Shown here in pieces: positions 1 through 64,000 of a DNA stretch of 64,000 nucleotides. The position numbers and the translations under genes are program-made. Every line of letters starts with the position of its first letter. Within the stretch, counting starts at the first letter, position 1. Source of the stretch: Piscinibacter sp. GTDB taxonomy: Bacteria; Pseudomonadota; Gammaproteobacteria; Burkholderiales; Burkholderiaceae_C. Under the pieces are notes generated by a model, which did no database searches, was not told the DNA's origin, and worked only from the letters and a program-made list of their open reading frames with translations. The DNA lies in the NCBI GenBank assembly GCA_019635485.1, contig JAHBZL010000002.1:1-64000 (forward strand), in the 5' to 3' direction.

Positions 1-176
1 GTGCCGACCGGCGCGCGCGCGGCCGGTGCCGCCTCCGCCTTGGCCGCCGCCGGCTTGTCTTCGGGGGCGTGCCCGGCCGGCGCGTGGGCATCGGAGGCGC
101 GCGCGCCGGTCGTGAAGGCGGCCAGCACGGCCAGGGCCATCAGGCGGCGAAAGGGAGCAGGGGCGTGGGTGGGCAT
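1..176 (-). CDS. Exported protein, N-terminal part only
   Basis: Only the first 58 codons are inside the window; the gene runs off the left edge. It starts with ATG at 176. Residues 1-27 form a signal peptide: basic FRR, then a hydrophobic stretch (LMALAVLAAF), ending GARA before SDAHAP. What follows is a low-complexity Ala/Pro/Lys/His segment typical of a linker just after export. The function cannot be read from this part. It could be a periplasmic or envelope protein. The 79 bases between it and the MFS gene hold a 14-bp palindrome (228-241) but no clear terminator. Confidence 0.6.
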   Translation of the reverse strand, partial: MPTHAPAPFRRLMALAVLAAFTTGARASDAHAPAGHAPEDKPAAAKAEAAPAARAPVG

Positions 177-255
177 GGCGACGAAACTCTCACGGCCCGC
201 GTCGTGGATCGGGCCTGCGACGGAGTTGTCGGCCGGCCGACCCCGAACTTGAGGT

Positions 256-1461
256 TCAGGTCACCCGCGGCTTGACCCAGATCCAGGACACGACGCCGAT
301 GCTCATCATCAGCAGCGAGGCCAGCGCCAGCGCGACCGCCGAGTGCATGACCAGCGGCGCGATCACGCCGGCCACGAATCCGTTGGCCACGCTGCCGACG
401 CAGGCCTGCAGCGAGCTCGCCATGCCGCGCCGGTCCGGCGCCAGATCCAGCACCATCAGCGTGACCACCGGCACCATCAGCGCCCAGCCGAAGGCGAAGA
501 TCGCGATCGGCAACAGCGCCCACCAGGCGGCCGGCGGGAACAGCAGGTTCAGCGTCACGTTGGCCAGCGAGACCAGCGTCATGATCACGAAGCCGTGGCG
601 GATCTGGTGCTTGGGCTTGATGCGCCCCGCCAGCCGGCCGGACAGGAAGGAGCCGGCCATGATGCCGGCGATCGTCAGGCAGAAGAACCAGAAGAACTGG
701 CCGGGCGAGAGGTGCAGCAGTTCGCCGAGGAACACCGGCGCCGACAGCACGTACAGGAACATGCCGTTGAACGGGATGCCGCTGGCCAGCGCGAGCATCA
801 GGAAACGCGGGTTGGCGCCGAGCTGCCAGTAGCCGCGCAGCAGGTGCCGCACGTTGAACGGCTGCTGGTGCGTCGTGTGCAGCGTCTCCGGCAGCAGCCG
901 CCAGTTGGCCGCCCACAGCACCACGCCGATCGCGGTCAGGAACCAGAAGATCGCGTGCCAGTCGGCATGCACGAACAGGAAGCCGCCGACCATCGGCGCC
1001 ACGGCCGGTGCGACGCCGAAGTAGATCGTCACCTGCGACATCACGCGCTGCGCGTCGGCCGGCGGGAACATGTCGCGGATCACCGCCCGCGAGACCACGA
1101 TGCCGGCCCCGGCGGACATGCCCTGCACCGCGCGCCAGAACACCAGCACGCCGATGTGCTGCGCCAGCGCGCAGCCGGCCGAGGCGATCGTGAACAGCGC
1201 GACGCCCCACAGCACCACCGGCCGGCGGCCGAAGCTGTCCGACAGCGCGCCGTGGAACAGGTTCATGACCGCGAAGCCGAACAGGTAGGCCGAGAGCGTC
1301 TGCTGCATCTCGGTGGGCGTCGCACCGATCGACTGCGCGATGCCCGCGAAGGCGGGCAGGTAGGTGTCGATCGAGAACGGCCCGAGCATGCCCAGGCAGG
1401 CCAGCAGCAGCGCCAGCGACCAGCGCGGCGCACGCCAGAGGGTGTGGGCGTCGGGGTTCAT
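256..1461 (-). CDS. MFS multidrug exporter, Bcr/CflA family
   Basis: A 401-residue inner-membrane protein with about twelve hydrophobic segments. The family signature is the short first loop (FSIDTYLPAF, residues 29-38). MFS motif A, GALSDSFGRRPVV, lies at 71-83 between helices 2 and 3. Family members are proton-driven exporters of drugs, sulfonamides or small metabolites; the substrate here is unknown. ATG at 1461 was chosen although the frame is open to 1629, because the extra 56 residues are not hydrophobic and run into the divergent cytochrome promoter. The gene stands alone and is divergent from the cytochrome c gene, so 1462-1558 should hold both promoters. Confidence 0.85.
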   Translation of the reverse strand: MNPDAHTLWRAPRWSLALLLACLGMLGPFSIDTYLPAFAGIAQSIGATPTEMQQTLSAYLFGFAVMNLFHGALSDSFGRRPVVLWGVALFTIASAGCALAQHIGVLVFWRAVQGMSAGAGIVVSRAVIRDMFPPADAQRVMSQVTIYFGVAPAVAPMVGGFLFVHADWHAIFWFLTAIGVVLWAANWRLLPETLHTTHQQPFNVRHLLRGYWQLGANPRFLMLALASGIPFNGMFLYVLSAPVFLGELLHLSPGQFFWFFCLTIAGIMAGSFLSGRLAGRIKPKHQIRHGFVIMTLVSLANVTLNLLFPPAAWWALLPIAIFAFGWALMVPVVTLMVLDLAPDRRGMASSLQACVGSVANGFVAGVIAPLVMHSAVALALASLLMMSIGVVSWIWVKPRVT

Positions 1462-1558
1462 GGACAAAGCCGGCCAGTGTAGCGATCCGCCCCGGGTTTG
1501 GCCGTCGTCAGGGGTTGCCGCGCGCACGTGCCCGAGAATCGGTACAGGAGGGTCCCGC

Positions 1559-2050
1559 ATGTCCCCTGTCACCGTGTTCCTCGCGCTGGCCCTGGCCGCG
1601 CTGTCGCCCGGGCCGGCCGCCTCCGGCACCGACCTGCACGCCTACTGGGACGGCCGCTGCCGGGACTGCCACGGCGATGCCGGCCCGTTCGCGCGCAACC
1701 ATCTCCAGGTGGTGGAAGGTCGCCTGGCCGGACGCCATCACGCAAGCGGCCTAGCGACCTTTCTGCGCCAGCACTACCTGAGCGACGACCTGGTCGAGCC
1801 GGTGATGCAGATGCTGCAGGCGCAGGCCGGCACCGACCCGTTGTTCAAGCCGAAGTGCGGCGGCTGCCACGGCAGCGCCGCGGACTTCGCGCGCAAGTCG
1901 CTGACCTTGCGCGGCGGCGTCCTGGTCGGGCGCGCCAGCGGCCGCCCGGTGCGGGAGTTCCTGAAGGCGCACGGCGGGCTCGCGCCCGAGCAGATCGCGC
2001 CGCTGACGAGCACGCTCGAGCGCGTCCACCGCGAAGTCGGCAGCCCGTGA
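1559..2050 (+). CDS. Small di-haem c-type cytochrome with internal duplication
   Basis: A 163-residue exported cytochrome. A signal peptide covers roughly residues 1-22 (ALALAALSPGPAAS). Two haem-binding CXXCH motifs are present: CRDCH (34-38) and CGGCH (100-104). The segments after each motif look like copies of one another: CHG, then FAR, then a Leu-rich strand, GR, and FL near a conserved His. It therefore looks like one short cytochrome unit duplicated in tandem. ATG at 1559 is preceded by a perfect AGGAGG 7 bases upstream, which decides the start against the longer upstream frame. The likely role is periplasmic electron transfer; the partner is unknown. It converges on rnpB. Confidence 0.8.
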   Translation: MSPVTVFLALALAALSPGPAASGTDLHAYWDGRCRDCHGDAGPFARNHLQVVEGRLAGRHHASGLATFLRQHYLSDDLVEPVMQMLQAQAGTDPLFKPKCGGCHGSAADFARKSLTLRGGVLVGRASGRPVREFLKAHGGLAPEQIAPLTSTLERVHREVGSP

Positions 2051-2060
2051 CGGGAAAAGT

Positions 2061-2402
2061 GTGAAGCGGGCCGATAGGCCGGATTCTGTGCGGCCGCCCC
2101 CTCGCGAGAAGGCGCGGCCGTGACCGCCATTCCTCTGGGCCGCGCATCGCTGCGCGGCTCGATGCCACCTACCCGCACACTCCTCGGGCCGAATCGTCGT
2201 GTGCCTATTCGGTGTTGCTGCGCGTAGAGATTGCCCGTTTCACCCCCTCCCCGGCCGAAGCCGCGAAGGGACTCGTCTCTGTTGCTCTGATCCTCGGCTC
2301 GCGCCGGACAGCCGTTAGCTGCTACGCCGCCCTGTGCAGTCCGGACCTTCCTCCCGTGCCAGCTTTCGCTGATCGCACCGGCGGCGGTCTGGCCCGCTTC
2401 AC
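2061..2402 (-). ncRNA. rnpB: RNase P RNA (class A)
   Basis: The catalytic RNA that matures tRNA 5' ends. The 5' end (2402-2391) and 3' end (2072-2061) form a perfect 12-bp P1 helix. The conserved P4 strands are present: GAGGAAGGTCCGGACT with CACAGGGC near the 5' end (about 2334-2356) and ACAGAATCCGGCCTATCGG near the 3' end (2070-2089). The length of about 342 nt fits proteobacterial RNase P RNA. The P1 helix is followed directly by ACTTTTCCC, so P1 plus the T run can act as terminator. The gene lies between the converging cytochrome gene and the NYN gene. Confidence 0.95.
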
Positions 2403-2409
2403 GGGCGCG

Positions 2410-2415
2410 ATTATC
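2410..2415 (-). promoter_or_regulatory. Candidate rnpB -10 box
   Basis: GATAAT on the minus strand, seven bases before the RNA 5' end at 2402, which is the spacing expected for a sigma-70 -10 box. The -35 region (about 2433-2438) is a poor match. The box contains the TAA stop codon of the NYN gene, so rnpB is initiated from inside the end of that reading frame. The assignment rests on position and sequence only. Confidence 0.5.
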
Positions 2416-3202
2416 GCGGCGTACCGAGGAACTGCACCTTGTTGGGCTGCTTTTCCGGCGACAGCGCGAAATGCTGCGGGTGCTTCTTGAACAGCCGCGT
2501 CGACGCCGCGTTCTTCGCCAGCAGCCCGGCGGCGCGCAGCCGCTCGGCGGCGATGCCGAGTTCCACCGGCCGGCCGCCCTCCTGGAGCGACGGCACGGCG
2601 TGCAGGATGCGCAGCACGTCGTCCGGCAGCGGCGGCGGGGCGGGCGCCGGTTCCGGCGCCGCCGCGGCCTTGGAGGTGCGGGTACGCGGGGTCTTCGCGG
2701 CACGCGCCGGGCGAGCCGGTCGTGCCGGCTTGTCGGCCGGGGCCGGCGCCTCTGCGGGGGCCGGAGCGGCGGCGCTGCGTGCCTTGCGGTGCGCGAGCAC
2801 GGTGTAGCCGTCATAGGCCGCCCGGGTCTCGTCGCCGGTCTTGCCCTGCTGGCCGATGCCTTCGACGCGGCAGCCCTTTTCGCGCAGCCGGATCACCAGC
2901 GGCGCGAAGTCCGAATCCGACGACACGATCACGACCAGCCCGGGCCGCTCGGCCAGCACGAGGTCGAGCGCGTCGACCGCCAGCGCGATGTCGGTCGAGT
3001 TCTTGCCCGCCGACAGGTTGACCATCGGCCGGATCGAATGGCGCTTGAACAGCACGAGGTTCTTCTGCGCCGACTCGGCGGTGCAATAGGCGCGCCGCAC
3101 GTGGATCGCCCCGTGCGTGGCGAGCACCTGCTCGACGGCCTGGCCGATCACGTCGGCCGAGACGTTGTCGGCGTCGATCAGCAGCATGATCTTCGGGTTC
3201 AT
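2411..3202 (-). CDS. NYN-domain protein with C-terminal LOTUS/OST-HTH domain
   Basis: 263 residues. The N-terminal NYN (PIN-like, LabA/DUF88) domain occupies about 1-135, with the acidic metal-site motifs LLIDADN (7-13), [13 protein letters not shown] (68-80) and SSDSDFAPL (94-102). An Ala/Pro/Arg-rich linker (about 141-190) leads to a helix-turn-helix domain (about 192-260, [12 protein letters not shown] ... [17 protein letters not shown]) that fits the OST-HTH/LOTUS RNA-binding fold. Family knowledge suggests a metal-dependent ribonuclease; the substrate is unknown. Its ATG overlaps the pyrC stop by four bases (3199-3202), so translation is probably coupled. Its stop codon sits inside the rnpB promoter. 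Confidence 0.8.
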
Positions 3203-4230
3203 GCGAGCCTCCAGGCCAGCGTCTCGCCGCCGCGCAGCGGCTTGAGCTGCGCGTCGCCGAACGGCACCGACTCGGGCAGCGTCCAGGCCTCGCGCCGCAG
3301 GGTCACCGTGTCTCGGTTGCGCGGCAGGACGTAGAAGGCCGGGCCGTGCAGGCTCGCGAAGCCTTCCAGCATGCCGAGCGCACCGACCGCGTCGAAGGCC
3401 TCGGCGTACAGCTCCAGCGCCGCCAGCGCGGTGTAGCAGCCGGCGCAGCCGGTGGCGTGTTCCTTCAGGTGCGCCGCGTGCGGCGCGCTGTCGGTGCCGA
3501 GGAAGAACTTCGGGCTGCCCGAGGTCGCCGCCGCGACCAGCGCGCGGCGGTGCTCCTCGCGCTTGAGCACCGGCAGGCAGTAGTAGTGCGGCCGCACGCC
3601 GCCGAGGAAGATCGCGTTGCGGTTGAACAGCAGGTGGTGCGCCGTGATCGTCGCCGCGGTGCGCGGCCCGGCCTCGCCGACGTACTGCACCGCCTCGCGC
3701 GTCGTGATGTGCTCCATCACGATCTTCAGCCCCGGAAAGTCGCGCCGCAGCGGGATCAGTTGCCGGTCGATGAAGGCCTTCTCGCGGTCGAACAGGTCGA
3801 TCGCCGGGTCGGTCACCTCGCCGTGCACCAGCAGCAGCAGGCCGGCGCGCTGCATCGCCTCCAGCGTCGGGTAGATGTGTTCCAGGTCGGTCACGCCGGC
3901 ATCGCTGTTGGTCGTGGCGCCGGCAGGGTAGAGCTTGGCGGCGACGATGCCGGCCTCCTTCGCCCGCGGGATCTCCTGCGGCTCGAGCCGGTCGGTCAGG
4001 TACAGCGTCATCAGCGGCTCGAACTCGACGCCGGGCGGCACGGCGGCGAGGATGCGCTCGCGGTAGGCCAGGGCCTGCGCGGTGCTCGTCACCGGCGGCT
4101 TCAGGTTCGGCATGATGATCGCGCGGCCGAACTGGCGCGCCGTGGCCGGCACCACGTCGGCCAGCGCCGCGCCGTCGCGCACGTGCAGGTGCCAGTCGTC
4201 GGGACGCGTGATCGTCAGGAGGTCGGTCAT
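3199..4230 (-). CDS. pyrC: Dihydroorotase (class II)
   Basis: 343 residues, the normal length for PyrC. It cyclises N-carbamoyl-aspartate to dihydroorotate in pyrimidine synthesis (cytosol). The zinc ligands are all visible: HLH at 14-16, the lysine to be carboxylated at 99 (AAKLYP), His136 (VHGE), His174 (MEHIT) and Asp247 (GTDSAPH). All sit at a constant offset of -3 from the E. coli enzyme. The substrate motif MPNLKPP (40-46) is present. ATG at 4230 lies behind AGGAGG. The downstream NYN gene overlaps its stop by 4 bp. The 66 bases up to the next gene (4231-4296) hold nothing obvious. Confidence 0.96.
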
Positions 4231-4296
4231 GGGCCCATTCTCGCATCGGGGCCCGGCGGCCCGATCGACACGGGGCGGCGTAAGGGCGGGCGCGAT

Positions 4297-5448
4297 TCAG
4301 CGGGCGTCGCGCGCCACGGGCCCGAGGGCGGCGGCCTGCGCGGCGCCGCGCCGTGCCGGCACCCACAGCACGACGAGCGCCATCAGGCCGGCGGCCGCCA
4401 GCCCGCACTGCAGTCCGAGCAGCGCCGATGGCCCGACCGACGCGACGGCCCCGCCGAGCGCGAGCGCGAAAAACGCGTGACCGGCCGCGGCGCGCAGCGG
4501 CGAACTGTGCGCGCTGGCGCGCAGTGCGGGCTGGTCGAGCTGCGCCGTCCAGGCGAGGCTCCAGGCCGCGCCGTGGAACATCGCGAGCCACCACCACGCC
4601 GCACCGTCCGACAGGGCCGCGGCCGCGCCCCCGGCGGCGAGCAGCACGGCGCACGGCAGGGCCGGCGATCGAGCTCCCGCCACGGCGCGCCACACGAGCG
4701 CCGGCACGAACATCGCGCCGAGGTGCAGGCCGAGCACCGCGGGCGCGTTCAGCGAGCCGCTGCGGCACAGCGCGAGCATCTGCGGCAGGCTGCACATCAT
4801 CGGCAACATCACGAACGAGGCGAGGCCCAGCGGCCAGCGCGACGGCACGCGCCAAATCCCGGCCGGCCACGCCGGCAGCGAACAATCGAACAGCCCGGCG
4901 CGGCAGGCCGGGTGCCGCACCGGCGCCGCCGCGCTCGGCAGCAGCAGCGCCAGCGCGCCGGCGGCAGCCAGCAGCAGGGCCGCCACGCGCGGTGCCAGCG
5001 CGGCCAGGTCCGACGGGTCGCCGACGGCCGCCCACGCGATGAGCGCTCCGGTGGCGGCGGCCACGACGGGCGGCCCGGACGGCCGGGTCGACGCGAGCCG
5101 CAGCGCACGCACACCGGCCGACGCGAGGGCCACCAGCACCGACCAGGCCAGCAGGCCCGGCAGCAGCGCGGCCATCCCGCCGCCGTGCCGCACGGCGAAC
5201 AGGCTGCGGGCCGCGATCAGCGCACACGCCAAAAGCAGGACACGCGCCGCCGGCCGCGCCAGGCGCAGCCGCCCGATCAGCGCGGCCGCCGCGCCGAGCG
5301 CGAAGAGCCACGCGGCCACCAGCGCGTAGGCCGCCAGCGGCCCGGCCGCGAGGCGGTCGGCAACATGCGCGATGGTGATCCAGCCGCCCAGCAGCAGCGT
5401 CCAGGCCAGCGCGCGTGCGCCCGCCAGGCGCCAGGGGCCGGCGTCCAT
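4297..5448 (-). CDS. Unknown polytopic membrane protein at the end of the cox cluster
   Basis: 383 residues with roughly ten or eleven hydrophobic segments (for example 14-30, 38-58, 68-82, 92-112, 152-170, 206-228, 236-252, 263-280, 284-302, 322-338 and 343-363). I do not recognise the family. Noticeable are Met/Cys/His-rich membrane stretches: SFVMLPMMCSLPQM (211-224) with Cys228, LHLGAMF (241-247) and WWWLAMFHGAAW (285-296). These could be a metal or cofactor site, but that is speculation. The start at 5448 lies 7 bases after the mocA-like stop, so it is probably the last gene of the cox transcript. It could stand in for CoxK, a multi-pass protein of other cox clusters; no sequence link to CoxK can be shown here. 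Confidence 0.65.
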   Translation of the reverse strand: MDAGPWRLAGARALAWTLLLGGWITIAHVADRLAAGPLAAYALVAAWLFALGAAAALIGRLRLARPAARVLLLACALIAARSLFAVRHGGGMAALLPGLLAWSVLVALASAGVRALRLASTRPSGPPVVAAATGALIAWAAVGDPSDLAALAPRVAALLLAAAGALALLLPSAAAPVRHPACRAGLFDCSLPAWPAGIWRVPSRWPLGLASFVMLPMMCSLPQMLALCRSGSLNAPAVLGLHLGAMFVPALVWRAVAGARSPALPCAVLLAAGGAAAALSDGAAWWWLAMFHGAAWSLAWTAQLDQPALRASAHSSPLRAAAGHAFFALALGGAVASVGPSALLGLQCGLAAAGLMALVVLWVPARRGAAQAAALGPVARDAR

Positions 5449-5455
5449 GACCGTG

Positions 5456-6130
5456 TCAGGCCGGCGCGACCGCGGCGGGCCAGTGCAGCACGTGGCCGGT
5501 GCGTTCCGTGAAGCGCCGCAGGTCGTCGGCCGTGTCGATGTCGACACGGAAGCGCGTGTTGTCGGTGTCGAACCAGTGCACGCGCTCCGGATGGTCGAGG
5601 CGCCAGCGCCGGCAGGCCGCGTCGATGTCGCCGGCCAGCCATTCGTCGCGCACCGCCGCCTCGAACATCACCGGGTTGCCCGGCTCGCCGCCCACGCGCG
5701 GCACGACCATCGATGCGGTGCCGCGTTTCTTGTAGGCGCTGATCAGCGCCGTGATGTCCTGCGCGTTGACGAGCGGCTGGTCGGCCAGCGCGACGATGAC
5801 CGCGTCGAGCCGGCCGGCCAGTGCCGCTAGGCCGATGCTTACCGACGACGGCTGGCCGTCGTCCGGCGCCGGGTTGCGCACGATCGTCACGGGGAAGTCG
5901 CGCACCACCGGCTCGATCGTGTCGGCATGGTGGCCGAGCACGACGACGACCTCGTCGACACCGGCGCCGGAGAGCGCGATCAGCTGGCGCCGGATCAGCG
6001 GCACGCCGCCGAGCTCGAGCAGCGCCTTCGGCCGGTTGCCGAGCCGGCTGCCGGCGCCGGCCGCGAGCAGCACGGCGCCGACCACGAGGCGCTGGTAGAG
6101 CCCGCCACCGCCCTTCAGGATGCAGCCCAT
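5456..6130 (-). CDS. MocA-like molybdopterin cytidylyltransferase
   Basis: 224 residues of the NTP-transferase (MobA/MocA) fold. The nucleotide signature LAAGAGSRLGNRPK lies at 22-35, with Lys35 as the conserved lysine, and VALADQP (about 114-120) is the metal-binding Asp motif. Family members attach CMP (MocA) or GMP (MobA) to molybdopterin. CO dehydrogenase uses the cytosine dinucleotide form, so a CTP-using enzyme is expected here; this is inferred from context. ATG at 6130 is separated from the coxF stop by a single base (TGAGATG), so translation is probably coupled. No good ribosome site precedes it. A GTG at Val16 or Val17 is an alternative start. Confidence 0.8.
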   Translation of the reverse strand: MGCILKGGGGLYQRLVVGAVLLAAGAGSRLGNRPKALLELGGVPLIRRQLIALSGAGVDEVVVVLGHHADTIEPVVRDFPVTIVRNPAPDDGQPSSVSIGLAALAGRLDAVIVALADQPLVNAQDITALISAYKKRGTASMVVPRVGGEPGNPVMFEAAVRDEWLAGDIDAACRRWRLDHPERVHWFDTDNTRFRVDIDTADDLRRFTERTGHVLHWPAAVAPA

Positions 6131-6131
6131 C

Positions 6132-7043
6132 TCAGTGCCCGCAGCAGGAGGATGTCGCCGGCGTCAACACCGGCTCCGGCAGCGGCAGGCCCGACACCGG
6201 CGCGGCGGCCGCTTCCGGCGTGGCCACTGGTTCGGGCCCCGGCCCGGGCGCCGCGCCGCGCCGGTGCGAGACCACCGCGGCCAGCACCGAGAGCGCGATC
6301 TCCTCGGGCGTGCTCGCCGCCATCGGGTAGCCCGCCGGCGCGACGATGGCATCGACCGCGGCGGCATCGGCGCCGGCCGCGACCAGCGCGTCCTTCAGCA
6401 CCTGCGCCTTCTTCGCACTCGCGACGAAGGAGACCTGGCGTGCCTGCAGCGCCAGCGCGAGGCGCAGCGCCTGCACGTCGCGCCGGCCCTGCGTCGCGAC
6501 GACGACCCAGGCGCCGGCCGCGATCAATGCGCCAGCAGCCGCGATGTCGTCGTTCGCGATCACGCGCTGCGCATCCGGGTAGGCCGCCGCCACGGCCTCG
6601 TGCGCCACCAGCGTGACGCCGAAGCCGACGCGCGGTGCCAGCTGCACCAGGCTGGACGCCACCGGCGAGGCGCCGATCACCACCAGCTGCGCGCGCGGCA
6701 GCACCGGGTCGACGAACAGCTCCAGCGTGCCGCCGGAGTGGCAGCTCATGCCGAACTCGAGCACGTCGTCGAGCTGCTTCTCGTGGCCTTCCGCGGCCGG
6801 CGCGATGCGGATCAGCCGGGCCCGGCCGTCGGCAAGGGCCTGGCGCACGGTGCGCAGCACGGCCGGCTGGGCGCAGCCGCCGCCGACCCAGCCGTGCAGC
6901 TGGCCGTCGGCGGTGACCACGGCCTTGTCGCCGGGCCGCGCCGACGCCGGCGCGAGCGCGCGCACGACGCTCACCAGCGCGTAGGGCGCACCGGCCTGCT
7001 GCAGGCGGGTCGCGGCGGCGAAGACGGTGTCGACGGTGGACAT
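6132..7043 (-). CDS. coxF: CoxF / XdhC-family cofactor maturation protein
   Basis: 303 residues of the XdhC/CoxF family. The N-terminal XdhC_CoxI domain includes GQLHGWVGGGCAQP (about 46-59). A Rossmann-like C-terminal domain starts near LVVIGASPVASSL. The tail ends SSCCGH, a vicinal Cys pair. XdhC-type proteins bind the molybdenum cofactor and help insert a terminal sulfur before handing it to the apo-enzyme. In carboxidotrophs CoxF is required to complete the Mo-S-Cu centre. The gene sits between coxE and the mocA-like gene, in the order seen in other cox operons. A repeat element separates it from coxE. Confidence 0.85.
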   Translation of the reverse strand: MSTVDTVFAAATRLQQAGAPYALVSVVRALAPASARPGDKAVVTADGQLHGWVGGGCAQPAVLRTVRQALADGRARLIRIAPAAEGHEKQLDDVLEFGMSCHSGGTLELFVDPVLPRAQLVVIGASPVASSLVQLAPRVGFGVTLVAHEAVAAAYPDAQRVIANDDIAAAGALIAAGAWVVVATQGRRDVQALRLALALQARQVSFVASAKKAQVLKDALVAAGADAAAVDAIVAPAGYPMAASTPEEIALSVLAAVVSHRRGAAPGPGPEPVATPEAAAAPVSGLPLPEPVLTPATSSCCGH

Positions 7044-7055
7044 GTCAGTACCTCC

Positions 7056-7117
7056 CGGCCGTTCCGAAGGGACCGAACGCCCCGCTGGGGGGCAGCGAAC
7101 GGAGTGCGCGTGGGGGT
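7056..7117. repeat. GC-rich double-hairpin intergenic element, copy A
   Basis: It lies between coxE and coxF. The architecture is that of the other copies: a CCCCC block, a GCGC arm with TTCG, then C/G runs folding back on each other (CCCCGCTGGGG at 7080-7090) and a second TTCG hairpin (GTTCCGAAGGGACC, 7061-7074). It is the most diverged copy. It opens a 25-codon reading frame on the minus strand that I regard as spurious. Confidence 0.45.
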
Positions 7118-7133
7118 TTCATGGCAGTCTCCT

Positions 7134-8300
7134 TCAGTGCAGGCGATCCGCCAGCGCGGCGAGATCGGCCAGGCTGTTCAGGCGCTGGAACGATTCGACG
7201 AGGCCCGGCTGCGCCGCGACGCCGGCCAGCGCCTGCGAGGCGGCCGGCCGCTGGGACGGGTGGAACCAGGTGATCTGCGCGCCGCGCCCGCGCACGCGTG
7301 CCAGCTCCTCGGCCAGACGCGGCGGCTCGTCGGCATCGAAGCCATCCGACAGGATCCAGACCCGTGCCCGGCGCGTCAGCTGCGCGCGCGCGTGCACGGC
7401 ACGGAAGTCGGCCAGGCTGGTGGCGATGCGGGTGCCGCCGCCGAATCCGGCGGTGACCGCGTTGACCTTCTCCTGCACCGCGACCGAGTCGCTGCGCAGC
7501 AGCGGGGTCACCTCGGCCAGCCGGGTGTGGAAGACGAACACGCGTGCCTCCAGCGCCGCGACAAAGGCCCGCGCGATGCGCAGGAACAGCTGCGCATGCG
7601 TTTCCATCGAGCGGCTGACGTCGACCAGGATGAACAGGCGCGGCCGTTCGCGCTGCGGCAGGCGCCAGGCCGGGTGCAGCGGCAGCCCGCCGGTGCGCAG
7701 GCTGGCGCGCAGGGTGCGGCGCACGTCGAGGCGACGGCCCCGTGGCGCGGCCCGCCAGCGGCGCGTCAGGCGGCGGCGCAGGCGCCGCGCGATGCGTTCG
7801 GCCAGGCGCTCGAGCAGCGCCAGGTCCTGCGGCAGCCACTGCGCCAGCGAGCGGTCGTGCAGCGCATCGGTGCGGCTGGCGCCGCCCTGCGCGCGCGGCA
7901 GGCCCGCGTCGTCGGCCCCCGCCGCAGCGGCCGGCGCCTGCAGCGCGGTGTCGGCCGGTGTACCGCGTGGCTGGCCCGGTGCCATGCTGTCGTGCAGGCT
8001 GCGCACCAGTTGCTGCAGCGACCGGCTCGGCCGCGTCTGTCCCGAGACGCGCGTGCTGCCGCGCACGCGCTGCGGATACCAGTAGCGCTCGAACAGCTCG
8101 GGCCAGCGCCGCCAGTCGCGCGCGTCGTGGCATGCGATCGCGCGCCAGGCCGGTCCGAGCGCCGCGCAGCGTTCGACCGGCACCCGCAGCGCGGCCTGCA
8201 CCATGGCCTGCTGTTCGGGGATGCCGACGCTCAGGCCGTGCTCGCGCAGCAGCAGCGCGAAGCCGGCGATGCTTTCCAGGGGTCGTGCGCCGGCGTTCAT
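7134..8300 (-). CDS. coxE: CoxE, von Willebrand factor A domain protein
   Basis: 388 residues. The C-terminal VWA domain (from about residue 215) contains the metal-adhesion motif DVSRSM, then GGGTRIATSL (the MIDAS threonine region) and WILSDGFD. An Arg-rich region precedes it. CoxE partners the AAA ATPase CoxD, by analogy with other MoxR-VWA pairs, in building the Mo-Cu centre of CO dehydrogenase. ATG at 8300 overlaps the coxD stop by four bases, a strong sign of coupled translation, and is preferred to the longer open frame. An Ala/Gly-rich segment near 120-140 looks like a flexible linker. Confidence 0.88.
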   Translation of the reverse strand: MNAGARPLESIAGFALLLREHGLSVGIPEQQAMVQAALRVPVERCAALGPAWRAIACHDARDWRRWPELFERYWYPQRVRGSTRVSGQTRPSRSLQQLVRSLHDSMAPGQPRGTPADTALQAPAAAAGADDAGLPRAQGGASRTDALHDRSLAQWLPQDLALLERLAERIARRLRRRLTRRWRAAPRGRRLDVRRTLRASLRTGGLPLHPAWRLPQRERPRLFILVDVSRSMETHAQLFLRIARAFVAALEARVFVFHTRLAEVTPLLRSDSVAVQEKVNAVTAGFGGGTRIATSLADFRAVHARAQLTRRARVWILSDGFDADEPPRLAEELARVRGRGAQITWFHPSQRPAASQALAGVAAQPGLVESFQRLNSLADLAALADRLH

Positions 8301-9190
8301 GCCTTCTCCGCCACGCCGACGCTGCGGCGGCCCTCGATTAGCTGGCGCACCCGCTCGGGGCCGATCTGGAAGCGGTCCTCGCGTGTCTTCAGCAGGCAGG
8401 CGAGCGTGCCGGCCAGGGCCTGGGCATCCTCGGGCAGCGCGCGGTGCTCGAGGCGGTGCAGCGCGCGCACCCAGTCCAGGCTCTCGGCGATGCCCGGCTT
8501 CTTGCCCAGGTCCTCGCGGCGCAGCCGCTGCACGAAGGCGACCGCCTGCTCGACCAGCGCACCCTCGGCCTGCGGCAGCGTGGCGCGCACGATGGCGATC
8601 TCGCGCGCCAGCGTCGGATAGTCGAGCCAGTGGTAGAGGCAGCGCCGGCGCAGCGCGTCGGACAGCTCGCGCGTGCCGTTGCTGGTCAGCACGACCTGCG
8701 GGACGTGGGTGGCGCGCAGCGTGCCCAGTTCGGGCACCGTGATCTGGTAATCGGCCAGCACCTCGAGCAGGAAGGCCTCGAAGGCCTCGTCGGCGCGGTC
8801 GATCTCGTCGATCAGCAGCACGCAGGGCGCGTCGCTGGCGATCGCCTGCAGCAGCGGGCGCTCCAACAGGTAGTCGCGCGCGAACAGGTCGGTCTCGCGC
8901 AGCTTGTTGCCGCCGGTTTCGCTCAGGCGGATCGCGAGCAGCTGGCGGCCGTAGTTCCATTCGTAGGCCGCCTGGGCCAGGTCGAGGCCTTCGTGGCACT
9001 GCAGGCGCACCAGCCGGCGCCCCCACGCGTGCGCGAGCGCGGCGGCCAGCGCGGTCTTGCCGACACCCGCATCGCCTTCCACGAGCAGCGGCCGCTGCAG
9101 CTCGCCGGCCAGCCACAGCGTGGTCGCCAGCGCCTCGTCGGCGATGTAGCCGGCGCGGTGCAGGGCTTCGCGCAGCGCGGGCTCTTCCAT
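8297..9190 (-). CDS. coxD: CoxD, MoxR-type AAA+ ATPase
   Basis: 297 residues. The Walker A motif GDAGVGKTALA lies near 38-48, Walker B VLLIDEID near 125-132, and sensor-1 is LTSNGTREL. In Oligotropha, CoxD is the chaperone-like ATPase needed to sulfurate the molybdenum during maturation of CO dehydrogenase. The frame is open 20 codons further, but that start would overlap coxG. ATG at 9190 leaves an 8-base gap and begins MEEPALREALHRAGY, as relatives do. The gene overlaps coxE by 4 bp. Confidence 0.9.
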   Translation of the reverse strand: MEEPALREALHRAGYIADEALATTLWLAGELQRPLLVEGDAGVGKTALAAALAHAWGRRLVRLQCHEGLDLAQAAYEWNYGRQLLAIRLSETGGNKLRETDLFARDYLLERPLLQAIASDAPCVLLIDEIDRADEAFEAFLLEVLADYQITVPELGTLRATHVPQVVLTSNGTRELSDALRRRCLYHWLDYPTLAREIAIVRATLPQAEGALVEQAVAFVQRLRREDLGKKPGIAESLDWVRALHRLEHRALPEDAQALAGTLACLLKTREDRFQIGPERVRQLIEGRRSVGVAEKA

Positions 9191-9198
9191 CGCGGCTT

Positions 9199-9783
9199 TC
9201 AGGCGCGATTGCCGAACAGGCCGGCGAACCAGCCCTTGATCAGGTTCCACACGATCGCCAGGCCGTTGATCTCCTTCGCGACCTGAGGTGCCGGCACGGG
9301 CGGTGCGGCTGCCGCCTCCGGCCCGGGCAGCGCGGCCGCCGCGGTGCGGAAGTTGTCGACGAACTGGGCCAGCAGCATGTCCGACACCTGCGTCATCATG
9401 CGGCCGCCGAACTGCGCGAACTTGCCGTTCACCACCACGGCAGCGTTGCCCACCAGCACCGAGCCGGCCGGCGTCTCGCCCGCCTCGACGGTGGCCGTCA
9501 GGTCCATCGAGGCCGACGAGCCGCCACGGTCGGCGCCCTTGCCGAACAGCTGCAGCGTGCGCGCCGCCTCGTCGAGCTGCTTCACCTCGATGTCGCCGCC
9601 GAAGGCCGCGTTGGCCGGGCCGACCTTGACCTTCACCGTGCCCTTGTAGTGCGTGGCATCGACCTGCTCGGTGATCTCGGCACCGGGCATGCAGCCGGCC
9701 ACGACCTTCACGTCGCGCAGGACCTGCCAGGCCCTCGCCGCGTCTACCTCGAGCGGATACCGCTTCTCCAGTTTGACTTCCAT
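9199..9783 (-). CDS. coxG: CoxG, SRPBCC-family membrane-recruitment protein
   Basis: 194 residues. Residues 1-150 form the SRPBCC/polyketide-cyclase-like domain: MEVKLEKRYPLEVDAARAW, GCMPGAE, GKFAQFGGRMM. An Ala/Pro linker follows, then a hydrophobic amphipathic C-terminus (LAIVWNLIKGWFAGLFG). This matches the family role of anchoring CO dehydrogenase to the cytoplasmic membrane. Here coxG lies directly after coxL rather than after coxDEF. ATG at 9783 lies 78 bases downstream of the coxL stop, across a repeat element. Confidence 0.9.
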   Translation of the reverse strand: MEVKLEKRYPLEVDAARAWQVLRDVKVVAGCMPGAEITEQVDATHYKGTVKVKVGPANAAFGGDIEVKQLDEAARTLQLFGKGADRGGSSASMDLTATVEAGETPAGSVLVGNAAVVVNGKFAQFGGRMMTQVSDMLLAQFVDNFRTAAAALPGPEAAAAPPVPAPQVAKEINGLAIVWNLIKGWFAGLFGNRA

Positions 9784-9791
9784 TGAACTAG

Positions 9792-9830
9792 GCCCCCGAG
9801 ACGCCTGCGGCGTCGGCCCCCCGCGGGGGC
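9792..9830. repeat. GC-rich double-hairpin intergenic element, copy B
   Basis: Between coxL and coxG. The first hairpin is GACGCC-TGC-GGCGTC (9800-9814), followed by a run of C then G around CCCCCGCGGGGG (9818-9829). The same two-hairpin plan occurs at the coxS-coxL, gltL-gltK, fadA-fadB and nadK-recN junctions. In the transcript it would fold into two adjacent stem-loops between the large subunit and the accessory genes. Confidence 0.6.
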
Positions 9831-9861
9831 GTGTCCGAATTGGGGTGGCCCGGCGTCGGAC

Positions 9862-12258
9862 TCACAGCGCCACCCCGCTTTCCTTGAGCTGTTTCCACAC
9901 ACGATACGCCGAGTGCGGCATCACCATGTGCTTCACCCCGAGGTGGGCGAAGGCATCCACCACCGCGGCGGTGAAGGTCGGGATCGAGCCGACGTGCGGC
10001 GACTCGGCCACGCCCTTGGCGCCGATCGGGTGGTGCGGGCTCGGCGTCACGGTGTGGTCGGTCTCCCACTTCGGCGTCTCGACGGCGGTGGGCAGGAAGT
10101 AGTCCATCAGCGTGTTGCCCAGCAGGTTGCCCTGCGCGTCGAACGGCATCTGCTGGCCCATCGCGACCGCGTAGCCCTCGGTCAGGCCGCCGTGGATCTG
10201 GCCTTCGATGATCATCGGGTTGATGCGCGTGCCGCAGTCGTCCAGCGCGTAGAAGCGGCGCACCTTCGTCTCGCCGGTGGCGCGGTCGATGTCGACCACG
10301 CACAGGTAGATGCCGAACGGGTAGGTGAAGTTCGGCGGGTCGTAGTAGTGCACCGCCTCGAGACCCGGCTCCAGCCCGGGCGGCGCCTGGTGGTAGGCGG
10401 CCCAGCAGACGTCCTTCATGGTCTTGAAGCGGCTGTCGTCGCCCTTGACCTTGAAGCGGTCGATCTCCCAGTCGAGGTCGCCCTCGCCGACCTCCAGCAG
10501 GTGGGCGGCGATCTTGCGCGCCTTCGCGTGGATCTTGCGCGCGGCGAGTGCGATCGCCGCGCCGGCCACCGGCGTCGAGCGGCTGCCGTAGGTACCGAGG
10601 CCGTAGGGCGCGGTGCTGGTGTCGCCCTCCTCGACCTGGATCACCTCGCTGGGGATGCCGAGCTCGGTGGCGATGATCTGCGCGTAGGTCGTCTGGTGGC
10701 CCTGGCCCTGCGTGATGGTGCCCATGCGCGCGATCGCGCTGCCGGTCGGGTGCACGCGGATCTCGCAGGAATCGAACATGCCGACGCCGAGGATGTCGCA
10801 CATCTTGCTCGGCCCGGCACCGACCACCTCGGTGAAGCTGACCAGGCCGATGCCCATCAGCGTCGGGCTGTTCGGGTCGGCGCGCTTCTTCGCCTGCTCG
10901 GCGCGCAGGCCCTTGTAGTCGCAGGCGTCGAGCACCTTCTGCAGCGCGGCGTGGTAGTCGCCCGAGTCGTACTCGAAGCCGAACGGGCTGTGGTAGGGGA
11001 ACTGCTCCTTGCGGATGAAATTCTTCGCCCGGATCTCGGCCTTGTCGATGCCGAGCTGCTGGGCCAGGATGTCCACCATGCGCTCGATGATGTAGACGGC
11101 CTCGGTGACGCGGAACGAACAACGGTACGCGACGCCGCCCGGCGCCTTGTTCGTGTAGACGCCCTTGACGCGGCACCACGCCGCCGGGATGTCGTAGGAA
11201 CCCGAGCAGATGTGGAACAGGCCGGCCGGGTACTTGGTCGGGTCGGCGCAGGCGTCGAAGGCGCCGTGGTCGGCGATCACATCCACGCGCAGGCCGAGGA
11301 TCTTCCCGTCCTTCGTCGCCGCCAGTTCGCCGTCCATGTGGTAGTCGCGGGCGAAGGCCGTGGTCGAGATGTTCTCGATGCGGTCCTCGATCCACTTGAC
11401 CGGCTTGCCGAGCACGATCGAGGCGACGATCGCGCAGACGTAGCCCGGGTAGACGCCGACCTTGTTGCCGAAGCCGCCGCCGATGTCCGGGCTGACGATG
11501 CGGATCTTCGACTCCGGCAGGCCTGACAGCAGCGAGACCACCGTGCGCACCACGTGCGGCGCCTGCGAGGTCATGTACGTGGTCAGCTCGCCGCGCACCG
11601 GGTCGAAGGAGGCGACGCAGCCGCAGGTCTCCAGCGGGCAGGGGTGCACGCGCGGATAGAAGATGCGCTCCTTCACCGTCACCGGCGCGCCGGCGAACGC
11701 CGCGTCGGCGGCCGCCTTGTCGCCCGCCTCCCAGGTGAAGATGTGGTTGTGATGCTCCCGCGGGCCGTGTGCACCTTCGGTCTTGCCGGCCAGGTCCTCG
11801 CGCAGCACCGGCGCGCCCGCCTCGAGCGCCGCGTAGGGGTCGATCACGACCGGGAGTTCCTCGTACTCCACCTGCACCGCCTCGACGCCATCGGCCGCCG
11901 CGTAGCGGTCCTCGGCGATCACGACGGCGACCTCCTGCATCTGGAAGTGCACCTTGCCGTCGGCCAGCACCGCCGCCACGTCGCCGGCCAGCGTGGGCAT
12001 CCAGTGCAGCTTGAGCGGCTTCAGGTCCTCGGCGGTCAGCACCGCGATCACGCCGGGCACCTTGAGCGCCTCGGTCTTGTCGAGCTTCGTGATGCGCGCG
12101 TGGGCGAGCGGGCTGCGCACGATGTCCATGTGCAGCATGCCGGGCAGCTTGACGTCGTCGACGTAGTGGCCCTTGCCCTGGATGAAGCGCGCGTCCTCCT
12201 TGCGCAGGCGGCTGTCGCCCAGGCCCTGCAGCGCGGCGAGTCTTTCCGGTGCGTTCAT
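9862..12258 (-). CDS. coxL: Carbon monoxide dehydrogenase large subunit, form I
   Basis: 798 residues, close to the usual length of about 800 for CoxL. This molybdopterin subunit oxidises CO to CO2 at a Mo-S-Cu centre. The diagnostic loop is AYRCSFR (residues 377-383, bases 11110-11130), with Cys380 as the copper ligand; this defines form I, while form II enzymes have AYRGAGR. Other cofactor motifs are GGGFGNK (260-266), QGQGHQTTYAQ and GAKGVAES with the active-site Glu752. It is cytoplasmic and forms the (LMS)2 complex. It follows coxS across a repeat, with ATG at 12258. The high agreement with form I enzymes makes a generic xanthine-dehydrogenase reading unlikely. Confidence 0.96.
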   Translation of the reverse strand: MNAPERLAALQGLGDSRLRKEDARFIQGKGHYVDDVKLPGMLHMDIVRSPLAHARITKLDKTEALKVPGVIAVLTAEDLKPLKLHWMPTLAGDVAAVLADGKVHFQMQEVAVVIAEDRYAAADGVEAVQVEYEELPVVIDPYAALEAGAPVLREDLAGKTEGAHGPREHHNHIFTWEAGDKAAADAAFAGAPVTVKERIFYPRVHPCPLETCGCVASFDPVRGELTTYMTSQAPHVVRTVVSLLSGLPESKIRIVSPDIGGGFGNKVGVYPGYVCAIVASIVLGKPVKWIEDRIENISTTAFARDYHMDGELAATKDGKILGLRVDVIADHGAFDACADPTKYPAGLFHICSGSYDIPAAWCRVKGVYTNKAPGGVAYRCSFRVTEAVYIIERMVDILAQQLGIDKAEIRAKNFIRKEQFPYHSPFGFEYDSGDYHAALQKVLDACDYKGLRAEQAKKRADPNSPTLMGIGLVSFTEVVGAGPSKMCDILGVGMFDSCEIRVHPTGSAIARMGTITQGQGHQTTYAQIIATELGIPSEVIQVEEGDTSTAPYGLGTYGSRSTPVAGAAIALAARKIHAKARKIAAHLLEVGEGDLDWEIDRFKVKGDDSRFKTMKDVCWAAYHQAPPGLEPGLEAVHYYDPPNFTYPFGIYLCVVDIDRATGETKVRRFYALDDCGTRINPMIIEGQIHGGLTEGYAVAMGQQMPFDAQGNLLGNTLMDYFLPTAVETPKWETDHTVTPSPHHPIGAKGVAESPHVGSIPTFTAAVVDAFAHLGVKHMVMPHSAYRVWKQLKESGVAL

Positions 12259-12262
12259 TGGA

Positions 12263-12297
12263 CCCCCTTGGCGCTTTGCGCCGTCCCCCCGAGGGGG
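12263..12297. repeat. GC-rich double-hairpin intergenic element, copy C
   Basis: It lies in the 67-base gap between coxS and coxL. GGCGC-TTT-GCGCC (12270-12282) is followed by a CCCCC / GGGGG stem (12285-12297). Its position between two subunit genes of one complex makes a full terminator unlikely. A role in mRNA processing or in setting subunit ratios is possible but unproven. Confidence 0.6.
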
Positions 12298-12325
12298 AAT
12301 TCGCCCTTGAAGCGGTTCTGCGAGC

Positions 12326-12817
<492 letters not shown>

Positions 12818-12828
12818 CCGACGCCTCC

Positions 12829-13689
12829 CTACTGGCAGCGCGCCGCCGCCTGGCGGAGCGCGCGTTGCACCATCTGGCCGGCCATCGCGAGCTTGTACTC
12901 GCGGTCGCCGCGCAGGTCCTCGGCGGGGTCGCAGGCCGCCACCGCCTTGGCCGCCGCGGCGGCGATCGCCGCGTCGTCGAGCGGCCGGCCGAGCAGCGCC
13001 GCCTCGGCGTCCTTCGCCCGCAGCGCCGCCGGCGCGAGGTTGGTCAGCGCGATGCGCACATGGCTCACCTTGCCACCATCCAGGCGCAGCACGACGGCGG
13101 CGGCGGCGGTGGCCCAGTCACCGGTCTTGCGCTTGAGCTTGGCGTAGGCGTGGCCGGTCTTCGGGGCGAAGGCCGCCGCGCGGATCTCGGTCAGCACCTC
13201 GTCCTCGGCCATCGCCGTCATGTAGGTGCCCTGGAAGAAGCCGTCGGCGGCGACCGAGCGGCTTCCTTGCGGGCCTTCCAGCGTGAAGGTGGCGTCCAGC
13301 GCCAGCGCGATCGCCGGGTGATCGTTGCCGGGGTCGCCATGCGCGATGTCACCGCCGATCGTGCCGCGGTTGCGCACCTGCGGGTCGGCGATCTGCCTCG
13401 CGGCCTCCGGCAGCAGCGGCAGCTTCGCCTGCAGCAGCGGCGAGGCGATCAGGTCGTTCTCGACCGTCATCGCGCCGATCACGACCGTGCCGCCTTCCTC
13501 GCGGATGCCGCGCAGCGCGTCGATGCGGTTCAGGTCGATCAGGTTGGCCGGCTGGGCGAAGCGCAGCTTCATCATCGGCAGCAGGCTGTGGCCGCCGGCC
13601 AGCAGCTTGGCATCGGGCAGGCTGCCGAGCAGCCGGACGGCTTCCGCCACCGAACGGGGCGCGTGATAGTCGAATCCGGGCGGGATCAT
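12829..13689 (-). CDS. coxM: Carbon monoxide dehydrogenase medium (FAD) subunit
   Basis: 286 residues, like CoxM of other carboxidotrophs (about 288). FAD-binding motifs are AGGHS (31-35) and TIGGD (110-114), both within one residue of the Oligotropha positions. It passes electrons from the [2Fe-2S] clusters towards the quinone pool. ATG at 13689 is preceded by AGGAG at good spacing; an upstream in-frame start at 13776 would run through the putative operator and was rejected. It is the first gene of the structural operon, about 190 bases downstream of rcoM. Confidence 0.95.
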
Positions 13690-13776
13690 CGTGGGCGTCT
13701 CCTGGAGGGCACCGGTCGGGTGCGCCGGCTTGCCGGGCGCAAAGGTAGGGGCGCGCGCGGCGCCTCGACAGGCCAC

Positions 13777-13805
13777 TGCACGAACCCCCCGCCGCCATGC
13801 ACGAA
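13777..13805 (-). promoter_or_regulatory. Putative RcoM operator: direct repeat with 21-bp period
   Basis: The 8-mer TTCGTGCA occurs twice on the minus strand, at 13805-13798 and 13784-13777, exactly 21 bp apart (two helical turns). LytTR-domain regulators typically bind direct repeats spaced about this way, and both copies fit the TTnnnG element that I recall being reported for RcoM. A weaker third half-match (CTCATGGG) lies a further 21 bp upstream. The site is 88-116 bases before the coxM start, suitable for an activator. Binding is inferred. Confidence 0.6.
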
Positions 13806-13848
13806 ATGCAGGGTGCCCCCCATGAGCGGCGCCGACCCGGGTGCCGAG

Positions 13849-13862
13849 CCGGGTTTACCCGG
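13849..13862 (-). terminator. Hairpin just downstream of rcoM
   Basis: CCGGGTTTACCCGG forms a short stem (CCGGG/CCCGG) 17 bases after the rcoM stop. It has no T run on the minus strand, so it is at best a weak terminator separating rcoM from coxM. It could instead be part of the coxM leader. Confidence 0.3.
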
Positions 13863-13879
13863 AGGAGGAACAGGACGCC

Positions 13880-14635
13880 TCAGCGCGCCCCGTCGGACTC
13901 CGCGATGCCCAGCCGCGCGAGCAGCGCCGGCACGGTGGTGCGCGCCACCGGCAGCGTGCTGTTCTCGCCGCGCAGCTTGAGGCTGACCTTGCCGTCGTCG
14001 CGCACGATCTGCTCGGCAAATTCGAGGTTGGCGAGGTAGCTGCGGTGCACGCGCATGAACGAGGCCCCGTCCAGGCGCTCGGCCAGGTCGGTGATGTTCA
14101 GGTTGCAGAAGCTCGACCCGCGCGCGGTGCTGACCCAGGTGTAGTGGCCCTCCGCGCGCACGTAGGTGACCTCTTCGGCGTCGACCAGCACGATGCGGTT
14201 CTGCGAGATGGTCGGGATCTTCTGCAGCTGGCGCTTGGTGGCCGGCTTGTGCGCTGCCGGATCGTCGCGCGACACGACGTCGGTGATGTCGTAGAAGATC
14301 AGCGTGTAGCCGGTCGTCTCGCCGCGCCGGTCCGACAGCTTGGTCACCTTGATCAGCAGCACCCGCTCCGGGATGTTGATGATCATCGTCATCGGCGGCG
14401 GGTTGCTGACCGGGCACTCGGCCTGGTCGAGCAGGAAGCGGACCTTCGGCACCGAGCGCTCCGGGTGGAACGACAGCACCATCTTCTCGAACGGCTGCTT
14501 GTCCTCCACCGGCAGCGCACGGCGAGCGAAGCTGTTCATCGCGACGACGGTCAGCTCGCGGTCGAGTTGCACCACGCCGACGTCGGAGCGCTCGAGCAGG
14601 TACAGCGGATTGGCGGAGGAACTGCGCGTGTCCAC
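13880..14635 (-). CDS. rcoM: RcoM-type haem PAS-LytTR transcription activator (CO sensor)
   Basis: 251 residues. The N-terminal PAS domain covers about 10-120 and the C-terminal LytTR DNA-binding domain about 145-245 (VTYVRAEGHYTWV ... MRVHRSYLANL). The segment FHPERSVPKVRFLL followed by CPVSNPPPMTMIINIPERVLLIKV closely resembles Burkholderia xenovorans RcoM. His57 aligns with its proximal haem ligand His74, and Cys74 and Met84 align with the exchangeable ligands Cys94 and Met104. The expected role is to bind CO at haem and activate coxM. There is no transmembrane part, unlike the CoxC/CoxH sensors. The start is GTG at 14635, without a strong ribosome site. It is encoded just upstream of coxM on the same strand. 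Confidence 0.88.
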   Translation of the reverse strand: MDTRSSSANPLYLLERSDVGVVQLDRELTVVAMNSFARRALPVEDKQPFEKMVLSFHPERSVPKVRFLLDQAECPVSNPPPMTMIINIPERVLLIKVTKLSDRRGETTGYTLIFYDITDVVSRDDPAAHKPATKRQLQKIPTISQNRIVLVDAEEVTYVRAEGHYTWVSTARGSSFCNLNITDLAERLDGASFMRVHRSYLANLEFAEQIVRDDGKVSLKLRGENSTLPVARTTVPALLARLGIAESDGAR

Positions 14636-14680
14636 GGCCCCGATTCAAGCACCGAATGCCGGGACGCGCGCTGAGGGGTC

Positions 14681-14697
14681 TCCCTCTTCCAGAGGGA
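14681..14697 (-). terminator. Hairpin between the peroxiredoxin gene and rcoM
   Basis: TCCCTCT-TCC-AGAGGGA, a 7-bp stem with a 3-base loop, in the 118-base gap after the peroxiredoxin gene. No T run follows on the minus strand. It may end the peroxiredoxin transcript. The rest of the gap (14700-14753) is GC-rich with a repeated GGTCCGGCGCCG (14717-14728 and 14741-14752). Confidence 0.35.
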
Positions 14698-14753
14698 TCG
14701 GTTGGCTGCCGCGGGGTCCGGCGCCGCCGCCGGCGGGCAGGGTCCGGCGCCGT

Positions 14754-15416
14754 TCAGCCTTTCGGCGGCGGCACGATGCGCAGGTAGGGCCGCGGCGCCT
14801 TCCAGCCGCCGGGCCAGAGTTTCCGCGCGTCGTCGTCGGACACCGAGCCGGCGATGATCACGTCCTCGCCCGGTTTCCAGTTCACCGGCGTGGCCACCTT
14901 GTGCCGGGCGGTCAGCTGCATCGAGTCGAGCGCGCGCAGGATCTCGTCGAAGTTGCGCCCGGTGGTCATCGGGTAGGTCATCATCAGCTTGATGCGCTTG
15001 TCCGGGCCGATCACGAACACCGAGCGCACGGTCGCGTTGGTCGCCGCGGTGCGGCCCTGCGCCGTGCCCGGCTCCTCCGCCGGCAGCATGTTGTAGAGCT
15101 TGGCCACCTTCAGGTCGTGGTCGCCGATCATCGGGTAGTTCGGCGCGTGGCCCTGGGTCTCCTCGATGTCCCGGGCCCAGCGCTGATGGTCATCGACCGC
15201 GTCGATGCTCAACCCGATCAGCTTGGTGTTGCGCTTGCGGAACTCGGGCTCGATGCGGGCCATGTAGCCCAGCTCGGTGGTGCACACCGGCGTGAAGTCC
15301 TTGGGGTGGGAGAACAGGATCGCCCAGCTGTCGCCGATCCATGGGTGGAACTGGATCGGCCCCTGGGTGGTCTGCGCGCTGAAGTCCGGCGCGACGTCAT
15401 TGATGCGGAGGGACAT
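14754..15416 (-). CDS. 1-Cys peroxiredoxin (Prx6 family)
   Basis: 220 residues. It reduces peroxides in the cytosol. The peroxidatic Cys45 sits in HPKDFTPVCTTE (37-48), the Prx6-type signature. The length and the long C-terminal domain (YPMTTGRNFDEILR ... VNWKPGEDVII) fit the 1-Cys class rather than the shorter AhpC/2-Cys type. No second conserved Cys is seen. It lies between rcoM and gltL, with 82 bases to the latter. It may simply be a stand-alone antioxidant gene. ATG at 15416 follows GAGGAG. Confidence 0.92.
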   Translation of the reverse strand: MSLRINDVAPDFSAQTTQGPIQFHPWIGDSWAILFSHPKDFTPVCTTELGYMARIEPEFRKRNTKLIGLSIDAVDDHQRWARDIEETQGHAPNYPMIGDHDLKVAKLYNMLPAEEPGTAQGRTAATNATVRSVFVIGPDKRIKLMMTYPMTTGRNFDEILRALDSMQLTARHKVATPVNWKPGEDVIIAGSVSDDDARKLWPGGWKAPRPYLRIVPPPKG

Positions 15417-15498
15417 GTCGGCTCCTCGTCAGGGGGAGAAACCAACTCTAGTCGCCCGGCTCCGCAGGCTTCAAGCGGGAATTCGCGTCCGGGGCGGA

Positions 15499-16233
15499 TC
15501 AGTGCTGCAGGATCTTCGAGAGGAACTCCTTGGCGCGCGGCGAACGTGCCTCCGGGTTGCCGAAGAAGTCGTCCTTGCGGCAGTCCTCGACGATCTTGCC
15601 GGCGTCCATGAAGATCACCCGGTGGCTGACCTTCTTCGCGAAGCCCATCTCGTGGGTGACGCACATCATCGTCATGCCCTCGTTGGCCAGCTGCACCATC
15701 ACGTCCAGCACCTCGCCGACCATCTCGGGGTCGAGCGCGGAGGTCGGCTCGTCGAACAGCATGACGATCGGGTCCATCGACAGCGCGCGCGCGATTGCGA
15801 CGCGCTGCTGCTGGCCGCCGGAGAGCTGGCCGGGGAACTTGTCCTTGTGCGCCATCAGGCCGACCCGATCGAGCATCTTCAGACCTCGCGTCTTCGACTC
15901 GTCGGGCTTGCGGCCGAGCACCTTCACCTGCGCGAGCGTGAGGTTCTCGGTCACGGTCAGGTGCGGGAACAGCTCGAAGTGCTGGAACACCATGCCGACC
16001 CGGCTGCGCAGCTTGGGCAGGTTGGTCTTCGGATCGGCGATGCTGACGCCGTCGACCACGATGTCGCCCTTCTGGAACGGCTCCAGCGCATTGACTGTCT
16101 TGATCAGCGTGGATTTGCCGGAGCCCGACGGGCCGCACACCACCACGACCTCGCCCTTCTGGATGCTGGTCGTGCAGTCGGTCAGGACCTGGAAGCTGCC
16201 GTACCACTTGCTGACGTTTTTGATGTCGATCAC
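15499..16233 (-). CDS. gltL: Glutamate/aspartate ABC importer, ATPase
   Basis: 244 residues. Walker [10 protein letters not shown] (about 34-42), the ABC signature LSGGQQQR and Walker [15 protein letters not shown] are all present, as in polar amino-acid importers. The start is GTG at 16233, six bases after AGGAG and giving the family N-terminus [12 protein letters not shown]; the 16 upstream codons were rejected. It is the last gene of gltI-gltJ-gltK-gltL and is separated from gltK by a repeat element. Confidence 0.93.
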
Positions 16234-16251
16234 GCTGCACTCCTGGTTATC

Positions 16252-16308
16252 GCGCCGCCCTGCGGCGCCGGGCCGCCCCAAGCCGCAGGGCGGCCCCCTC
16301 GGGGGGCG
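16252..16308. repeat. GC-rich double-hairpin intergenic element, copy D
   Basis: Between gltL and gltK. A 13-bp perfect inverted repeat (16254-16266 against 16282-16294) encloses 15 bases, and a C-run/G-run stem (16294-16306) follows. The plan is like the copies in the cox and fad operons but with a longer first stem. Confidence 0.6.
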
Positions 16309-16338
16309 GACACGTAACCCGTGGCCGGGGGCTGACGT

Positions 16339-17007
16339 TCATCGGATGATCTGGATCTTCTGCTGCAGCCGGCGCACCAGCATCGACAGCGAGAAGCAGA
16401 TGACGAAATAGACGACCGCGGCGACCAGGTAGGTCTCCACCGGCCGGTTGAAGTTCTTGCCGGCCACCTCGAAGCCCTTCAGCAGGTCGTAGGCACCGAT
16501 CGCGTAGACCAGCGAGGTGTCCTGGAACAGGATGATGGTCTGGGTCAGCAGCACCGGCAGCATGTTGCGGAAGGCTTGCGGCAGCACGATCAGCTGCATG
16601 CACTGGGCATAGGTCATGCCCACCGCGTAGCCGGCGTAGACCTGCCCCTTGGGCACGCTCTGGATGCCGGCGCGCATGATCTCGGAGTAGTAGGCCGCCT
16701 CGAACACCGTGAAGGTGATGATGGCCGACAGCTCCGCCCCCATCGGCCGCCCGATCAGCAACGGGATCAGCAGGAAGAACCACAGGATCACCATCACCAG
16801 CGGGATCGAGCGCAGCGTGTTGACGTACGCCGCCGCCGGCAGCACCAGCCACTTCTTGCCCGACAGCCGCATCAGCGCCAGCACGGTGCCCAGCGCAATG
16901 CCGCCCAGCATCGCGACGATCGTCAGCTGGATCGAGAAGAAGAAGCCCTTGAGGACGAACCCGGAGACGACGCCCCAGTTCAGGAAGCCGAAGTCGAGGC
17001 CGCTCAT
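16339..17007 (-). CDS. gltK: Glutamate/aspartate ABC importer, permease
   Basis: 222-residue inner-membrane permease of the HisM/GltK type with about five membrane spans. It begins MSGLDFGFLNWGVVSGFVLKGFFFS and carries the permease-ATPase coupling loop (EIMRAGIQSVPKGQVYAG, around 120). It works with GltJ and GltL to bring acidic amino acids in from the periplasmic protein GltI. It starts 34 bases after the gltJ stop. Confidence 0.92.
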   Translation of the reverse strand: MSGLDFGFLNWGVVSGFVLKGFFFSIQLTIVAMLGGIALGTVLALMRLSGKKWLVLPAAAYVNTLRSIPLVMVILWFFLLIPLLIGRPMGAELSAIITFTVFEAAYYSEIMRAGIQSVPKGQVYAGYAVGMTYAQCMQLIVLPQAFRNMLPVLLTQTIILFQDTSLVYAIGAYDLLKGFEVAGKNFNRPVETYLVAAVVYFVICFSLSMLVRRLQQKIQIIR

Positions 17008-17041
17008 GGACGGCCTCCTTCGGTGGGGGTTTGCAGATGCC

Positions 17042-17746
17042 TCACTTGCCGCCTCCGATCATCCCGGGCACCGCGACGCGGTGCTCGATCAGCAGCGCGA
17101 CGCGGTTGATCGCGAACGCGGAGACGAAGTACAGGCCGGTGACGGCGAGGTAGATCTCGATGCCGCGCGAGGTCTCCTCCTGCGCCTGCATCGCGAACAT
17201 CGTCAGCTCGGCGATGCTGACCGCGAACGCCACCGAGGAGTTCTTGACGATGTTCATCGACTCGCTCGTCAGCGGCGGGATGACGATGCGGAAGGCCATC
17301 GGCAGCAGCACGTAGCGGTAGGTCTGCGGCAGCGTCAGGCCCATCGCCAGACCGGCGTAGCGCTGGCCCTTGGGCAGCGCCTGGATGCCCGCCTTGACCT
17401 GCTCCGCGATGCGTGCCGAGGTGAAGAATCCCAGCGCGAACACCACCAGCACGAAGCTGGGCACCTGCCGCAGCGACGTGAAGATCGACGGGATCACGTG
17501 ATACCAGAGGAAGATCTGCACCAGCAGGGGGACGTTGCGGAACAGTTCGGTCCAGGCATTGCCCAGCAGCACCAGCCACTTGTTCGGCGTGGTGCGCAGG
17601 ATGCCCATCAGCGAGCCGACGACCAGCGCCACCGCCAGCGAGCACAGCGCCACCGAGAGCGTCCAGCCCCAGGCGGACATCATCCACTGCAGGTAGGTTT
17701 CCCCTCCGCCGGTGTCCTGCAGGAACACCTGCCAGTCCCATGTCAT
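17042..17746 (-). CDS. gltJ: Glutamate/aspartate ABC importer, permease
   Basis: 234-residue membrane permease paired with GltK. It has about five membrane spans. The coupling loop reads AEQVKAGIQALPKGQRYAG (about 133-151). The N-terminus MTWDWQVFLQDTGGGETYLQWM matches the GltJ family, which has an extended first periplasmic loop. It lies 150 bases downstream of gltI. That gap holds a GC-rich stretch but no clear terminator, which allows gltI to be expressed at a higher level than the permeases. Confidence 0.92.
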   Translation of the reverse strand: MTWDWQVFLQDTGGGETYLQWMMSAWGWTLSVALCSLAVALVVGSLMGILRTTPNKWLVLLGNAWTELFRNVPLLVQIFLWYHVIPSIFTSLRQVPSFVLVVFALGFFTSARIAEQVKAGIQALPKGQRYAGLAMGLTLPQTYRYVLLPMAFRIVIPPLTSESMNIVKNSSVAFAVSIAELTMFAMQAQEETSRGIEIYLAVTGLYFVSAFAINRVALLIEHRVAVPGMIGGGK

Positions 17747-17896
17747 GGCGCCGCCTCCTGCGCACTTTCGTTTGTCGTAAAAGGGACGAGCGCGACGCGG
17801 GGTTACCGTCGCCGCGCTCGCGCAGCATAAGCAAGCCCCGCGCCTGCGGCCTCAGGGCTTACGTGGGTGGACGGCCGGGCCGCCCGCAACCCACGG

Positions 17897-18796
17897 TCAC
17901 TTCTTGGCGTAGTCTTCCATCGGCTTGTCGTTCGGGCTCGCCCAGGCCGCCTTGGTGGCTTCCGACAGCGGCAGGCCGACCTTGGTGTTGGCCGGCGGGA
18001 TCGGCTGCATGAACCACTTGTCGTAGGTCTTGGCCAGGTCGCCGCTCTTGATCTGCGCGATGATGGAATCGTCCACCGCCTTCTTGAAGGCCGGGTCGTC
18101 CTTGCGCATCATGATCGCGATCGGCTCGACCGACAGCACCTCGCCGACGATCTTGTAGTCGGCCGGATTCTTCGAGCGGCTGATGTTGCCGGCCAGGATC
18201 TGGCCGTCCATCACGAAGGCGTCGGCGCGGCCCGACTCCAGCAGCAGGAAGCTGTCGGCGTGGTCCTTGCCGAACACTTCCTTGAAGTCGACGCCGGTGG
18301 CACGCTCGTGCTTGCGCAGCGTCTGCACCGAGGTCGTGCCGGTGGTCGTCGCGACGGTCCTGCCGTTCAGGTCCTTGATCGAGTTGACGCCCGAGTTCGC
18401 CTTGGTGGCGATGCGCACTTCCTCGACGTAGGTGGTCACGGCGAAGGCGACGTCCTTCTGGCGGGTCGCGTTGTTGGTCGTCGAGCCGCATTCGATGTCG
18501 ACGGTGCCGTTCTGCACGAGCGGGATGCGGTTCTGCGAGGTGACCGGCTGGTACTTGATCTCCAGCTTGGCCAGGCCGAGCTGCTTCTGGATGTCGGCCA
18601 GCACCTTGGTGCAGACCTCGGTGTGGAAGCCGGCGTACTTGCCGTCGCCGAGGGTGTAGGCCAGCGCACCGGAGGACTCGCGCACGCCCATCGTGACCGA
18701 ACCGCTGTCCTTGATCTTCTTCAGCGTGTCGGCCTGGACCGCGCCCGCGGCAAGCGCCGCGGCAAGCGCGACCACGTTGAGCAAAGCCTTCTTCAT
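17897..18796 (-). CDS. gltI: Glutamate/aspartate periplasmic binding protein
   Basis: 299 residues. The signal peptide covers about 1-22 (MKKALLNVVALAAALAAGAVQA, cut before DTLKK). The solute-binding family-3 fold follows (GSVTMGVRESSGALAYTLGDGKYAGFHTEVC ... IPLVQNGTVDIECGSTTNN). It captures glutamate or aspartate in the periplasm for GltJKL. ATG at 18796 is preferred to a GTG six bases upstream because AGGAG lies 5 bases before the ATG. It is the promoter-proximal gene of the importer; aspA lies 100 bases further upstream on the same strand. Confidence 0.93.
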   Translation of the reverse strand: MKKALLNVVALAAALAAGAVQADTLKKIKDSGSVTMGVRESSGALAYTLGDGKYAGFHTEVCTKVLADIQKQLGLAKLEIKYQPVTSQNRIPLVQNGTVDIECGSTTNNATRQKDVAFAVTTYVEEVRIATKANSGVNSIKDLNGRTVATTTGTTSVQTLRKHERATGVDFKEVFGKDHADSFLLLESGRADAFVMDGQILAGNISRSKNPADYKIVGEVLSVEPIAIMMRKDDPAFKKAVDDSIIAQIKSGDLAKTYDKWFMQPIPPANTKVGLPLSEATKAAWASPNDKPMEDYAKK

Positions 18797-18896
18797 GTGC
18801 ACTCCTGCAGGGGTTGAGAATTGGGAAACGGGATTCTAGGGAGGCGGTTGTGCGGGTTCACCCGGGGGTCCCGGGCGTTCACCGCGGGTGCATCTT

Positions 18897-20327
<1,431 letters not shown>

Positions 20328-20437
20328 GGGCGCGCAATGTAGGGCCGCCGCGCCGCGCCGGCCAATGCCGTTTGGCGGCCCCTTCATGCGCGCCATGCAT
20401 AGCCTGCCGGGTGGGTCCGTCCGGCACTGGCGCGGCG

Positions 20438-20455
20438 CGGACGGAAATCCGTCCG
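20438..20455 (-). terminator. Hairpin downstream of the LysR gene
   Basis: CGGACGGA-AA-TCCGTCCG, a strong 8-bp inverted repeat ending 10 bases after the LysR-gene stop. It lacks a following T run. It probably separates the LysR transcript from aspA. The remaining 110 bases before aspA should hold the aspA promoter, but no convincing boxes were seen. Confidence 0.4.
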
Positions 20456-20464
20456 GCCCTCCCC

Positions 20465-21400
20465 TCACCCGCGGGTGGCGCTGGCCGAAGAGCCGCGCAG
20501 GAACTCCCACAGCGCCAGCGCGCCCGCCTTGGCATGGCGGGCCAGCTCCGGGCGCTCGCGGTAGATCCGCACCTCCATCGTCAGCTCGTACAGGCCGGGT
20601 TCGCAGGCACGCACGAGGCGCCGGCTCTTCAGCTCCTTGCGCACCGAGCTGGCCGGCAGGAAGGCCACGCCGTGCCCCTCCAGTGCCATCGCCTTCAGGC
20701 CCTCGGCCATGTCGGTCTCGTAGACCGGCTCCAGCGCCAGCGGCGGGCTGGCCTCGCGCTCGATCAGCTCGACCAGGCGGCCCAGGTAGGCCCCTTCGCC
20801 GTAGCTGAGGAACGGCAGCCGGCGCGCCGGCGTCCCCGGCAGGCGGAACTGCGGCACGCCGGCCGCGTCGGCCTTGGCATACGGCGCGAGCGTCTCGCGC
20901 CCGAGACTGAGCATCTCGTAGCGCTCGCCGGGCAGCTGCAGCGGCAGGCTCGGGTGGTGGTAGGCGATCAGCAGGTCGCAGCCGCCTTCGGTCAGGCGCA
21001 GCACCGCGTCATGCACGTTCAGCGTGATGAGCCGGCTCTTCAGAGCCGCGAAGCGCTGGCGCAGGTCCATCACCCAGTGCGGGAAGAAGGTGAAGGCCAG
21101 CGAATGCGGCACGGCGAAGTCGATCGTGTCCGCGGCGCCGCTCTGGTGGGCGCGCATCATGTTGCGCGTGGCCTGCAGCGCGCCGAGGATCTCCAGCGCC
21201 TGCGCATGCAGCGTCTCGCCGGCCGGCGTCAGCCGCGTCGGATACGACGAGCGATCGACCAGGTCGATGCCGGCCCAGGCCTCGAGCGCCTGGATGCGGC
21301 GCGAAAACGCCGGCTGGGTCACGTGGCGCAGCTGCGCGGAGCGCGAGAAGCTGCGCGTCTCGGCCAGGCTGACGAAGTCCTCGAGCCACTTGGTTTCCAC
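20465..21400 (-). CDS. LysR-family transcription regulator
   Basis: 311 residues. The N-terminal winged helix-turn-helix spans about 1-60 (WLEDFVSLAETRSFSRSAQLRHVTQPAFSRRIQALE). The LysR substrate-binding domain occupies about 90-295. The start is GTG at 21400, giving METKWLED, the usual LysR N-terminus; no ATG fits. It lies upstream of aspA on the same strand, so control of aspA and perhaps glt genes is plausible, but that is inference from position. The coinducer is unknown. Confidence 0.88.
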   Translation of the reverse strand: METKWLEDFVSLAETRSFSRSAQLRHVTQPAFSRRIQALEAWAGIDLVDRSSYPTRLTPAGETLHAQALEILGALQATRNMMRAHQSGAADTIDFAVPHSLAFTFFPHWVMDLRQRFAALKSRLITLNVHDAVLRLTEGGCDLLIAYHHPSLPLQLPGERYEMLSLGRETLAPYAKADAAGVPQFRLPGTPARRLPFLSYGEGAYLGRLVELIEREASPPLALEPVYETDMAEGLKAMALEGHGVAFLPASSVRKELKSRRLVRACEPGLYELTMEVRIYRERPELARHAKAGALALWEFLRGSSASATRG

Positions 21401-21441
21401 GGCGCCGCAGTGTAGCGAGGCGCCGGGGAAGGCCGCCCGGT

Positions 21442-21897
21442 TCAGCGCAGCGCCGACTGCGAGACCACGACGCCGCGGAACGAGCGCGCCAGGTCGTCGG
21501 CCAGCGCGAGCACCTCGGCGCGCACCTTCAGATCGGCCGACCAGAACTTGCCGGTGGCGGCATCGACCGCGGCGATGCGGAAGGTCGCCTCGTCGGCGCG
21601 GGCACCGCAGGCGAAGCGGCCTTCGACCGGCGTCATCGTCAGCTGCTGCGCCGCACCGGGCACGACGCCGGCCAGCCGCACCGCCTCGGCGACCTGGCCG
21701 GCGGCCTGGCGGCGCAGCGTGTCCAGCGCCACGACCGCGTCCGCGGCAGCGCCACCGGCACAGGCCTCGAAGCCGAAGCTCTGGTTCTCGATCCACACGA
21801 CACCCGCCTCGGGCTGCGCCTGCGCACCGGCGCCCAGCGAGGCGGCGGCGAGAGACAGCATCGAAACCCAGCGGATAGTCCTGGCAGCGATCTTCAT
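21442..21897 (-). CDS. Hypothetical secreted protein
   Basis: 151 residues. The signal peptide covers about 1-27 (RWVSMLSLAAASLGAGAQA, then QPEAG). The mature part has exactly two Cys (46 and 97), which could form a disulfide in the periplasm. I do not recognise a family. ATG at 21897 was chosen because the longer frame up to 22068 adds unconserved-looking residues before the signal. It lies 41 bases upstream of the LysR gene and may share its transcript. The 199 bases upstream (21898-22096) show no gene or obvious signal. Confidence 0.65.
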   Translation of the reverse strand: MKIAARTIRWVSMLSLAAASLGAGAQAQPEAGVVWIENQSFGFEACAGGAAADAVVALDTLRRQAAGQVAEAVRLAGVVPGAAQQLTMTPVEGRFACGARADEATFRIAAVDAATGKFWSADLKVRAEVLALADDLARSFRGVVVSQSALR

Positions 21898-22096
21898 GAC
21901 GTCCGTCCCTGTGTCAGTGGAGGTGTCATCAATGTAGGGAGATCGCGATGCGCGTGCCTGCGGCGGCACGGGCAGCGCGCCGCGGTCGTTGCCGAGATCA
22001 CGGCTGGATTTCACGGTCGCGCGCGAAGTGATTCGCGCTGATGCCACTTCGATACGCCCAAGCGGCAACTTGTCACGCGGCGCGCCAATGGCGCCC

Positions 22097-23935
22097 TCAA
22101 GTTTCCGCGACCACCGTCTCGTCCTCGTCGTCGCGGCTCTGCTGCAGCCGCCACATCTGCGCGTACCGTCCGTCGCGGGCGAGCAGTTCGGCGTGCGTGC
22201 CCCGCTCGACGATGCGGCCGTGCTCCATCACCAGGATCTGGTGCGCGTCGGCGACCGTCGAGAGCCGGTGCGCGATCACCAGCGCGGTCTTGTTGCGCGC
22301 CGCACTGCGCAGTTCCTCCTGGATCGCGCGTTCGTTGGCCGAATCGAGCGCGGAGGTTGCTTCGTCGAAGATCAGCAGCGGCGGGTTCTTCAGCAGCGTG
22401 CGCGCGATCGCCACGCGCTGCTTCTCGCCGCCGGAAAGCTTCAGGCCGCGCTCGCCGACCAGCGTGTCGTAACCCTTGGGCGTGCTGGCGATGAAGCGGT
22501 GGATGTGGGCGGCCCGCGCGGCGGCCTCCACCTCGGCGCGGCCGGCGCCCGGCCGGCCGTAGGCGATGTTGTATTCGACCGTGTCGTTGAACAGCACGGT
22601 GTCCTGCGGCACGATGCCGATCGCGCCGCGCAGGCTCTGCTGCGTCACCGCGCGGATGTCCTGCCCGTCGATCAGGATGCGGCCGGCGTCGACGTCGTAG
22701 AAGCGGTACAGCAGCCGCGCCAGCGTGCTCTTGCCGGAGCCTGACGGGCCGACCACCGCGACCGTCTTGCCGGCCGGGATCTCGAAGCTGACGCCGTGCA
22801 GGATCTCTCGGTCACGGTCGTAGCCGAAGTGCACGTCCTCGAAGCGCACCGCGGCGCCGTGGGGTTCGAGCGGCCGCGCGTCCGGCCGGTCGGCCACCTC
22901 GCGGTGCTGGCCGAGCAGGGAGAACATCTTCTCCATGTCGGTCATCGACTGCTTGATCTCGCGGTAGATCACGCCCAGGAAATTCAGCGGGATGTAGAGC
23001 TGGATCATCAGCGCGTTGACCAGCACCAGGTCGCCCAGCGTCATCGACCCTTCCACCACGCCGACGGTGGCGCGCCAGACCAGCAGCACGACGGCCGTCG
23101 AGACGATCAGGCTCTGCCCGACGTTCAGCAGCGACAGCGAGGTCTGCGACTTGACCGCCGCGCGTTCGAGCAGGCGCAGGTTCTCGTCGTAGCGCGTCTG
23201 CTCGAAGCGCTCGTTGCCGAAGTACTTGACGGTCTCGTAGTTCAGCAGCGCGTCGACCGCCTTGGTGTTGGCCTTGCTGTCCTGCTCGTTCATCGCGCGG
23301 CGGAAATGCGTGCGCCACTCGGTGACCGTCACGGTGAAGCCGATGTAGCCGACCAGCGCGGTCAGCGTGATCGCCGCGAACCAGCCGTCGAAGCGGGCCG
23401 ACAGCAGCGAGATCACCAGCGTCATCTCCACCAGCGTCGGCAGGATGTTGTAGATGGTGTAGTTCAGCAGCGAGTGGATCGAGCGCGAGCCGCGTTCGAT
23501 GTCGCGCGTCACGCCGCCGGTCTGCCGCTCGAGGTGGAACCGCAGGCTCAGCGACAGCAGGTGCTCGAAGGTCTCGAGCGAGACGCGCCGCGCGATCCGC
23601 GCCGCGACCGGGTAGAACAGGAACTCGCGCAGTTCGGTGAACAGCGTGATCGAGACCCGCAGCGCGCCGTACGCGACCAGCAGCGCGACCGGCACCACCA
23701 GCGCGCTGCGCGCGTCGCCGGGCTTCAGGTCGAGCGCGTCGACCAGGTGCTTGAGCACCAGCGGCACGCCGACGTTGGCCAGCTTCGCCGCCACCAGGAA
23801 CGCCAGCGCGACACCCACGCGCCAGCGCCAGCGCCAGACGTAGGGGGCGAGCTTGCGCAGCGTGGCCCAGTCGGAACGGGCGGCGCCGGGCACGGGCGCA
23901 TCGGGCAGGGGCAGGGTCGAGCCGTGGCGGCGCAT
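22097..23935 (-). CDS. Atm1-type ABC exporter (half-transporter)
   Basis: 612 residues. The membrane domain with six spans (about 30-320) is followed by an ATPase domain with Walker [12 protein letters not shown], signature LSGGEKQR, Walker B LLIFDEATSALD and the switch His in VIAHRLST. The segment PLNFLGVIYREIKQSMTDMEKMF is characteristic of the Atm1/ABCB7/HMT branch, which exports glutathione-linked sulfur or metal compounds. ATG at 23935 was chosen over 24001, since the extra residues overlap the thioesterase promoter. It is divergent from the thioesterase gene, with 50 bases between them. Confidence 0.9.
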   Translation of the reverse strand: MRRHGSTLPLPDAPVPGAARSDWATLRKLAPYVWRWRWRVGVALAFLVAAKLANVGVPLVLKHLVDALDLKPGDARSALVVPVALLVAYGALRVSITLFTELREFLFYPVAARIARRVSLETFEHLLSLSLRFHLERQTGGVTRDIERGSRSIHSLLNYTIYNILPTLVEMTLVISLLSARFDGWFAAITLTALVGYIGFTVTVTEWRTHFRRAMNEQDSKANTKAVDALLNYETVKYFGNERFEQTRYDENLRLLERAAVKSQTSLSLLNVGQSLIVSTAVVLLVWRATVGVVEGSMTLGDLVLVNALMIQLYIPLNFLGVIYREIKQSMTDMEKMFSLLGQHREVADRPDARPLEPHGAAVRFEDVHFGYDRDREILHGVSFEIPAGKTVAVVGPSGSGKSTLARLLYRFYDVDAGRILIDGQDIRAVTQQSLRGAIGIVPQDTVLFNDTVEYNIAYGRPGAGRAEVEAAARAAHIHRFIASTPKGYDTLVGERGLKLSGGEKQRVAIARTLLKNPPLLIFDEATSALDSANERAIQEELRSAARNKTALVIAHRLSTVADAHQILVMEHGRIVERGTHAELLARDGRYAQMWRLQQSRDDEDETVVAET

Positions 23936-23985
23936 CGGGGCGGCGGGCGTGGAAGAATGCGGGGGATCACCGCAGGTGCAGCAAT

Positions 23986-24408
23986 ATGCCCGAGATTTCA
24001 ATCCCGCCCGACTCGATCGCCCCGGTCTCCCTGCCGGAGGACCGCCAGCTCGTGCTGCGCGTGATGCCGATGCCGGCGGACGCCAACGGCAACGGCGACA
24101 TCTTCGGCGGCTGGATCATGGCCCAGGTCGACCTGGCCGGAGCCGTGCTGCCGGCGCGCATCGCCAAGGGCCGCATCGCCACCGTCGCGGTCAACCAGTT
24201 CGTCTTCAAGCAGCCGGTCTCGGTCGGCGACCTGCTCAGCTTCTACGCCCGCGTGGACCGCATCGGCAAGACGTCGATCACCGTGCACGTGGAGGTCTAC
24301 GCCGAGCGCAACCCGGCCAACCTGCAGGTGGTCAAGGTGACCGAGGCGAACCTGACCTACGTCGCGATCGACCTGCAGGGGCAGCCGCGGCCGATTCCGC
24401 GCGACTGA
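23986..24408 (+). CDS. Acyl-CoA thioesterase, YciA-like hot-dog fold
   Basis: 140 residues. The hot-dog signature DANGNGDIFGGWIMAQVDLAGA (32-53) contains the catalytic Asp region, and KQPVSVGDLLSFYARV follows. YciA-type enzymes hydrolyse a range of acyl-CoAs in the cytosol, including short and medium chains. ATG at 23986. It is a single plus-strand gene between two minus-strand neighbours and converges on the SGNH hydrolase gene over 33 bases. Confidence 0.9.
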   Translation: MPEISIPPDSIAPVSLPEDRQLVLRVMPMPADANGNGDIFGGWIMAQVDLAGAVLPARIAKGRIATVAVNQFVFKQPVSVGDLLSFYARVDRIGKTSITVHVEVYAERNPANLQVVKVTEANLTYVAIDLQGQPRPIPRD

Positions 24409-24441
24409 GCTGCCGGGGCGCGAGGCACGCGCGGCGAGCGT

Positions 24442-25152
24442 TCAGGCCAGGTGTTCGGCCACGTAGGCCGCGACGGCCTCGCCGCAGGCCCGATAGACCG
24501 GCTCGCCGGGATGGAAGCCGTCGGCCGCCATGTTGCCGGGCTCCAGGCGCACGTCGATCGGAACGTGGTGCACGTCGGGGCGCGTCGCCGCCCAGCGTGC
24601 CAGCGCCTGGTTGTGCGCGCGCGCCTCGGCCCCGGCGACCCAGCGCAGCGGCTGCGGCAGCAGCGGGAACTGGTGCATCGGCGGCAGCGGCGTGAACACC
24701 ACGTGCCGCACCCCGGCCTCGCGACGCAGCCAGTCGGCCAGTTCGGCGCGCTGCGCGACGGCCCGGCGCGGCCGCACCTGCTCGATCACGTCGTTGACGC
24801 CCAGCACCACCACCGCCAGCTCGTGCGGCTGCGGCGGCGACTCGCGCAGCCGCTGCAGGGCCACGGCGGTGCTGCTGCCGCTGCGGGCGTGCAGCGTCCA
24901 GTCGATCCGGCGCGGCAGGCGTTGTGCCAGCGCGCGGGTCAGCCAACCGACGAAGGCCTGTTCCTGCGTCGCGACGCCGACGCCGGCCGCGGACGAATCC
25001 CCGACGATCAGCAGCCGCAGCGGCGGCCCCGCGCCGAGCCGCCCGGTGCGCTCGCCGGCCGCCTCCGGCAGCGTCACGGCCCGGCGCCGCAGCGCCACCG
25101 CCTGCGCGACCAGCACCGGCATCAGCAGGGGCTTGAGGGCGGCGGCGACCAT
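24442..25152 (-). CDS. SGNH/GDSL-type esterase
   Basis: 236 residues. The SGNH blocks are visible: GDSS (51-54, catalytic Ser53), Gly block near 92, GVND (118-121) and DGFHP (211-215, catalytic Asp211 and His214). A hydrophobic N-terminus (PLLMPVLVAQAVAL, 8-21) could be a signal anchor. The substrate is unknown; lipases, thioesterases and acetyl-esterases share this fold. It lies 16 bases downstream of the enoyl-CoA hydratase gene, so it may be the last gene of the beta-oxidation transcript. Confidence 0.82.
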   Translation of the reverse strand: MVAAALKPLLMPVLVAQAVALRRRAVTLPEAAGERTGRLGAGPPLRLLIVGDSSAAGVGVATQEQAFVGWLTRALAQRLPRRIDWTLHARSGSSTAVALQRLRESPPQPHELAVVVLGVNDVIEQVRPRRAVAQRAELADWLRREAGVRHVVFTPLPPMHQFPLLPQPLRWVAGAEARAHNQALARWAATRPDVHHVPIDVRLEPGNMAADGFHPGEPVYRACGEAVAAYVAEHLA

Positions 25153-25168
25153 CGCCTCGGGCTCCGCC

Positions 25169-25945
25169 TCAGCTGAACTTGGAGAAGTCGGGCTTGCGCT
25201 TCTGGAAGAACGCCTGGAAGGCTTCCATCGCCTCCGGGCTGCGCAGGCGCTGCCCGAAGAGTTCGCTCTCGACGCCGATCGTCTTCAGCACCTCCTCGGC
25301 GGAGGCGCGGCGCAGCAGCCGTTTCGTCTCGCGCACGGCGCCCGGCGGCAGCGCATTGAAGCGCTCGGCGACGCGGCGGGCGTGGTTGACCACCTCGCCG
25401 GCCGGCAGCACCGCGTTGGCGATGCCGGCATCGACCGCATCCTGCGCCGAGAACGGCTCGCCCAGCAGCAGCTTCTCGGCGGCCCGCACGTTGCCGAGCA
25501 GGCGCGGCAGGATCAGGCTGGAGGCGAACTCCGGCACCAGCCCGAGGCTCACGAAAGGCATCGCCAGGCGCGCCTCGTCGGAGACGTAGACCAGGTCGCA
25601 GTGCAGCAGCAGCGTCGTGCCGATGCCGATCGCCGCGCCGGTCACCGCTGCGACCACCGGCTTCTCGGTGCCGGTCAGCGCGCGCATGAAGCCGAGCACG
25701 GGCGACTCCGCGATCGCACCGCCGGCGCCGGCGCTGCGGCTCATGAAGTCCTCAATGTCGTTGCCGCTGCTGAAGATCCCGGGCTGGCCGGTGATCAGCA
25801 CCGCGCGCACGCCGGGGTCGGCCTGCGCCGCGGCGAGCGCGGCGGCCATCGCCTCGTACATCGCGACCGTCAGCGCGTTCTTCTTCTCGGGCCGCGCGAT
25901 CTCGATCGTGGCCACGCCGTTCAGCGTGGCGGTGCGGATGCTCAT
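25169..25945 (-). CDS. Enoyl-CoA hydratase/isomerase family protein
   Basis: 258 residues of the crotonase fold. The oxyanion-hole segments FSSGNDIEDF (about 59-68) and VTGAAIGIGTTLLLHCDLVYV (about 100-120) are present. The second catalytic position reads VPEFASSL, with one Glu where hydratases have two, so a plain hydratase is not certain; an isomerase or another crotonase activity is possible. ATG at 25945 overlaps the stop of the alpha/beta hydrolase gene by 4 bp (ATGA). It is part of the minus-strand fatty-acid degradation operon. Confidence 0.88.
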   Translation of the reverse strand: MSIRTATLNGVATIEIARPEKKNALTVAMYEAMAAALAAAQADPGVRAVLITGQPGIFSSGNDIEDFMSRSAGAGGAIAESPVLGFMRALTGTEKPVVAAVTGAAIGIGTTLLLHCDLVYVSDEARLAMPFVSLGLVPEFASSLILPRLLGNVRAAEKLLLGEPFSAQDAVDAGIANAVLPAGEVVNHARRVAERFNALPPGAVRETKRLLRRASAEEVLKTIGVESELFGQRLRSPEAMEAFQAFFQKRKPDFSKFS

Positions 25946-26814
25946 GCGGGGGTCTCCTGGAGGGTTGGATGGTGCAGTTCGCGCAGCCAGTGCAGCGAGC
26001 GCTGCCAGAGCGTCGGCTGGAACTGCTCGCGGAAGAAGCCGAAGTGACCGATGCGCCGCGCCTGCACATCGGCCGGCGCGATGCGCTCGACGCGCCGCGG
26101 CGCATTCGCGTAGAAGCCGACCAGCGTGTGCGTGCCGCGCTCGGTCATCATCTCGTCGTCGGTCATCGACAGCGCGAGGATGCGGAAGCGCGCCGCCGCG
26201 AAACGCTCGCCCACGCCCTCGGCGCCGACGTGGTACTGCGGGTGCATGCACCAGCGGCGCCACTGCAGCACGACGCCGCGCGGCAGGTCGCCGACCTTGC
26301 CCAGCCGCCGGCCCGGGAAGTAGCCGAACAGCGTGGTCGCCACCGGCACCAGCACGTGCCAGAAGTACGGCACGATGCGGCGCAGCTGCGGCGCGTTGTC
26401 GCGCCAGTAGCCGCTGCCGGCGGCCACCGAGAGCAACCCGTCGATGCGGTCGCGCTGCGCGAGCAGGCCCGGCAGCTGCGCGCCCAGGCTGTGGCCGATC
26501 AGCAGCAGCTTCAGGCCGCCGGCGCGTGCCGCCAGCGCCTCGACGGCCGCGTCGGTGTCGCGCGCCCAGTCGAACAGGTCGGCCCGGTAGCCGCGCAGCG
26601 AGCCGGCCGGTCGCGACGCGCCGGAGCCGCGGTAGTCGAAGGTCAGCGTCAGGTAGCCCTGCCCGGCCAGCCAGGTGGCGAAGGCGCGGTAGTAGTCCTG
26701 CCGCACGCCCATCGCACCGCCGATCAGCACCGCCGCGCGCGGCGTGCCGGAGGGTCGGAACAGGCTGGCCGCGAGCGTGGTGCCGGGGGCGGGTTCGAGC
26801 GTCAGCGCTTCCAT
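25942..26814 (-). CDS. Alpha/beta hydrolase
   Basis: 290 residues. The nucleophile elbow GHSLGA has Ser109, and HFGFF near residue 260 probably supplies the catalytic His. The N-terminal oxyanion region is GGAMGVRQDYY. ATG at 26814 is preceded by GGAGGTGAT at proper spacing, so it is preferred to the ATG seven codons upstream. The natural ester or thioester is unknown. The overlap with the enoyl-CoA hydratase gene and the fadA-like gene 55 bases upstream place it in lipid breakdown. Confidence 0.82.
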   Translation of the reverse strand: MEALTLEPAPGTTLAASLFRPSGTPRAAVLIGGAMGVRQDYYRAFATWLAGQGYLTLTFDYRGSGASRPAGSLRGYRADLFDWARDTDAAVEALAARAGGLKLLLIGHSLGAQLPGLLAQRDRIDGLLSVAAGSGYWRDNAPQLRRIVPYFWHVLVPVATTLFGYFPGRRLGKVGDLPRGVVLQWRRWCMHPQYHVGAEGVGERFAAARFRILALSMTDDEMMTERGTHTLVGFYANAPRRVERIAPADVQARRIGHFGFFREQFQPTLWQRSLHWLRELHHPTLQETPA

Positions 26815-26869
26815 CGCGATCACCTCCAAGTCCAAAGCAGCGAGCTACGCGCGCCGCGGCCGGAAAGAC

Positions 26870-28072
26870 TCAGACCCGCTCGAAGATGCCGGCCGCGCCC
26901 TGCCCCATGCCGACGCACATCGTCACCATGCCGTACTTCAGGTTGCGGCGGTGCAGCGCATGGATCACGGTGGCCGCGCGGATCGCGCCGGTGGCGCCGA
27001 GCGGGTGGCCGAGCGCGATCGCGCCGCCCATCGGGTTGACCTTGGCCGGGTCGAGCTTGCAGGTGTCGATCACCGCCAGCGCCTGCGCGGCGAAGGCCTC
27101 GTTCAGCTCGATCCAGCCGATGTCGTCCAGCGTCAGGCCGGCCGTCCGCAGCGCCGCCGGGATCGCCTCGATCGGGCCGATGCCCATGATCTCCGGCGGC
27201 ACGCCGCGCGCGGCGAAGCTGACGAAGCGGGCCAGCGGCTTCAGGTCGAACTGCTTGACCGCCTTCTCGGAGGCCAGGATCAGCGCGCCCGCGCCGTCGC
27301 TGGTCTGCGAGCTGTTGCCGGCGGTCACGCTGCCCTTGGCGGCGAACACCGGGCGCAGCCTGGCCAGGCCTTCCAGCGAGGTGTCCGGGCGCGCGCCTTC
27401 GTCGAGGTTGACGGTGCGCGTCCGCGTGGCGACGTCGCCGCTGGCGAGGTCCGGGAAGCGGTCGACGATCTCGATCGGCGTCATCTCGGCGGCGAAGTCG
27501 CCCGCCGCCATCGCGGCCAGCGCCTTCTGGTGCGAGCCGAGCGCGAAGGCGTCCTGCGCCTCGCGCGTGACCTTCCACTGCGCCGCCACCTTCTCGGCCG
27601 TCAGCCCCATGCCGTAGGCGATGCCGACGTTCTCGTCCTTCTCGAAGATGGCCGGGTTGAAGGAGGGCTTGTTGCCGCCCATCGTGACCATGCTCATCGA
27701 CTCGGCGCCGCCGGCGATCATCACGTCGGCCTCGCCGACGCGGATGCGGTCCGCCGCCATCTGCACGGCCGTGAGGCCGGAGGCGCAGAAGCGGTTGATC
27801 GTCACGCCGCCGACGGTGTTCGGCAGCCCCGCCAGCACCATCGCGACACGCGCCATGTTGATGCCCTGCTCGGCCTCGGGGAACGAGCAGCCGATCACGG
27901 CATCCTCGATCGCCTTCGGGTCCAGCGTCGGCACCTGCGACAGTGCGTTGCGCACCGCGGCGACCAGCAGGTCGTCCGGCCGCGTGTTCTTGAAGTAGCC
28001 CCGGCCCGACTTGCCGATCGGCGTGCGGGTGGCGGCGACGATGTAGGCGTCCTGGACTTGTTTCGTGCTCAT
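26870..28072 (-). CDS. fadA: Acetyl-CoA acyltransferase (thiolase)
   Basis: 400 residues. The thiolase catalytic set is complete: Cys96 (NRFCASG), His356 (GHPLGATG) and Cys386 (CVGMGQG). It cleaves 3-ketoacyl-CoA with CoA in the last beta-oxidation step. The length and the FCASGLTAVQMA block fit FadA-like degradative thiolases rather than PhaA; chain-length preference cannot be read. It lies downstream of the fused hydroxyacyl-CoA dehydrogenase gene, separated by a repeat element, as in many Burkholderiales. Confidence 0.93.
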   Translation of the reverse strand: MSTKQVQDAYIVAATRTPIGKSGRGYFKNTRPDDLLVAAVRNALSQVPTLDPKAIEDAVIGCSFPEAEQGINMARVAMVLAGLPNTVGGVTINRFCASGLTAVQMAADRIRVGEADVMIAGGAESMSMVTMGGNKPSFNPAIFEKDENVGIAYGMGLTAEKVAAQWKVTREAQDAFALGSHQKALAAMAAGDFAAEMTPIEIVDRFPDLASGDVATRTRTVNLDEGARPDTSLEGLARLRPVFAAKGSVTAGNSSQTSDGAGALILASEKAVKQFDLKPLARFVSFAARGVPPEIMGIGPIEAIPAALRTAGLTLDDIGWIELNEAFAAQALAVIDTCKLDPAKVNPMGGAIALGHPLGATGAIRAATVIHALHRRNLKYGMVTMCVGMGQGAAGIFERV

Positions 28073-28108
28073 CGCTTTCTCCTGTCGTTTCGAGCGGCCG
28101 CCGCGGAA

Positions 28109-28171
28109 CCGGCTCCGCCGGGCCGCCGGCGGCGCCCCCTCGAGGGGGTGCGCCGAAGGCGCTACGGGGGT
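28109..28171. repeat. GC-rich double-hairpin intergenic element, copy E
   Basis: Between fadA and fadB. A perfect 14-bp palindrome CCCCCTCGAGGGGG (28135-28148) is followed by GCGCC-GAA-GGCGC (28150-28162). Read on the minus strand, the left half matches copy F at 39234-39300 almost base for base: GTAGCGCCTTCGGCGC is identical, and both end GGCGGAGCCGG. Confidence 0.75.
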
Positions 28172-28174
28172 GGG

Positions 28175-30571
28175 TCAGTTCCGGACAGGCTTGCCCGTTT
28201 GAAGCATGCCCATGATCCGCTCTTGCGTCTTGGGATGCTCGAGCAGGCCGCAGAAGTGCTTGCGCTCGAGCGCCATCAGGTACTCCTCGGTCGCCAGCGA
28301 GCCGGCGTCGACCTCGCCGCCGCACACCACATCGGCGATCAGCGCGCTGATGTGGAAGTCGTGCTCGCTGATGAAGCCGCCATCGCGCATGTTGGCGAGC
28401 TGCGCCTTGATGGTCGCGATCGCCGAGCGGCCCGCCACCGGGAATGCCGCGCGCACCGGCGGCCGCCAGCCGGCATCCGCCAGCGCCCGGGCCTGGCCGA
28501 TCGCGACGTGCAGCAGCTCGTCCTTGTTCGGCACGATCACGTCGCTCCACAGCAGGTAGCCGAGCTTGCGCGACTCGATCGCGCTGGTGCCGACCTTGGC
28601 CATCGCCGCGTTCGTGAAGCCGTCGGTGACGAACTTCAGCAGGTCGGCATTCGCGTTGCCGGCGGCCGCCATCTCGGCCGCGCGGCGCGCGATGTAGGCG
28701 AGACCGCCGCCGCCCGGGATGAGGCCGACGCCGACCTCGACCAGGCCCATGTAGCTCTCCATCGCCGCGACACGCCGCGCGCAGTGCACCGCCAGCTCGC
28801 AGCCGCCGCCCAGCGCCAGGCCGCGGATCGCCGCGACCACCGGCACCTGCGCGTAGCGGATGCGCAGCATCATGTCCTGCAGCTTCTTCTCCTCGGGCGC
28901 GATGCCCTTGGCACCGCTCTTCATGAACACCGGCATCAGCGATTCGAGGTTCGCGCCTGCGGAGAACACGTCGTCCGGCGACCAGATCACCAGGCCCCGG
29001 TACTTCTCCTCGGCGATCTCGACCGCCTTCAGCAGGCCGGCCGTCACGTCCGGGCTGATCAGGTGCAGCTTGGCGGTGATCGAGGCGATCAGCACCTCGC
29101 CGTTGGCCGACCAGACGCGGACCTCGCCGTTGCGGAACTCCTCGGTTCCGCTTTCGAGCGGCTTCGCACCGCCCGCCCCGGCCACGTCCTCCGGGAAATG
29201 CTGGCGCCGGTAGACCGGCAGCGTGCTGCGCGGCACGAAGCGCGCATGCGCCGCGCTCCACGAACCCTCGGGCCGGTGCACGCCGCCGTTCGCGGCGACC
29301 GGGCCGTCGAACACCCAGGCCGGCAGCGGTGCCTTGGACAGCGCCTTGCCGGCGTCGATGTCGGCCTGCACCCACTCGGCCACCTGCTTCCAGCCGGCCT
29401 GCTGCCACAGCTCGAAGGGCCCCTGGCTCATGCCGAAGCCCCAGCGCATCGCGAGGTCGATGTCGCGCGCGCATTCGGCGATGTCGCCCAGGTGCACGGC
29501 GGCATAGTGAAACGCGTCGCGCAGGATCGCCCACAGGAACTGCGCCTGCGGGTTGTTCGACTCGCGCAGCAGCTTGAGCCGCTCGGCCGGCGCCTTCTTC
29601 AGCATGCGCTCGACGATCGCCTCGGCCTTGCCGCCGGCCGGCACGTACTCGCCCTTGGCGGGGTCCAGGCGCAGGATGTCCTTGCCGACCTTCTTGTAGA
29701 AGCCCGCGCCGCTCTTCTGGCCGAGCGCGCCCTGTTCGATCAGCTTCGCCAGCACCGGCGGCGTGCCGTAGCTGGGGAAGAACGGGTCGTCCTGCAGGTT
29801 GTCCTGCAGCGTGCGGATGACGTGCGCCATGGTGTCCAGGCCGACCACGTCCGCGGTGCGGAAGGTGCCCGAGCTGGCGCGGCCGAGCTTCTTGCCCGTC
29901 AGGTCGTCGACGACGTCGTAGGACAGGCCGAAGTTCTGCGCCTCCTGGATCGTCGCCAGCATGCCGGCGATGCCGACGCGGTTGGCGATGAAGTTCGGCG
30001 TGTCCTTCGCGCGCACCACGCCCTTGCCGAGCGAGCTGGTCACGAAGGTCTCGAGCTGGTCGAGGATCTCCGCCCGCGTCGTCGGCGTCGGGATCAGCTC
30101 GACGAGATACATGTAGCGCGGCGGATTGAAAAAATGGATGCCGCAGAAGCGCGGCTTGATCTCCTCCGGCAGCACCTCGGACAGCCGGGTGATCGACAGG
30201 CCGGACGTGTTCGACGCGACGATCGCGTGCGGCGCCAGCGCCGGCGCGATGCGCTGGTACAGGTCCAGCTTCCAGTCCATGCGCTCGGCGATCGCCTCGA
30301 TCACCAGGTCGCACTCGGCCAGCTTGGCGAGGTGCTCGTCATAGTTCGCGGCCTCGATCTGCGCCGCATCCTCCACCACGCCCAGCGGCGCCGGCTTGAG
30401 CTTCTTCAGGCCCTCGATCGCCTTGGTGACGATGCCGTTCTTCGGCCCTTCCTTGGCGGGCAGGTCGAACAGCACCACGGGCACGCGGACATTGACGAGG
30501 TGCGCCGCGATCTGCGCGCCCATCACGCCGGCGCCAAGGACGGCGACCTTGCGAACGTTGAATCGGTTCAT
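28175..30571 (-). CDS. fadB: 3-hydroxyacyl-CoA dehydrogenase / enoyl-CoA hydratase fusion
   Basis: 798 residues. The NAD-binding domain comes first (GAGVMG at 13-18, then VVRAKDTPNFIANRVG), with a middle helical dehydrogenase domain. The crotonase domain is C-terminal (about 500-690: FSAGANLESLM, RGLALGGGCELAVH, GLIPGGGG). This is the reverse of E. coli FadB, but is the usual arrangement for this class in Burkholderiales and Pseudomonas. It hydrates enoyl-CoA and oxidises the product. ATG at 30571 lies 7 bases downstream of the DUF2147 stop, so the genes are co-transcribed. Confidence 0.93.
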   Translation of the reverse strand: MNRFNVRKVAVLGAGVMGAQIAAHLVNVRVPVVLFDLPAKEGPKNGIVTKAIEGLKKLKPAPLGVVEDAAQIEAANYDEHLAKLAECDLVIEAIAERMDWKLDLYQRIAPALAPHAIVASNTSGLSITRLSEVLPEEIKPRFCGIHFFNPPRYMYLVELIPTPTTRAEILDQLETFVTSSLGKGVVRAKDTPNFIANRVGIAGMLATIQEAQNFGLSYDVVDDLTGKKLGRASSGTFRTADVVGLDTMAHVIRTLQDNLQDDPFFPSYGTPPVLAKLIEQGALGQKSGAGFYKKVGKDILRLDPAKGEYVPAGGKAEAIVERMLKKAPAERLKLLRESNNPQAQFLWAILRDAFHYAAVHLGDIAECARDIDLAMRWGFGMSQGPFELWQQAGWKQVAEWVQADIDAGKALSKAPLPAWVFDGPVAANGGVHRPEGSWSAAHARFVPRSTLPVYRRQHFPEDVAGAGGAKPLESGTEEFRNGEVRVWSANGEVLIASITAKLHLISPDVTAGLLKAVEIAEEKYRGLVIWSPDDVFSAGANLESLMPVFMKSGAKGIAPEEKKLQDMMLRIRYAQVPVVAAIRGLALGGGCELAVHCARRVAAMESYMGLVEVGVGLIPGGGGLAYIARRAAEMAAAGNANADLLKFVTDGFTNAAMAKVGTSAIESRKLGYLLWSDVIVPNKDELLHVAIGQARALADAGWRPPVRAAFPVAGRSAIATIKAQLANMRDGGFISEHDFHISALIADVVCGGEVDAGSLATEEYLMALERKHFCGLLEHPKTQERIMGMLQTGKPVRN

Positions 30572-30578
30572 TGTTGCT

Positions 30579-31019
30579 TCACTCCACGCGGATCCAGGTT
30601 TGGGTGCGGCCGAGCAGCGGGGCGCCGATGTAGCCGCGCACCTCGAGCGACTTGCCGCCATCGACGGGCTTGAGCCGCAGCTTGTAGACCTTGCCGTTGT
30701 TCGGGTCGAGGATCTCACCGCCGGTCCACAGGCCCGGGTCGTCCTCGCTCGCCTTGGCGTTGCGGATGATCGTCAGCCCGGCGATCGGCTGGTTCTTGCG
30801 CTCGTCGCTGCACTTGTCGCAGACGTCGTTGGCGCGGTTCGGATCGAGCAGCTTCTCGATCTTGCCGCTCAGCACGCCGCCGCTGTCGCTGATTCGCACC
30901 AGCGACTTCTCCTTCTTCGTGTCGTCGTCGATCGTCTTCCACAGCCCGACCGGCGTGGCCTGGGCCCAGGCGGCGGCGTGCAGGACAAAAACGGCGAGCG
31001 CGGCAGCGGTCTTCAGCAT
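30579..31019 (-). CDS. DUF2147 family exported protein
   Basis: 146 residues. The signal peptide covers about 1-20 (KTAAALAVFVLHAAAWAQA, then TPVG). The mature part has the DUF2147 pattern: PVGLWKTIDD near its start, a CDKC pair in the middle, GGEILDPNNGKVYKLRL, then a closing LEVRGYIGAPLLGRTQTW. The function of the family is unknown; members are small beta-rich periplasmic or envelope proteins. It sits between the acyl-CoA dehydrogenase (11 bases) and fadB (7 bases) in the same operon, which is why it is worth attention. Confidence 0.85.
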   Translation of the reverse strand: MLKTAAALAVFVLHAAAWAQATPVGLWKTIDDDTKKEKSLVRISDSGGVLSGKIEKLLDPNRANDVCDKCSDERKNQPIAGLTIIRNAKASEDDPGLWTGGEILDPNNGKVYKLRLKPVDGGKSLEVRGYIGAPLLGRTQTWIRVE

Positions 31020-31030
31020 GGTCGTCTCCT

Positions 31031-32821
<1,791 letters not shown>

Positions 32822-32853
32822 CGCAGAGCTCCTTGGAAGCCGGTAAGTGGGGA

Positions 32854-33552
32854 TCAGGGGCGCAGCGGCGCCGCACCGGCACGCCGGGCCGGCGCCCGGG
32901 CGCGGCCGGCACGCGGCGGCTGCGAATAATGGTCGAGCACCCGGTCGAATGCCTTACGGGCACGCTCGACGGCGCCGGGGTGACGCAGGAAACGCGCATC
33001 GTGATGCAGCGCGAGGATCAGGCCGTGCACCTCGAACAGCATCTGCGGCGGGTCGGTCTCGGGCTTGAGGTGGCCTTCCTCGACGGCGATGCGGATGGCG
33101 CGCTCAAGCGCGTCCTGCCAGGTCTGCACCATGGTCACCAGCGCGTCGCGCACCGGGCCGGGCCGGTCGTCGAACTCCACCGCGCCGCTGATGTAGATGC
33201 AGCCCGAGTCGATCTCGACCGATACGCGCCGCACCCAGCGGTCGAACAGCGCGCGCAGGCGCGGCAGGCCGCGCGGCTCCTGCAGCGCCGGGTAGAAAAC
33301 CTCTTCCTCGAACTTCGCGTGGTACTCGCGCACCACCGAGATCTGCAGTTCCTCGCGCGACCCGAAGTGGGCGAACACGCCCGACTTGCTCATCTTCGTG
33401 ACCTCGGCCAGCGCACCTATCGACAGGCCCTCCAGACCCATGTGCGACGCCAGTGTCAACGCCGCGTCGAGGATCGCGGCGCGGGTCTGCTGGCCTTTGT
33501 GCAGCGAACGGTGGGAACCGGCGGGGTTCGGGTCGGACACGGGGTCTCGCAC
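32854..33552 (-). CDS. TetR-family regulator of the beta-oxidation operon
   Basis: 232 residues. The N-terminal helix-turn-helix covers about 24-70 (RAAILDAALTLASHMGLEGLSIGALAEVTKMSKSGVFAHFGSRE). A ligand domain with the TetR_C pattern follows, ending in an Arg/Ala-rich tail. It precedes the acyl-CoA dehydrogenase gene in the same direction, so acyl-CoA-responsive repression of the operon is likely, by analogy with PsrA/FadR/FadP-type TetR regulators. The frame begins with GTG at 33552; GTG at 33540 is an alternative. A perfect palindrome directly upstream suggests self-regulation. Confidence 0.88.
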   Translation of the reverse strand: MRDPVSDPNPAGSHRSLHKGQQTRAAILDAALTLASHMGLEGLSIGALAEVTKMSKSGVFAHFGSREELQISVVREYHAKFEEEVFYPALQEPRGLPRLRALFDRWVRRVSVEIDSGCIYISGAVEFDDRPGPVRDALVTMVQTWQDALERAIRIAVEEGHLKPETDPPQMLFEVHGLILALHHDARFLRHPGAVERARKAFDRVLDHYSQPPRAGRARAPARRAGAAPLRP

Positions 33553-33558
33553 AGAATC

Positions 33559-33570
33559 GAACGATCGTTC
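33559..33570. promoter_or_regulatory. Palindromic operator for the TetR regulator
   Basis: GAACGATCGTTC is a perfect 12-bp palindrome set in AT-richer DNA (TATT on the right side), 7 bases upstream of the TetR-gene start. A repressor bound here would block its own transcript and probably the whole operon. No second copy was seen before the acyl-CoA dehydrogenase gene. Confidence 0.6.
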
Positions 33571-33677
33571 TATTTTGCAGGTTTCCGCCGGAACGCGTGG
33601 AACACCCCTTCGGTATTTCTAGGCATTCGACCCTAGCCGGCACCCGTCATGGGCCTGACTTGAGCGAACCGAGCCGG

Positions 33678-34256
33678 ATGCAGTACGCTCACAAGGTTAT
33701 GGACGTGCTGCAACTCGATGTTTCCGGCCGGCCACAGGCCTGGATCTCCGCCAAGGAAGCGGCGATCCTGTACGCCAGCGACGGCGTGGCCTGGACCCTG
33801 GGCGATGCCTTCACGGTGCTGCGCGGCGGGATGCAGCGGCGCACCGGTCTGCAGAGCCGCATCGAGGTGCACCCGATCGTCGCGGTGCGCGGCGCGATCC
33901 CGAGCCGCGCCTGGCGGCAGACGCCGGCGCTGTCGAACCCGAAGCTGTTCGCCCGCGACCGCCAGGTCTGCGCCTACTGCGGCGGCCACTTCCATGTCGA
34001 CGACCTGACCCGCGAGCACATCGTGCCGGTGTCGCGCGGCGGGCTGGACAGCTGGATGAACTGCATCACCGCCTGCCGCCCGTGCAACGGGCACAAGGGC
34101 AACCGGCTGCCCGAGGAAGCGCGCATGACGCTGCTGTACCTGCCCTACGTGCCCAGCCTGCACGAGGACATGATCCTGCGCGGCCGCCGCATCCTGGCCG
34201 ACCAGATGGAGTTCCTGCTCGCCAGCGTGCCGCGCAGCAGCCGGCTGCATGCCTGA
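33678..34256 (+). CDS. HNH endonuclease family protein
   Basis: 192 residues. A zinc-ribbon HNH domain covers about 95-145: CAYC (98-101) and CRPC (133-136) as the metal-binding Cys pairs, REHIVPVSRGG (112-122) with the catalytic His region, then N128 and GHKGN. The N-terminal half (QAWISAKEAAILYASDGVAWTLG) is typical of the HNH proteins found widely in Burkholderiales, whose role is unknown. There is no restriction-modification partner nearby. ATG at 33678 is used; ATG at 33699 is an alternative. It is divergent from the TetR gene. Confidence 0.85.
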   Translation: MQYAHKVMDVLQLDVSGRPQAWISAKEAAILYASDGVAWTLGDAFTVLRGGMQRRTGLQSRIEVHPIVAVRGAIPSRAWRQTPALSNPKLFARDRQVCAYCGGHFHVDDLTREHIVPVSRGGLDSWMNCITACRPCNGHKGNRLPEEARMTLLYLPYVPSLHEDMILRGRRILADQMEFLLASVPRSSRLHA

Positions 34257-34260
34257 ACCA

Positions 34261-34277
34261 GCGGCGCGTGACGCCGC
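34261..34277 (+). terminator. Candidate terminator after the HNH gene
   Basis: GCGGCG-CGTGA-CGCCGC starts 4 bases after the HNH stop and is followed within 7 bases by the T-rich stretch TTCTTT. This fits a weak intrinsic terminator before the lipoprotein gene. Confidence 0.45.
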
Positions 34278-34383
34278 GCAAGCTTCTTTACACATGACTC
34301 GGGAACGCCGGGCGTACAGTTGCACTCATCGGTCAACGAGGCCCGCCGCGCAGGCGTTGGCACGACAGACCGCGGAGAACCCC

Positions 34384-34863
34384 ATGCAGAAGATCCTGAT
34401 CGCCGCCGCCACCGCCCTGGCGCTGGCGGCCTGTTCCACCACCAGCCCCGATGTCATCCAGCGCGGCGATGCGCAGCGCCTGTCGCAGGTGCAGGATGCC
34501 ACCGTGCTGTCCGTGCGCAGTGTCAAGGTCGACGGCAGCCAGAGCGGCATCGGCGGCACCTCCGGCGCCGTGATCGGCGGCGTGGCCGGGTCGTCGGTGG
34601 GCGGCCGGCGCGAGTCGATCGCCGTCGGCGTGCTCGGGGCCGTTGCCGGTGCCGTCGTCGGCAACGCGATCGAGCGCGGCGCGACGAGCGAGGACGCCGT
34701 CGAGATCCTGCTGCAGCTGCGCAACGGCGAACGCCGCGCGATCGTCCAGGCCAAGGGCGCCGAGACGCTGAACCCCGGCGATGCGGTGATCCTCGTGACC
34801 ACCGGCGGCAAGACCCGGGTGACCAAGGCCCCGGCCGTGACGCCCGCCGCGCCGCGGAGCTGA
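34384..34863 (+). CDS. Glycine-zipper outer-membrane lipoprotein (SlyB/Pcp-like)
   Basis: 159 residues. The lipoprotein signal ends in the lipobox LAAC with Cys17 as the lipidated residue; Ser18 at +2 favours the outer membrane. A glycine-zipper stretch follows (GIGGTSGAVIGGVAGSSVGG ... GVLGAVAGAVVGNAIERG, about 55-100), then a soluble SlyB-like domain (EILLQLRNGERRAIVQ). Such proteins affect envelope stability. ATG at 34384 follows GGAGAA. It is 12 bases upstream of the DUF72 gene. Confidence 0.88.
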   Translation: MQKILIAAATALALAACSTTSPDVIQRGDAQRLSQVQDATVLSVRSVKVDGSQSGIGGTSGAVIGGVAGSSVGGRRESIAVGVLGAVAGAVVGNAIERGATSEDAVEILLQLRNGERRAIVQAKGAETLNPGDAVILVTTGGKTRVTKAPAVTPAAPRS

Positions 34864-34875
34864 GGGCGCGCGCCG

Positions 34876-35679
34876 ATGACCGCGCGCGTGCGCGTCGGCA
34901 TCGGCGGCTGGACCTACGAGGACTGGCGCGGCGGCGCCTTCTACCCCGCCGGCTGGCCGCAGGCCCGCGAGCTGGAATACGCCAGCCAGCGGGTCACGAC
35001 GATCGAGATCAACAGCACCTTCTACGGCCCGCAGAAGCCGGCCACCTTCGCCAAGTGGCGGGACCAGACGCCGGACGACTTCGTCTTCTCGGTCAAGGCA
35101 CCCAAGCTGATCTCGCAGCGTCGCACGCTGGCCGATGCCGGCGCGGCGGTCGAGCGCTTCATCGGCGGCGGCATCGAGGAGCTCGGCGACAAGCTCGGCC
35201 CGATCGTCTGGCAGCTCGCGCCCGGGCGGCCGTTCGACGCGGACGACCTCGGCGCCTTCCTGGCGCAGCTGCCGCAGCGGCTCGGCGCGCGCGAACTGCA
35301 CCATGTGCTCGACCTGCAGCACGCGAGCTTCCAGTGCGCCGAGTACCTCGAGCTCGTGCGGCGGCACCGCGTCGGCAGCGTGTTCACCGACTCAGCGAAG
35401 CACGGCACGTTCGCCGACCTGAGCGGTGGCGTCGTGTACCTGCAGCTGCGCAACACCCGCGCCGAACTGCCGCAGGGCTACACGGAAGACGAGCTCCGCC
35501 AGTGGGCCGAGCGCGCGGCCGCCTGGGCCGCCGGCGGCGAGCCTGCCGACCTGCCGCACCTCGCACCGCCGAGCCCGCCGGGCACGCCGCGCGCGGTCCA
35601 CGTGCTGTTCATCAACGGCGCCAAGGAACGCAACCCGGCCGCCGCGATGGCCTTGCGACAACTGCTCGACGCACGTTAA
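34876..35679 (+). CDS. DUF72 (YecE-like) family protein
   Basis: 267 residues of the TIM-barrel DUF72 family: GIGGWTYEDWRGGAFYP near the start, EINSTFYG, FVFSVKAPKLISQ, GPIVWQLAP and VYLQLRNT. The biochemical function of the family is not established. It is 12 bases downstream of the lipoprotein gene and probably shares its transcript. It is followed by the oppositely oriented tRNA. Confidence 0.9.
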   Translation: MTARVRVGIGGWTYEDWRGGAFYPAGWPQARELEYASQRVTTIEINSTFYGPQKPATFAKWRDQTPDDFVFSVKAPKLISQRRTLADAGAAVERFIGGGIEELGDKLGPIVWQLAPGRPFDADDLGAFLAQLPQRLGARELHHVLDLQHASFQCAEYLELVRRHRVGSVFTDSAKHGTFADLSGGVVYLQLRNTRAELPQGYTEDELRQWAERAAAWAAGGEPADLPHLAPPSPPGTPRAVHVLFINGAKERNPAAAMALRQLLDAR

Positions 35680-35715
35680 TCGCCGCGTGATCGGCGCAGA
35701 CGCGCCGCAGCGGAG

Positions 35716-35792
35716 TGGTAGGCCGTGTTGGACTTGAACCAACGACCAAAGGATTATGAGTCCTCTGCTCTGACCAGCTGAGCTAACGGCCC
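35716..35792 (-). tRNA. tRNA with CAT anticodon, probably tRNA-Ile2 (lysidine-modified)
   Basis: 77 nt with encoded CCA (35716-35718). The anticodon CAT is at 35758-35756 in the loop CTCATAA. The D arm (GCTCAGCTGGTCAGAGC) and T arm (GGTTCAAGTCC) are normal. C4-G69 and C5-G68 in the acceptor stem, together with the variable/T region TTGGTCG...TTGGTTCAAGTCC, resemble E. coli ileX rather than elongator tRNA-Met. These acceptor pairs are known recognition elements for TilS. I therefore favour tRNA-Ile2 reading AUA; a Met annotation by anticodon alone would be a mistake. The first pair is G-U. Confidence 0.9.
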
Positions 35793-35852
35793 CTTTCGAG
35801 ACGGCGGGATTGTAGGCGTCGCTACCATGGCTTCGACCCCACGGAGACCGCC

Positions 35853-37265
35853 ATGGAACCCACCCGCATCGAACACGACAGCTTCGGCGACATCGCCGTT
35901 CCGGCGCAGCGTCTGTGGGGCGCGCAGACGCAGCGCTCGCTGCAGTTCTTCGCGATCTCGACCGAGCGCATGCCTGGCGAACTGCTGCGGGCGCTGGCGT
36001 GGGTCAAGCGCTGCGCCGCGCAGGTCAACGCCGAACTCGGCGCACTCGACGCGCGCAAGGCGGAGGCGATCGCCGCGGCCGCGGACGAGGTGCTCGCCGG
36101 CACCCATGACGGTGAGTTCCCGCTCTCGCTGTGGCAGACCGGCTCCGGCACTCAGACCAACATGAACATGAACGAGGTGCTCGCGAACCGCGCCTCGCAG
36201 CGGCTCGGCGGCGCGGTCGGAGCGCAGCGGCTCGTGCACGCCAACGACGACGTGAACCGCGGCCAATCGTCCAACGACGTGTTCCCGACCGCCATCAGCG
36301 TCGCCGCGGTGCTGGCGGTCGAAGGCCACCTGCTGCCGGCGCTGGCCGCGCTGCGCGACACGCTCGATGCCAAGGCGCACGCGTTCGCCGGCATCGTCAA
36401 GATCGGCCGCACGCACCTGCAGGACGCGACGCCGCTGACCTTCGGCCAGGAGATCTCCGGCTGGGTGGCGCAGCTGGAGCACGGCATCGCTCACGTGGCT
36501 TCGGCCCTGCCGCACCGGCGCGAGCTGGCGCTGGGCGGCACGGCCGTGGGCACGGGCTTGAACAGCCACCCGGAGTTCGGCGCACGCGTCGCGAAGGCCT
36601 TGTCCGAGTCCCTCGGCACCGGCTTCGTACCGGCACCTAACCGCTTCGAGGCGCTCGCGGCGCATGACGCGATCGTCTTCGCGCACGGAGCGCTGAAGAC
36701 GGTCGCCGCCGGCCTGACCAAGATCGCGAACGACGTGCGCTGGCTCGCTTCCGGGCCGCGCTCCGGGCTCGGCGAGATCACGATCCCCGAGAACGAGCCG
36801 GGCAGCTCGATCATGCCGGGCAAGGTCAACCCGACCCAGTGCGAGGCGCTGACGATGGCCTGCTGCCAGGTGTTCGGCAACGACGTGACGATCAACCTGG
36901 CAGGCGCCTCCGGACACTTCGAGCTGAACGTCTACAAGCCGGTGATCGCCCATGCCTTCCTGCAGAGCACGCGGCTGCTGGCCGATGCAGCCGGGAGCTT
37001 CGACCGGCACTGCGCGCACGGCATCGAGCCGAACCATGCACGCATCGCCGAACTGCTGCAGCGCTCGCTGATGCTGGTGACGGCGCTGAACCCGCACATC
37101 GGCTACGACAAGGCGGCGCAGATCGCCAAGCGCGCGCACCGCGAGGGCACGACGCTGCGCGAGGCCGCCGTCGCCTCCGGCTTCCTGAGCGGAGCGCAGT
37201 TCGACGAGTGGGTGCGACCCGAGCAGATGACGGGCCCGGCTGCCGACGGCCAACCGCCGGCTTGA
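35853..37265 (+). CDS. fumC: Class II fumarate hydratase
   Basis: 470 residues. The signature [11 protein letters not shown] (about 317-327), [13 protein letters not shown] (about 97-109) and [16 protein letters not shown] mark the iron-free, heat-stable fumarase of the TCA cycle. The GSGTQTNMN motif separates it from aspartase (compare aspA in this window). The catalytic His/Ser pair lies in TGLNSHPEF and the SS loop. ATG at 35853. It ends 7 bases before the converging hrcA gene. Confidence 0.95.
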
Positions 37266-37272
37266 GCCGCCG

Positions 37273-38295
37273 CTACTTCTGGGACAACGCGTTCGACACC
37301 AGCCGCGAGGTGATGTCGACGATCTGGATCATGCGGTCGTAGGCCATGCGGGTCGGCCCGATCACGCCGAGCGTGCCGACCACCTGGCCATCGACCACGT
37401 AGGGTGCGGACACGACGGAGAGTTCCTCGTACGGAACGACCATGCTCTCGCCGCCGATGTAGATGCGCACGCCCTCGGCGCGGCTGCTGACCTCCAGCAG
37501 GCGCATCAGCTGCGTCTTCTGCTCGAACAGGTCGAACAGCTTGCGCAGCGAGCCCATGTCGCTGGAGAAGTCCTGCACCGTCAGCAGGTTGCGTTCGCCG
37601 GAGATCACCAGCTGCTCCTGGCTGTCGGCGATGGCCTCGCTGCCGGCCTGCACGGCCGCCTGCATCAGCGCCGCGATCTCGCCGCGCAGCGCCTCGACCT
37701 CGTTCTTCAGCCTCTCGCGCACCTGCTCGATCGTCAGCCCGGCGTAGTGCGCGGTCAGGTAGTTGCTGGCTTCCAGCAGCTGCGCCGAGGTGTAGTCCTG
37801 CGCGGTGACGATCACGCGGTTCTGCACGTCGCCATCCGGGGCGACGATGATCACCAGCACGCGCCGCTCGGACAGGCGCATGAACTCGATGTGGTGAAAC
37901 ACGCTCGGCTTGCGCGGCGCGGTGACGACGCCGACGAAACTGGAGAGGCTGGACAGCAGCTGCGCCGCGTTGGCGATCACCTTCTGCGGCTGGTCGGGCG
38001 GCAGCTGCGGCGGCAGCGGCCCGTCCTCCATCGACAGCGGCTGCGCGGTCAGCATCGTGTCGACGAACAGCCGGTAGCCGCGGGCAGTCGGCACGCGGCC
38101 GGCGCTGGTGTGCGGGCTCGCGATCAGGCCGAGGTCTTCCAGGTCGGCCATCACGTTGCGGATCGTCGCCGGGGAGAGCTCCAGCCCGCTGGCGCGCGAC
38201 AGCGTGCGCGACCCCACCGGCTGGCCGTCCGCGATGTAGCGTTCGACCAGGGTCTTCAGCAGGGTCTTGGCGCGCTCGTCGAGCATGCTTTTCAT
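37273..38295 (-). CDS. hrcA: Heat-shock repressor HrcA
   Basis: 340 residues. The N-terminal winged helix ([28 protein letters not shown] ... [17 protein letters not shown]) is that of HrcA, with [24 protein letters not shown] next. HrcA represses groE or dnaK operons by binding CIRCE elements. No CIRCE was seen in this window, so its targets are elsewhere. ATG at 38295. It is divergent from nadK over 60 bases, a conserved arrangement in betaproteobacteria. Confidence 0.96.
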
Positions 38296-38355
38296 TGTAG
38301 GACCGCGTGCATTCTTGCCCCTTGCCGCGCAGACCGCTGTGGTGTAATCCCGCGC

Positions 38356-39231
38356 ATGGTGAGCCGATTCCGTCACGCGGCGCTGGTGGGCAAATACCAG
38401 GCGCGCGGCATTCGCCCGGTTCTCGAGGAGATCGCTCACTTCCTGGTACGCCAGGGTCTCGAGGTCACGCTCGAGCTGCAGACCGCGCAGAGCACCGGCA
38501 TCACCGACTATGGCGCGATGTCGCCCGACGAGCTGGGCCGCCACTGCGACCTGGCGGTGGTCGTCGGCGGCGACGGCACGATGCTCGGCATCGCGCGCCA
38601 GCTGGCCCGGCACGGCACGCCGCTGGTGGGCATCAACCAGGGCCGGCTCGGCTTCATCACCGATGTCCCGGTCGGCCAGGTCGCACAGGCCCTGGCCCCG
38701 ATGATCGCCGGCGACTACGAAGAGGAGCGCCGCACGATGCTGACCGGCGGCGTGTGGCGCGACGGCGAACGCATCTTCGAAGGCTTCGCAATGAACGACG
38801 TGGTCGTCAGCCGCGGCGCCGCCAGCAGCATGATCGAGCTGAAGGTCGAGATCGGCAGCGAGTTCGTCGCCAACTTCCGCGCCGACGGCCTGATCATCGG
38901 TTCGCCCACCGGCTCGACCGCGTACGCGCTGTCGGCCGGCGGGCCGATCCTGCACCCGGGCATCGCGGGCTGGGTGCTGGTGCCGATCGCGCCGCACGAT
39001 CTGTCGAACCGCCCGATCGTGCTGCCGGACACGGGCGAGATCGCGGCCGAGATCGTCGCCGGGCGCGACTCCAGCGTGTCGTTCGACATGCATTCGCTGG
39101 CCAGCCTGCTGCACGGCGACCGCGTCAGCGTGCGGCGTTCGCGCGACCAGGTGCGCTTCCTGCATCCGCGCGGCTGGAGCTACTACGCGACGCTGCGCCG
39201 CAAGCTGCACTGGAACGCCGGAGTCGCGTGA
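38356..39231 (+). CDS. nadK: NAD kinase
   Basis: 291 residues. The kinase signature GGDGTML (71-77) with the catalytic Asp73 and the following [16 protein letters not shown] and [17 protein letters not shown] blocks are all present. It makes NADP from NAD in the cytosol. The conserved N-E/D pair reads MNDVVVS. ATG at 38356 was chosen because the frame upstream runs through hrcA. It is followed by a repeat and recN. Confidence 0.96.
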
Positions 39232-39233
39232 TG

Positions 39234-39300
39234 GCCCCCCCCCGTAGCGCCTTCGGCGCTCCCCCCCGGGGGGGCGTCGCCAGCGGGCCGGCGGAGCCGG
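39234..39300. repeat. GC-rich double-hairpin intergenic element, copy F
   Basis: It starts 3 bases after the nadK stop. GCGCC-TTC-GGCGC (39247-39259) is followed by a long C7/G7 run (39260-39274) and GGGCCGGCGGAGCCGG. It is the plus-strand twin of copy E in the fad operon. Its presence makes a 126-base gap in an otherwise tightly packed hrcA/nadK/recN region. Confidence 0.75.
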
Positions 39301-39357
39301 ATCCGCGGCGACTGCTGGGTGGTGCACCGCGTGATGGCGAGAACATGGGCGCTTGAG

Positions 39358-41061
39358 ATGTTGAGAAGGCTGTCGCTTCGCGACTTCGTCATCGTCGACC
39401 TGCTGGAGGTCGAGTTCGACGCCGGCTTCTCGGTGCTGACCGGCGAGACCGGGGCCGGCAAGTCGATCCTCGTCGACGCGCTGCAGCTCGCGCTGGGCAG
39501 CCGCGGCGACGCGGGTGTGGTGCGCGAGGGCGCGCCGCGCACCGAGATCAGTGCCGAGTTCGATGCGCCGGCGAGCCTGGCCGCGTGGCTGGAGGAGGCC
39601 GGATTCGCGCCCGGCGAGACCTTGCTGCTGCGCCGCACGATCGATGCGCAGGGCAAGAGCCGCGCGTGGGTGAACGGCAGCGCCGCCACCGTCGGGCAGC
39701 TGCGCGAAGCCGCCGACCACCTGGTCGACATCCATGGCCAGCACGCCTGGCAGAGCCTGACGCGCGGCCCGGCGGTGCGGTCCCTGCTGGACGCCTATGC
39801 CGGGCTGGACAGCGCCCCGCTGGCGGCCGCCTGGCAGGCGTGGAAGGCGGCCGGCGACGCACTCGACCACGCCCGCGGCGCGCAGGCCGACCTGGACCGC
39901 GAACGGGAACGGCTGGCCTGGCAGATCGGCGAAGTCGCCCGGCTGGCCCCTGCGGAGGGCGAGTGGGAGGAACTGGAGGCCGAGCACAGGCGTCTCGCCA
40001 ACGCGCAGGCCCTGCTGGACGCGGCACGCCAGTCGCTCGATGCGATCGCCGAGGCGGACGAGAACGCCGAGACGCTGACGAGCCGTGCCGTCGACACGCT
40101 GGAATCGGTGTCGGAGTTCGACACCGCGCTGGCCGAAGTCGGCCGCGTGCTGCAGGGGGCGCGGGACCAGTTGCAGGACGCGGCGCACACCTTGTCCGGC
40201 TACCTCGGCCGCACCGAACTGGACCCGCAGCGACTGGCGACGCTGGATGAGCGGCTGGCGGCGTGGGTGGCCCTGGCGCGCCGCTTCCGTCGCGCCCCGG
40301 CCGAACTGCCGGCGCTGCTGGCGCAGTGGCAGGGCGAGATGCAGGCGCTCGATGCCGCCACCGACCTCGCCGCGCTGGAGCGACGGGCCACGGAGGCGCG
40401 GGCGGCCTTCGATCGCATTGCCCGCGAGAGTTCGAAGGCCCGACGCGCCGCGGCACCGAAGCTCGCCGCGGCGGTGACGCAGGCGATGCAGCAGCTCGGC
40501 ATGGCGGGCGGCCGCTTCGAGGTCGCGCTGACGGCGCTCGACGCGCCGCAGTCCTTCGGGCTCGAGTCGGCCGAGTTCCTCGTTGCAGGGCATGCCGGCA
40601 GCACGCCGCGCGCACTGGCCAAGGTCGCCTCCGGCGGCGAGCTGTCGCGCATCGCGCTGGCCATCGCGGTCACCACCAGCCAGCTCGGCGAGGCGGGCAC
40701 GCTGATCTTCGACGAGATCGACGCCGGCGTCGGCGGCGCGGTGGCCGAGACGGTCGGCCGCCTGATGAAACAGCTCGGGCGCGACCGCCAGGTGCTCGCG
40801 GTGACGCACCTGCCGCAGGTGGCCGCCTGCGCCGATCACCACTTCGTCGTCGCGAAGACAGCTGCCGGCGAGCGGGCCCGGAGCGACATCGCCGCCGTGG
40901 CCGGCGAGGCGCGTGTCGCGGAGGTCGCCCGCATGCTCGGCGGCGAACGCCTGTCCGGCACCAGCCGGGCGCATGCGCAGGAGATGCTGGCGCTGGCGGC
41001 GACGGCACACGCAGCGTCACCCGAGGCGGCGCGCGGCGCCGGCCGGCGGAGCAAGGCATGA
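39358..41061 (+). CDS. recN: DNA repair ATPase RecN
   Basis: 567 residues of the SMC-like RecN family. The N-terminal Walker A is GETGAGKS (29-36). A long central coiled coil rich in Ala/Arg/Glu spans about 150-380. The C-terminal signature ASGGELSR and Walker [13 protein letters not shown] follow. It acts early in double-strand-break repair. ATG at 39358 gives [14 protein letters not shown], the family N-terminus. It overlaps rapZ by 4 bp (ATGA). Confidence 0.95.
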
Positions 41062-42068
41062 ACGGATCGCGCGGCGACCACCTGCAGGAGGTGCTGGCCA
41101 ACCTCGAGCTGTTCTCGCCGGAGCCGGGGGAGCTGGCGACGGCGCCGTCGTCGGGCCGCGAGGTGGTGCTGGTCACCGGCATCTCCGGCTCAGGCAAGTC
41201 GGTCGCGCTGCATGCACTGGAGGACGTGGGGTTCTACTGCGTCGACAACCTGCCGCCCGAACTGCTGCGCGAGTTCCTGCGCCTGGAGCATGAGCGCTCG
41301 GAGCGCCGCGTGGCGATCGCGGTGGACGTGCGCAGCGCAGGCTCGTTGCCGCACCTGCTGCCGCTGCTCGACCAGTTGCGCAGCGAAGGCGTGGCGATCG
41401 TCTCCATCTTCCTCGATGCGACGACGGATGCCCTGGTGCGGCGCTTCTCCGAATCGCGCCGGCCGCACCCGCTGTCCGACGACAACGCCGAGGGCACGCG
41501 GCGCAACCCCGGCCCGGCGCGCCGCCGCGAGGACCGGGCGCTCGACGGGCGGCGTGCGCTGATCGACGCGATCGAACTCGAGCGCGAACTGCTGGCGGAA
41601 CTGCGCGAAGCGTCGACGGTGATCGACACCAGCGAGCTGCGCCCCGCGCAGCTGCGCACCTGGATCCGCGGCCTGGTCGGCGCGCGCGCGCAGCGCCTCA
41701 CGCTGGTGTTCGAGAGCTTCGCCTTCAAGCACGGCGTGCCGCTGGACGCGGACTACGTGTTCGACGTGCGCATGCTGCCCAACCCGTACTACGTGCGCGA
41801 ACTGCGGCCGCTCAGCGGGCGCGATGCGCCGGTGATCGACTACCTCCAGGCCCAGCCCGAGGTCGGCGAGATGCTCGGGCAGATCGAGTCCTTCATCACC
41901 CGCTGGCTGCCCTCGTTCGAAGCCGACCAGCGCAGCTACCTGACCGTGGCCATCGGCTGCACCGGCGGGCAGCACCGCTCGGTGTACATCGTCGAAATGC
42001 TGGCGCGCCGCTTCGGCACGCGGGCCGGCACCCTGATCCGCCATCGCGAGCTCGACGCGCGTGACTGA
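41058..42068 (+). CDS. rapZ: RapZ, RNase adapter / P-loop protein, with insert
   Basis: 336 residues against the usual 280-300. The N-terminal P-loop is GISGSGKS (41-48). The C-terminal sensing domain has [12 protein letters not shown] (217-228), [11 protein letters not shown] (235-245) and [10 protein letters not shown] (300-309). In E. coli RapZ binds GlcN6P and guides RNase E to a small RNA. Two differences stand out: an extra N-terminus of about 30 residues and an Arg-rich insert near 141-166 ([20 protein letters not shown]) between the HPLS motif and the ALIDAIELE helix. It is coupled to recN and overlaps the LON-domain gene by 8 bp. Confidence 0.93.
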
Positions 42069-42675
42069 ACCTCTGCACCATACTTCGCTGTTTCCGCTGA
42101 ACACCGTGCTGTTTCCGGGCGGGCGCCTGGGCCTGAAGGTGTTCGAGGCTCGCTACCTCGACCTGGTGGCCGATTGCATGCGGGAACGCCGGCCGTTCGG
42201 CGTCGTCGCGCTGCGCAGCGGCCACGAGGTGCGTCGTCCGGACGACGCCGTGAGCTTCGAGACGATCGGCGTGCTGGCCGAGCTGATCGAGGTCGACAGT
42301 GCGCAGCCGGGCATCCTGCAGCTGCGCGGCCGCGGCCTGCAGCGCTTCCAGATCGAAAGCTCGCAGCAGCAGGCCGACGGCCTGTGGACCGCGCGCACGC
42401 GCCTGCTGCCCGACGACGAGCCGGTGGCCCCCGCGCCGGCCCAGCACGAGACGGTGCGTGGGCTGGCCAATGCGATCGCGTCGCTGAAGTCGCAGGGCAC
42501 CGAGCCTTTCGACGCGCCGTACCACTTCGAGCAGGCCGGCTGGGTGGCGAACCGCTGGTGCGAGATCCTGCCGATCCCGCTGGCGGCCAAGCAGAAGCTG
42601 ATGGAGCTGCCGGACCCGCTCGCGCGCCTCTCGCTGGTCGACGAGTTCCTGCGCGGCAAGGGCGTCGTCAAGTAG
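42061..42675 (+). CDS. LON substrate-binding domain protein
   Basis: 204 residues made only of the LON N-terminal domain ([30 protein letters not shown] at 10-39, then [10 protein letters not shown]), without ATPase or protease parts. Such stand-alone LON-domain proteins are common in proteobacteria; their role is unknown, perhaps binding unfolded proteins. The start is GTG at 42061 inside the end of rapZ. Its last 8 bases overlap the end of mutY on the other strand (42668-42675). Confidence 0.88.
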
Positions 42676-43714
42676 CCAGCAGCAGCCGGCGCAGCGGCGC
42701 CGGCAGGCCGGCGCCCAGGGCCGCATCGCGGGTGAACCAGCGGCCGCCCGGCCAGGCGGCGGTGATCGCGGCGACGCGTGCCCGTGCCGTACGCGCCGGC
42801 AGGGTCCAGCGCTGCGGGTGCAGCGTCCAGTCCAGGTGGGTGAGCACGTGCGTGAAGCTCGCCAGCGTCTCGCCGGCCCCGGGCCAGCCGGCGCGGGCCA
42901 CCTCGAAGGCCGCCGCATCGTCGAATTCTGGCAGGCTCCACAGTCCCGCCCAGACACCGGCCTGAGGGCGCTGGACCAGCCAGACCTGATCGCGCCAGGC
43001 GAGCCACAGCCAGACATGCTCGCGCCGGCCGCGCTTCAACTTGCGCGTCTTGACGGGGTAGCGCGACGGCTGACCCTGCGCGGCGGCGCGGCAAGTGCTC
43101 CGCACCGGGCAGTCCACGCAGCGCGGCGCACGCTGCAGGCACAGCTCGGCGCCGAGGTCCATCAGGCCCTGCGTGTAGGTCTCGATGCCGCGCTCCGGCA
43201 GCAGATCGGTGGCGTGCCGCCACAGCGCACGCTCCTGCGCTGCCTCGGCGAGGTCGCCGTCGAAGGCGAGCACGCGCGACAGCACCCGCTTAACGTTGCC
43301 GTCCAGGATCGCGACCCGCTCGCCAAAGCAGAACGCGGCGATCGCCGCGGCGGTCGAGCGGCCGATGCCCGGCAGCGCCGCCAGGGCCTGGCTGGTCGCC
43401 GGAAAGCGGCCGCCGTGTTCGGCCAGGACCACCTGCGCGCAGCGATGCAGGTTGCGCGCGCGGCTGTAGTAGCCGAGCCCGCTCCACAGCGCCAGCACAT
43501 CGTCCTGCGGCGCAGCCGCCAGCGCGCGCACGTCGGGGAACCGCTGCAGGAAGCGCTCGTAGTAGCCGAGCACCGTCGCGACCTGGGTCTGCTGCAGCAT
43601 CACCTCGGAGAGCCAGACGCGGTAGGGATCGCGCGTGCCCTGCCAGGGCAGGCCGTGGCGGCCGTGCCGCCGCTGCCAGTCGATGACCTGCGCCGCGAAC
43701 GCGGGGCTCTTCAA
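42668..43714 (-). CDS. mutY: Adenine DNA glycosylase MutY
   Basis: 348 residues. It removes A mispaired with 8-oxoG. Glu37 (LSEVMLQQTQV) and Asp138 (ILDGNVKRV) are the catalytic residues, and the helix-hairpin-helix is LPGIGRST. The iron-sulfur ligands follow the rule C-X6-C-X2-C-X5-C (CLQRAPRCVDCPVRSTC). A C-terminal NUDIX-like domain follows. The start is TTG at 43714, overlapping the dynamin-gene stop (TTGA). With this start the catalytic residues have exactly the E. coli numbers, and no ATG or GTG fits better. Confidence 0.92.
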   Translation of the reverse strand: MKSPAFAAQVIDWQRRHGRHGLPWQGTRDPYRVWLSEVMLQQTQVATVLGYYERFLQRFPDVRALAAAPQDDVLALWSGLGYYSRARNLHRCAQVVLAEHGGRFPATSQALAALPGIGRSTAAAIAAFCFGERVAILDGNVKRVLSRVLAFDGDLAEAAQERALWRHATDLLPERGIETYTQGLMDLGAELCLQRAPRCVDCPVRSTCRAAAQGQPSRYPVKTRKLKRGRREHVWLWLAWRDQVWLVQRPQAGVWAGLWSLPEFDDAAAFEVARAGWPGAGETLASFTHVLTHLDWTLHPQRWTLPARTARARVAAITAAWPGGRWFTRDAALGAGLPAPLRRLLLAT

Positions 43715-45756
43715 GCCTGTGCGGCGTGGCGCAGCAGCGCCGGCTCCGGCTCGTCGGTCAGCGGCAGATCGATGCTGATCATCGTCGCGGTCTCGCCGCG
43801 CATGCCGGTGCGCGACTGGCGCCGCAGCGCCTCGGTCAGTTCGAGGCTGCGGCCGATAAACCCTTGCACCCGCTCGTCCTGCCCTTCGAGTTCCTTCAGG
43901 CGCAGCTCGAGCTCGCTGGCGGCGGCCTGGATGCGCTCGAGTGCCTCGCGCCGGCGGCGGAAGCCACGCCGCCGCTCGCGCAGCTGCGCGTCGACCTGGG
44001 CCGAAGCCGCCTTGTTCCACAGCTCCAGCTCGGCGCTCGCGTTCTCGAACACCACCCGCAGCTTGGACATCAGCATGCGGCGGAACTGCTCCATGAACTT
44101 CGGCTGCGACAGCCGCAGCGCCTGCGTCAGGCCGAGATACTGCACGTAGCTCTTCTCGATCAGCCTCAGTTCGTCGACGAAGCGTTCGAGGTCCGGTCCC
44201 GGCGTCAGCCCGAGGCTGAATCCGAACTCGGCGTTCAGCTTGCCGAACGACGCGCCAAGCATGTCGCGGATCTCGCGGCTGCGCTTGTCGGCCGCCTCGA
44301 GCAGGCCGCGCAGGCGCTGGCACAGCGCGACGAAGGCCTTGCGTGCGCCGAGGTTCAGCAGCGACGCGGCCATCGCCTCCTGCATCTGGCCGACCTGCTC
44401 GCGCAGCCGGTCCGACGACAGGTCGACCAGCGCGTCCTTCAGCATGCGGCTGTGCACGGCGCGCATCGCCTGCAGCTTGGTCGTGCAGGCCTCGAACTCG
44501 GCCGTCTCGGCGTCCACACGCTGCAGCATCATCTGCAGCTTCGAGCTGCTCTTGCCGCGCAGGCCGCGCAGTTCGAGCGTCTGCTCGGCGAGCTGGCGCC
44601 GGCTGTCGATCAGGCGGCGGGAGACATGGTTCTCGATGTTCGCCGCCGCTTCGACGACCACGCGCTCGAGCAGCGCGCGGCGCTGCGGCATCAGCTGGTC
44701 GCCGAGCGCCGCTTCCAGCGCCGGCAGGCGGCTTTCGGCCAGGCCGGCCGCATCGCTCGCGACCCGCGCCGCCAGCGCCTGGCGCGCGGAGAGCGGATAG
44801 ATCCGCTCGGCGCCGATGTTCAGCGTGCGCGCGGTCTCGGTGACCTGCGAGGCGATCTGGTCACGCACCTGGGCGGGCGTGGCCAGCGGGTCGATCAGCG
44901 CGTCGATCTTGTTCAGCACGACGAAGCGCGACAGCGCGTCGGCACCGAGGTGGTCGCGCCAGATCGCCAGGTCCGACTTCGTCACGCCGGTGTCCGCGCC
45001 GAGGATGAACACGGTGGCGTGCGCGGTGGGCAGCAGCGACAGCGTCAGCTCGGGCTCGGCGCCGATCGCGTTCAGGCCCGGCGTGTCCAGCACCACCAGG
45101 CCTTGCTTCAGCAGCGGGTGTGGATAGTTGATCAGCGCATGCCGCCAGGCCGGCACCTCGACACGGCCATGTTCGTCCAGCGGCGGGTTGTCGTCGGGCG
45201 TCTCGTCGTTCCAGAAGCCGAGCGCCTCGGCCTGGTCCTTGGACACCCAGGCGGTGCGCATCACCTCGCGCAGGGTCTCGGCGAGGCGCTCCGGATCGCG
45301 TGTCTCGAGCTGGATCTGCTTCCACTGGCGCGGCTGCTGGCGCAGTTCGCCCAGCGACAGGCCGTTCAGGCGCGTCTCGATCGGCAGCAGCGACAGGCCG
45401 GGGGCCTCCTCGCCGTCCCAGGCGAGCTCCACCGGGCACATCGTCGTGCGCCCGGGGGTGGCCGGCAGGATGCGGCGGCCCGCATCGGCGAAGAAGATCG
45501 CGTTGATCAGCTCGGACTTGCCGCGCGAGAACTCGGCGACGAATGCGACGATCAGCTTCTCCTGGCCGAGACGCTCGCGCACCGCCGCCAGCTGGGCGTC
45601 GATCTGCGGGTCGGCCAGGTCGTGGTCGGCGAGGAACCGGCCGACTTCGTCCAGGCGCTTCAGCAGATCGCCCCGCCAGCCGCTGAGGGCGTCGAGGCTG
45701 CTGGCGAACGAGGTCGTCATGGGCGTGGCAGGGCCGGCATTGGAGTGACGGGGCAT
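43711..45756 (-). CDS. Bacterial dynamin-like GTPase
   Basis: 681 residues. GTPase motifs: P-loop AEFSRGKS (74-81; the first Gly is Ala, as in other bacterial dynamins with a GEFSxGKS pattern), switch TPGRTTM (100-106), DTPG (224-227) and NKID (282-285). A long helical stalk follows (about 370-660), with heptad-like stretches. Such proteins remodel or protect membranes; the specific role here is unknown. ATG at 45756 is used; ATG at 45720 is an alternative. Translation is probably coupled to mutY. Confidence 0.87.
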   Translation of the reverse strand: MPRHSNAGPATPMTTSFASSLDALSGWRGDLLKRLDEVGRFLADHDLADPQIDAQLAAVRERLGQEKLIVAFVAEFSRGKSELINAIFFADAGRRILPATPGRTTMCPVELAWDGEEAPGLSLLPIETRLNGLSLGELRQQPRQWKQIQLETRDPERLAETLREVMRTAWVSKDQAEALGFWNDETPDDNPPLDEHGRVEVPAWRHALINYPHPLLKQGLVVLDTPGLNAIGAEPELTLSLLPTAHATVFILGADTGVTKSDLAIWRDHLGADALSRFVVLNKIDALIDPLATPAQVRDQIASQVTETARTLNIGAERIYPLSARQALAARVASDAAGLAESRLPALEAALGDQLMPQRRALLERVVVEAAANIENHVSRRLIDSRRQLAEQTLELRGLRGKSSSKLQMMLQRVDAETAEFEACTTKLQAMRAVHSRMLKDALVDLSSDRLREQVGQMQEAMAASLLNLGARKAFVALCQRLRGLLEAADKRSREIRDMLGASFGKLNAEFGFSLGLTPGPDLERFVDELRLIEKSYVQYLGLTQALRLSQPKFMEQFRRMLMSKLRVVFENASAELELWNKAASAQVDAQLRERRRGFRRRREALERIQAAASELELRLKELEGQDERVQGFIGRSLELTEALRRQSRTGMRGETATMISIDLPLTDEPEPALLRHAAQA

Positions 45757-45848
45757 CGTAGCGCAAGGCCCCGCGCCGCCGGGGCGGGCGGGCCGCCAGG
45801 ATACATCTGCTCACCAGCGGCGACCCGGCGGTGCCGCATAGGTCACAC

Positions 45849-47315
<1,467 letters not shown>

Positions 47316-47407
47316 GATCGTTGTTGACTTTCAGAGTTGCTTCATCGCGTGGCACCCGGGCACCGGACTGCCCCAAGCACGAGTACCAGCCCCTCGGGGC
47401 CGCTCGG

Positions 47408-52162
<4,755 letters not shown>

Positions 52163-52231
52163 GGCGGACTCCAGGCAGGACTGGTGTGGCCGCAAGCATA
52201 CTGCAGCGCAGCATGGTCGCCAATTGAATTA

Positions 52232-52250
52232 AATGGGGTCCGACCCCATT
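52232..52250. repeat. REP-like palindrome 1
   Basis: AATGGGGTC-C-GACCCCATT, 9-bp perfect arms around one base, in the gap between gltB and the transposase-like gene. GGGGTC-type palindromes like this commonly flank REP-associated tyrosine transposase genes. Confidence 0.65.
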
Positions 52251-52274
52251 ATTGGAGGGGCCGCGCGAACTCTT

Positions 52275-53006
52275 CTATTTTACGGGGACAGAGTAATCCC
52301 CGGCCACATTCATGGCCGCCTGCCGGCTCGGCCGGCCCCGACGCAGCGGAGCGGGGCGTCGGCTCGTCCCCGCGCGCAGCCCGTCCACGAAGGACTCCGA
52401 GCCGCGCGCCCACCCCTTGAGCGCTGCATCACGCAGCGCTTCCCGTTCGGCCACCGGCACGGGTTGCCCCAGTTCCCGGCGATACGCCACCTCACGCTCG
52501 AACGGCGTGTTGCCCAGCACCCAGAACGCCTCGTGCTCGGTCAGCAACGGGTCGCTGCGCAGTCCCAGGTGATGCGCAACGCTGGACCAGCGCGGAGGTT
52601 CGCCACCATTTGCAATTGCCGTGCCGTCCTCGTCGAGCCCCTCGACGAAGCGCAGCCCCTCGAGGAAGTGGCGCTGCGGCTCGATCACCGTGGAACGGAA
52701 CCGCCCCTCCCAGGGCGTGCCCGTGCGACGGTGCCGCAGGTTGAAGGAGCGGACATAGCGGCGGCCGACGGCCTGCATCATCCTGCCGAGGGCGGTCAGC
52801 GTGCTGGGCGTGACGAGCAGGCGCACTTCCGTGGCGTACAGACCATAACCGTGCACCAGCACCCCGGCCTCGCGCGCCGCGCTCGCCAGCGCCTCGAGGT
52901 AGGTCGCGCGGTCCGACTCGTCCAGCAACACCGGCTGGCCGTTGACGCCCCGGTGGACGACGACGTGCGGCAGCCCGGCAACGACGAGACGGGGCAGGCG
53001 GGCCAC
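52275..53006 (-). CDS. Degenerate REP-associated (IS200-like) transposase
   Basis: 243 residues. The RAYT/TnpA_REP pattern is clear: MARLPRLVVAGLPHVVVHRGVNGQPV at the start, GRMMQAVGRRYVRSFNLRHRRTGTPWEGRFRST (74-106) and PRWSS (138-142). However, the nicking motif, normally PNHVHLL, reads ATEVRLL (58-64), so both metal-binding His are lost (Glu60, Arg62). The region that usually reads YRYIELNPVRAG is RFVEGLDEDG. The protein is therefore probably unable to cut DNA and may be domesticated or dying. The C-terminus (GDYSVPVK) is encoded by REP-like DNA. Confidence 0.8.
   Translation of the reverse strand: MARLPRLVVAGLPHVVVHRGVNGQPVLLDESDRATYLEALASAAREAGVLVHGYGLYATEVRLLVTPSTLTALGRMMQAVGRRYVRSFNLRHRRTGTPWEGRFRSTVIEPQRHFLEGLRFVEGLDEDGTAIANGGEPPRWSSVAHHLGLRSDPLLTEHEAFWVLGNTPFEREVAYRRELGQPVPVAEREALRDAALKGWARGSESFVDGLRAGTSRRPAPLRRGRPSRQAAMNVAGDYSVPVK
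52283..52302. repeat. REP-like palindrome 2, inside the transposase gene end
   Basis: CGGGG-ACAGAGTAAT-CCCCG, 5-bp arms and a 10-base loop, overlapping the last codons of the RAYT-like gene. The GGGGACAGAGTAAT core is the type of sequence found in repeats mobilised by such enzymes. It lies 32 bases from palindrome 1, so the two may form one bipartite unit. Confidence 0.6.
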
Positions 53007-53018
53007 GTCGCGTGCCGT

Positions 53019-53642
53019 TCAGATGCCTGCAGCCACGCTGCAGTCCACCGCCTCCGGCTTGCAGACGCGAAGCCGGCCGGTGGTGTTGGCGATGATGCGG
53101 CGCGATTCGGTGCCGTTGGTGACGTCGACCGAGTGCGCTGCGCCGGCGGGGAAGCCGCCCCCGATCAGTGTCATGAAGCCGTTGCCGTTGAACATGGCGT
53201 ACTTCACCCCGGCATCGTCGAAACCGGTGGAGGTGGGCGACACGGGCATGGTCAGGGACGACGGCAGCGCCCCGTGACGGGTGATTTCTACGTCGACCCC
53301 AGCCTCCATGATCATGGACATCGACGTGACGTTGTTGTTGGTGTCCACGAAGACGATCCAGCCGCTGGCCCAGTCGGCGCCGTCCGCTGGCACGATGAAG
53401 CTGCGCTGTTGCCGCTTCATCGCCTCCGAACGGGCCACCGTCAGCGCGGCCAGGAACTCGTTGGCCGTCGCAGTCAGTTCCGAGTTGCGCTGGAACGTGA
53501 CGAAGCTCGGTGCAGCAATCCCGAGCAGGATCGCGATCATCGAGATGACGACCAGAATTTCGATCAGGGTGAAGCCTCGGGCGCGGGCCGGAAGCGGACC
53601 GGGCCGTCCATTCGATCTCCTCGGCCGCGCAATCATCTTCAT
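53019..53642 (-). CDS. fimT: Minor pseudopilin, FimT/GspH type
   Basis: 207 residues. The prepilin site is RG|FTLIEILVV, with Glu5 present, after a long positive leader, followed by the hydrophobic helix (VVISMIAILLGIAAPSFVTF). The globular part has the GspH/FimT pattern (ANEFLAALTVARSEAMKRQ, WIVFVD), and the Cys pair near the C-terminus may form a disulfide. It is cleaved by PilD and inserts into type IV pili as an initiating minor pilin. ATG at 53642 overlaps the pilE stop by 4 bp. It is the last gene of the pilus operon. Confidence 0.85.
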   Translation of the reverse strand: MKMIARPRRSNGRPGPLPARARGFTLIEILVVISMIAILLGIAAPSFVTFQRNSELTATANEFLAALTVARSEAMKRQQRSFIVPADGADWASGWIVFVDTNNNVTSMSMIMEAGVDVEITRHGALPSSLTMPVSPTSTGFDDAGVKYAMFNGNGFMTLIGGGFPAGAAHSVDVTNGTESRRIIANTTGRLRVCKPEAVDCSVAAGI

Positions 53643-54139
53643 TTCCAGCACACCTCCGTGTTGGGGCCCGTGCAACCCCTGGCGCCGGCGCTGGACAGCG
53701 TCAACGTGCCGACCGCGGGATCGGTCCCGGCGGGCGGTCTGGCGAGCAACAACACGCAGACGTTCCGGGCCAGGCCACCGGCGCACTGGACGGCAGAAAG
53801 TTCATACGCCGTCGTGCTCGCGCTGGACATGACCTGAAACGGGATCGCCTGTCCCGCGACCGCCGGATGGACCGTGCCCCCGTTGGCGATGTTCGGCGAG
53901 TAGTCGAAGGTCATGTACGACCCGTTCTGCGTCAGGTATCGCTCCTGCTGCTGCATAAGCGTGAGCAGGGCGGTGCGCGCCTCTGCCCGCCGACCCTTGC
54001 GGACCGAGTCGGTGTAGGCCGGATAGGCGATGGCGGCGACGATCCCGACAATCGCCACGGCGATCATCAGTTCGATGAGCGAAAAGCCATCCGCTCTCCG
54101 ACGACCGACACGTATCCCTCGATTCAACCGCCCAGGCAT
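53639..54139 (-). CDS. pilE: Type IV pilin, PilE-like
   Basis: 166 residues. The prepilin site is DG|FSLIELMIAVAIVGIVAAIAYPAY. The segment TDSVRKGRRAEARTALLTLMQQQERY is typical of PilE-type minor pilins of the pilVWXY1E cluster. The C-terminal D-region has a Cys pair (CTGPNTEVC). The start is ATG at 54139, one codon inside the GTG at 54142; both overlap the pilY1 stop and follow GAGGAA. It is exported through the pilus machinery in the inner membrane. Confidence 0.88.
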   Translation of the reverse strand: MPGRLNRGIRVGRRRADGFSLIELMIAVAIVGIVAAIAYPAYTDSVRKGRRAEARTALLTLMQQQERYLTQNGSYMTFDYSPNIANGGTVHPAVAGQAIPFQVMSSASTTAYELSAVQCAGGLARNVCVLLLARPPAGTDPAVGTLTLSSAGARGCTGPNTEVCWK

Positions 54140-57100
54140 CACGGTGCGTTCCTCAAGTTCTGATAGTTGCTGATCTCACGCCAGCTCAAGCGTCCCACCG
54201 ACTCGGTGGTCGTGATGCTGGGCGGGGCCGACACGCCGGCCGAGCCTTGCAGGATGATCTGCCAGCGCGTCGTTTCCTTGCGCTGCCCGACCGAATCGCT
54301 GCGGGTCAGCGTCGGAGAGCCCAACTGCATCAGGAATGGCTCGCCCAGGATGCCTACCGTCGACGGCGACGTCGTCCCGTCCCCGGTCAGCACGTTGACC
54401 ACGTACAGATTGCCGCTGCCGTTGTCGCAGCTGTTCAACGCCGGGATCACGGAGCCGAACACGAGCCGCCCCGCCAGCACACCGAAGTTGCTGATCTGCC
54501 GCTCGCCTGTTCCGGCGTTCGCCGGCGTCGTCGTGGTTGCGGAGAGGTAGAAGTCGTAGTACCAGCCGGCACGCGAAGCGGTGCTGGTATCGCTGGTCGG
54601 ACGGCCCCAGTTGAAAGGCGCCACGTCGATCGCGCCCGAGGTCACCGTGCCCGCAATCAACCGCCCGCGCCCGGCAATCGCCGACAGGGCGGACCCTGCG
54701 TTGTCGACGGTCGTGCTGTTGTTGTCCAGCACGGCGTAGACGGACTGCGCCTTGTACGGCGGCGAGATGTCGCCGACCTCCAGGAACTTCCCGGTGCCGA
54801 ACGAGACGACCGTGCTCCGGTTCGGGCCGAACACCAGCGCCGGTTCCATCGTGATCGGCTGGCGATTCTGCGCCGCGCTGGCGTCCTGGGCGATGAACAG
54901 CGGCAGCGCCACACCGGACTGCTTGAACGGCGACAACGTGTTCAGCGACCAGTTGGTGGCCTGGGTCTTCGTGAAGTCGAGCTTCCACACGTTGCCTTGC
55001 AGGTCACCGGCGTAGATCAACGCCAGTTCCCCACCGAATCCGACGGTGGCGCTGAAGCCGATCATGCCGCTGGTGATCGTGTTCGTGGCGACCGGGAACT
55101 TGACCTTGAAGTAGTTGTCCCCGAGCGACCAGGACGCCGACTTCGCCTTGCCGAGCTTCAGGAAGAACAGCGCGGGTTCGGCCGTGCTGCTGGCCGAACC
55201 GTCCGCCGCATGGTTGTTCACGCCGCTGGCCACGACCGCGAAGTACTCGTAGTTCGGCGTCGCCGTGCCAGCAGCCGTGTTGATCTTCAGGATCTGCGGC
55301 TTGCCCACCACGTTGCCGAGGTCCGGGTCGTGCTTGTCGGTGAACTCCCACAGAACCTTGTCGTTCCCCCCGAACCCGCTCACAGCCGTCGGGTCGGAGA
55401 CGTCGAGCGCAAACACGCCCTGCCCGCCGCCGCCGGTGCCGGACACGAGCACCGTCCGCCAGTCAGGCGACGCCGTCGTGCCGATGTTGGCCTCCGAAAT
55501 GGTCGGCGTGCTGTCGACGTAGCTCTGGTGCGTGTACGAACTGGAGGTGAGCTGCGTCAGGCGCGGCACCACCCAGCTCGGGATGTAGGCAAACAGCTCG
55601 TCGCCGGTGTCGGCGTTGAACGCGTGCAGCATGCCGTCGTTCGCGCCGACGAAGATCGCCTTCTGCCGGTTGCTGTGGCTCGCGAAGAACGCACTGTAGG
55701 ACGCATCGCTGAAACGCTGCGCCGGCGCCCCGGAGAATGCGACGCCCGAGTTCACGATGTCGCCCAGCCGGCTGCCGCGCCGCCGGAACGTGACGCCGCT
55801 GCCGGCCTCGGACGCTCGCTCGCCACGCAGGTAGTTCAGCCGCGCCTCGCCGATCGCATCCGAGTCGTAGGGGGCCGACGCCGCACCCGGCGGCAGCTTC
55901 AACGCATTCTTGATCACTGTCGGCAGGCCGCCGTTCCAAAGGAATTCCGCCGACCCGAAGATCCCCGTTCCGGTACCCGAGTTGTAGCCCACATAGATAT
56001 TGCGGGTGGTGATGTCGCGGTCGTCGAGCTTGCCGGCCGCACCCACGCGGTCGCCCGCCAGGTTGGTCCACACGCTCTGCGTGCCGATGCTGACCTGCGT
56101 GCCGCTGGCGGCGGGGTCGACCGCATAGGCGGCGACGTCGCCACTCCAGTCGGCCGGATCGAACTGCGCCTGGTAGATCAACCCACCCGACGTCGTGAGT
56201 CGCTGGGTCGAGATCGCGCCGCCGGCGATGCTGTTCGCCTCGGAAGCGATGTTCGCGAAGATCTGGTCGAGCGCGTCGAGAACCTCCTGCGCGGAGCTGG
56301 AGAGGAAGTAGTTCTTCGCTTCCTGCTTGTTCGGATCACTCGACTGGCGCTCCCAGTTGAGGTTGTTCGGGTCGGTCACGAAGCTGTTGTCTGCCGGCTT
56401 GGTGCCCGGCGACAGCATCTTGAACGGGTTGCCGCTTTCAGTGACGTCCTTGAAGCCGCCGTACTTGGCTGCAAAGTAGAACTGGTTGCGCGTGCGGTGA
56501 ACTGCAGGATCCGTCTGCTGCCCGTATTCGTTGACGTCCAGCCAGTAGGTCGTGACCCGCATGCCGGGGCGCTGCTTCGCGGTGTTCGTCCACTGCGTGC
56601 CGCGGATGTCGTGCGTGTTCGCCCAGTACGCGATGCCGGCCATGTAGTAGGCCGCGTTGTCCGCGCCGATGTTCTGGTTCTCCATGCCCCAGCGCGCCGG
56701 CACCGGCGTGTTCGGATTGCTCGTCGTGCGGGAGACACCCCGGCCGTCGGTGTAGGTCACCGAGTTGTTGGACTCGAAACCCCCGACGACCTTGGTCCAG
56801 AAATAGAAGTCCGGCTCGTTGGCGCCGTTGCTGGCCGCGCGCGCCGCGTCGCCCTTGCCGACCCGGGTCGACGGGTTGCCCGGGATGTAGCGGTCGTTGT
56901 GGGTGTTGACGTCGCCGATGCCCACGATGTTGTTGCGCACGCAGCTGTAGTCGGTCATGCCGCTGACCGCCGGGTGCGGGTCAGTCCAGTTCGTGTAGAC
57001 CGGGAAGCCGTCGCGCATCGTGTCGTCGATGCCCGAGATCGCCGAATGGCCGACGGTCGAGTCGATGTTCGTCGGCTGCAGGCCCTGAAGGTAGCGAACG

Positions 57101-58587
57101 CTCTCGTAGTAGAGCTCGCCGACCGGATCGCGCGTCTTGTACTGGCCGAAGATGCCGTGACGTCCGAACTGGTTCAGGTAGTTGACCACGCCGCTGATCG
57201 GCTGGCCGGGCCAGTTGCTGCCGGTGCCGCTGTTGGGCCCGCCGCCGCTGTCGGGGTCGCGCAGGAACACGCCGGTCACGTCGTCCCACTCCCGTACCGG
57301 GTTCGTCCCGGAGACGAGCGAGAAGTTGGCGTCGAACGCCTTCTCCCCGACGTACTTCATCGGGGCGCGCAGCACGCCACCGTGGCGTTGCGGATCGCTC
57401 GGGCTGTGGTTCAGGTAGCCAAACGCCGCGACACGCACGCGATCGCTGTACTTCTGCAGGTTGCCCACCGGCTTGAAGTTGCCGCCCGGATAGCGCTGGC
57501 ACAGGTCGGCCCGCGGGTCGCTGAGCGTGGCACCCGAACTCTCGCAGACCCGCACCCGCGTGTAGAAGAAGTTGTCGGACGTCAGACCGCTGCCGCTGCC
57601 CGAACTCGCGTCACGCGTGTAGCATGCCTTCACCGTGCCGTTGATCGGATCGCCGAACACCGCGTTCGAACACGCCACGTCGGCGTTGACGGTCATGAAT
57701 TTCCAGTTGTTGCCCGCGCCGTAGGCGACCTCCTTCGTGCCGCTGATCGCGCAGGTGGCGTTCTCGACCGCGCAGGGCGTGGACGAGAAGCTGCCCGGCA
57801 GGGCACCCGTGAAGTCCGTCACGACGCCGATGGTCGGCGAGGCCCCTCCGACGCCGAGGTTGGAGTTGTTGCCCGGCGAAGCGCAGTTGCCGGTCGCCTG
57901 CGTGCCGAAGTGAACCCGGTTGAGGCAGTTGGCCACGTAGATGTCGCCGGTGTGGCTGCCTTTCAGGGCATTCGGCACGGCCCCGTCAACGAGGCTGGCA
58001 AGCAAGATCTTGGACGGGAAGTTCGATCCGTTCCAGAAGTTGCCGGACACGCTGGTGTTCGGCAGCACGGCCCGTTGCAGCACGGTCAGCGACGCGGTGT
58101 CGACCACGCGATCACCACCGGTCAGGCCCAGACGCAGCACGTCGATGGCCGAACTGGTCGCCCAGTTCATGAAGTTGCCGCTGAACCCGTTGCCGCCGCA
58201 GGTCCGCCCCGATGCCGCGCCAATACGATCGAAGCGCCGCAGCGCCGGGTCGGCGTTGTTGTTGTACGTGTAGCAGCTCTCAGTATCGAAATAGCCGATG
58301 TACTTCGTATTCGGCGAGTAGGTGTTGTCTGTCGTCGCCTGCGGCGTGCTCACGTACTGCGCGCCCACGGTCGGGAACTCGACCGACAGCGCCAGTGTCA
58401 GCGTCGGCTTGGCGCGGGCACCTCGGGCGTAGAGCGGTTCGGCGGCCAGCGCCACGGTCGGCGGCAGCGTGACCTGGCTCTGGCTCAGCAGCGACGCGAG
58501 CGCAGCGGCGATCAGCACCGGAACGCCGATCCAGCGCGCCGGGCGGCTGGCCCCCACGGCGTGGAGCATGTTCATCAGCCTGGACAT
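54139..58587 (-). CDS. pilY1: Pilus-tip adhesin / assembly factor PilY1
   Basis: 1482 residues. The N-terminus is an export signal (RWIGVPVLIAAALASLLSQSQ, 19-39). The long N-terminal half is variable, with many Asn/Gly/Ser. The C-terminal part is the conserved PilY1 beta-propeller (GANDGMLHAFNADTGDELFAYIPSWVVPRL, VSGTGGGGQGVFALDV, IYAGDLQGNVWKLDF, FGTGKFLEVGD). PilY1 sits at the pilus tip and controls extension, adhesion and surface sensing. It lies 3 bases downstream of pilX and overlaps pilE. Confidence 0.92.
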   Translation of the reverse strand: MSRLMNMLHAVGASRPARWIGVPVLIAAALASLLSQSQVTLPPTVALAAEPLYARGARAKPTLTLALSVEFPTVGAQYVSTPQATTDNTYSPNTKYIGYFDTESCYTYNNNADPALRRFDRIGAASGRTCGGNGFSGNFMNWATSSAIDVLRLGLTGGDRVVDTASLTVLQRAVLPNTSVSGNFWNGSNFPSKILLASLVDGAVPNALKGSHTGDIYVANCLNRVHFGTQATGNCASPGNNSNLGVGGASPTIGVVTDFTGALPGSFSSTPCAVENATCAISGTKEVAYGAGNNWKFMTVNADVACSNAVFGDPINGTVKACYTRDASSGSGSGLTSDNFFYTRVRVCESSGATLSDPRADLCQRYPGGNFKPVGNLQKYSDRVRVAAFGYLNHSPSDPQRHGGVLRAPMKYVGEKAFDANFSLVSGTNPVREWDDVTGVFLRDPDSGGGPNSGTGSNWPGQPISGVVNYLNQFGRHGIFGQYKTRDPVGELYYESVRYLQGLQPTNIDSTVGHSAISGIDDTMRDGFPVYTNWTDPHPAVSGMTDYSCVRNNIVGIGDVNTHNDRYIPGNPSTRVGKGDAARAASNGANEPDFYFWTKVVGGFESNNSVTYTDGRGVSRTTSNPNTPVPARWGMENQNIGADNAAYYMAGIAYWANTHDIRGTQWTNTAKQRPGMRVTTYWLDVNEYGQQTDPAVHRTRNQFYFAAKYGGFKDVTESGNPFKMLSPGTKPADNSFVTDPNNLNWERQSSDPNKQEAKNYFLSSSAQEVLDALDQIFANIASEANSIAGGAISTQRLTTSGGLIYQAQFDPADWSGDVAAYAVDPAASGTQVSIGTQSVWTNLAGDRVGAAGKLDDRDITTRNIYVGYNSGTGTGIFGSAEFLWNGGLPTVIKNALKLPPGAASAPYDSDAIGEARLNYLRGERASEAGSGVTFRRRGSRLGDIVNSGVAFSGAPAQRFSDASYSAFFASHSNRQKAIFVGANDGMLHAFNADTGDELFAYIPSWVVPRLTQLTSSSYTHQSYVDSTPTISEANIGTTASPDWRTVLVSGTGGGGQGVFALDVSDPTAVSGFGGNDKVLWEFTDKHDPDLGNVVGKPQILKINTAAGTATPNYEYFAVVASGVNNHAADGSASSTAEPALFFLKLGKAKSASWSLGDNYFKVKFPVATNTITSGMIGFSATVGFGGELALIYAGDLQGNVWKLDFTKTQATNWSLNTLSPFKQSGVALPLFIAQDASAAQNRQPITMEPALVFGPNRSTVVSFGTGKFLEVGDISPPYKAQSVYAVLDNNSTTVDNAGSALSAIAGRGRLIAGTVTSGAIDVAPFNWGRPTSDTSTASRAGWYYDFYLSATTTTPANAGTGERQISNFGVLAGRLVFGSVIPALNSCDNGSGNLYVVNVLTGDGTTSPSTVGILGEPFLMQLGSPTLTRSDSVGQRKETTRWQIILQGSAGVSAPPSITTTESVGRLSWREISNYQNLRNAP

Positions 58588-58590
58588 GGC

Positions 58591-59223
58591 CTATTCCTTC
58601 TCTTTCCTGAACGTGATCTGCAGCGCCACCTGCGTCTCTTCGCGCGGACCGAAGCCGAGCGAGGTGATGCGGTACATGACCGGTGGCGGCTTGTTCGGGT
58701 CGAACTTCTTGCTGCCGCCCGCCCCGGAGTCGGGCAGCACCTCGACCACGTAGCGCGGCTTGTGGGCCGGTTTGACCCCGGCAGAGCCGGCATCGAACTG
58801 TCGGCCGGTGAACTCGCCGTACTCGACCGTACGGGCCGTGGCCGCGCCGGTGTCGAGGAAATCGACCTGCGCCCAGACCGGCTTGACGCTGTCCGCGTTC
58901 GGCTCGCACAGACCGCGCGTCGCGCCGGTGGTGCTGCACCCGGGGGCGAAAATTCCGGTGTTGTTCGGGGAGAATTGCGCTACCCGGCTGCCCGCGTTGG
59001 TGTTCGGTCCGCGGATGTCGAACTCGGCATCCATCAGCGCCGCCTCGGCTGCCTGCGATGCGATCAGGTAGTCGCGGTCGTAGCGCGTCGCCCGCTCGCC
59101 GAGCAGCGCGATCTGCGCGCCGCCGATCCCGAGGATCGTCACGACGACCAGGATCATAAGCACCACGACCAGTGTCACGCCTTGCTGGCGCGATGCGCGA
59201 GAAGAGGGGGTCCGATTCGGCAT
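58591..59223 (-). CDS. pilX: Minor pilin PilX
   Basis: 210 residues. The leader SRQQ is followed by GVTLVVVLMILVVVTILGIGGAQIALLGERATRYDRDYLIASQAAEAALMDAE, the standard PilX pattern. The usual Glu at position 5 after the cleavage site is absent (Val), as in the GspK/PilX group that caps pseudopilin assemblies. It lies 8 bases downstream of pilW and 3 upstream of pilY1. It forms the pilus-initiation complex with PilV, PilW and PilE. Confidence 0.9.
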   Translation of the reverse strand: MPNRTPSSRASRQQGVTLVVVLMILVVVTILGIGGAQIALLGERATRYDRDYLIASQAAEAALMDAEFDIRGPNTNAGSRVAQFSPNNTGIFAPGCSTTGATRGLCEPNADSVKPVWAQVDFLDTGAATARTVEYGEFTGRQFDAGSAGVKPAHKPRYVVEVLPDSGAGGSKKFDPNKPPPVMYRITSLGFGPREETQVALQITFRKEKE

Positions 59224-59231
59224 GGCGTTTC

Positions 59232-60299
59232 TCAGGGGTTCCAGTTCGCCGGGACGACGAATTGCGGGTTACGCAAGTGGATGGTGAAGACCTGCGTGTG
59301 GCGCAACCGGCGGTCATTCGCGGCGACCAGGTTCGAACCGACGTCGCCGGCGACGCCGAAGCCGGCGCCCAGCACCGAGAAGGTCCCGCCGCTACTGTTG
59401 GCATCGATCGCCGATCCGACGCTGCCGCGCACCAGCAGGCCGACGCGGATGCTGCGCACGCGGCGCCAGTTGTCCGCAGTCGCCGCCGCATCACCGGGCA
59501 CGTCGATCTGGCTGGCTCGCAGATAGAGCTCGGGGACGCTGTCGGTGCCCGTGTCGCCGATCGGCGGCGCCGCGCCCGCCGCCACGTTGTCGACACCGAA
59601 CAGGAGCTGAAAGCCCTCGACACCCGTCACCAGCGGCATCGTCGTCCAGGCGAAAGTGGTCGGGTCCCGATAGGTGCAGGCCAACGTCGGTTCACCGGCG
59701 GCGCTGCGCACGACGTGGAAGATGCTGTAGGCGGGCACGGCAGATTCCGGCTCGTTCATGCCGGCACAGTTGATCATCGACCCGTCGCCAGCGGCCACAC
59801 CTTCGCGGTTGTCGCCCCAGTAGCGCACCATCAGAATGTCGCTGCCGTTGCGGCAGCTGGTGTCCGCGACCGCGCAGGACGCGTCCCGCGTGCCATGCGC
59901 AAGACCCGTGGGCATCACCAGCGGTCCGGGCGCGCCCGGCAGCGCCGTGATGGCCGCGTTGTCATAGGCCCGAACGCCCGGCGTCGTGTCGCCGTTCGCG
60001 TCACCGCAACCGGACGGGCCGCCCCGGCAGAAGATCTTCCAGTTCGTATCGCCCTTGGCCGAGTTCTCGAATCCGGCCTGAACGCCGATGCGCTGGATCA
60101 GGCTGGCCGCGAAGCGGGTGTTCTCGCGCAACTGCGACGAACTGTCCACGGCGGTGAACCCCTGGCGGCCGATGATGAGCGCGGCCACGGTCGCGCCGAC
60201 CACGATCAGCCCCAGCGCCATCGCGACCAGCAGCTCGACGAGCGTAAAACCCGCCTGGCGACGCAGCACCCTCCGCTGCGGAAGCGTCCAAGTCGTCAT
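59232..60299 (-). CDS. pilW: Minor pilin PilW
   Basis: 355 residues, the usual size for PilW. The prepilin site is QAG|FTLVELLVAMALGLIVVGATVAALIIGRQ, with Glu5 present. A large globular domain with several Cys (RGGPSGCGD, CAVADTSC, INCAGM) follows. ATG at 60299 overlaps the pilV stop by 4 bp (ATGA). Part of the pilVWXY1E-fimT operon. Confidence 0.9.
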   Translation of the reverse strand: MTTWTLPQRRVLRRQAGFTLVELLVAMALGLIVVGATVAALIIGRQGFTAVDSSSQLRENTRFAASLIQRIGVQAGFENSAKGDTNWKIFCRGGPSGCGDANGDTTPGVRAYDNAAITALPGAPGPLVMPTGLAHGTRDASCAVADTSCRNGSDILMVRYWGDNREGVAAGDGSMINCAGMNEPESAVPAYSIFHVVRSAAGEPTLACTYRDPTTFAWTTMPLVTGVEGFQLLFGVDNVAAGAAPPIGDTGTDSVPELYLRASQIDVPGDAAATADNWRRVRSIRVGLLVRGSVGSAIDANSSGGTFSVLGAGFGVAGDVGSNLVAANDRRLRHTQVFTIHLRNPQFVVPANWNP

Positions 60300-60913
60300 T
60301 GCGTGCTCCCGGCGGTCAGCGGCAGGATGACGCTGGGCACACCGGTCGCGCCGGCGCCGGTCACGCGATCGAGGTCGGTGGCGTTGACGTTGGCGGATTG
60401 CCGTGCCCAGCCGATCTTGACCACGGCGGTGCCTGTCGCACCGCCGTCACAGGCCCATCGCGGACGCCCGGAGGCGTCGTAGGGCGCGTCGTCGAAGCAG
60501 ACAACCACCCGCGCACCGGGCAGTGCCTGGTCCACACGCTGCAGCCATTCGCGCATGTTGAACTGGGCCACGGTCAGCGGGCTGACACAGGCGGCCGCGA
60601 AACAATCGCCGGCAGCGGCTGGCAGCGTGCCCGTGAAGTCCACCAGGTAGGGGTTCTGCGCAGCGCTCGTGTCGATCGCGATGTTCTTCGTGCCACGCAT
60701 CATGTCGCCGAGCTCACGCCCGAGAACCACGGCGGCAGACTGGTAGCGCGTCTCCTTGTTCGCCTGCATCGCCATCGCCTGCAGGCCGACCACGCCGAGC
60801 ACGCCGAAGGACAGCACGACGATCGCCACCAGCACCTCGAGCAGCGAAAAGCCCCGGGCGGCAATGGGATGCGGCCGCCCAAGCGGCCGAATCGGAGCAA
60901 CGGTGATCTTCAT
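60296..60913 (-). CDS. pilV: Minor pilin PilV
   Basis: 205 residues. The prepilin site is ARG|FSLLEVLVAIVVLSFGVLGVVGLQAMAMQANKETRYQSAAVVLGRELGDMMRGT, the canonical PilV start. It is the first gene of the minor-pilin operon, so its promoter should lie in 60914-61002, between it and dgt; no convincing sigma-70 or sigma-54 boxes were seen there. Confidence 0.9.
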   Translation of the reverse strand: MKITVAPIRPLGRPHPIAARGFSLLEVLVAIVVLSFGVLGVVGLQAMAMQANKETRYQSAAVVLGRELGDMMRGTKNIAIDTSAAQNPYLVDFTGTLPAAAGDCFAAACVSPLTVAQFNMREWLQRVDQALPGARVVVCFDDAPYDASGRPRWACDGGATGTAVVKIGWARQSANVNATDLDRVTGAGATGVPSVILPLTAGSTQ

Positions 60914-61002
60914 GCGGACATTCTTGCCAGCCGGCCCGCCCGGGGCAATCGACCCGCCTGCCGCCGGTCGCGCGTTCGCTGCCGCTCGTCCGGCTGGCGC
61001 GC

Positions 61003-62187
61003 TCAGTCGGTGTCGAGCTGCTGCTGCAAGGCCGCCGAGAAGGCCGGGCCGTACAGGCGCGCGTGTTCTCGCAGAGCGAACCGATCCGTCATGCCGGCGA
61101 TGTAGTCCGCGATGGCAGTCAGTCGGGGTTCGCGTCGCGCATGTTCCGGGGGCATGCGTTCGGGCCGTTCGGCGTAGGCGTGAAAGAGATCACGGACCAC
61201 CCGGCGCGCGCCGTCGGTCGTCGCGACCACCCGTGGGTGGCGATACAACTCCCGGCGCAGGAAGCGCTTGAGTACGACGACATCGTTGGCCATGCCGGCG
61301 CTGAACGAGATCAGCTCCGGCAGCCTGCGCGCCGCATCGGGATCGGCCGGGTCGTGGGCCTGCAGGTTCGCCTCGGATTCAGCAACCAGATCGTGCACCT
61401 GGCGGGACAGCATGCGCCGCAGCGTCTCGAAGAGAAGCCGGCGACCGCCCACGCCGGGATGCTCGGCGATGGCGGCGTCGTGATCGCGCGCGTACGCCGG
61501 GAGTTCCAGCAAGCCCTCCGGACGGAGCAGGCCGGCGCGGACCCCGTCGTCGATATCGTGGGTGTTGTAGGCGATCTCGTCGGCCAGGTTGCAGACCTGC
61601 GCTTCCAGACTAGGGCGCGTGCCGTCGAGGAAGCGCCGCGCGACGCCGCCGGGCTCGTCGCGCTCGATCTCCACGGCGTGGCGCCGCGAGCAGTGCTTCA
61701 GGATGCCCTCACGGGTCTCGAAGGTCAGGTTCAGGCCGTCGTAGGCGGCGTAGCGCTCCTCGAGTCGGTCGACCACGCGCAGGCTCTGCAGGTTGTGCTC
61801 GAAACCGCCGCTGTGCGGGTCGGCCTCGCGCATGCTCGCATCGAGCGCGTCCTGCCCGGCGTGGCCGAAGGGCGTATGGCCCAGATCGTGGGCCAGCGCA
61901 ATTCCTTCGCACAGGTCTTCGTGCAACCGCAGGCGCCGCGCGATGGCGCGCGCCAGCTGCGCGACCTCGAGCGAGTGGGTCAATCGCGTGCGGAACAGGT
62001 CACCTTCGTGGTTGAGGAAGACCTGCGTCTTGTAGACCAGGCGCCGGAACGCGGTGCTGTGCACGATGCGGTCGCGATCGCGTTGAAAATCGTTGCGGTC
62101 GGGCGACGGCGCGTCCGGATGCCGACGCCCGCGCGAGCGCGACGGATCGCTGGCACACGCTCGCAGACCGGAAAGGTGGGCCGCCAT
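61003..62187 (-). CDS. dgt: dGTP triphosphohydrolase-like HD protein
   Basis: 394 residues. The HD-domain metal site is complete: His71 (RLTHSLEVAQ), His100-Asp101 (AHDLGHTPFGH), and a later Asp in NLADEIAYNTHDIDDG. It removes the triphosphate from dGTP or other dNTPs and so controls nucleotide pools. The length fits the type-2 subfamily rather than the 500-residue E. coli Dgt. ATG at 62187 lies 8 bases downstream of the aroB stop, so it is co-transcribed with aroKB. Confidence 0.92.
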   Translation of the reverse strand: MAAHLSGLRACASDPSRSRGRRHPDAPSPDRNDFQRDRDRIVHSTAFRRLVYKTQVFLNHEGDLFRTRLTHSLEVAQLARAIARRLRLHEDLCEGIALAHDLGHTPFGHAGQDALDASMREADPHSGGFEHNLQSLRVVDRLEERYAAYDGLNLTFETREGILKHCSRRHAVEIERDEPGGVARRFLDGTRPSLEAQVCNLADEIAYNTHDIDDGVRAGLLRPEGLLELPAYARDHDAAIAEHPGVGGRRLLFETLRRMLSRQVHDLVAESEANLQAHDPADPDAARRLPELISFSAGMANDVVVLKRFLRRELYRHPRVVATTDGARRVVRDLFHAYAERPERMPPEHARREPRLTAIADYIAGMTDRFALREHARLYGPAFSAALQQQLDTD

Positions 62188-62195
62188 GGGCGCGC

Positions 62196-63287
62196 CTAGC
62201 GCGTGCAGGCGTCGATCACCTCGGCGACCAAGGCGTCGGGAGCGGGGCGCACGGCAGCCCGTCCCGGGGACTCGATCACGACGAAGCGGATCTCGCCGCC
62301 ATCGGCCTTCTTGTCGTGCCGCATCAGTTCGAGATAGCGCGCCGCCCCGAAGGACGGCCCCTGGACCGGCAGGCGGGCCCGCCGGATCAGTGCCGTGAGG
62401 CGTTGCGCGTAGGCCGCATCGACCAACCCGAGGCGCGCGGACAGTTCGACAGCCATCACCATGCCGCAGCCGACGGCCTCGCCATGCAGCCATTCGCCGT
62501 AGCCCAGCCCGGTCTCGATCGCATGACCGAAGGTGTGGCCGAAGTTGAGGATGGCGCGCAGACCCGATTCGCGCTCGTCCTGCGCGACCACCTCGGCCTT
62601 GATCTCGCAGGAACGACGCACGGCATGCGACAAGGCCGCCGGATCGAGGGCCATCAGGTCGTCCAGATGCTGTTCGATCCAGGCGAGGAAGCCGTCGTCG
62701 GCGATCGGCCCGTACTTGATCACCTCGGCCAAGCCGGCCGAGACCTCCCGGGGCGGCAGACTGGACAGCGTGTCCAGATCGGCGATCACCCGGACCGGCT
62801 GATGGAACGCGCCGATCATGTTCTTCCCCAGCGGATGGTTGATCGCCGTCTTGCCGCCGACCGACGAATCAACCTGCGCCAGCAGCGTGGTCGGCACCTG
62901 GACGAACGGGACCCCGCGCATGTAGCAAGCGGCGGCGAACCCGGTCAGATCACCGACGACGCCACCGCCCAGCGCGAACAGCACCGTCTTGCGATCGAAC
63001 CCACCGGCCAGCAGCGCATCGAAGACCCGGTTCAGCGTGAGCCAGTCCTTGTGCGCCTCGCCGTCCGGCAGTTCGAGCACCTCGACTCTGGCGTAGCGCC
63101 CACGCAGGGCGGCAGCGAGCGCCGCCGCGTAACGCGGTCCGACCGTGGTGTTGCTGACGATCAGGGCAGCCGCAGCGCGCGGCAGCCCGTCGAACGCCTC
63201 GGCGCGCCCGAGCAGCCCCTGCCCGATCAGGATGTCGTAGCCGCGCTCGCCGAGTTCGATCGGCACACCAACGGACGGGATGGTCAT
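62196..63287 (-). CDS. aroB: 3-dehydroquinate synthase
   Basis: 363 residues. Second step of the shikimate pathway. The NAD site is [13 protein letters not shown], followed by [24 protein letters not shown] and the zinc ligands in LAEVIKYG (Glu), [11 protein letters not shown] and [13 protein letters not shown] at 63287 is 17 bases after the aroK stop. The order pilQ-aroK-aroB-dgt-gltBD is common in betaproteobacteria; here the minor-pilin operon and a RAYT-like gene lie between dgt and gltB. Confidence 0.96.
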
Positions 63288-63304
63288 GGGCCGAAGTGTA
63301 GGCC

Positions 63305-63880
63305 TCAGGTACGACCCGGCCGCGGCTCGACGGGGGACGGCACGGTCGACGCATCGACCAGGCCGGCCAGTTCGAGCTGCATCAGGATCATGTTGACCAG
63401 CGTCGGCACCGAGGGTCGGCCGGTTTCGATCACGAAGTGCGCCGTCTGCCGGTACAGCGGGTCGCGCTCGGCGTACAGGTCGCGCAGCTTGCGCAGCGGA
63501 TCCGCCACCTGCAGGAGCGGCCGGTGGGTGTCGTGGCGCAGCCGGCGGAACAGCTCCTCGGGCGTCGAGCGCAGATACACCACCGTGGAGTGTTCTCGCA
63601 ACGCGCGGCGATTCGCCTCGCGCAGCACGGCACCGCCGCCCGTGGCGATCACGCCGTCCGGCCGTGCAGCTAGTTCGCCAATGACGTCCTGCTCGATGTC
63701 GCGGAAACGCGGCTCGCCTTCGCGCTCGAAGAAGACACGTATCGGGCAACCGATGCGACGTTCGATCTCGGCGTCGGCATCGACGAAAGCCAGGTTCAGT
63801 TGCCGTGCGAGGTGTCGTCCGACGGTGGACTTGCCACCGCCGGGCATGGCGACCAGGGAGATCGGACGGATCGGGTGCAC
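63305..63880 (-). CDS. aroK: Shikimate kinase
   Basis: 191 residues. The P-loop reads AMPGGGKST (11-19), with Ala in place of the usual first Gly. The shikimate-binding part has DADAEIERR (34-42) and FRD (59-61), the GGG motif is at 82-84, and the lid Arg lies in THRPLL. It phosphorylates shikimate. The start is GTG at 63880. The C-terminal 25 residues ([21 protein letters not shown]) are a short extension. It is the first gene of aroK-aroB-dgt. Confidence 0.93.
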
Positions 63881-63957
63881 GCGCGGGCCGCACGCCGACT
63901 CGGGCGCACGCTCAGGGCTGGACCCTGAAGCTTAGCGTGGCCGCGCGCCCAGGCGTC

Positions 63958-64000
63958 TCAAGGCGTCGTTGCCTCGCCTTCCTGGTTGGTCAGGGTCAGT
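63958..64000 (-). CDS. pilQ: C-terminal end of an upstream gene, probably pilQ
   Basis: The last 13 codons plus stop are visible, reading LTLTNQEGEATTP and then TGA; the rest is beyond the window. The secretin gene pilQ usually precedes aroK in betaproteobacteria, so this is the likely identity, but it rests on gene order only. The 77 bases to aroK hold a small hairpin, TCAGGG-CTGGA-CCCTGA (63912-63928), which may attenuate read-through. Confidence 0.4.
   Translation of the reverse strand, partial: LTLTNQEGEATTP

What the first reader, a model, noticed from the sequence alone, without database searches (positions are those of the whole stretch)
5456..14635. Complete form I CO dehydrogenase locus under an RcoM-type sensor
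CoxL has AYRCSFR with Cys380, CoxS has all eight cluster Cys, and CoxM has both FAD motifs. CoxG, D, E and F plus a MocA-like protein are present. The adjacent regulator keeps the RcoM haem ligands (His57, Cys74, Met84). This predicts growth on, or survival with, CO using a one-component CO-responsive switch.
Basis: partly seen in the sequence, partly recalled or inferred. Interest (0 to 1): 0.72.

Follow-up and report, generated by a model that had tools for sequence, protein, structure and literature searches.

The report
CO-oxidation operon, probable copper importer
A bacterium carries a known set of genes for burning carbon monoxide under a known type of carbon-monoxide sensor, and the last gene of the set, which standard family libraries do not recognise, looks like a pump that brings in the copper this enzyme needs.

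Summary
The window carries rcoM, then coxM-S-L-G-D-E-F-mocA (14635-5456, minus strand). CoxL is form I: TIGR02416 1542.6 bits, cut-off 991; Cys380, Gln232 and Glu752 align with Cys388, Gln240 and Glu763 of the Oligotropha enzyme. The regulator has the RcoM layout (PAS + LytTR; His57, Cys74, Met84 kept in 82, 83 and 83 of 83 sequences). The published RcoM repeat TTCNNGCA stands twice, 21 bp apart, upstream of coxM; this pair occurs once in the 5.0-Mb assembly. All this is known in kind: a 2025 paper describes such a cluster.

It has no Pfam or NCBIfam match; its model is an MFS-like fold. It has Met214, Met218, Cys228, His242 and Met246: the copper-import residues of CcoA (M233, M237, C247, H261, M265), each shifted by 19. 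All 12 hits in 299 family genomes lie in cox clusters; with divergent forms, 18 of 25 informative form I clusters carry such a gene. I read it as a copper importer dedicated to the Mo-Cu enzyme. Copper transport is untested, and most of the likeness to CcoA-type proteins lies in the copper site.

The parts
13880..14635 (-). rcoM: PAS + LytTR one-component regulator, 251 aa, GTG start; His57, Cys74, Met84
   Evidence: Pfam PAS_4 and LytTR; ligands 82/83, 83/83, 83/83
13777..13826 (-). RcoM operator, three direct repeats at 21-bp steps: 13819-13826 (weak, 3 mismatches), 13798-13805 and 13777-13784 (both TTCGTGCA)
   Evidence: the perfect pair occurs once in the assembly
12829..13689 (-). coxM, FAD subunit, 286 aa from ATG
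   Evidence: PF00941 + PF03450; AGGHS 31, TIGG 110
12326..12817 (-). coxS, two [2Fe-2S] subunit, 163 aa
   Evidence: PF00111 + PF01799; eight cluster Cys
9862..12258 (-). coxL, form I Mo-Cu subunit, 798 aa
   Evidence: TIGR02416 1542.6 bits; C380, Q232, E752 align with C388, Q240, E763 of 1n5w
9199..9783 (-). coxG, 194 aa
   Evidence: PF06240
8297..9190 (-). coxD, AAA+ ATPase, start taken at ATG 9190
   Evidence: AAA_5; spacing
7134..8300 (-). coxE, VWA protein, 388 aa
   Evidence: PF05762
6132..7043 (-). coxF, XdhC family, 303 aa
   Evidence: PF02625 + PF13478
5456..6130 (-). mocA-like cytidylyltransferase for the MCD cofactor, 224 aa
   Evidence: PF12804; TIGR03310 119 bits, below cut-off
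4297..5448 (-). mem5: 383-aa MFS-like membrane protein with the CcoA copper motif M214xxxM218-C228-H242xxxM246; proposed Cu(I) importer for CO dehydrogenase

Best explanation
A CO-inducible operon for respiratory oxidation of CO with its own copper supply. Shown by sequence: rcoM, RcoM-type repeats, coxMSLGDEF-mocA encoding a form I Mo-Cu CO dehydrogenase, and mem5, the last gene. Inferred: RcoM (haem on His57, Met84 displaced by CO, Cys74 in the oxidised form) binds the repeats and switches on coxM to mem5. CoxMSL is made with MCD cofactor (MocA), sulfurated (CoxD) and loaded with Cu(I) (CoxE, CoxF). Mem5, an MFS-like carrier with the CcoA copper site, brings Cu(I) into the cytoplasm for that loading. 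Electrons go to quinone (CoxG) and, with RuBisCO, may support growth on CO.
For: Enzyme. Sensor: 83 sequences; coxM downstream, same strand, in 79 of 79 loci whose contig reaches. Operator: 71 of 80 intervals hold an exact TTCNNGCA, where the 64-kb window has 27 and 31 on its two strands; 67 of 80 reach 5 mismatches or fewer in a triplet, 0 of 800 shuffles; pair once in 5.0 Mb, reversed control 0. mem5 place: 7 nt after mocA; 12 of 299 family genomes at E<=1e-8, 11 on the contig of CoxL, same strand, downstream, the 12th next to mocA-coxF-coxE-coxD; 6 more divergent ones in 13 informative clusters. Copper site: the five CcoA residues at equal spacing in the window, and among the 15 invariant columns of 14 sequences. 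In 10,206 ORFs of 139 partly overlapping loci, M3M23H3M occurs 42 times, always with the Cys, and by my reading always in a mem5-like or CalT-like protein. Fold MFS-like. Profile match to CalT 39.6 against at most 18.8 in 30 column shuffles. The mem5 profile, run on 369 class genomes, hit the window's own gene and one canonical CalT, E 8.1e-7.
Against: No transport, binding or CO data exist for this locus. Most of the CalT similarity sits in the copper site: with the five residues masked the local score falls to 22.4 and the global one to 1.8, so descent and convergence are not separated; no Pfam match even at E 5. 7 of 25 informative form I clusters lack the gene, as do 10 of 25 rcoM loci with at least 1500 nt after mocA, so it is not needed everywhere. 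Spacing is not fixed in all members: G036 and L043 have one and G296 four extra residues, L030 a 6-residue deletion. Two of the six divergent members rest on motif and place alone. The genome also has a canonical CalT. mem5 has no clear ribosome-binding site. No sigma-70-like promoter was found in 13600-14800, and the third repeat of the window is weak.
Confidence: 0.66

Rival explanations
1. Ordinary RcoM-controlled form I cox operon; the last gene is a membrane protein with another role (membrane anchor, other solute) and the Met-Cys-His pattern is a relic or structural.
For: No transport data; similarity to CalT outside the motif is slight; absent from 7 of 25 informative clusters.
Against: The five residues are among only 15 invariant columns at 39% mean column identity; they stay in members 21-39% identical to L185 (partly circular, some members were found by the motif); spacing in the window equals that of CcoA.
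Confidence: 0.17
2. mem5 handles copper but for another client: a haem-copper oxidase needed when CO is respired, or it exports copper.
For: CcoA supplies a cytochrome oxidase (PMC8406296 and PMC6362234, passages).
Against: All 12 family hits sit in cox clusters, and the enzyme of the operon itself needs copper. I did not search for oxidase genes near them.
Confidence: 0.13
3. The regulator is a PAS-LytTR protein sensing something other than CO.
For: Only 34.7% identical to the cox-linked homologue of P. aromaticivorans; the His-Cys spacing is 17, not 20; no match among PDB sequences.
Against: His, Cys and Met align and are kept; repeats match those of RcoM; linked to coxM in all 79 testable loci.
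Confidence: 0.04

Closest known systems
cox cluster with rcoM and mocA of Cupriavidus ulmosensis CV2 and Paraburkholderia terrae COX (PMC11771112, passages seen)
   Same: Form I coxL cluster with coxGDEF, rcoM and mocA; those strains consume CO.
   Different: The passages seen name no transporter gene. In the Paraburkholderia plasmid pBN2 that I read rcoM is divergent from coxM with an ompW-like gene between; here it is co-directional, 190 nt away.
Hydrogenophaga pseudoflava CutL (PDB 1ffu)
   Same: CoxL aligns without gaps over 796 residues, 1641 bits.
   Different: Its own regulator and operon were not compared.
RcoM of Paraburkholderia xenovorans
   Same: PAS + LytTR; His, Cys, Met ligands; repeats TTCNNGCA in steps of 20-21 bp (PMC9670170 and PMC11347149, passages).
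   Different: Its sequence was not at hand; against a Paraburkholderia homologue the loop between His and Cys is shorter (17 against 20 residues).
CcoA / CalT copper importers (PMC6362234, PMC8406296, passages)
   Same: 12-helix MFS; MxxxM in helix 7, HxxxM in helix 8, Cys between, identical spacing in the window's protein.
   Different: Little similarity elsewhere, no MFS_1 match, sits in cox operons.
CoxC of Afipia carboxidovorans (PMC11347149, passages)
   Same: LytTR regulator of cox genes with three repeats.
   Different: Membrane-bound MHYT sensor and repressor; here a PAS sensor without a transmembrane domain in Pfam.

Membership tests
Form I aerobic CO dehydrogenase | Equivalog model TIGR02416 over its cut-off | tested here: met
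   1542.6 against 991.15 bits
Form I aerobic CO dehydrogenase | AYxCSFR loop with Cu-ligand Cys, plus Gln240 and Glu763 | tested here: met
   roles recalled; the genome's next candidate has AYRGAGR and 476 bits
Form I aerobic CO dehydrogenase | CoxL groups with form I in a tree | tested here: inconclusive
   groups with Piscinibacter CoxL among 46 rows, but the two form II rows have branches of 4-10, so the root is poorly fixed
Form I aerobic CO dehydrogenase | CO oxidation | not testable with these tools
   needs cells
RcoM | PAS + LytTR in one chain | tested here: met
RcoM | His, Cys, Met haem ligands | tested here: met
   numbers 74 and 94 are recalled, Met104 seen in a reference title
RcoM | Three TTCNNGCA repeats at the target promoter | tested here: inconclusive
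   two perfect, one with 3 mismatches in the window; better triplets in several relatives
RcoM | Binds haem and CO | not testable with these tools
   needs protein
CalT (CcoA-like Cu importers) | MFS fold, 12 helices | tested here: met
   pLDDT 84.9, pTM 0.86, twelve helices by my grouping; Foldseek best E 1.5e-5, mostly MFS carriers, TM 0.46-0.65 in the 50 listed: a loose match
CalT (CcoA-like Cu importers) | MxxxM in helix 7 and HxxxM in helix 8 | tested here: met
   spacing varies in G036, L043, G296 and L030
CalT (CcoA-like Cu importers) | Sequence kinship with CcoA over the whole length | tested here: inconclusive
   global profile probability 74%, E 3.3e-6 for a single comparison, but mostly from the motif
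CalT (CcoA-like Cu importers) | Copper uptake | not testable with these tools
   needs radio-copper assay

The most novel reading that the evidence does not exclude
Mem5 founds a branch of MFS copper importers dedicated to the Mo-Cu CO dehydrogenase: the missing first step of its copper supply, made only when CO is sensed, and able to accompany clusters without coxF between coxE and mocA (L025, L030, L033, L035).
Probability: 0.58. Interest if true: 0.75.

Novelty: new variant of a known kind. Interest (0 to 1): 0.56.

Why it matters
How copper reaches the Mo-Cu site of CO dehydrogenase is open: the 2014 model (PMC4240915, passages) has CoxF draw copper from phytate, inferred from sequence, and calls finding the missing maturation factors a challenge for the future. 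The CalT authors likewise leave open whether family members feed cuproproteins other than cbb3 oxidase (PMC6362234, passages). A carrier with the CcoA copper motif inside the cox operon joins the two questions and can be tested by one gene deletion and a metal analysis. It may also matter when cox genes are moved to other hosts.

Tried and rejected
Generic annotation of mem5: Pfam at E up to 5, NCBIfam at E 0.001 (that query began at an upstream GTG), plasmid collection: nothing. A DUF2182-like metal protein was my first guess (note); Pfam gave no such match. CalT comparison with few sequences was weak (probability 8.9%) and rose with deeper profiles; controls with the window's own MFS carrier and an ABC permease gave E 0.89 and 0.93. 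Weaker RcoM sites elsewhere in the genome: with up to 3 mismatches 225 hits against 79 for the reversed pattern, not interpretable one by one. Promoter and terminator scan: nothing. PDB sequence search with the regulator: no match at E 0.001. Papers by Kerby and by Dent on RcoM are not held, so their statements come through passages of PMC11347149 and PMC9670170.

In the seven informative clusters without mem5 I looked for a motif-free membrane protein in the same place with a crude hydropathy count that undercounts known members: none on the same strand in six; L190 has an ORF with 8 hydrophobic stretches some 770 nt on, not followed up.

Limits: the genome searches score only a few first-look candidates per genome (6, 3 and 5), so misses are possible. 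A3 held 9 of the 11 other family members and left out G036 and G296, whose spacing differs. The trees used 46 of 83 loci.
Full report
Observation. On the minus strand run rcoM (14635-13880), coxM (from 13689), coxS, coxL, coxG, coxD, coxE, coxF and mocA (to 5456), with gaps of -4 to 90 nt from coxM to mocA. CoxL scores 1542.6 bits with the form I equivalog model, cut-off 991. It aligns without gaps to Hydrogenophaga CutL over 796 residues and keeps Cys388, Gln240 and Glu763 of the Oligotropha chain as Cys380, Gln232 and Glu752 (residue roles recalled). CoxS has the eight cluster cysteines and CoxM the AGGHS and TIGG motifs. In a tree of 46 CoxL proteins (of 83 loci) and two form II rows the window sits with Piscinibacter; the form II branches are very long, so I rest form I on the model and the residues.

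Sensor. The regulator is PAS + LytTR. Its relatives were collected by regulator similarity alone (the best 80 of 125). In 79 of the 80, coxM lies downstream on the same strand; in the 80th, L028, the contig ends within 250 nt. The gap is under 0.75 kb except in L026 and L069 (1.0 kb) and L027 (4.6 kb). In the two plasmid loci rcoM and coxM are on opposite strands. Among 83 sequences (80 loci, two plasmids, window) His57 is kept in 82 (L050 is cut before it), Cys74 and Met84 in all 83. The cox-linked homologue on Paraburkholderia plasmid pBN2 has the 20 and 10 residue spacings of the recalled RcoM ligands 74/94/104; the window has 17 and 10.

Operator. The published RcoM repeat is TTCNNGCA, three times, 12-13 bp apart (PMC11347149, passages). 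Upstream of coxM the window has two perfect copies 21 bp apart, 13798-13805 and 13777-13784, and a weak third, 13819-13826. The pair TTCRTGCA-N12-13-TTCRTGCA occurs once in 5,003,100 bases, the reversed control not at all. Of 80 rcoM-coxM intervals (79 loci and the window) 71 hold at least one exact TTCNNGCA; the window as a whole has 27 and 31 on its two strands. For triplets I used TTCRTGCA, a form read from these same promoters, so that test is partly circular: 67 of 80 had five mismatches or fewer, none of 800 Markov shuffles did.

So far the locus is known in kind. PMC11771112 (passages) reports form I coxL clusters with coxGDEF, rcoM and mocA in two isolates that consume CO.

The tenth gene. 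Seven nucleotides after mocA begins a 383-residue membrane protein, 5448-4297, here called mem5. The next ORF in the same direction, 4230-3199, is 66 nt on and looks like a dihydroorotase by eye. Mem5 has no Pfam match at E up to 5. Its AlphaFold model (pLDDT 84.9, pTM 0.86) has twelve helices by my grouping and matches mostly MFS carriers, loosely (57 PDB hits at E 0.001 or less; TM 0.46-0.65 in the 50 listed).

Linkage. With a ten-row profile, 12 of 299 genomes of the family have mem5 at E 1e-8. 29 of 299 have a form I CoxL over the cut-off and one more, G074, a fragment. In 11 of the 12, mem5 lies on the contig of CoxL, same strand, downstream; the 12th, G209, has it beside mocA, coxF, coxE and coxD on a 6.1-kb contig. 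I then fetched the downstream side of the 19 form I genomes without a hit. Six were cut or uninformative. Of the 13 others, six have a divergent ORF with the same motif directly after mocA (L175) or after an oxygenase gene (L176, L179, L184, L185, L187); the profile sees four of them (E 1.5e-4 to 1.2e-29), L175 and L176 rest on motif and place. Seven have none (a relaxed-pattern hit in L190 is chance). Together 18 of 25 informative clusters carry it. In the rcoM loci with at least 1500 nt after mocA, 14 of 25 have a motif ORF and L030 a mem5 with a deletion; 10 lack it, seven of them Variovorax-type. In 369 genomes of the class the profile hit only the window's own genome and one canonical CalT in another family.

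Copper site. CcoA imports copper for cbb3 oxidase; Met233 and His261 are essential, one of Met237 and Met265 is needed, Cys247 is important (PMC8406296, abstract and Table 1 passages). Mem5 has Met214, Met218, His242, Met246 and Cys228: each number minus 19. In 14 mem5 proteins with 39% mean column identity there are 15 invariant columns, these five among them. G036 and G296, left out of that set, have one and four extra residues between the motifs; L043 has one. In nine widely divergent members only seven columns are invariant, the five among them, partly circular because some were found by the motif. Across 10,206 ORFs of 139 partly overlapping loci the exact spacing M3M23H3M appeared 42 times, always with the cysteine and, by my reading, always in a mem5-like protein or a CalT. 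The genome has one canonical CalT elsewhere; 30 of 40 family genomes do at E 1e-60, and all 30 sequences extracted have the five residues. Profile comparison of mem5 with CalT gives a local score of 39.6 against at most 18.8 in 30 column shuffles and 12.5 for the reversed profile; masking the five residues lowers it to 22.4, and the global score from 33.0 to 1.8. Hence: works like a CalT, likely; member by descent, open.

Mechanism. In Oligotropha, coxD, coxE and coxF mature the [CuSMoO2] site; mutants in coxE or coxF make copper-free enzyme, and copper was proposed to come from phytate through CoxF (PMC4240915, passages). A CO-induced carrier with a Cu(I) site in the same operon gives a simpler source; this is inference. 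L025, L030, L033 and L035 have mem5 (that of L035 with a frame break) but no coxF between coxE and mocA; L033 has a coxF-like ORF upstream of rcoM, and copies elsewhere are not excluded. The assembly also has RuBisCO and NiFe hydrogenases.

Print search. In the open library, CcoA + copper + carbon monoxide dehydrogenase: 0 papers; CO dehydrogenase + copper importer: 0; coxL + major facilitator + copper: 7, none on this by title (listing only). Subscription papers are not covered.

Verdict.

Noticed in passing
L043, L048, L049, L051, L053-L057, L062, L064, L066, L067, L070, L072, just after mocA: A 230-240 aa 2OG-Fe(II) oxygenase-like gene (L049 and L072 tested: PF13759; L049 also TIGR02466; the rest judged by the printed sequence) follows mocA, before the mem5-like gene where that is seen; absent from the window.
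   Followed up: partly
L025, L030, L031, L033, L034, L035: The regulator nests with the window's (22-row clade, SH-aLRT 96) while CoxL falls outside a 39-row clade that holds even the Paraburkholderia forms: the enzyme genes were exchanged under one sensor lineage, or the sensor moved (CoxL root uncertain).
   Followed up: partly
L025, L030, L031, L033, L035, L044: Form I clusters where coxE is followed directly by mocA, with no coxF between.
   Followed up: partly
13 Limnohabitans-type loci (L060, L061, L065, L066, L070, L073-L075, L078, L080-L082, L086), about 3 kb upstream of rcoM: A canonical CalT copper importer gene lies near the cox cluster; may be lineage synteny.
   Followed up: no
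G000:C34:22155-24398 (L136): A second, form II-like CoxL homologue with AYRGAGR, 476 bits.
   Followed up: partly
G000:C3 (L137); G000:C12:120782-139242; G000:C27: RuBisCO genes and NiFe hydrogenases, pointing to H2- and CO-fed autotrophy.
   Followed up: partly
L026 and L027, between rcoM and coxM: Gaps of about 1.0 and 4.6 kb; L027 holds repeated TTCCGGCA.
   Followed up: no
window 14754-18802: Upstream of rcoM, same strand: a peroxiredoxin and what looks by eye like an amino-acid ABC transporter set; the ABC ATPase gene is also found just upstream of rcoM in the two Piscinibacter loci.
   Followed up: no
L089 7916-8527: OmpW family gene between divergent rcoM and coxM on Paraburkholderia plasmid pBN2.
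   Followed up: no
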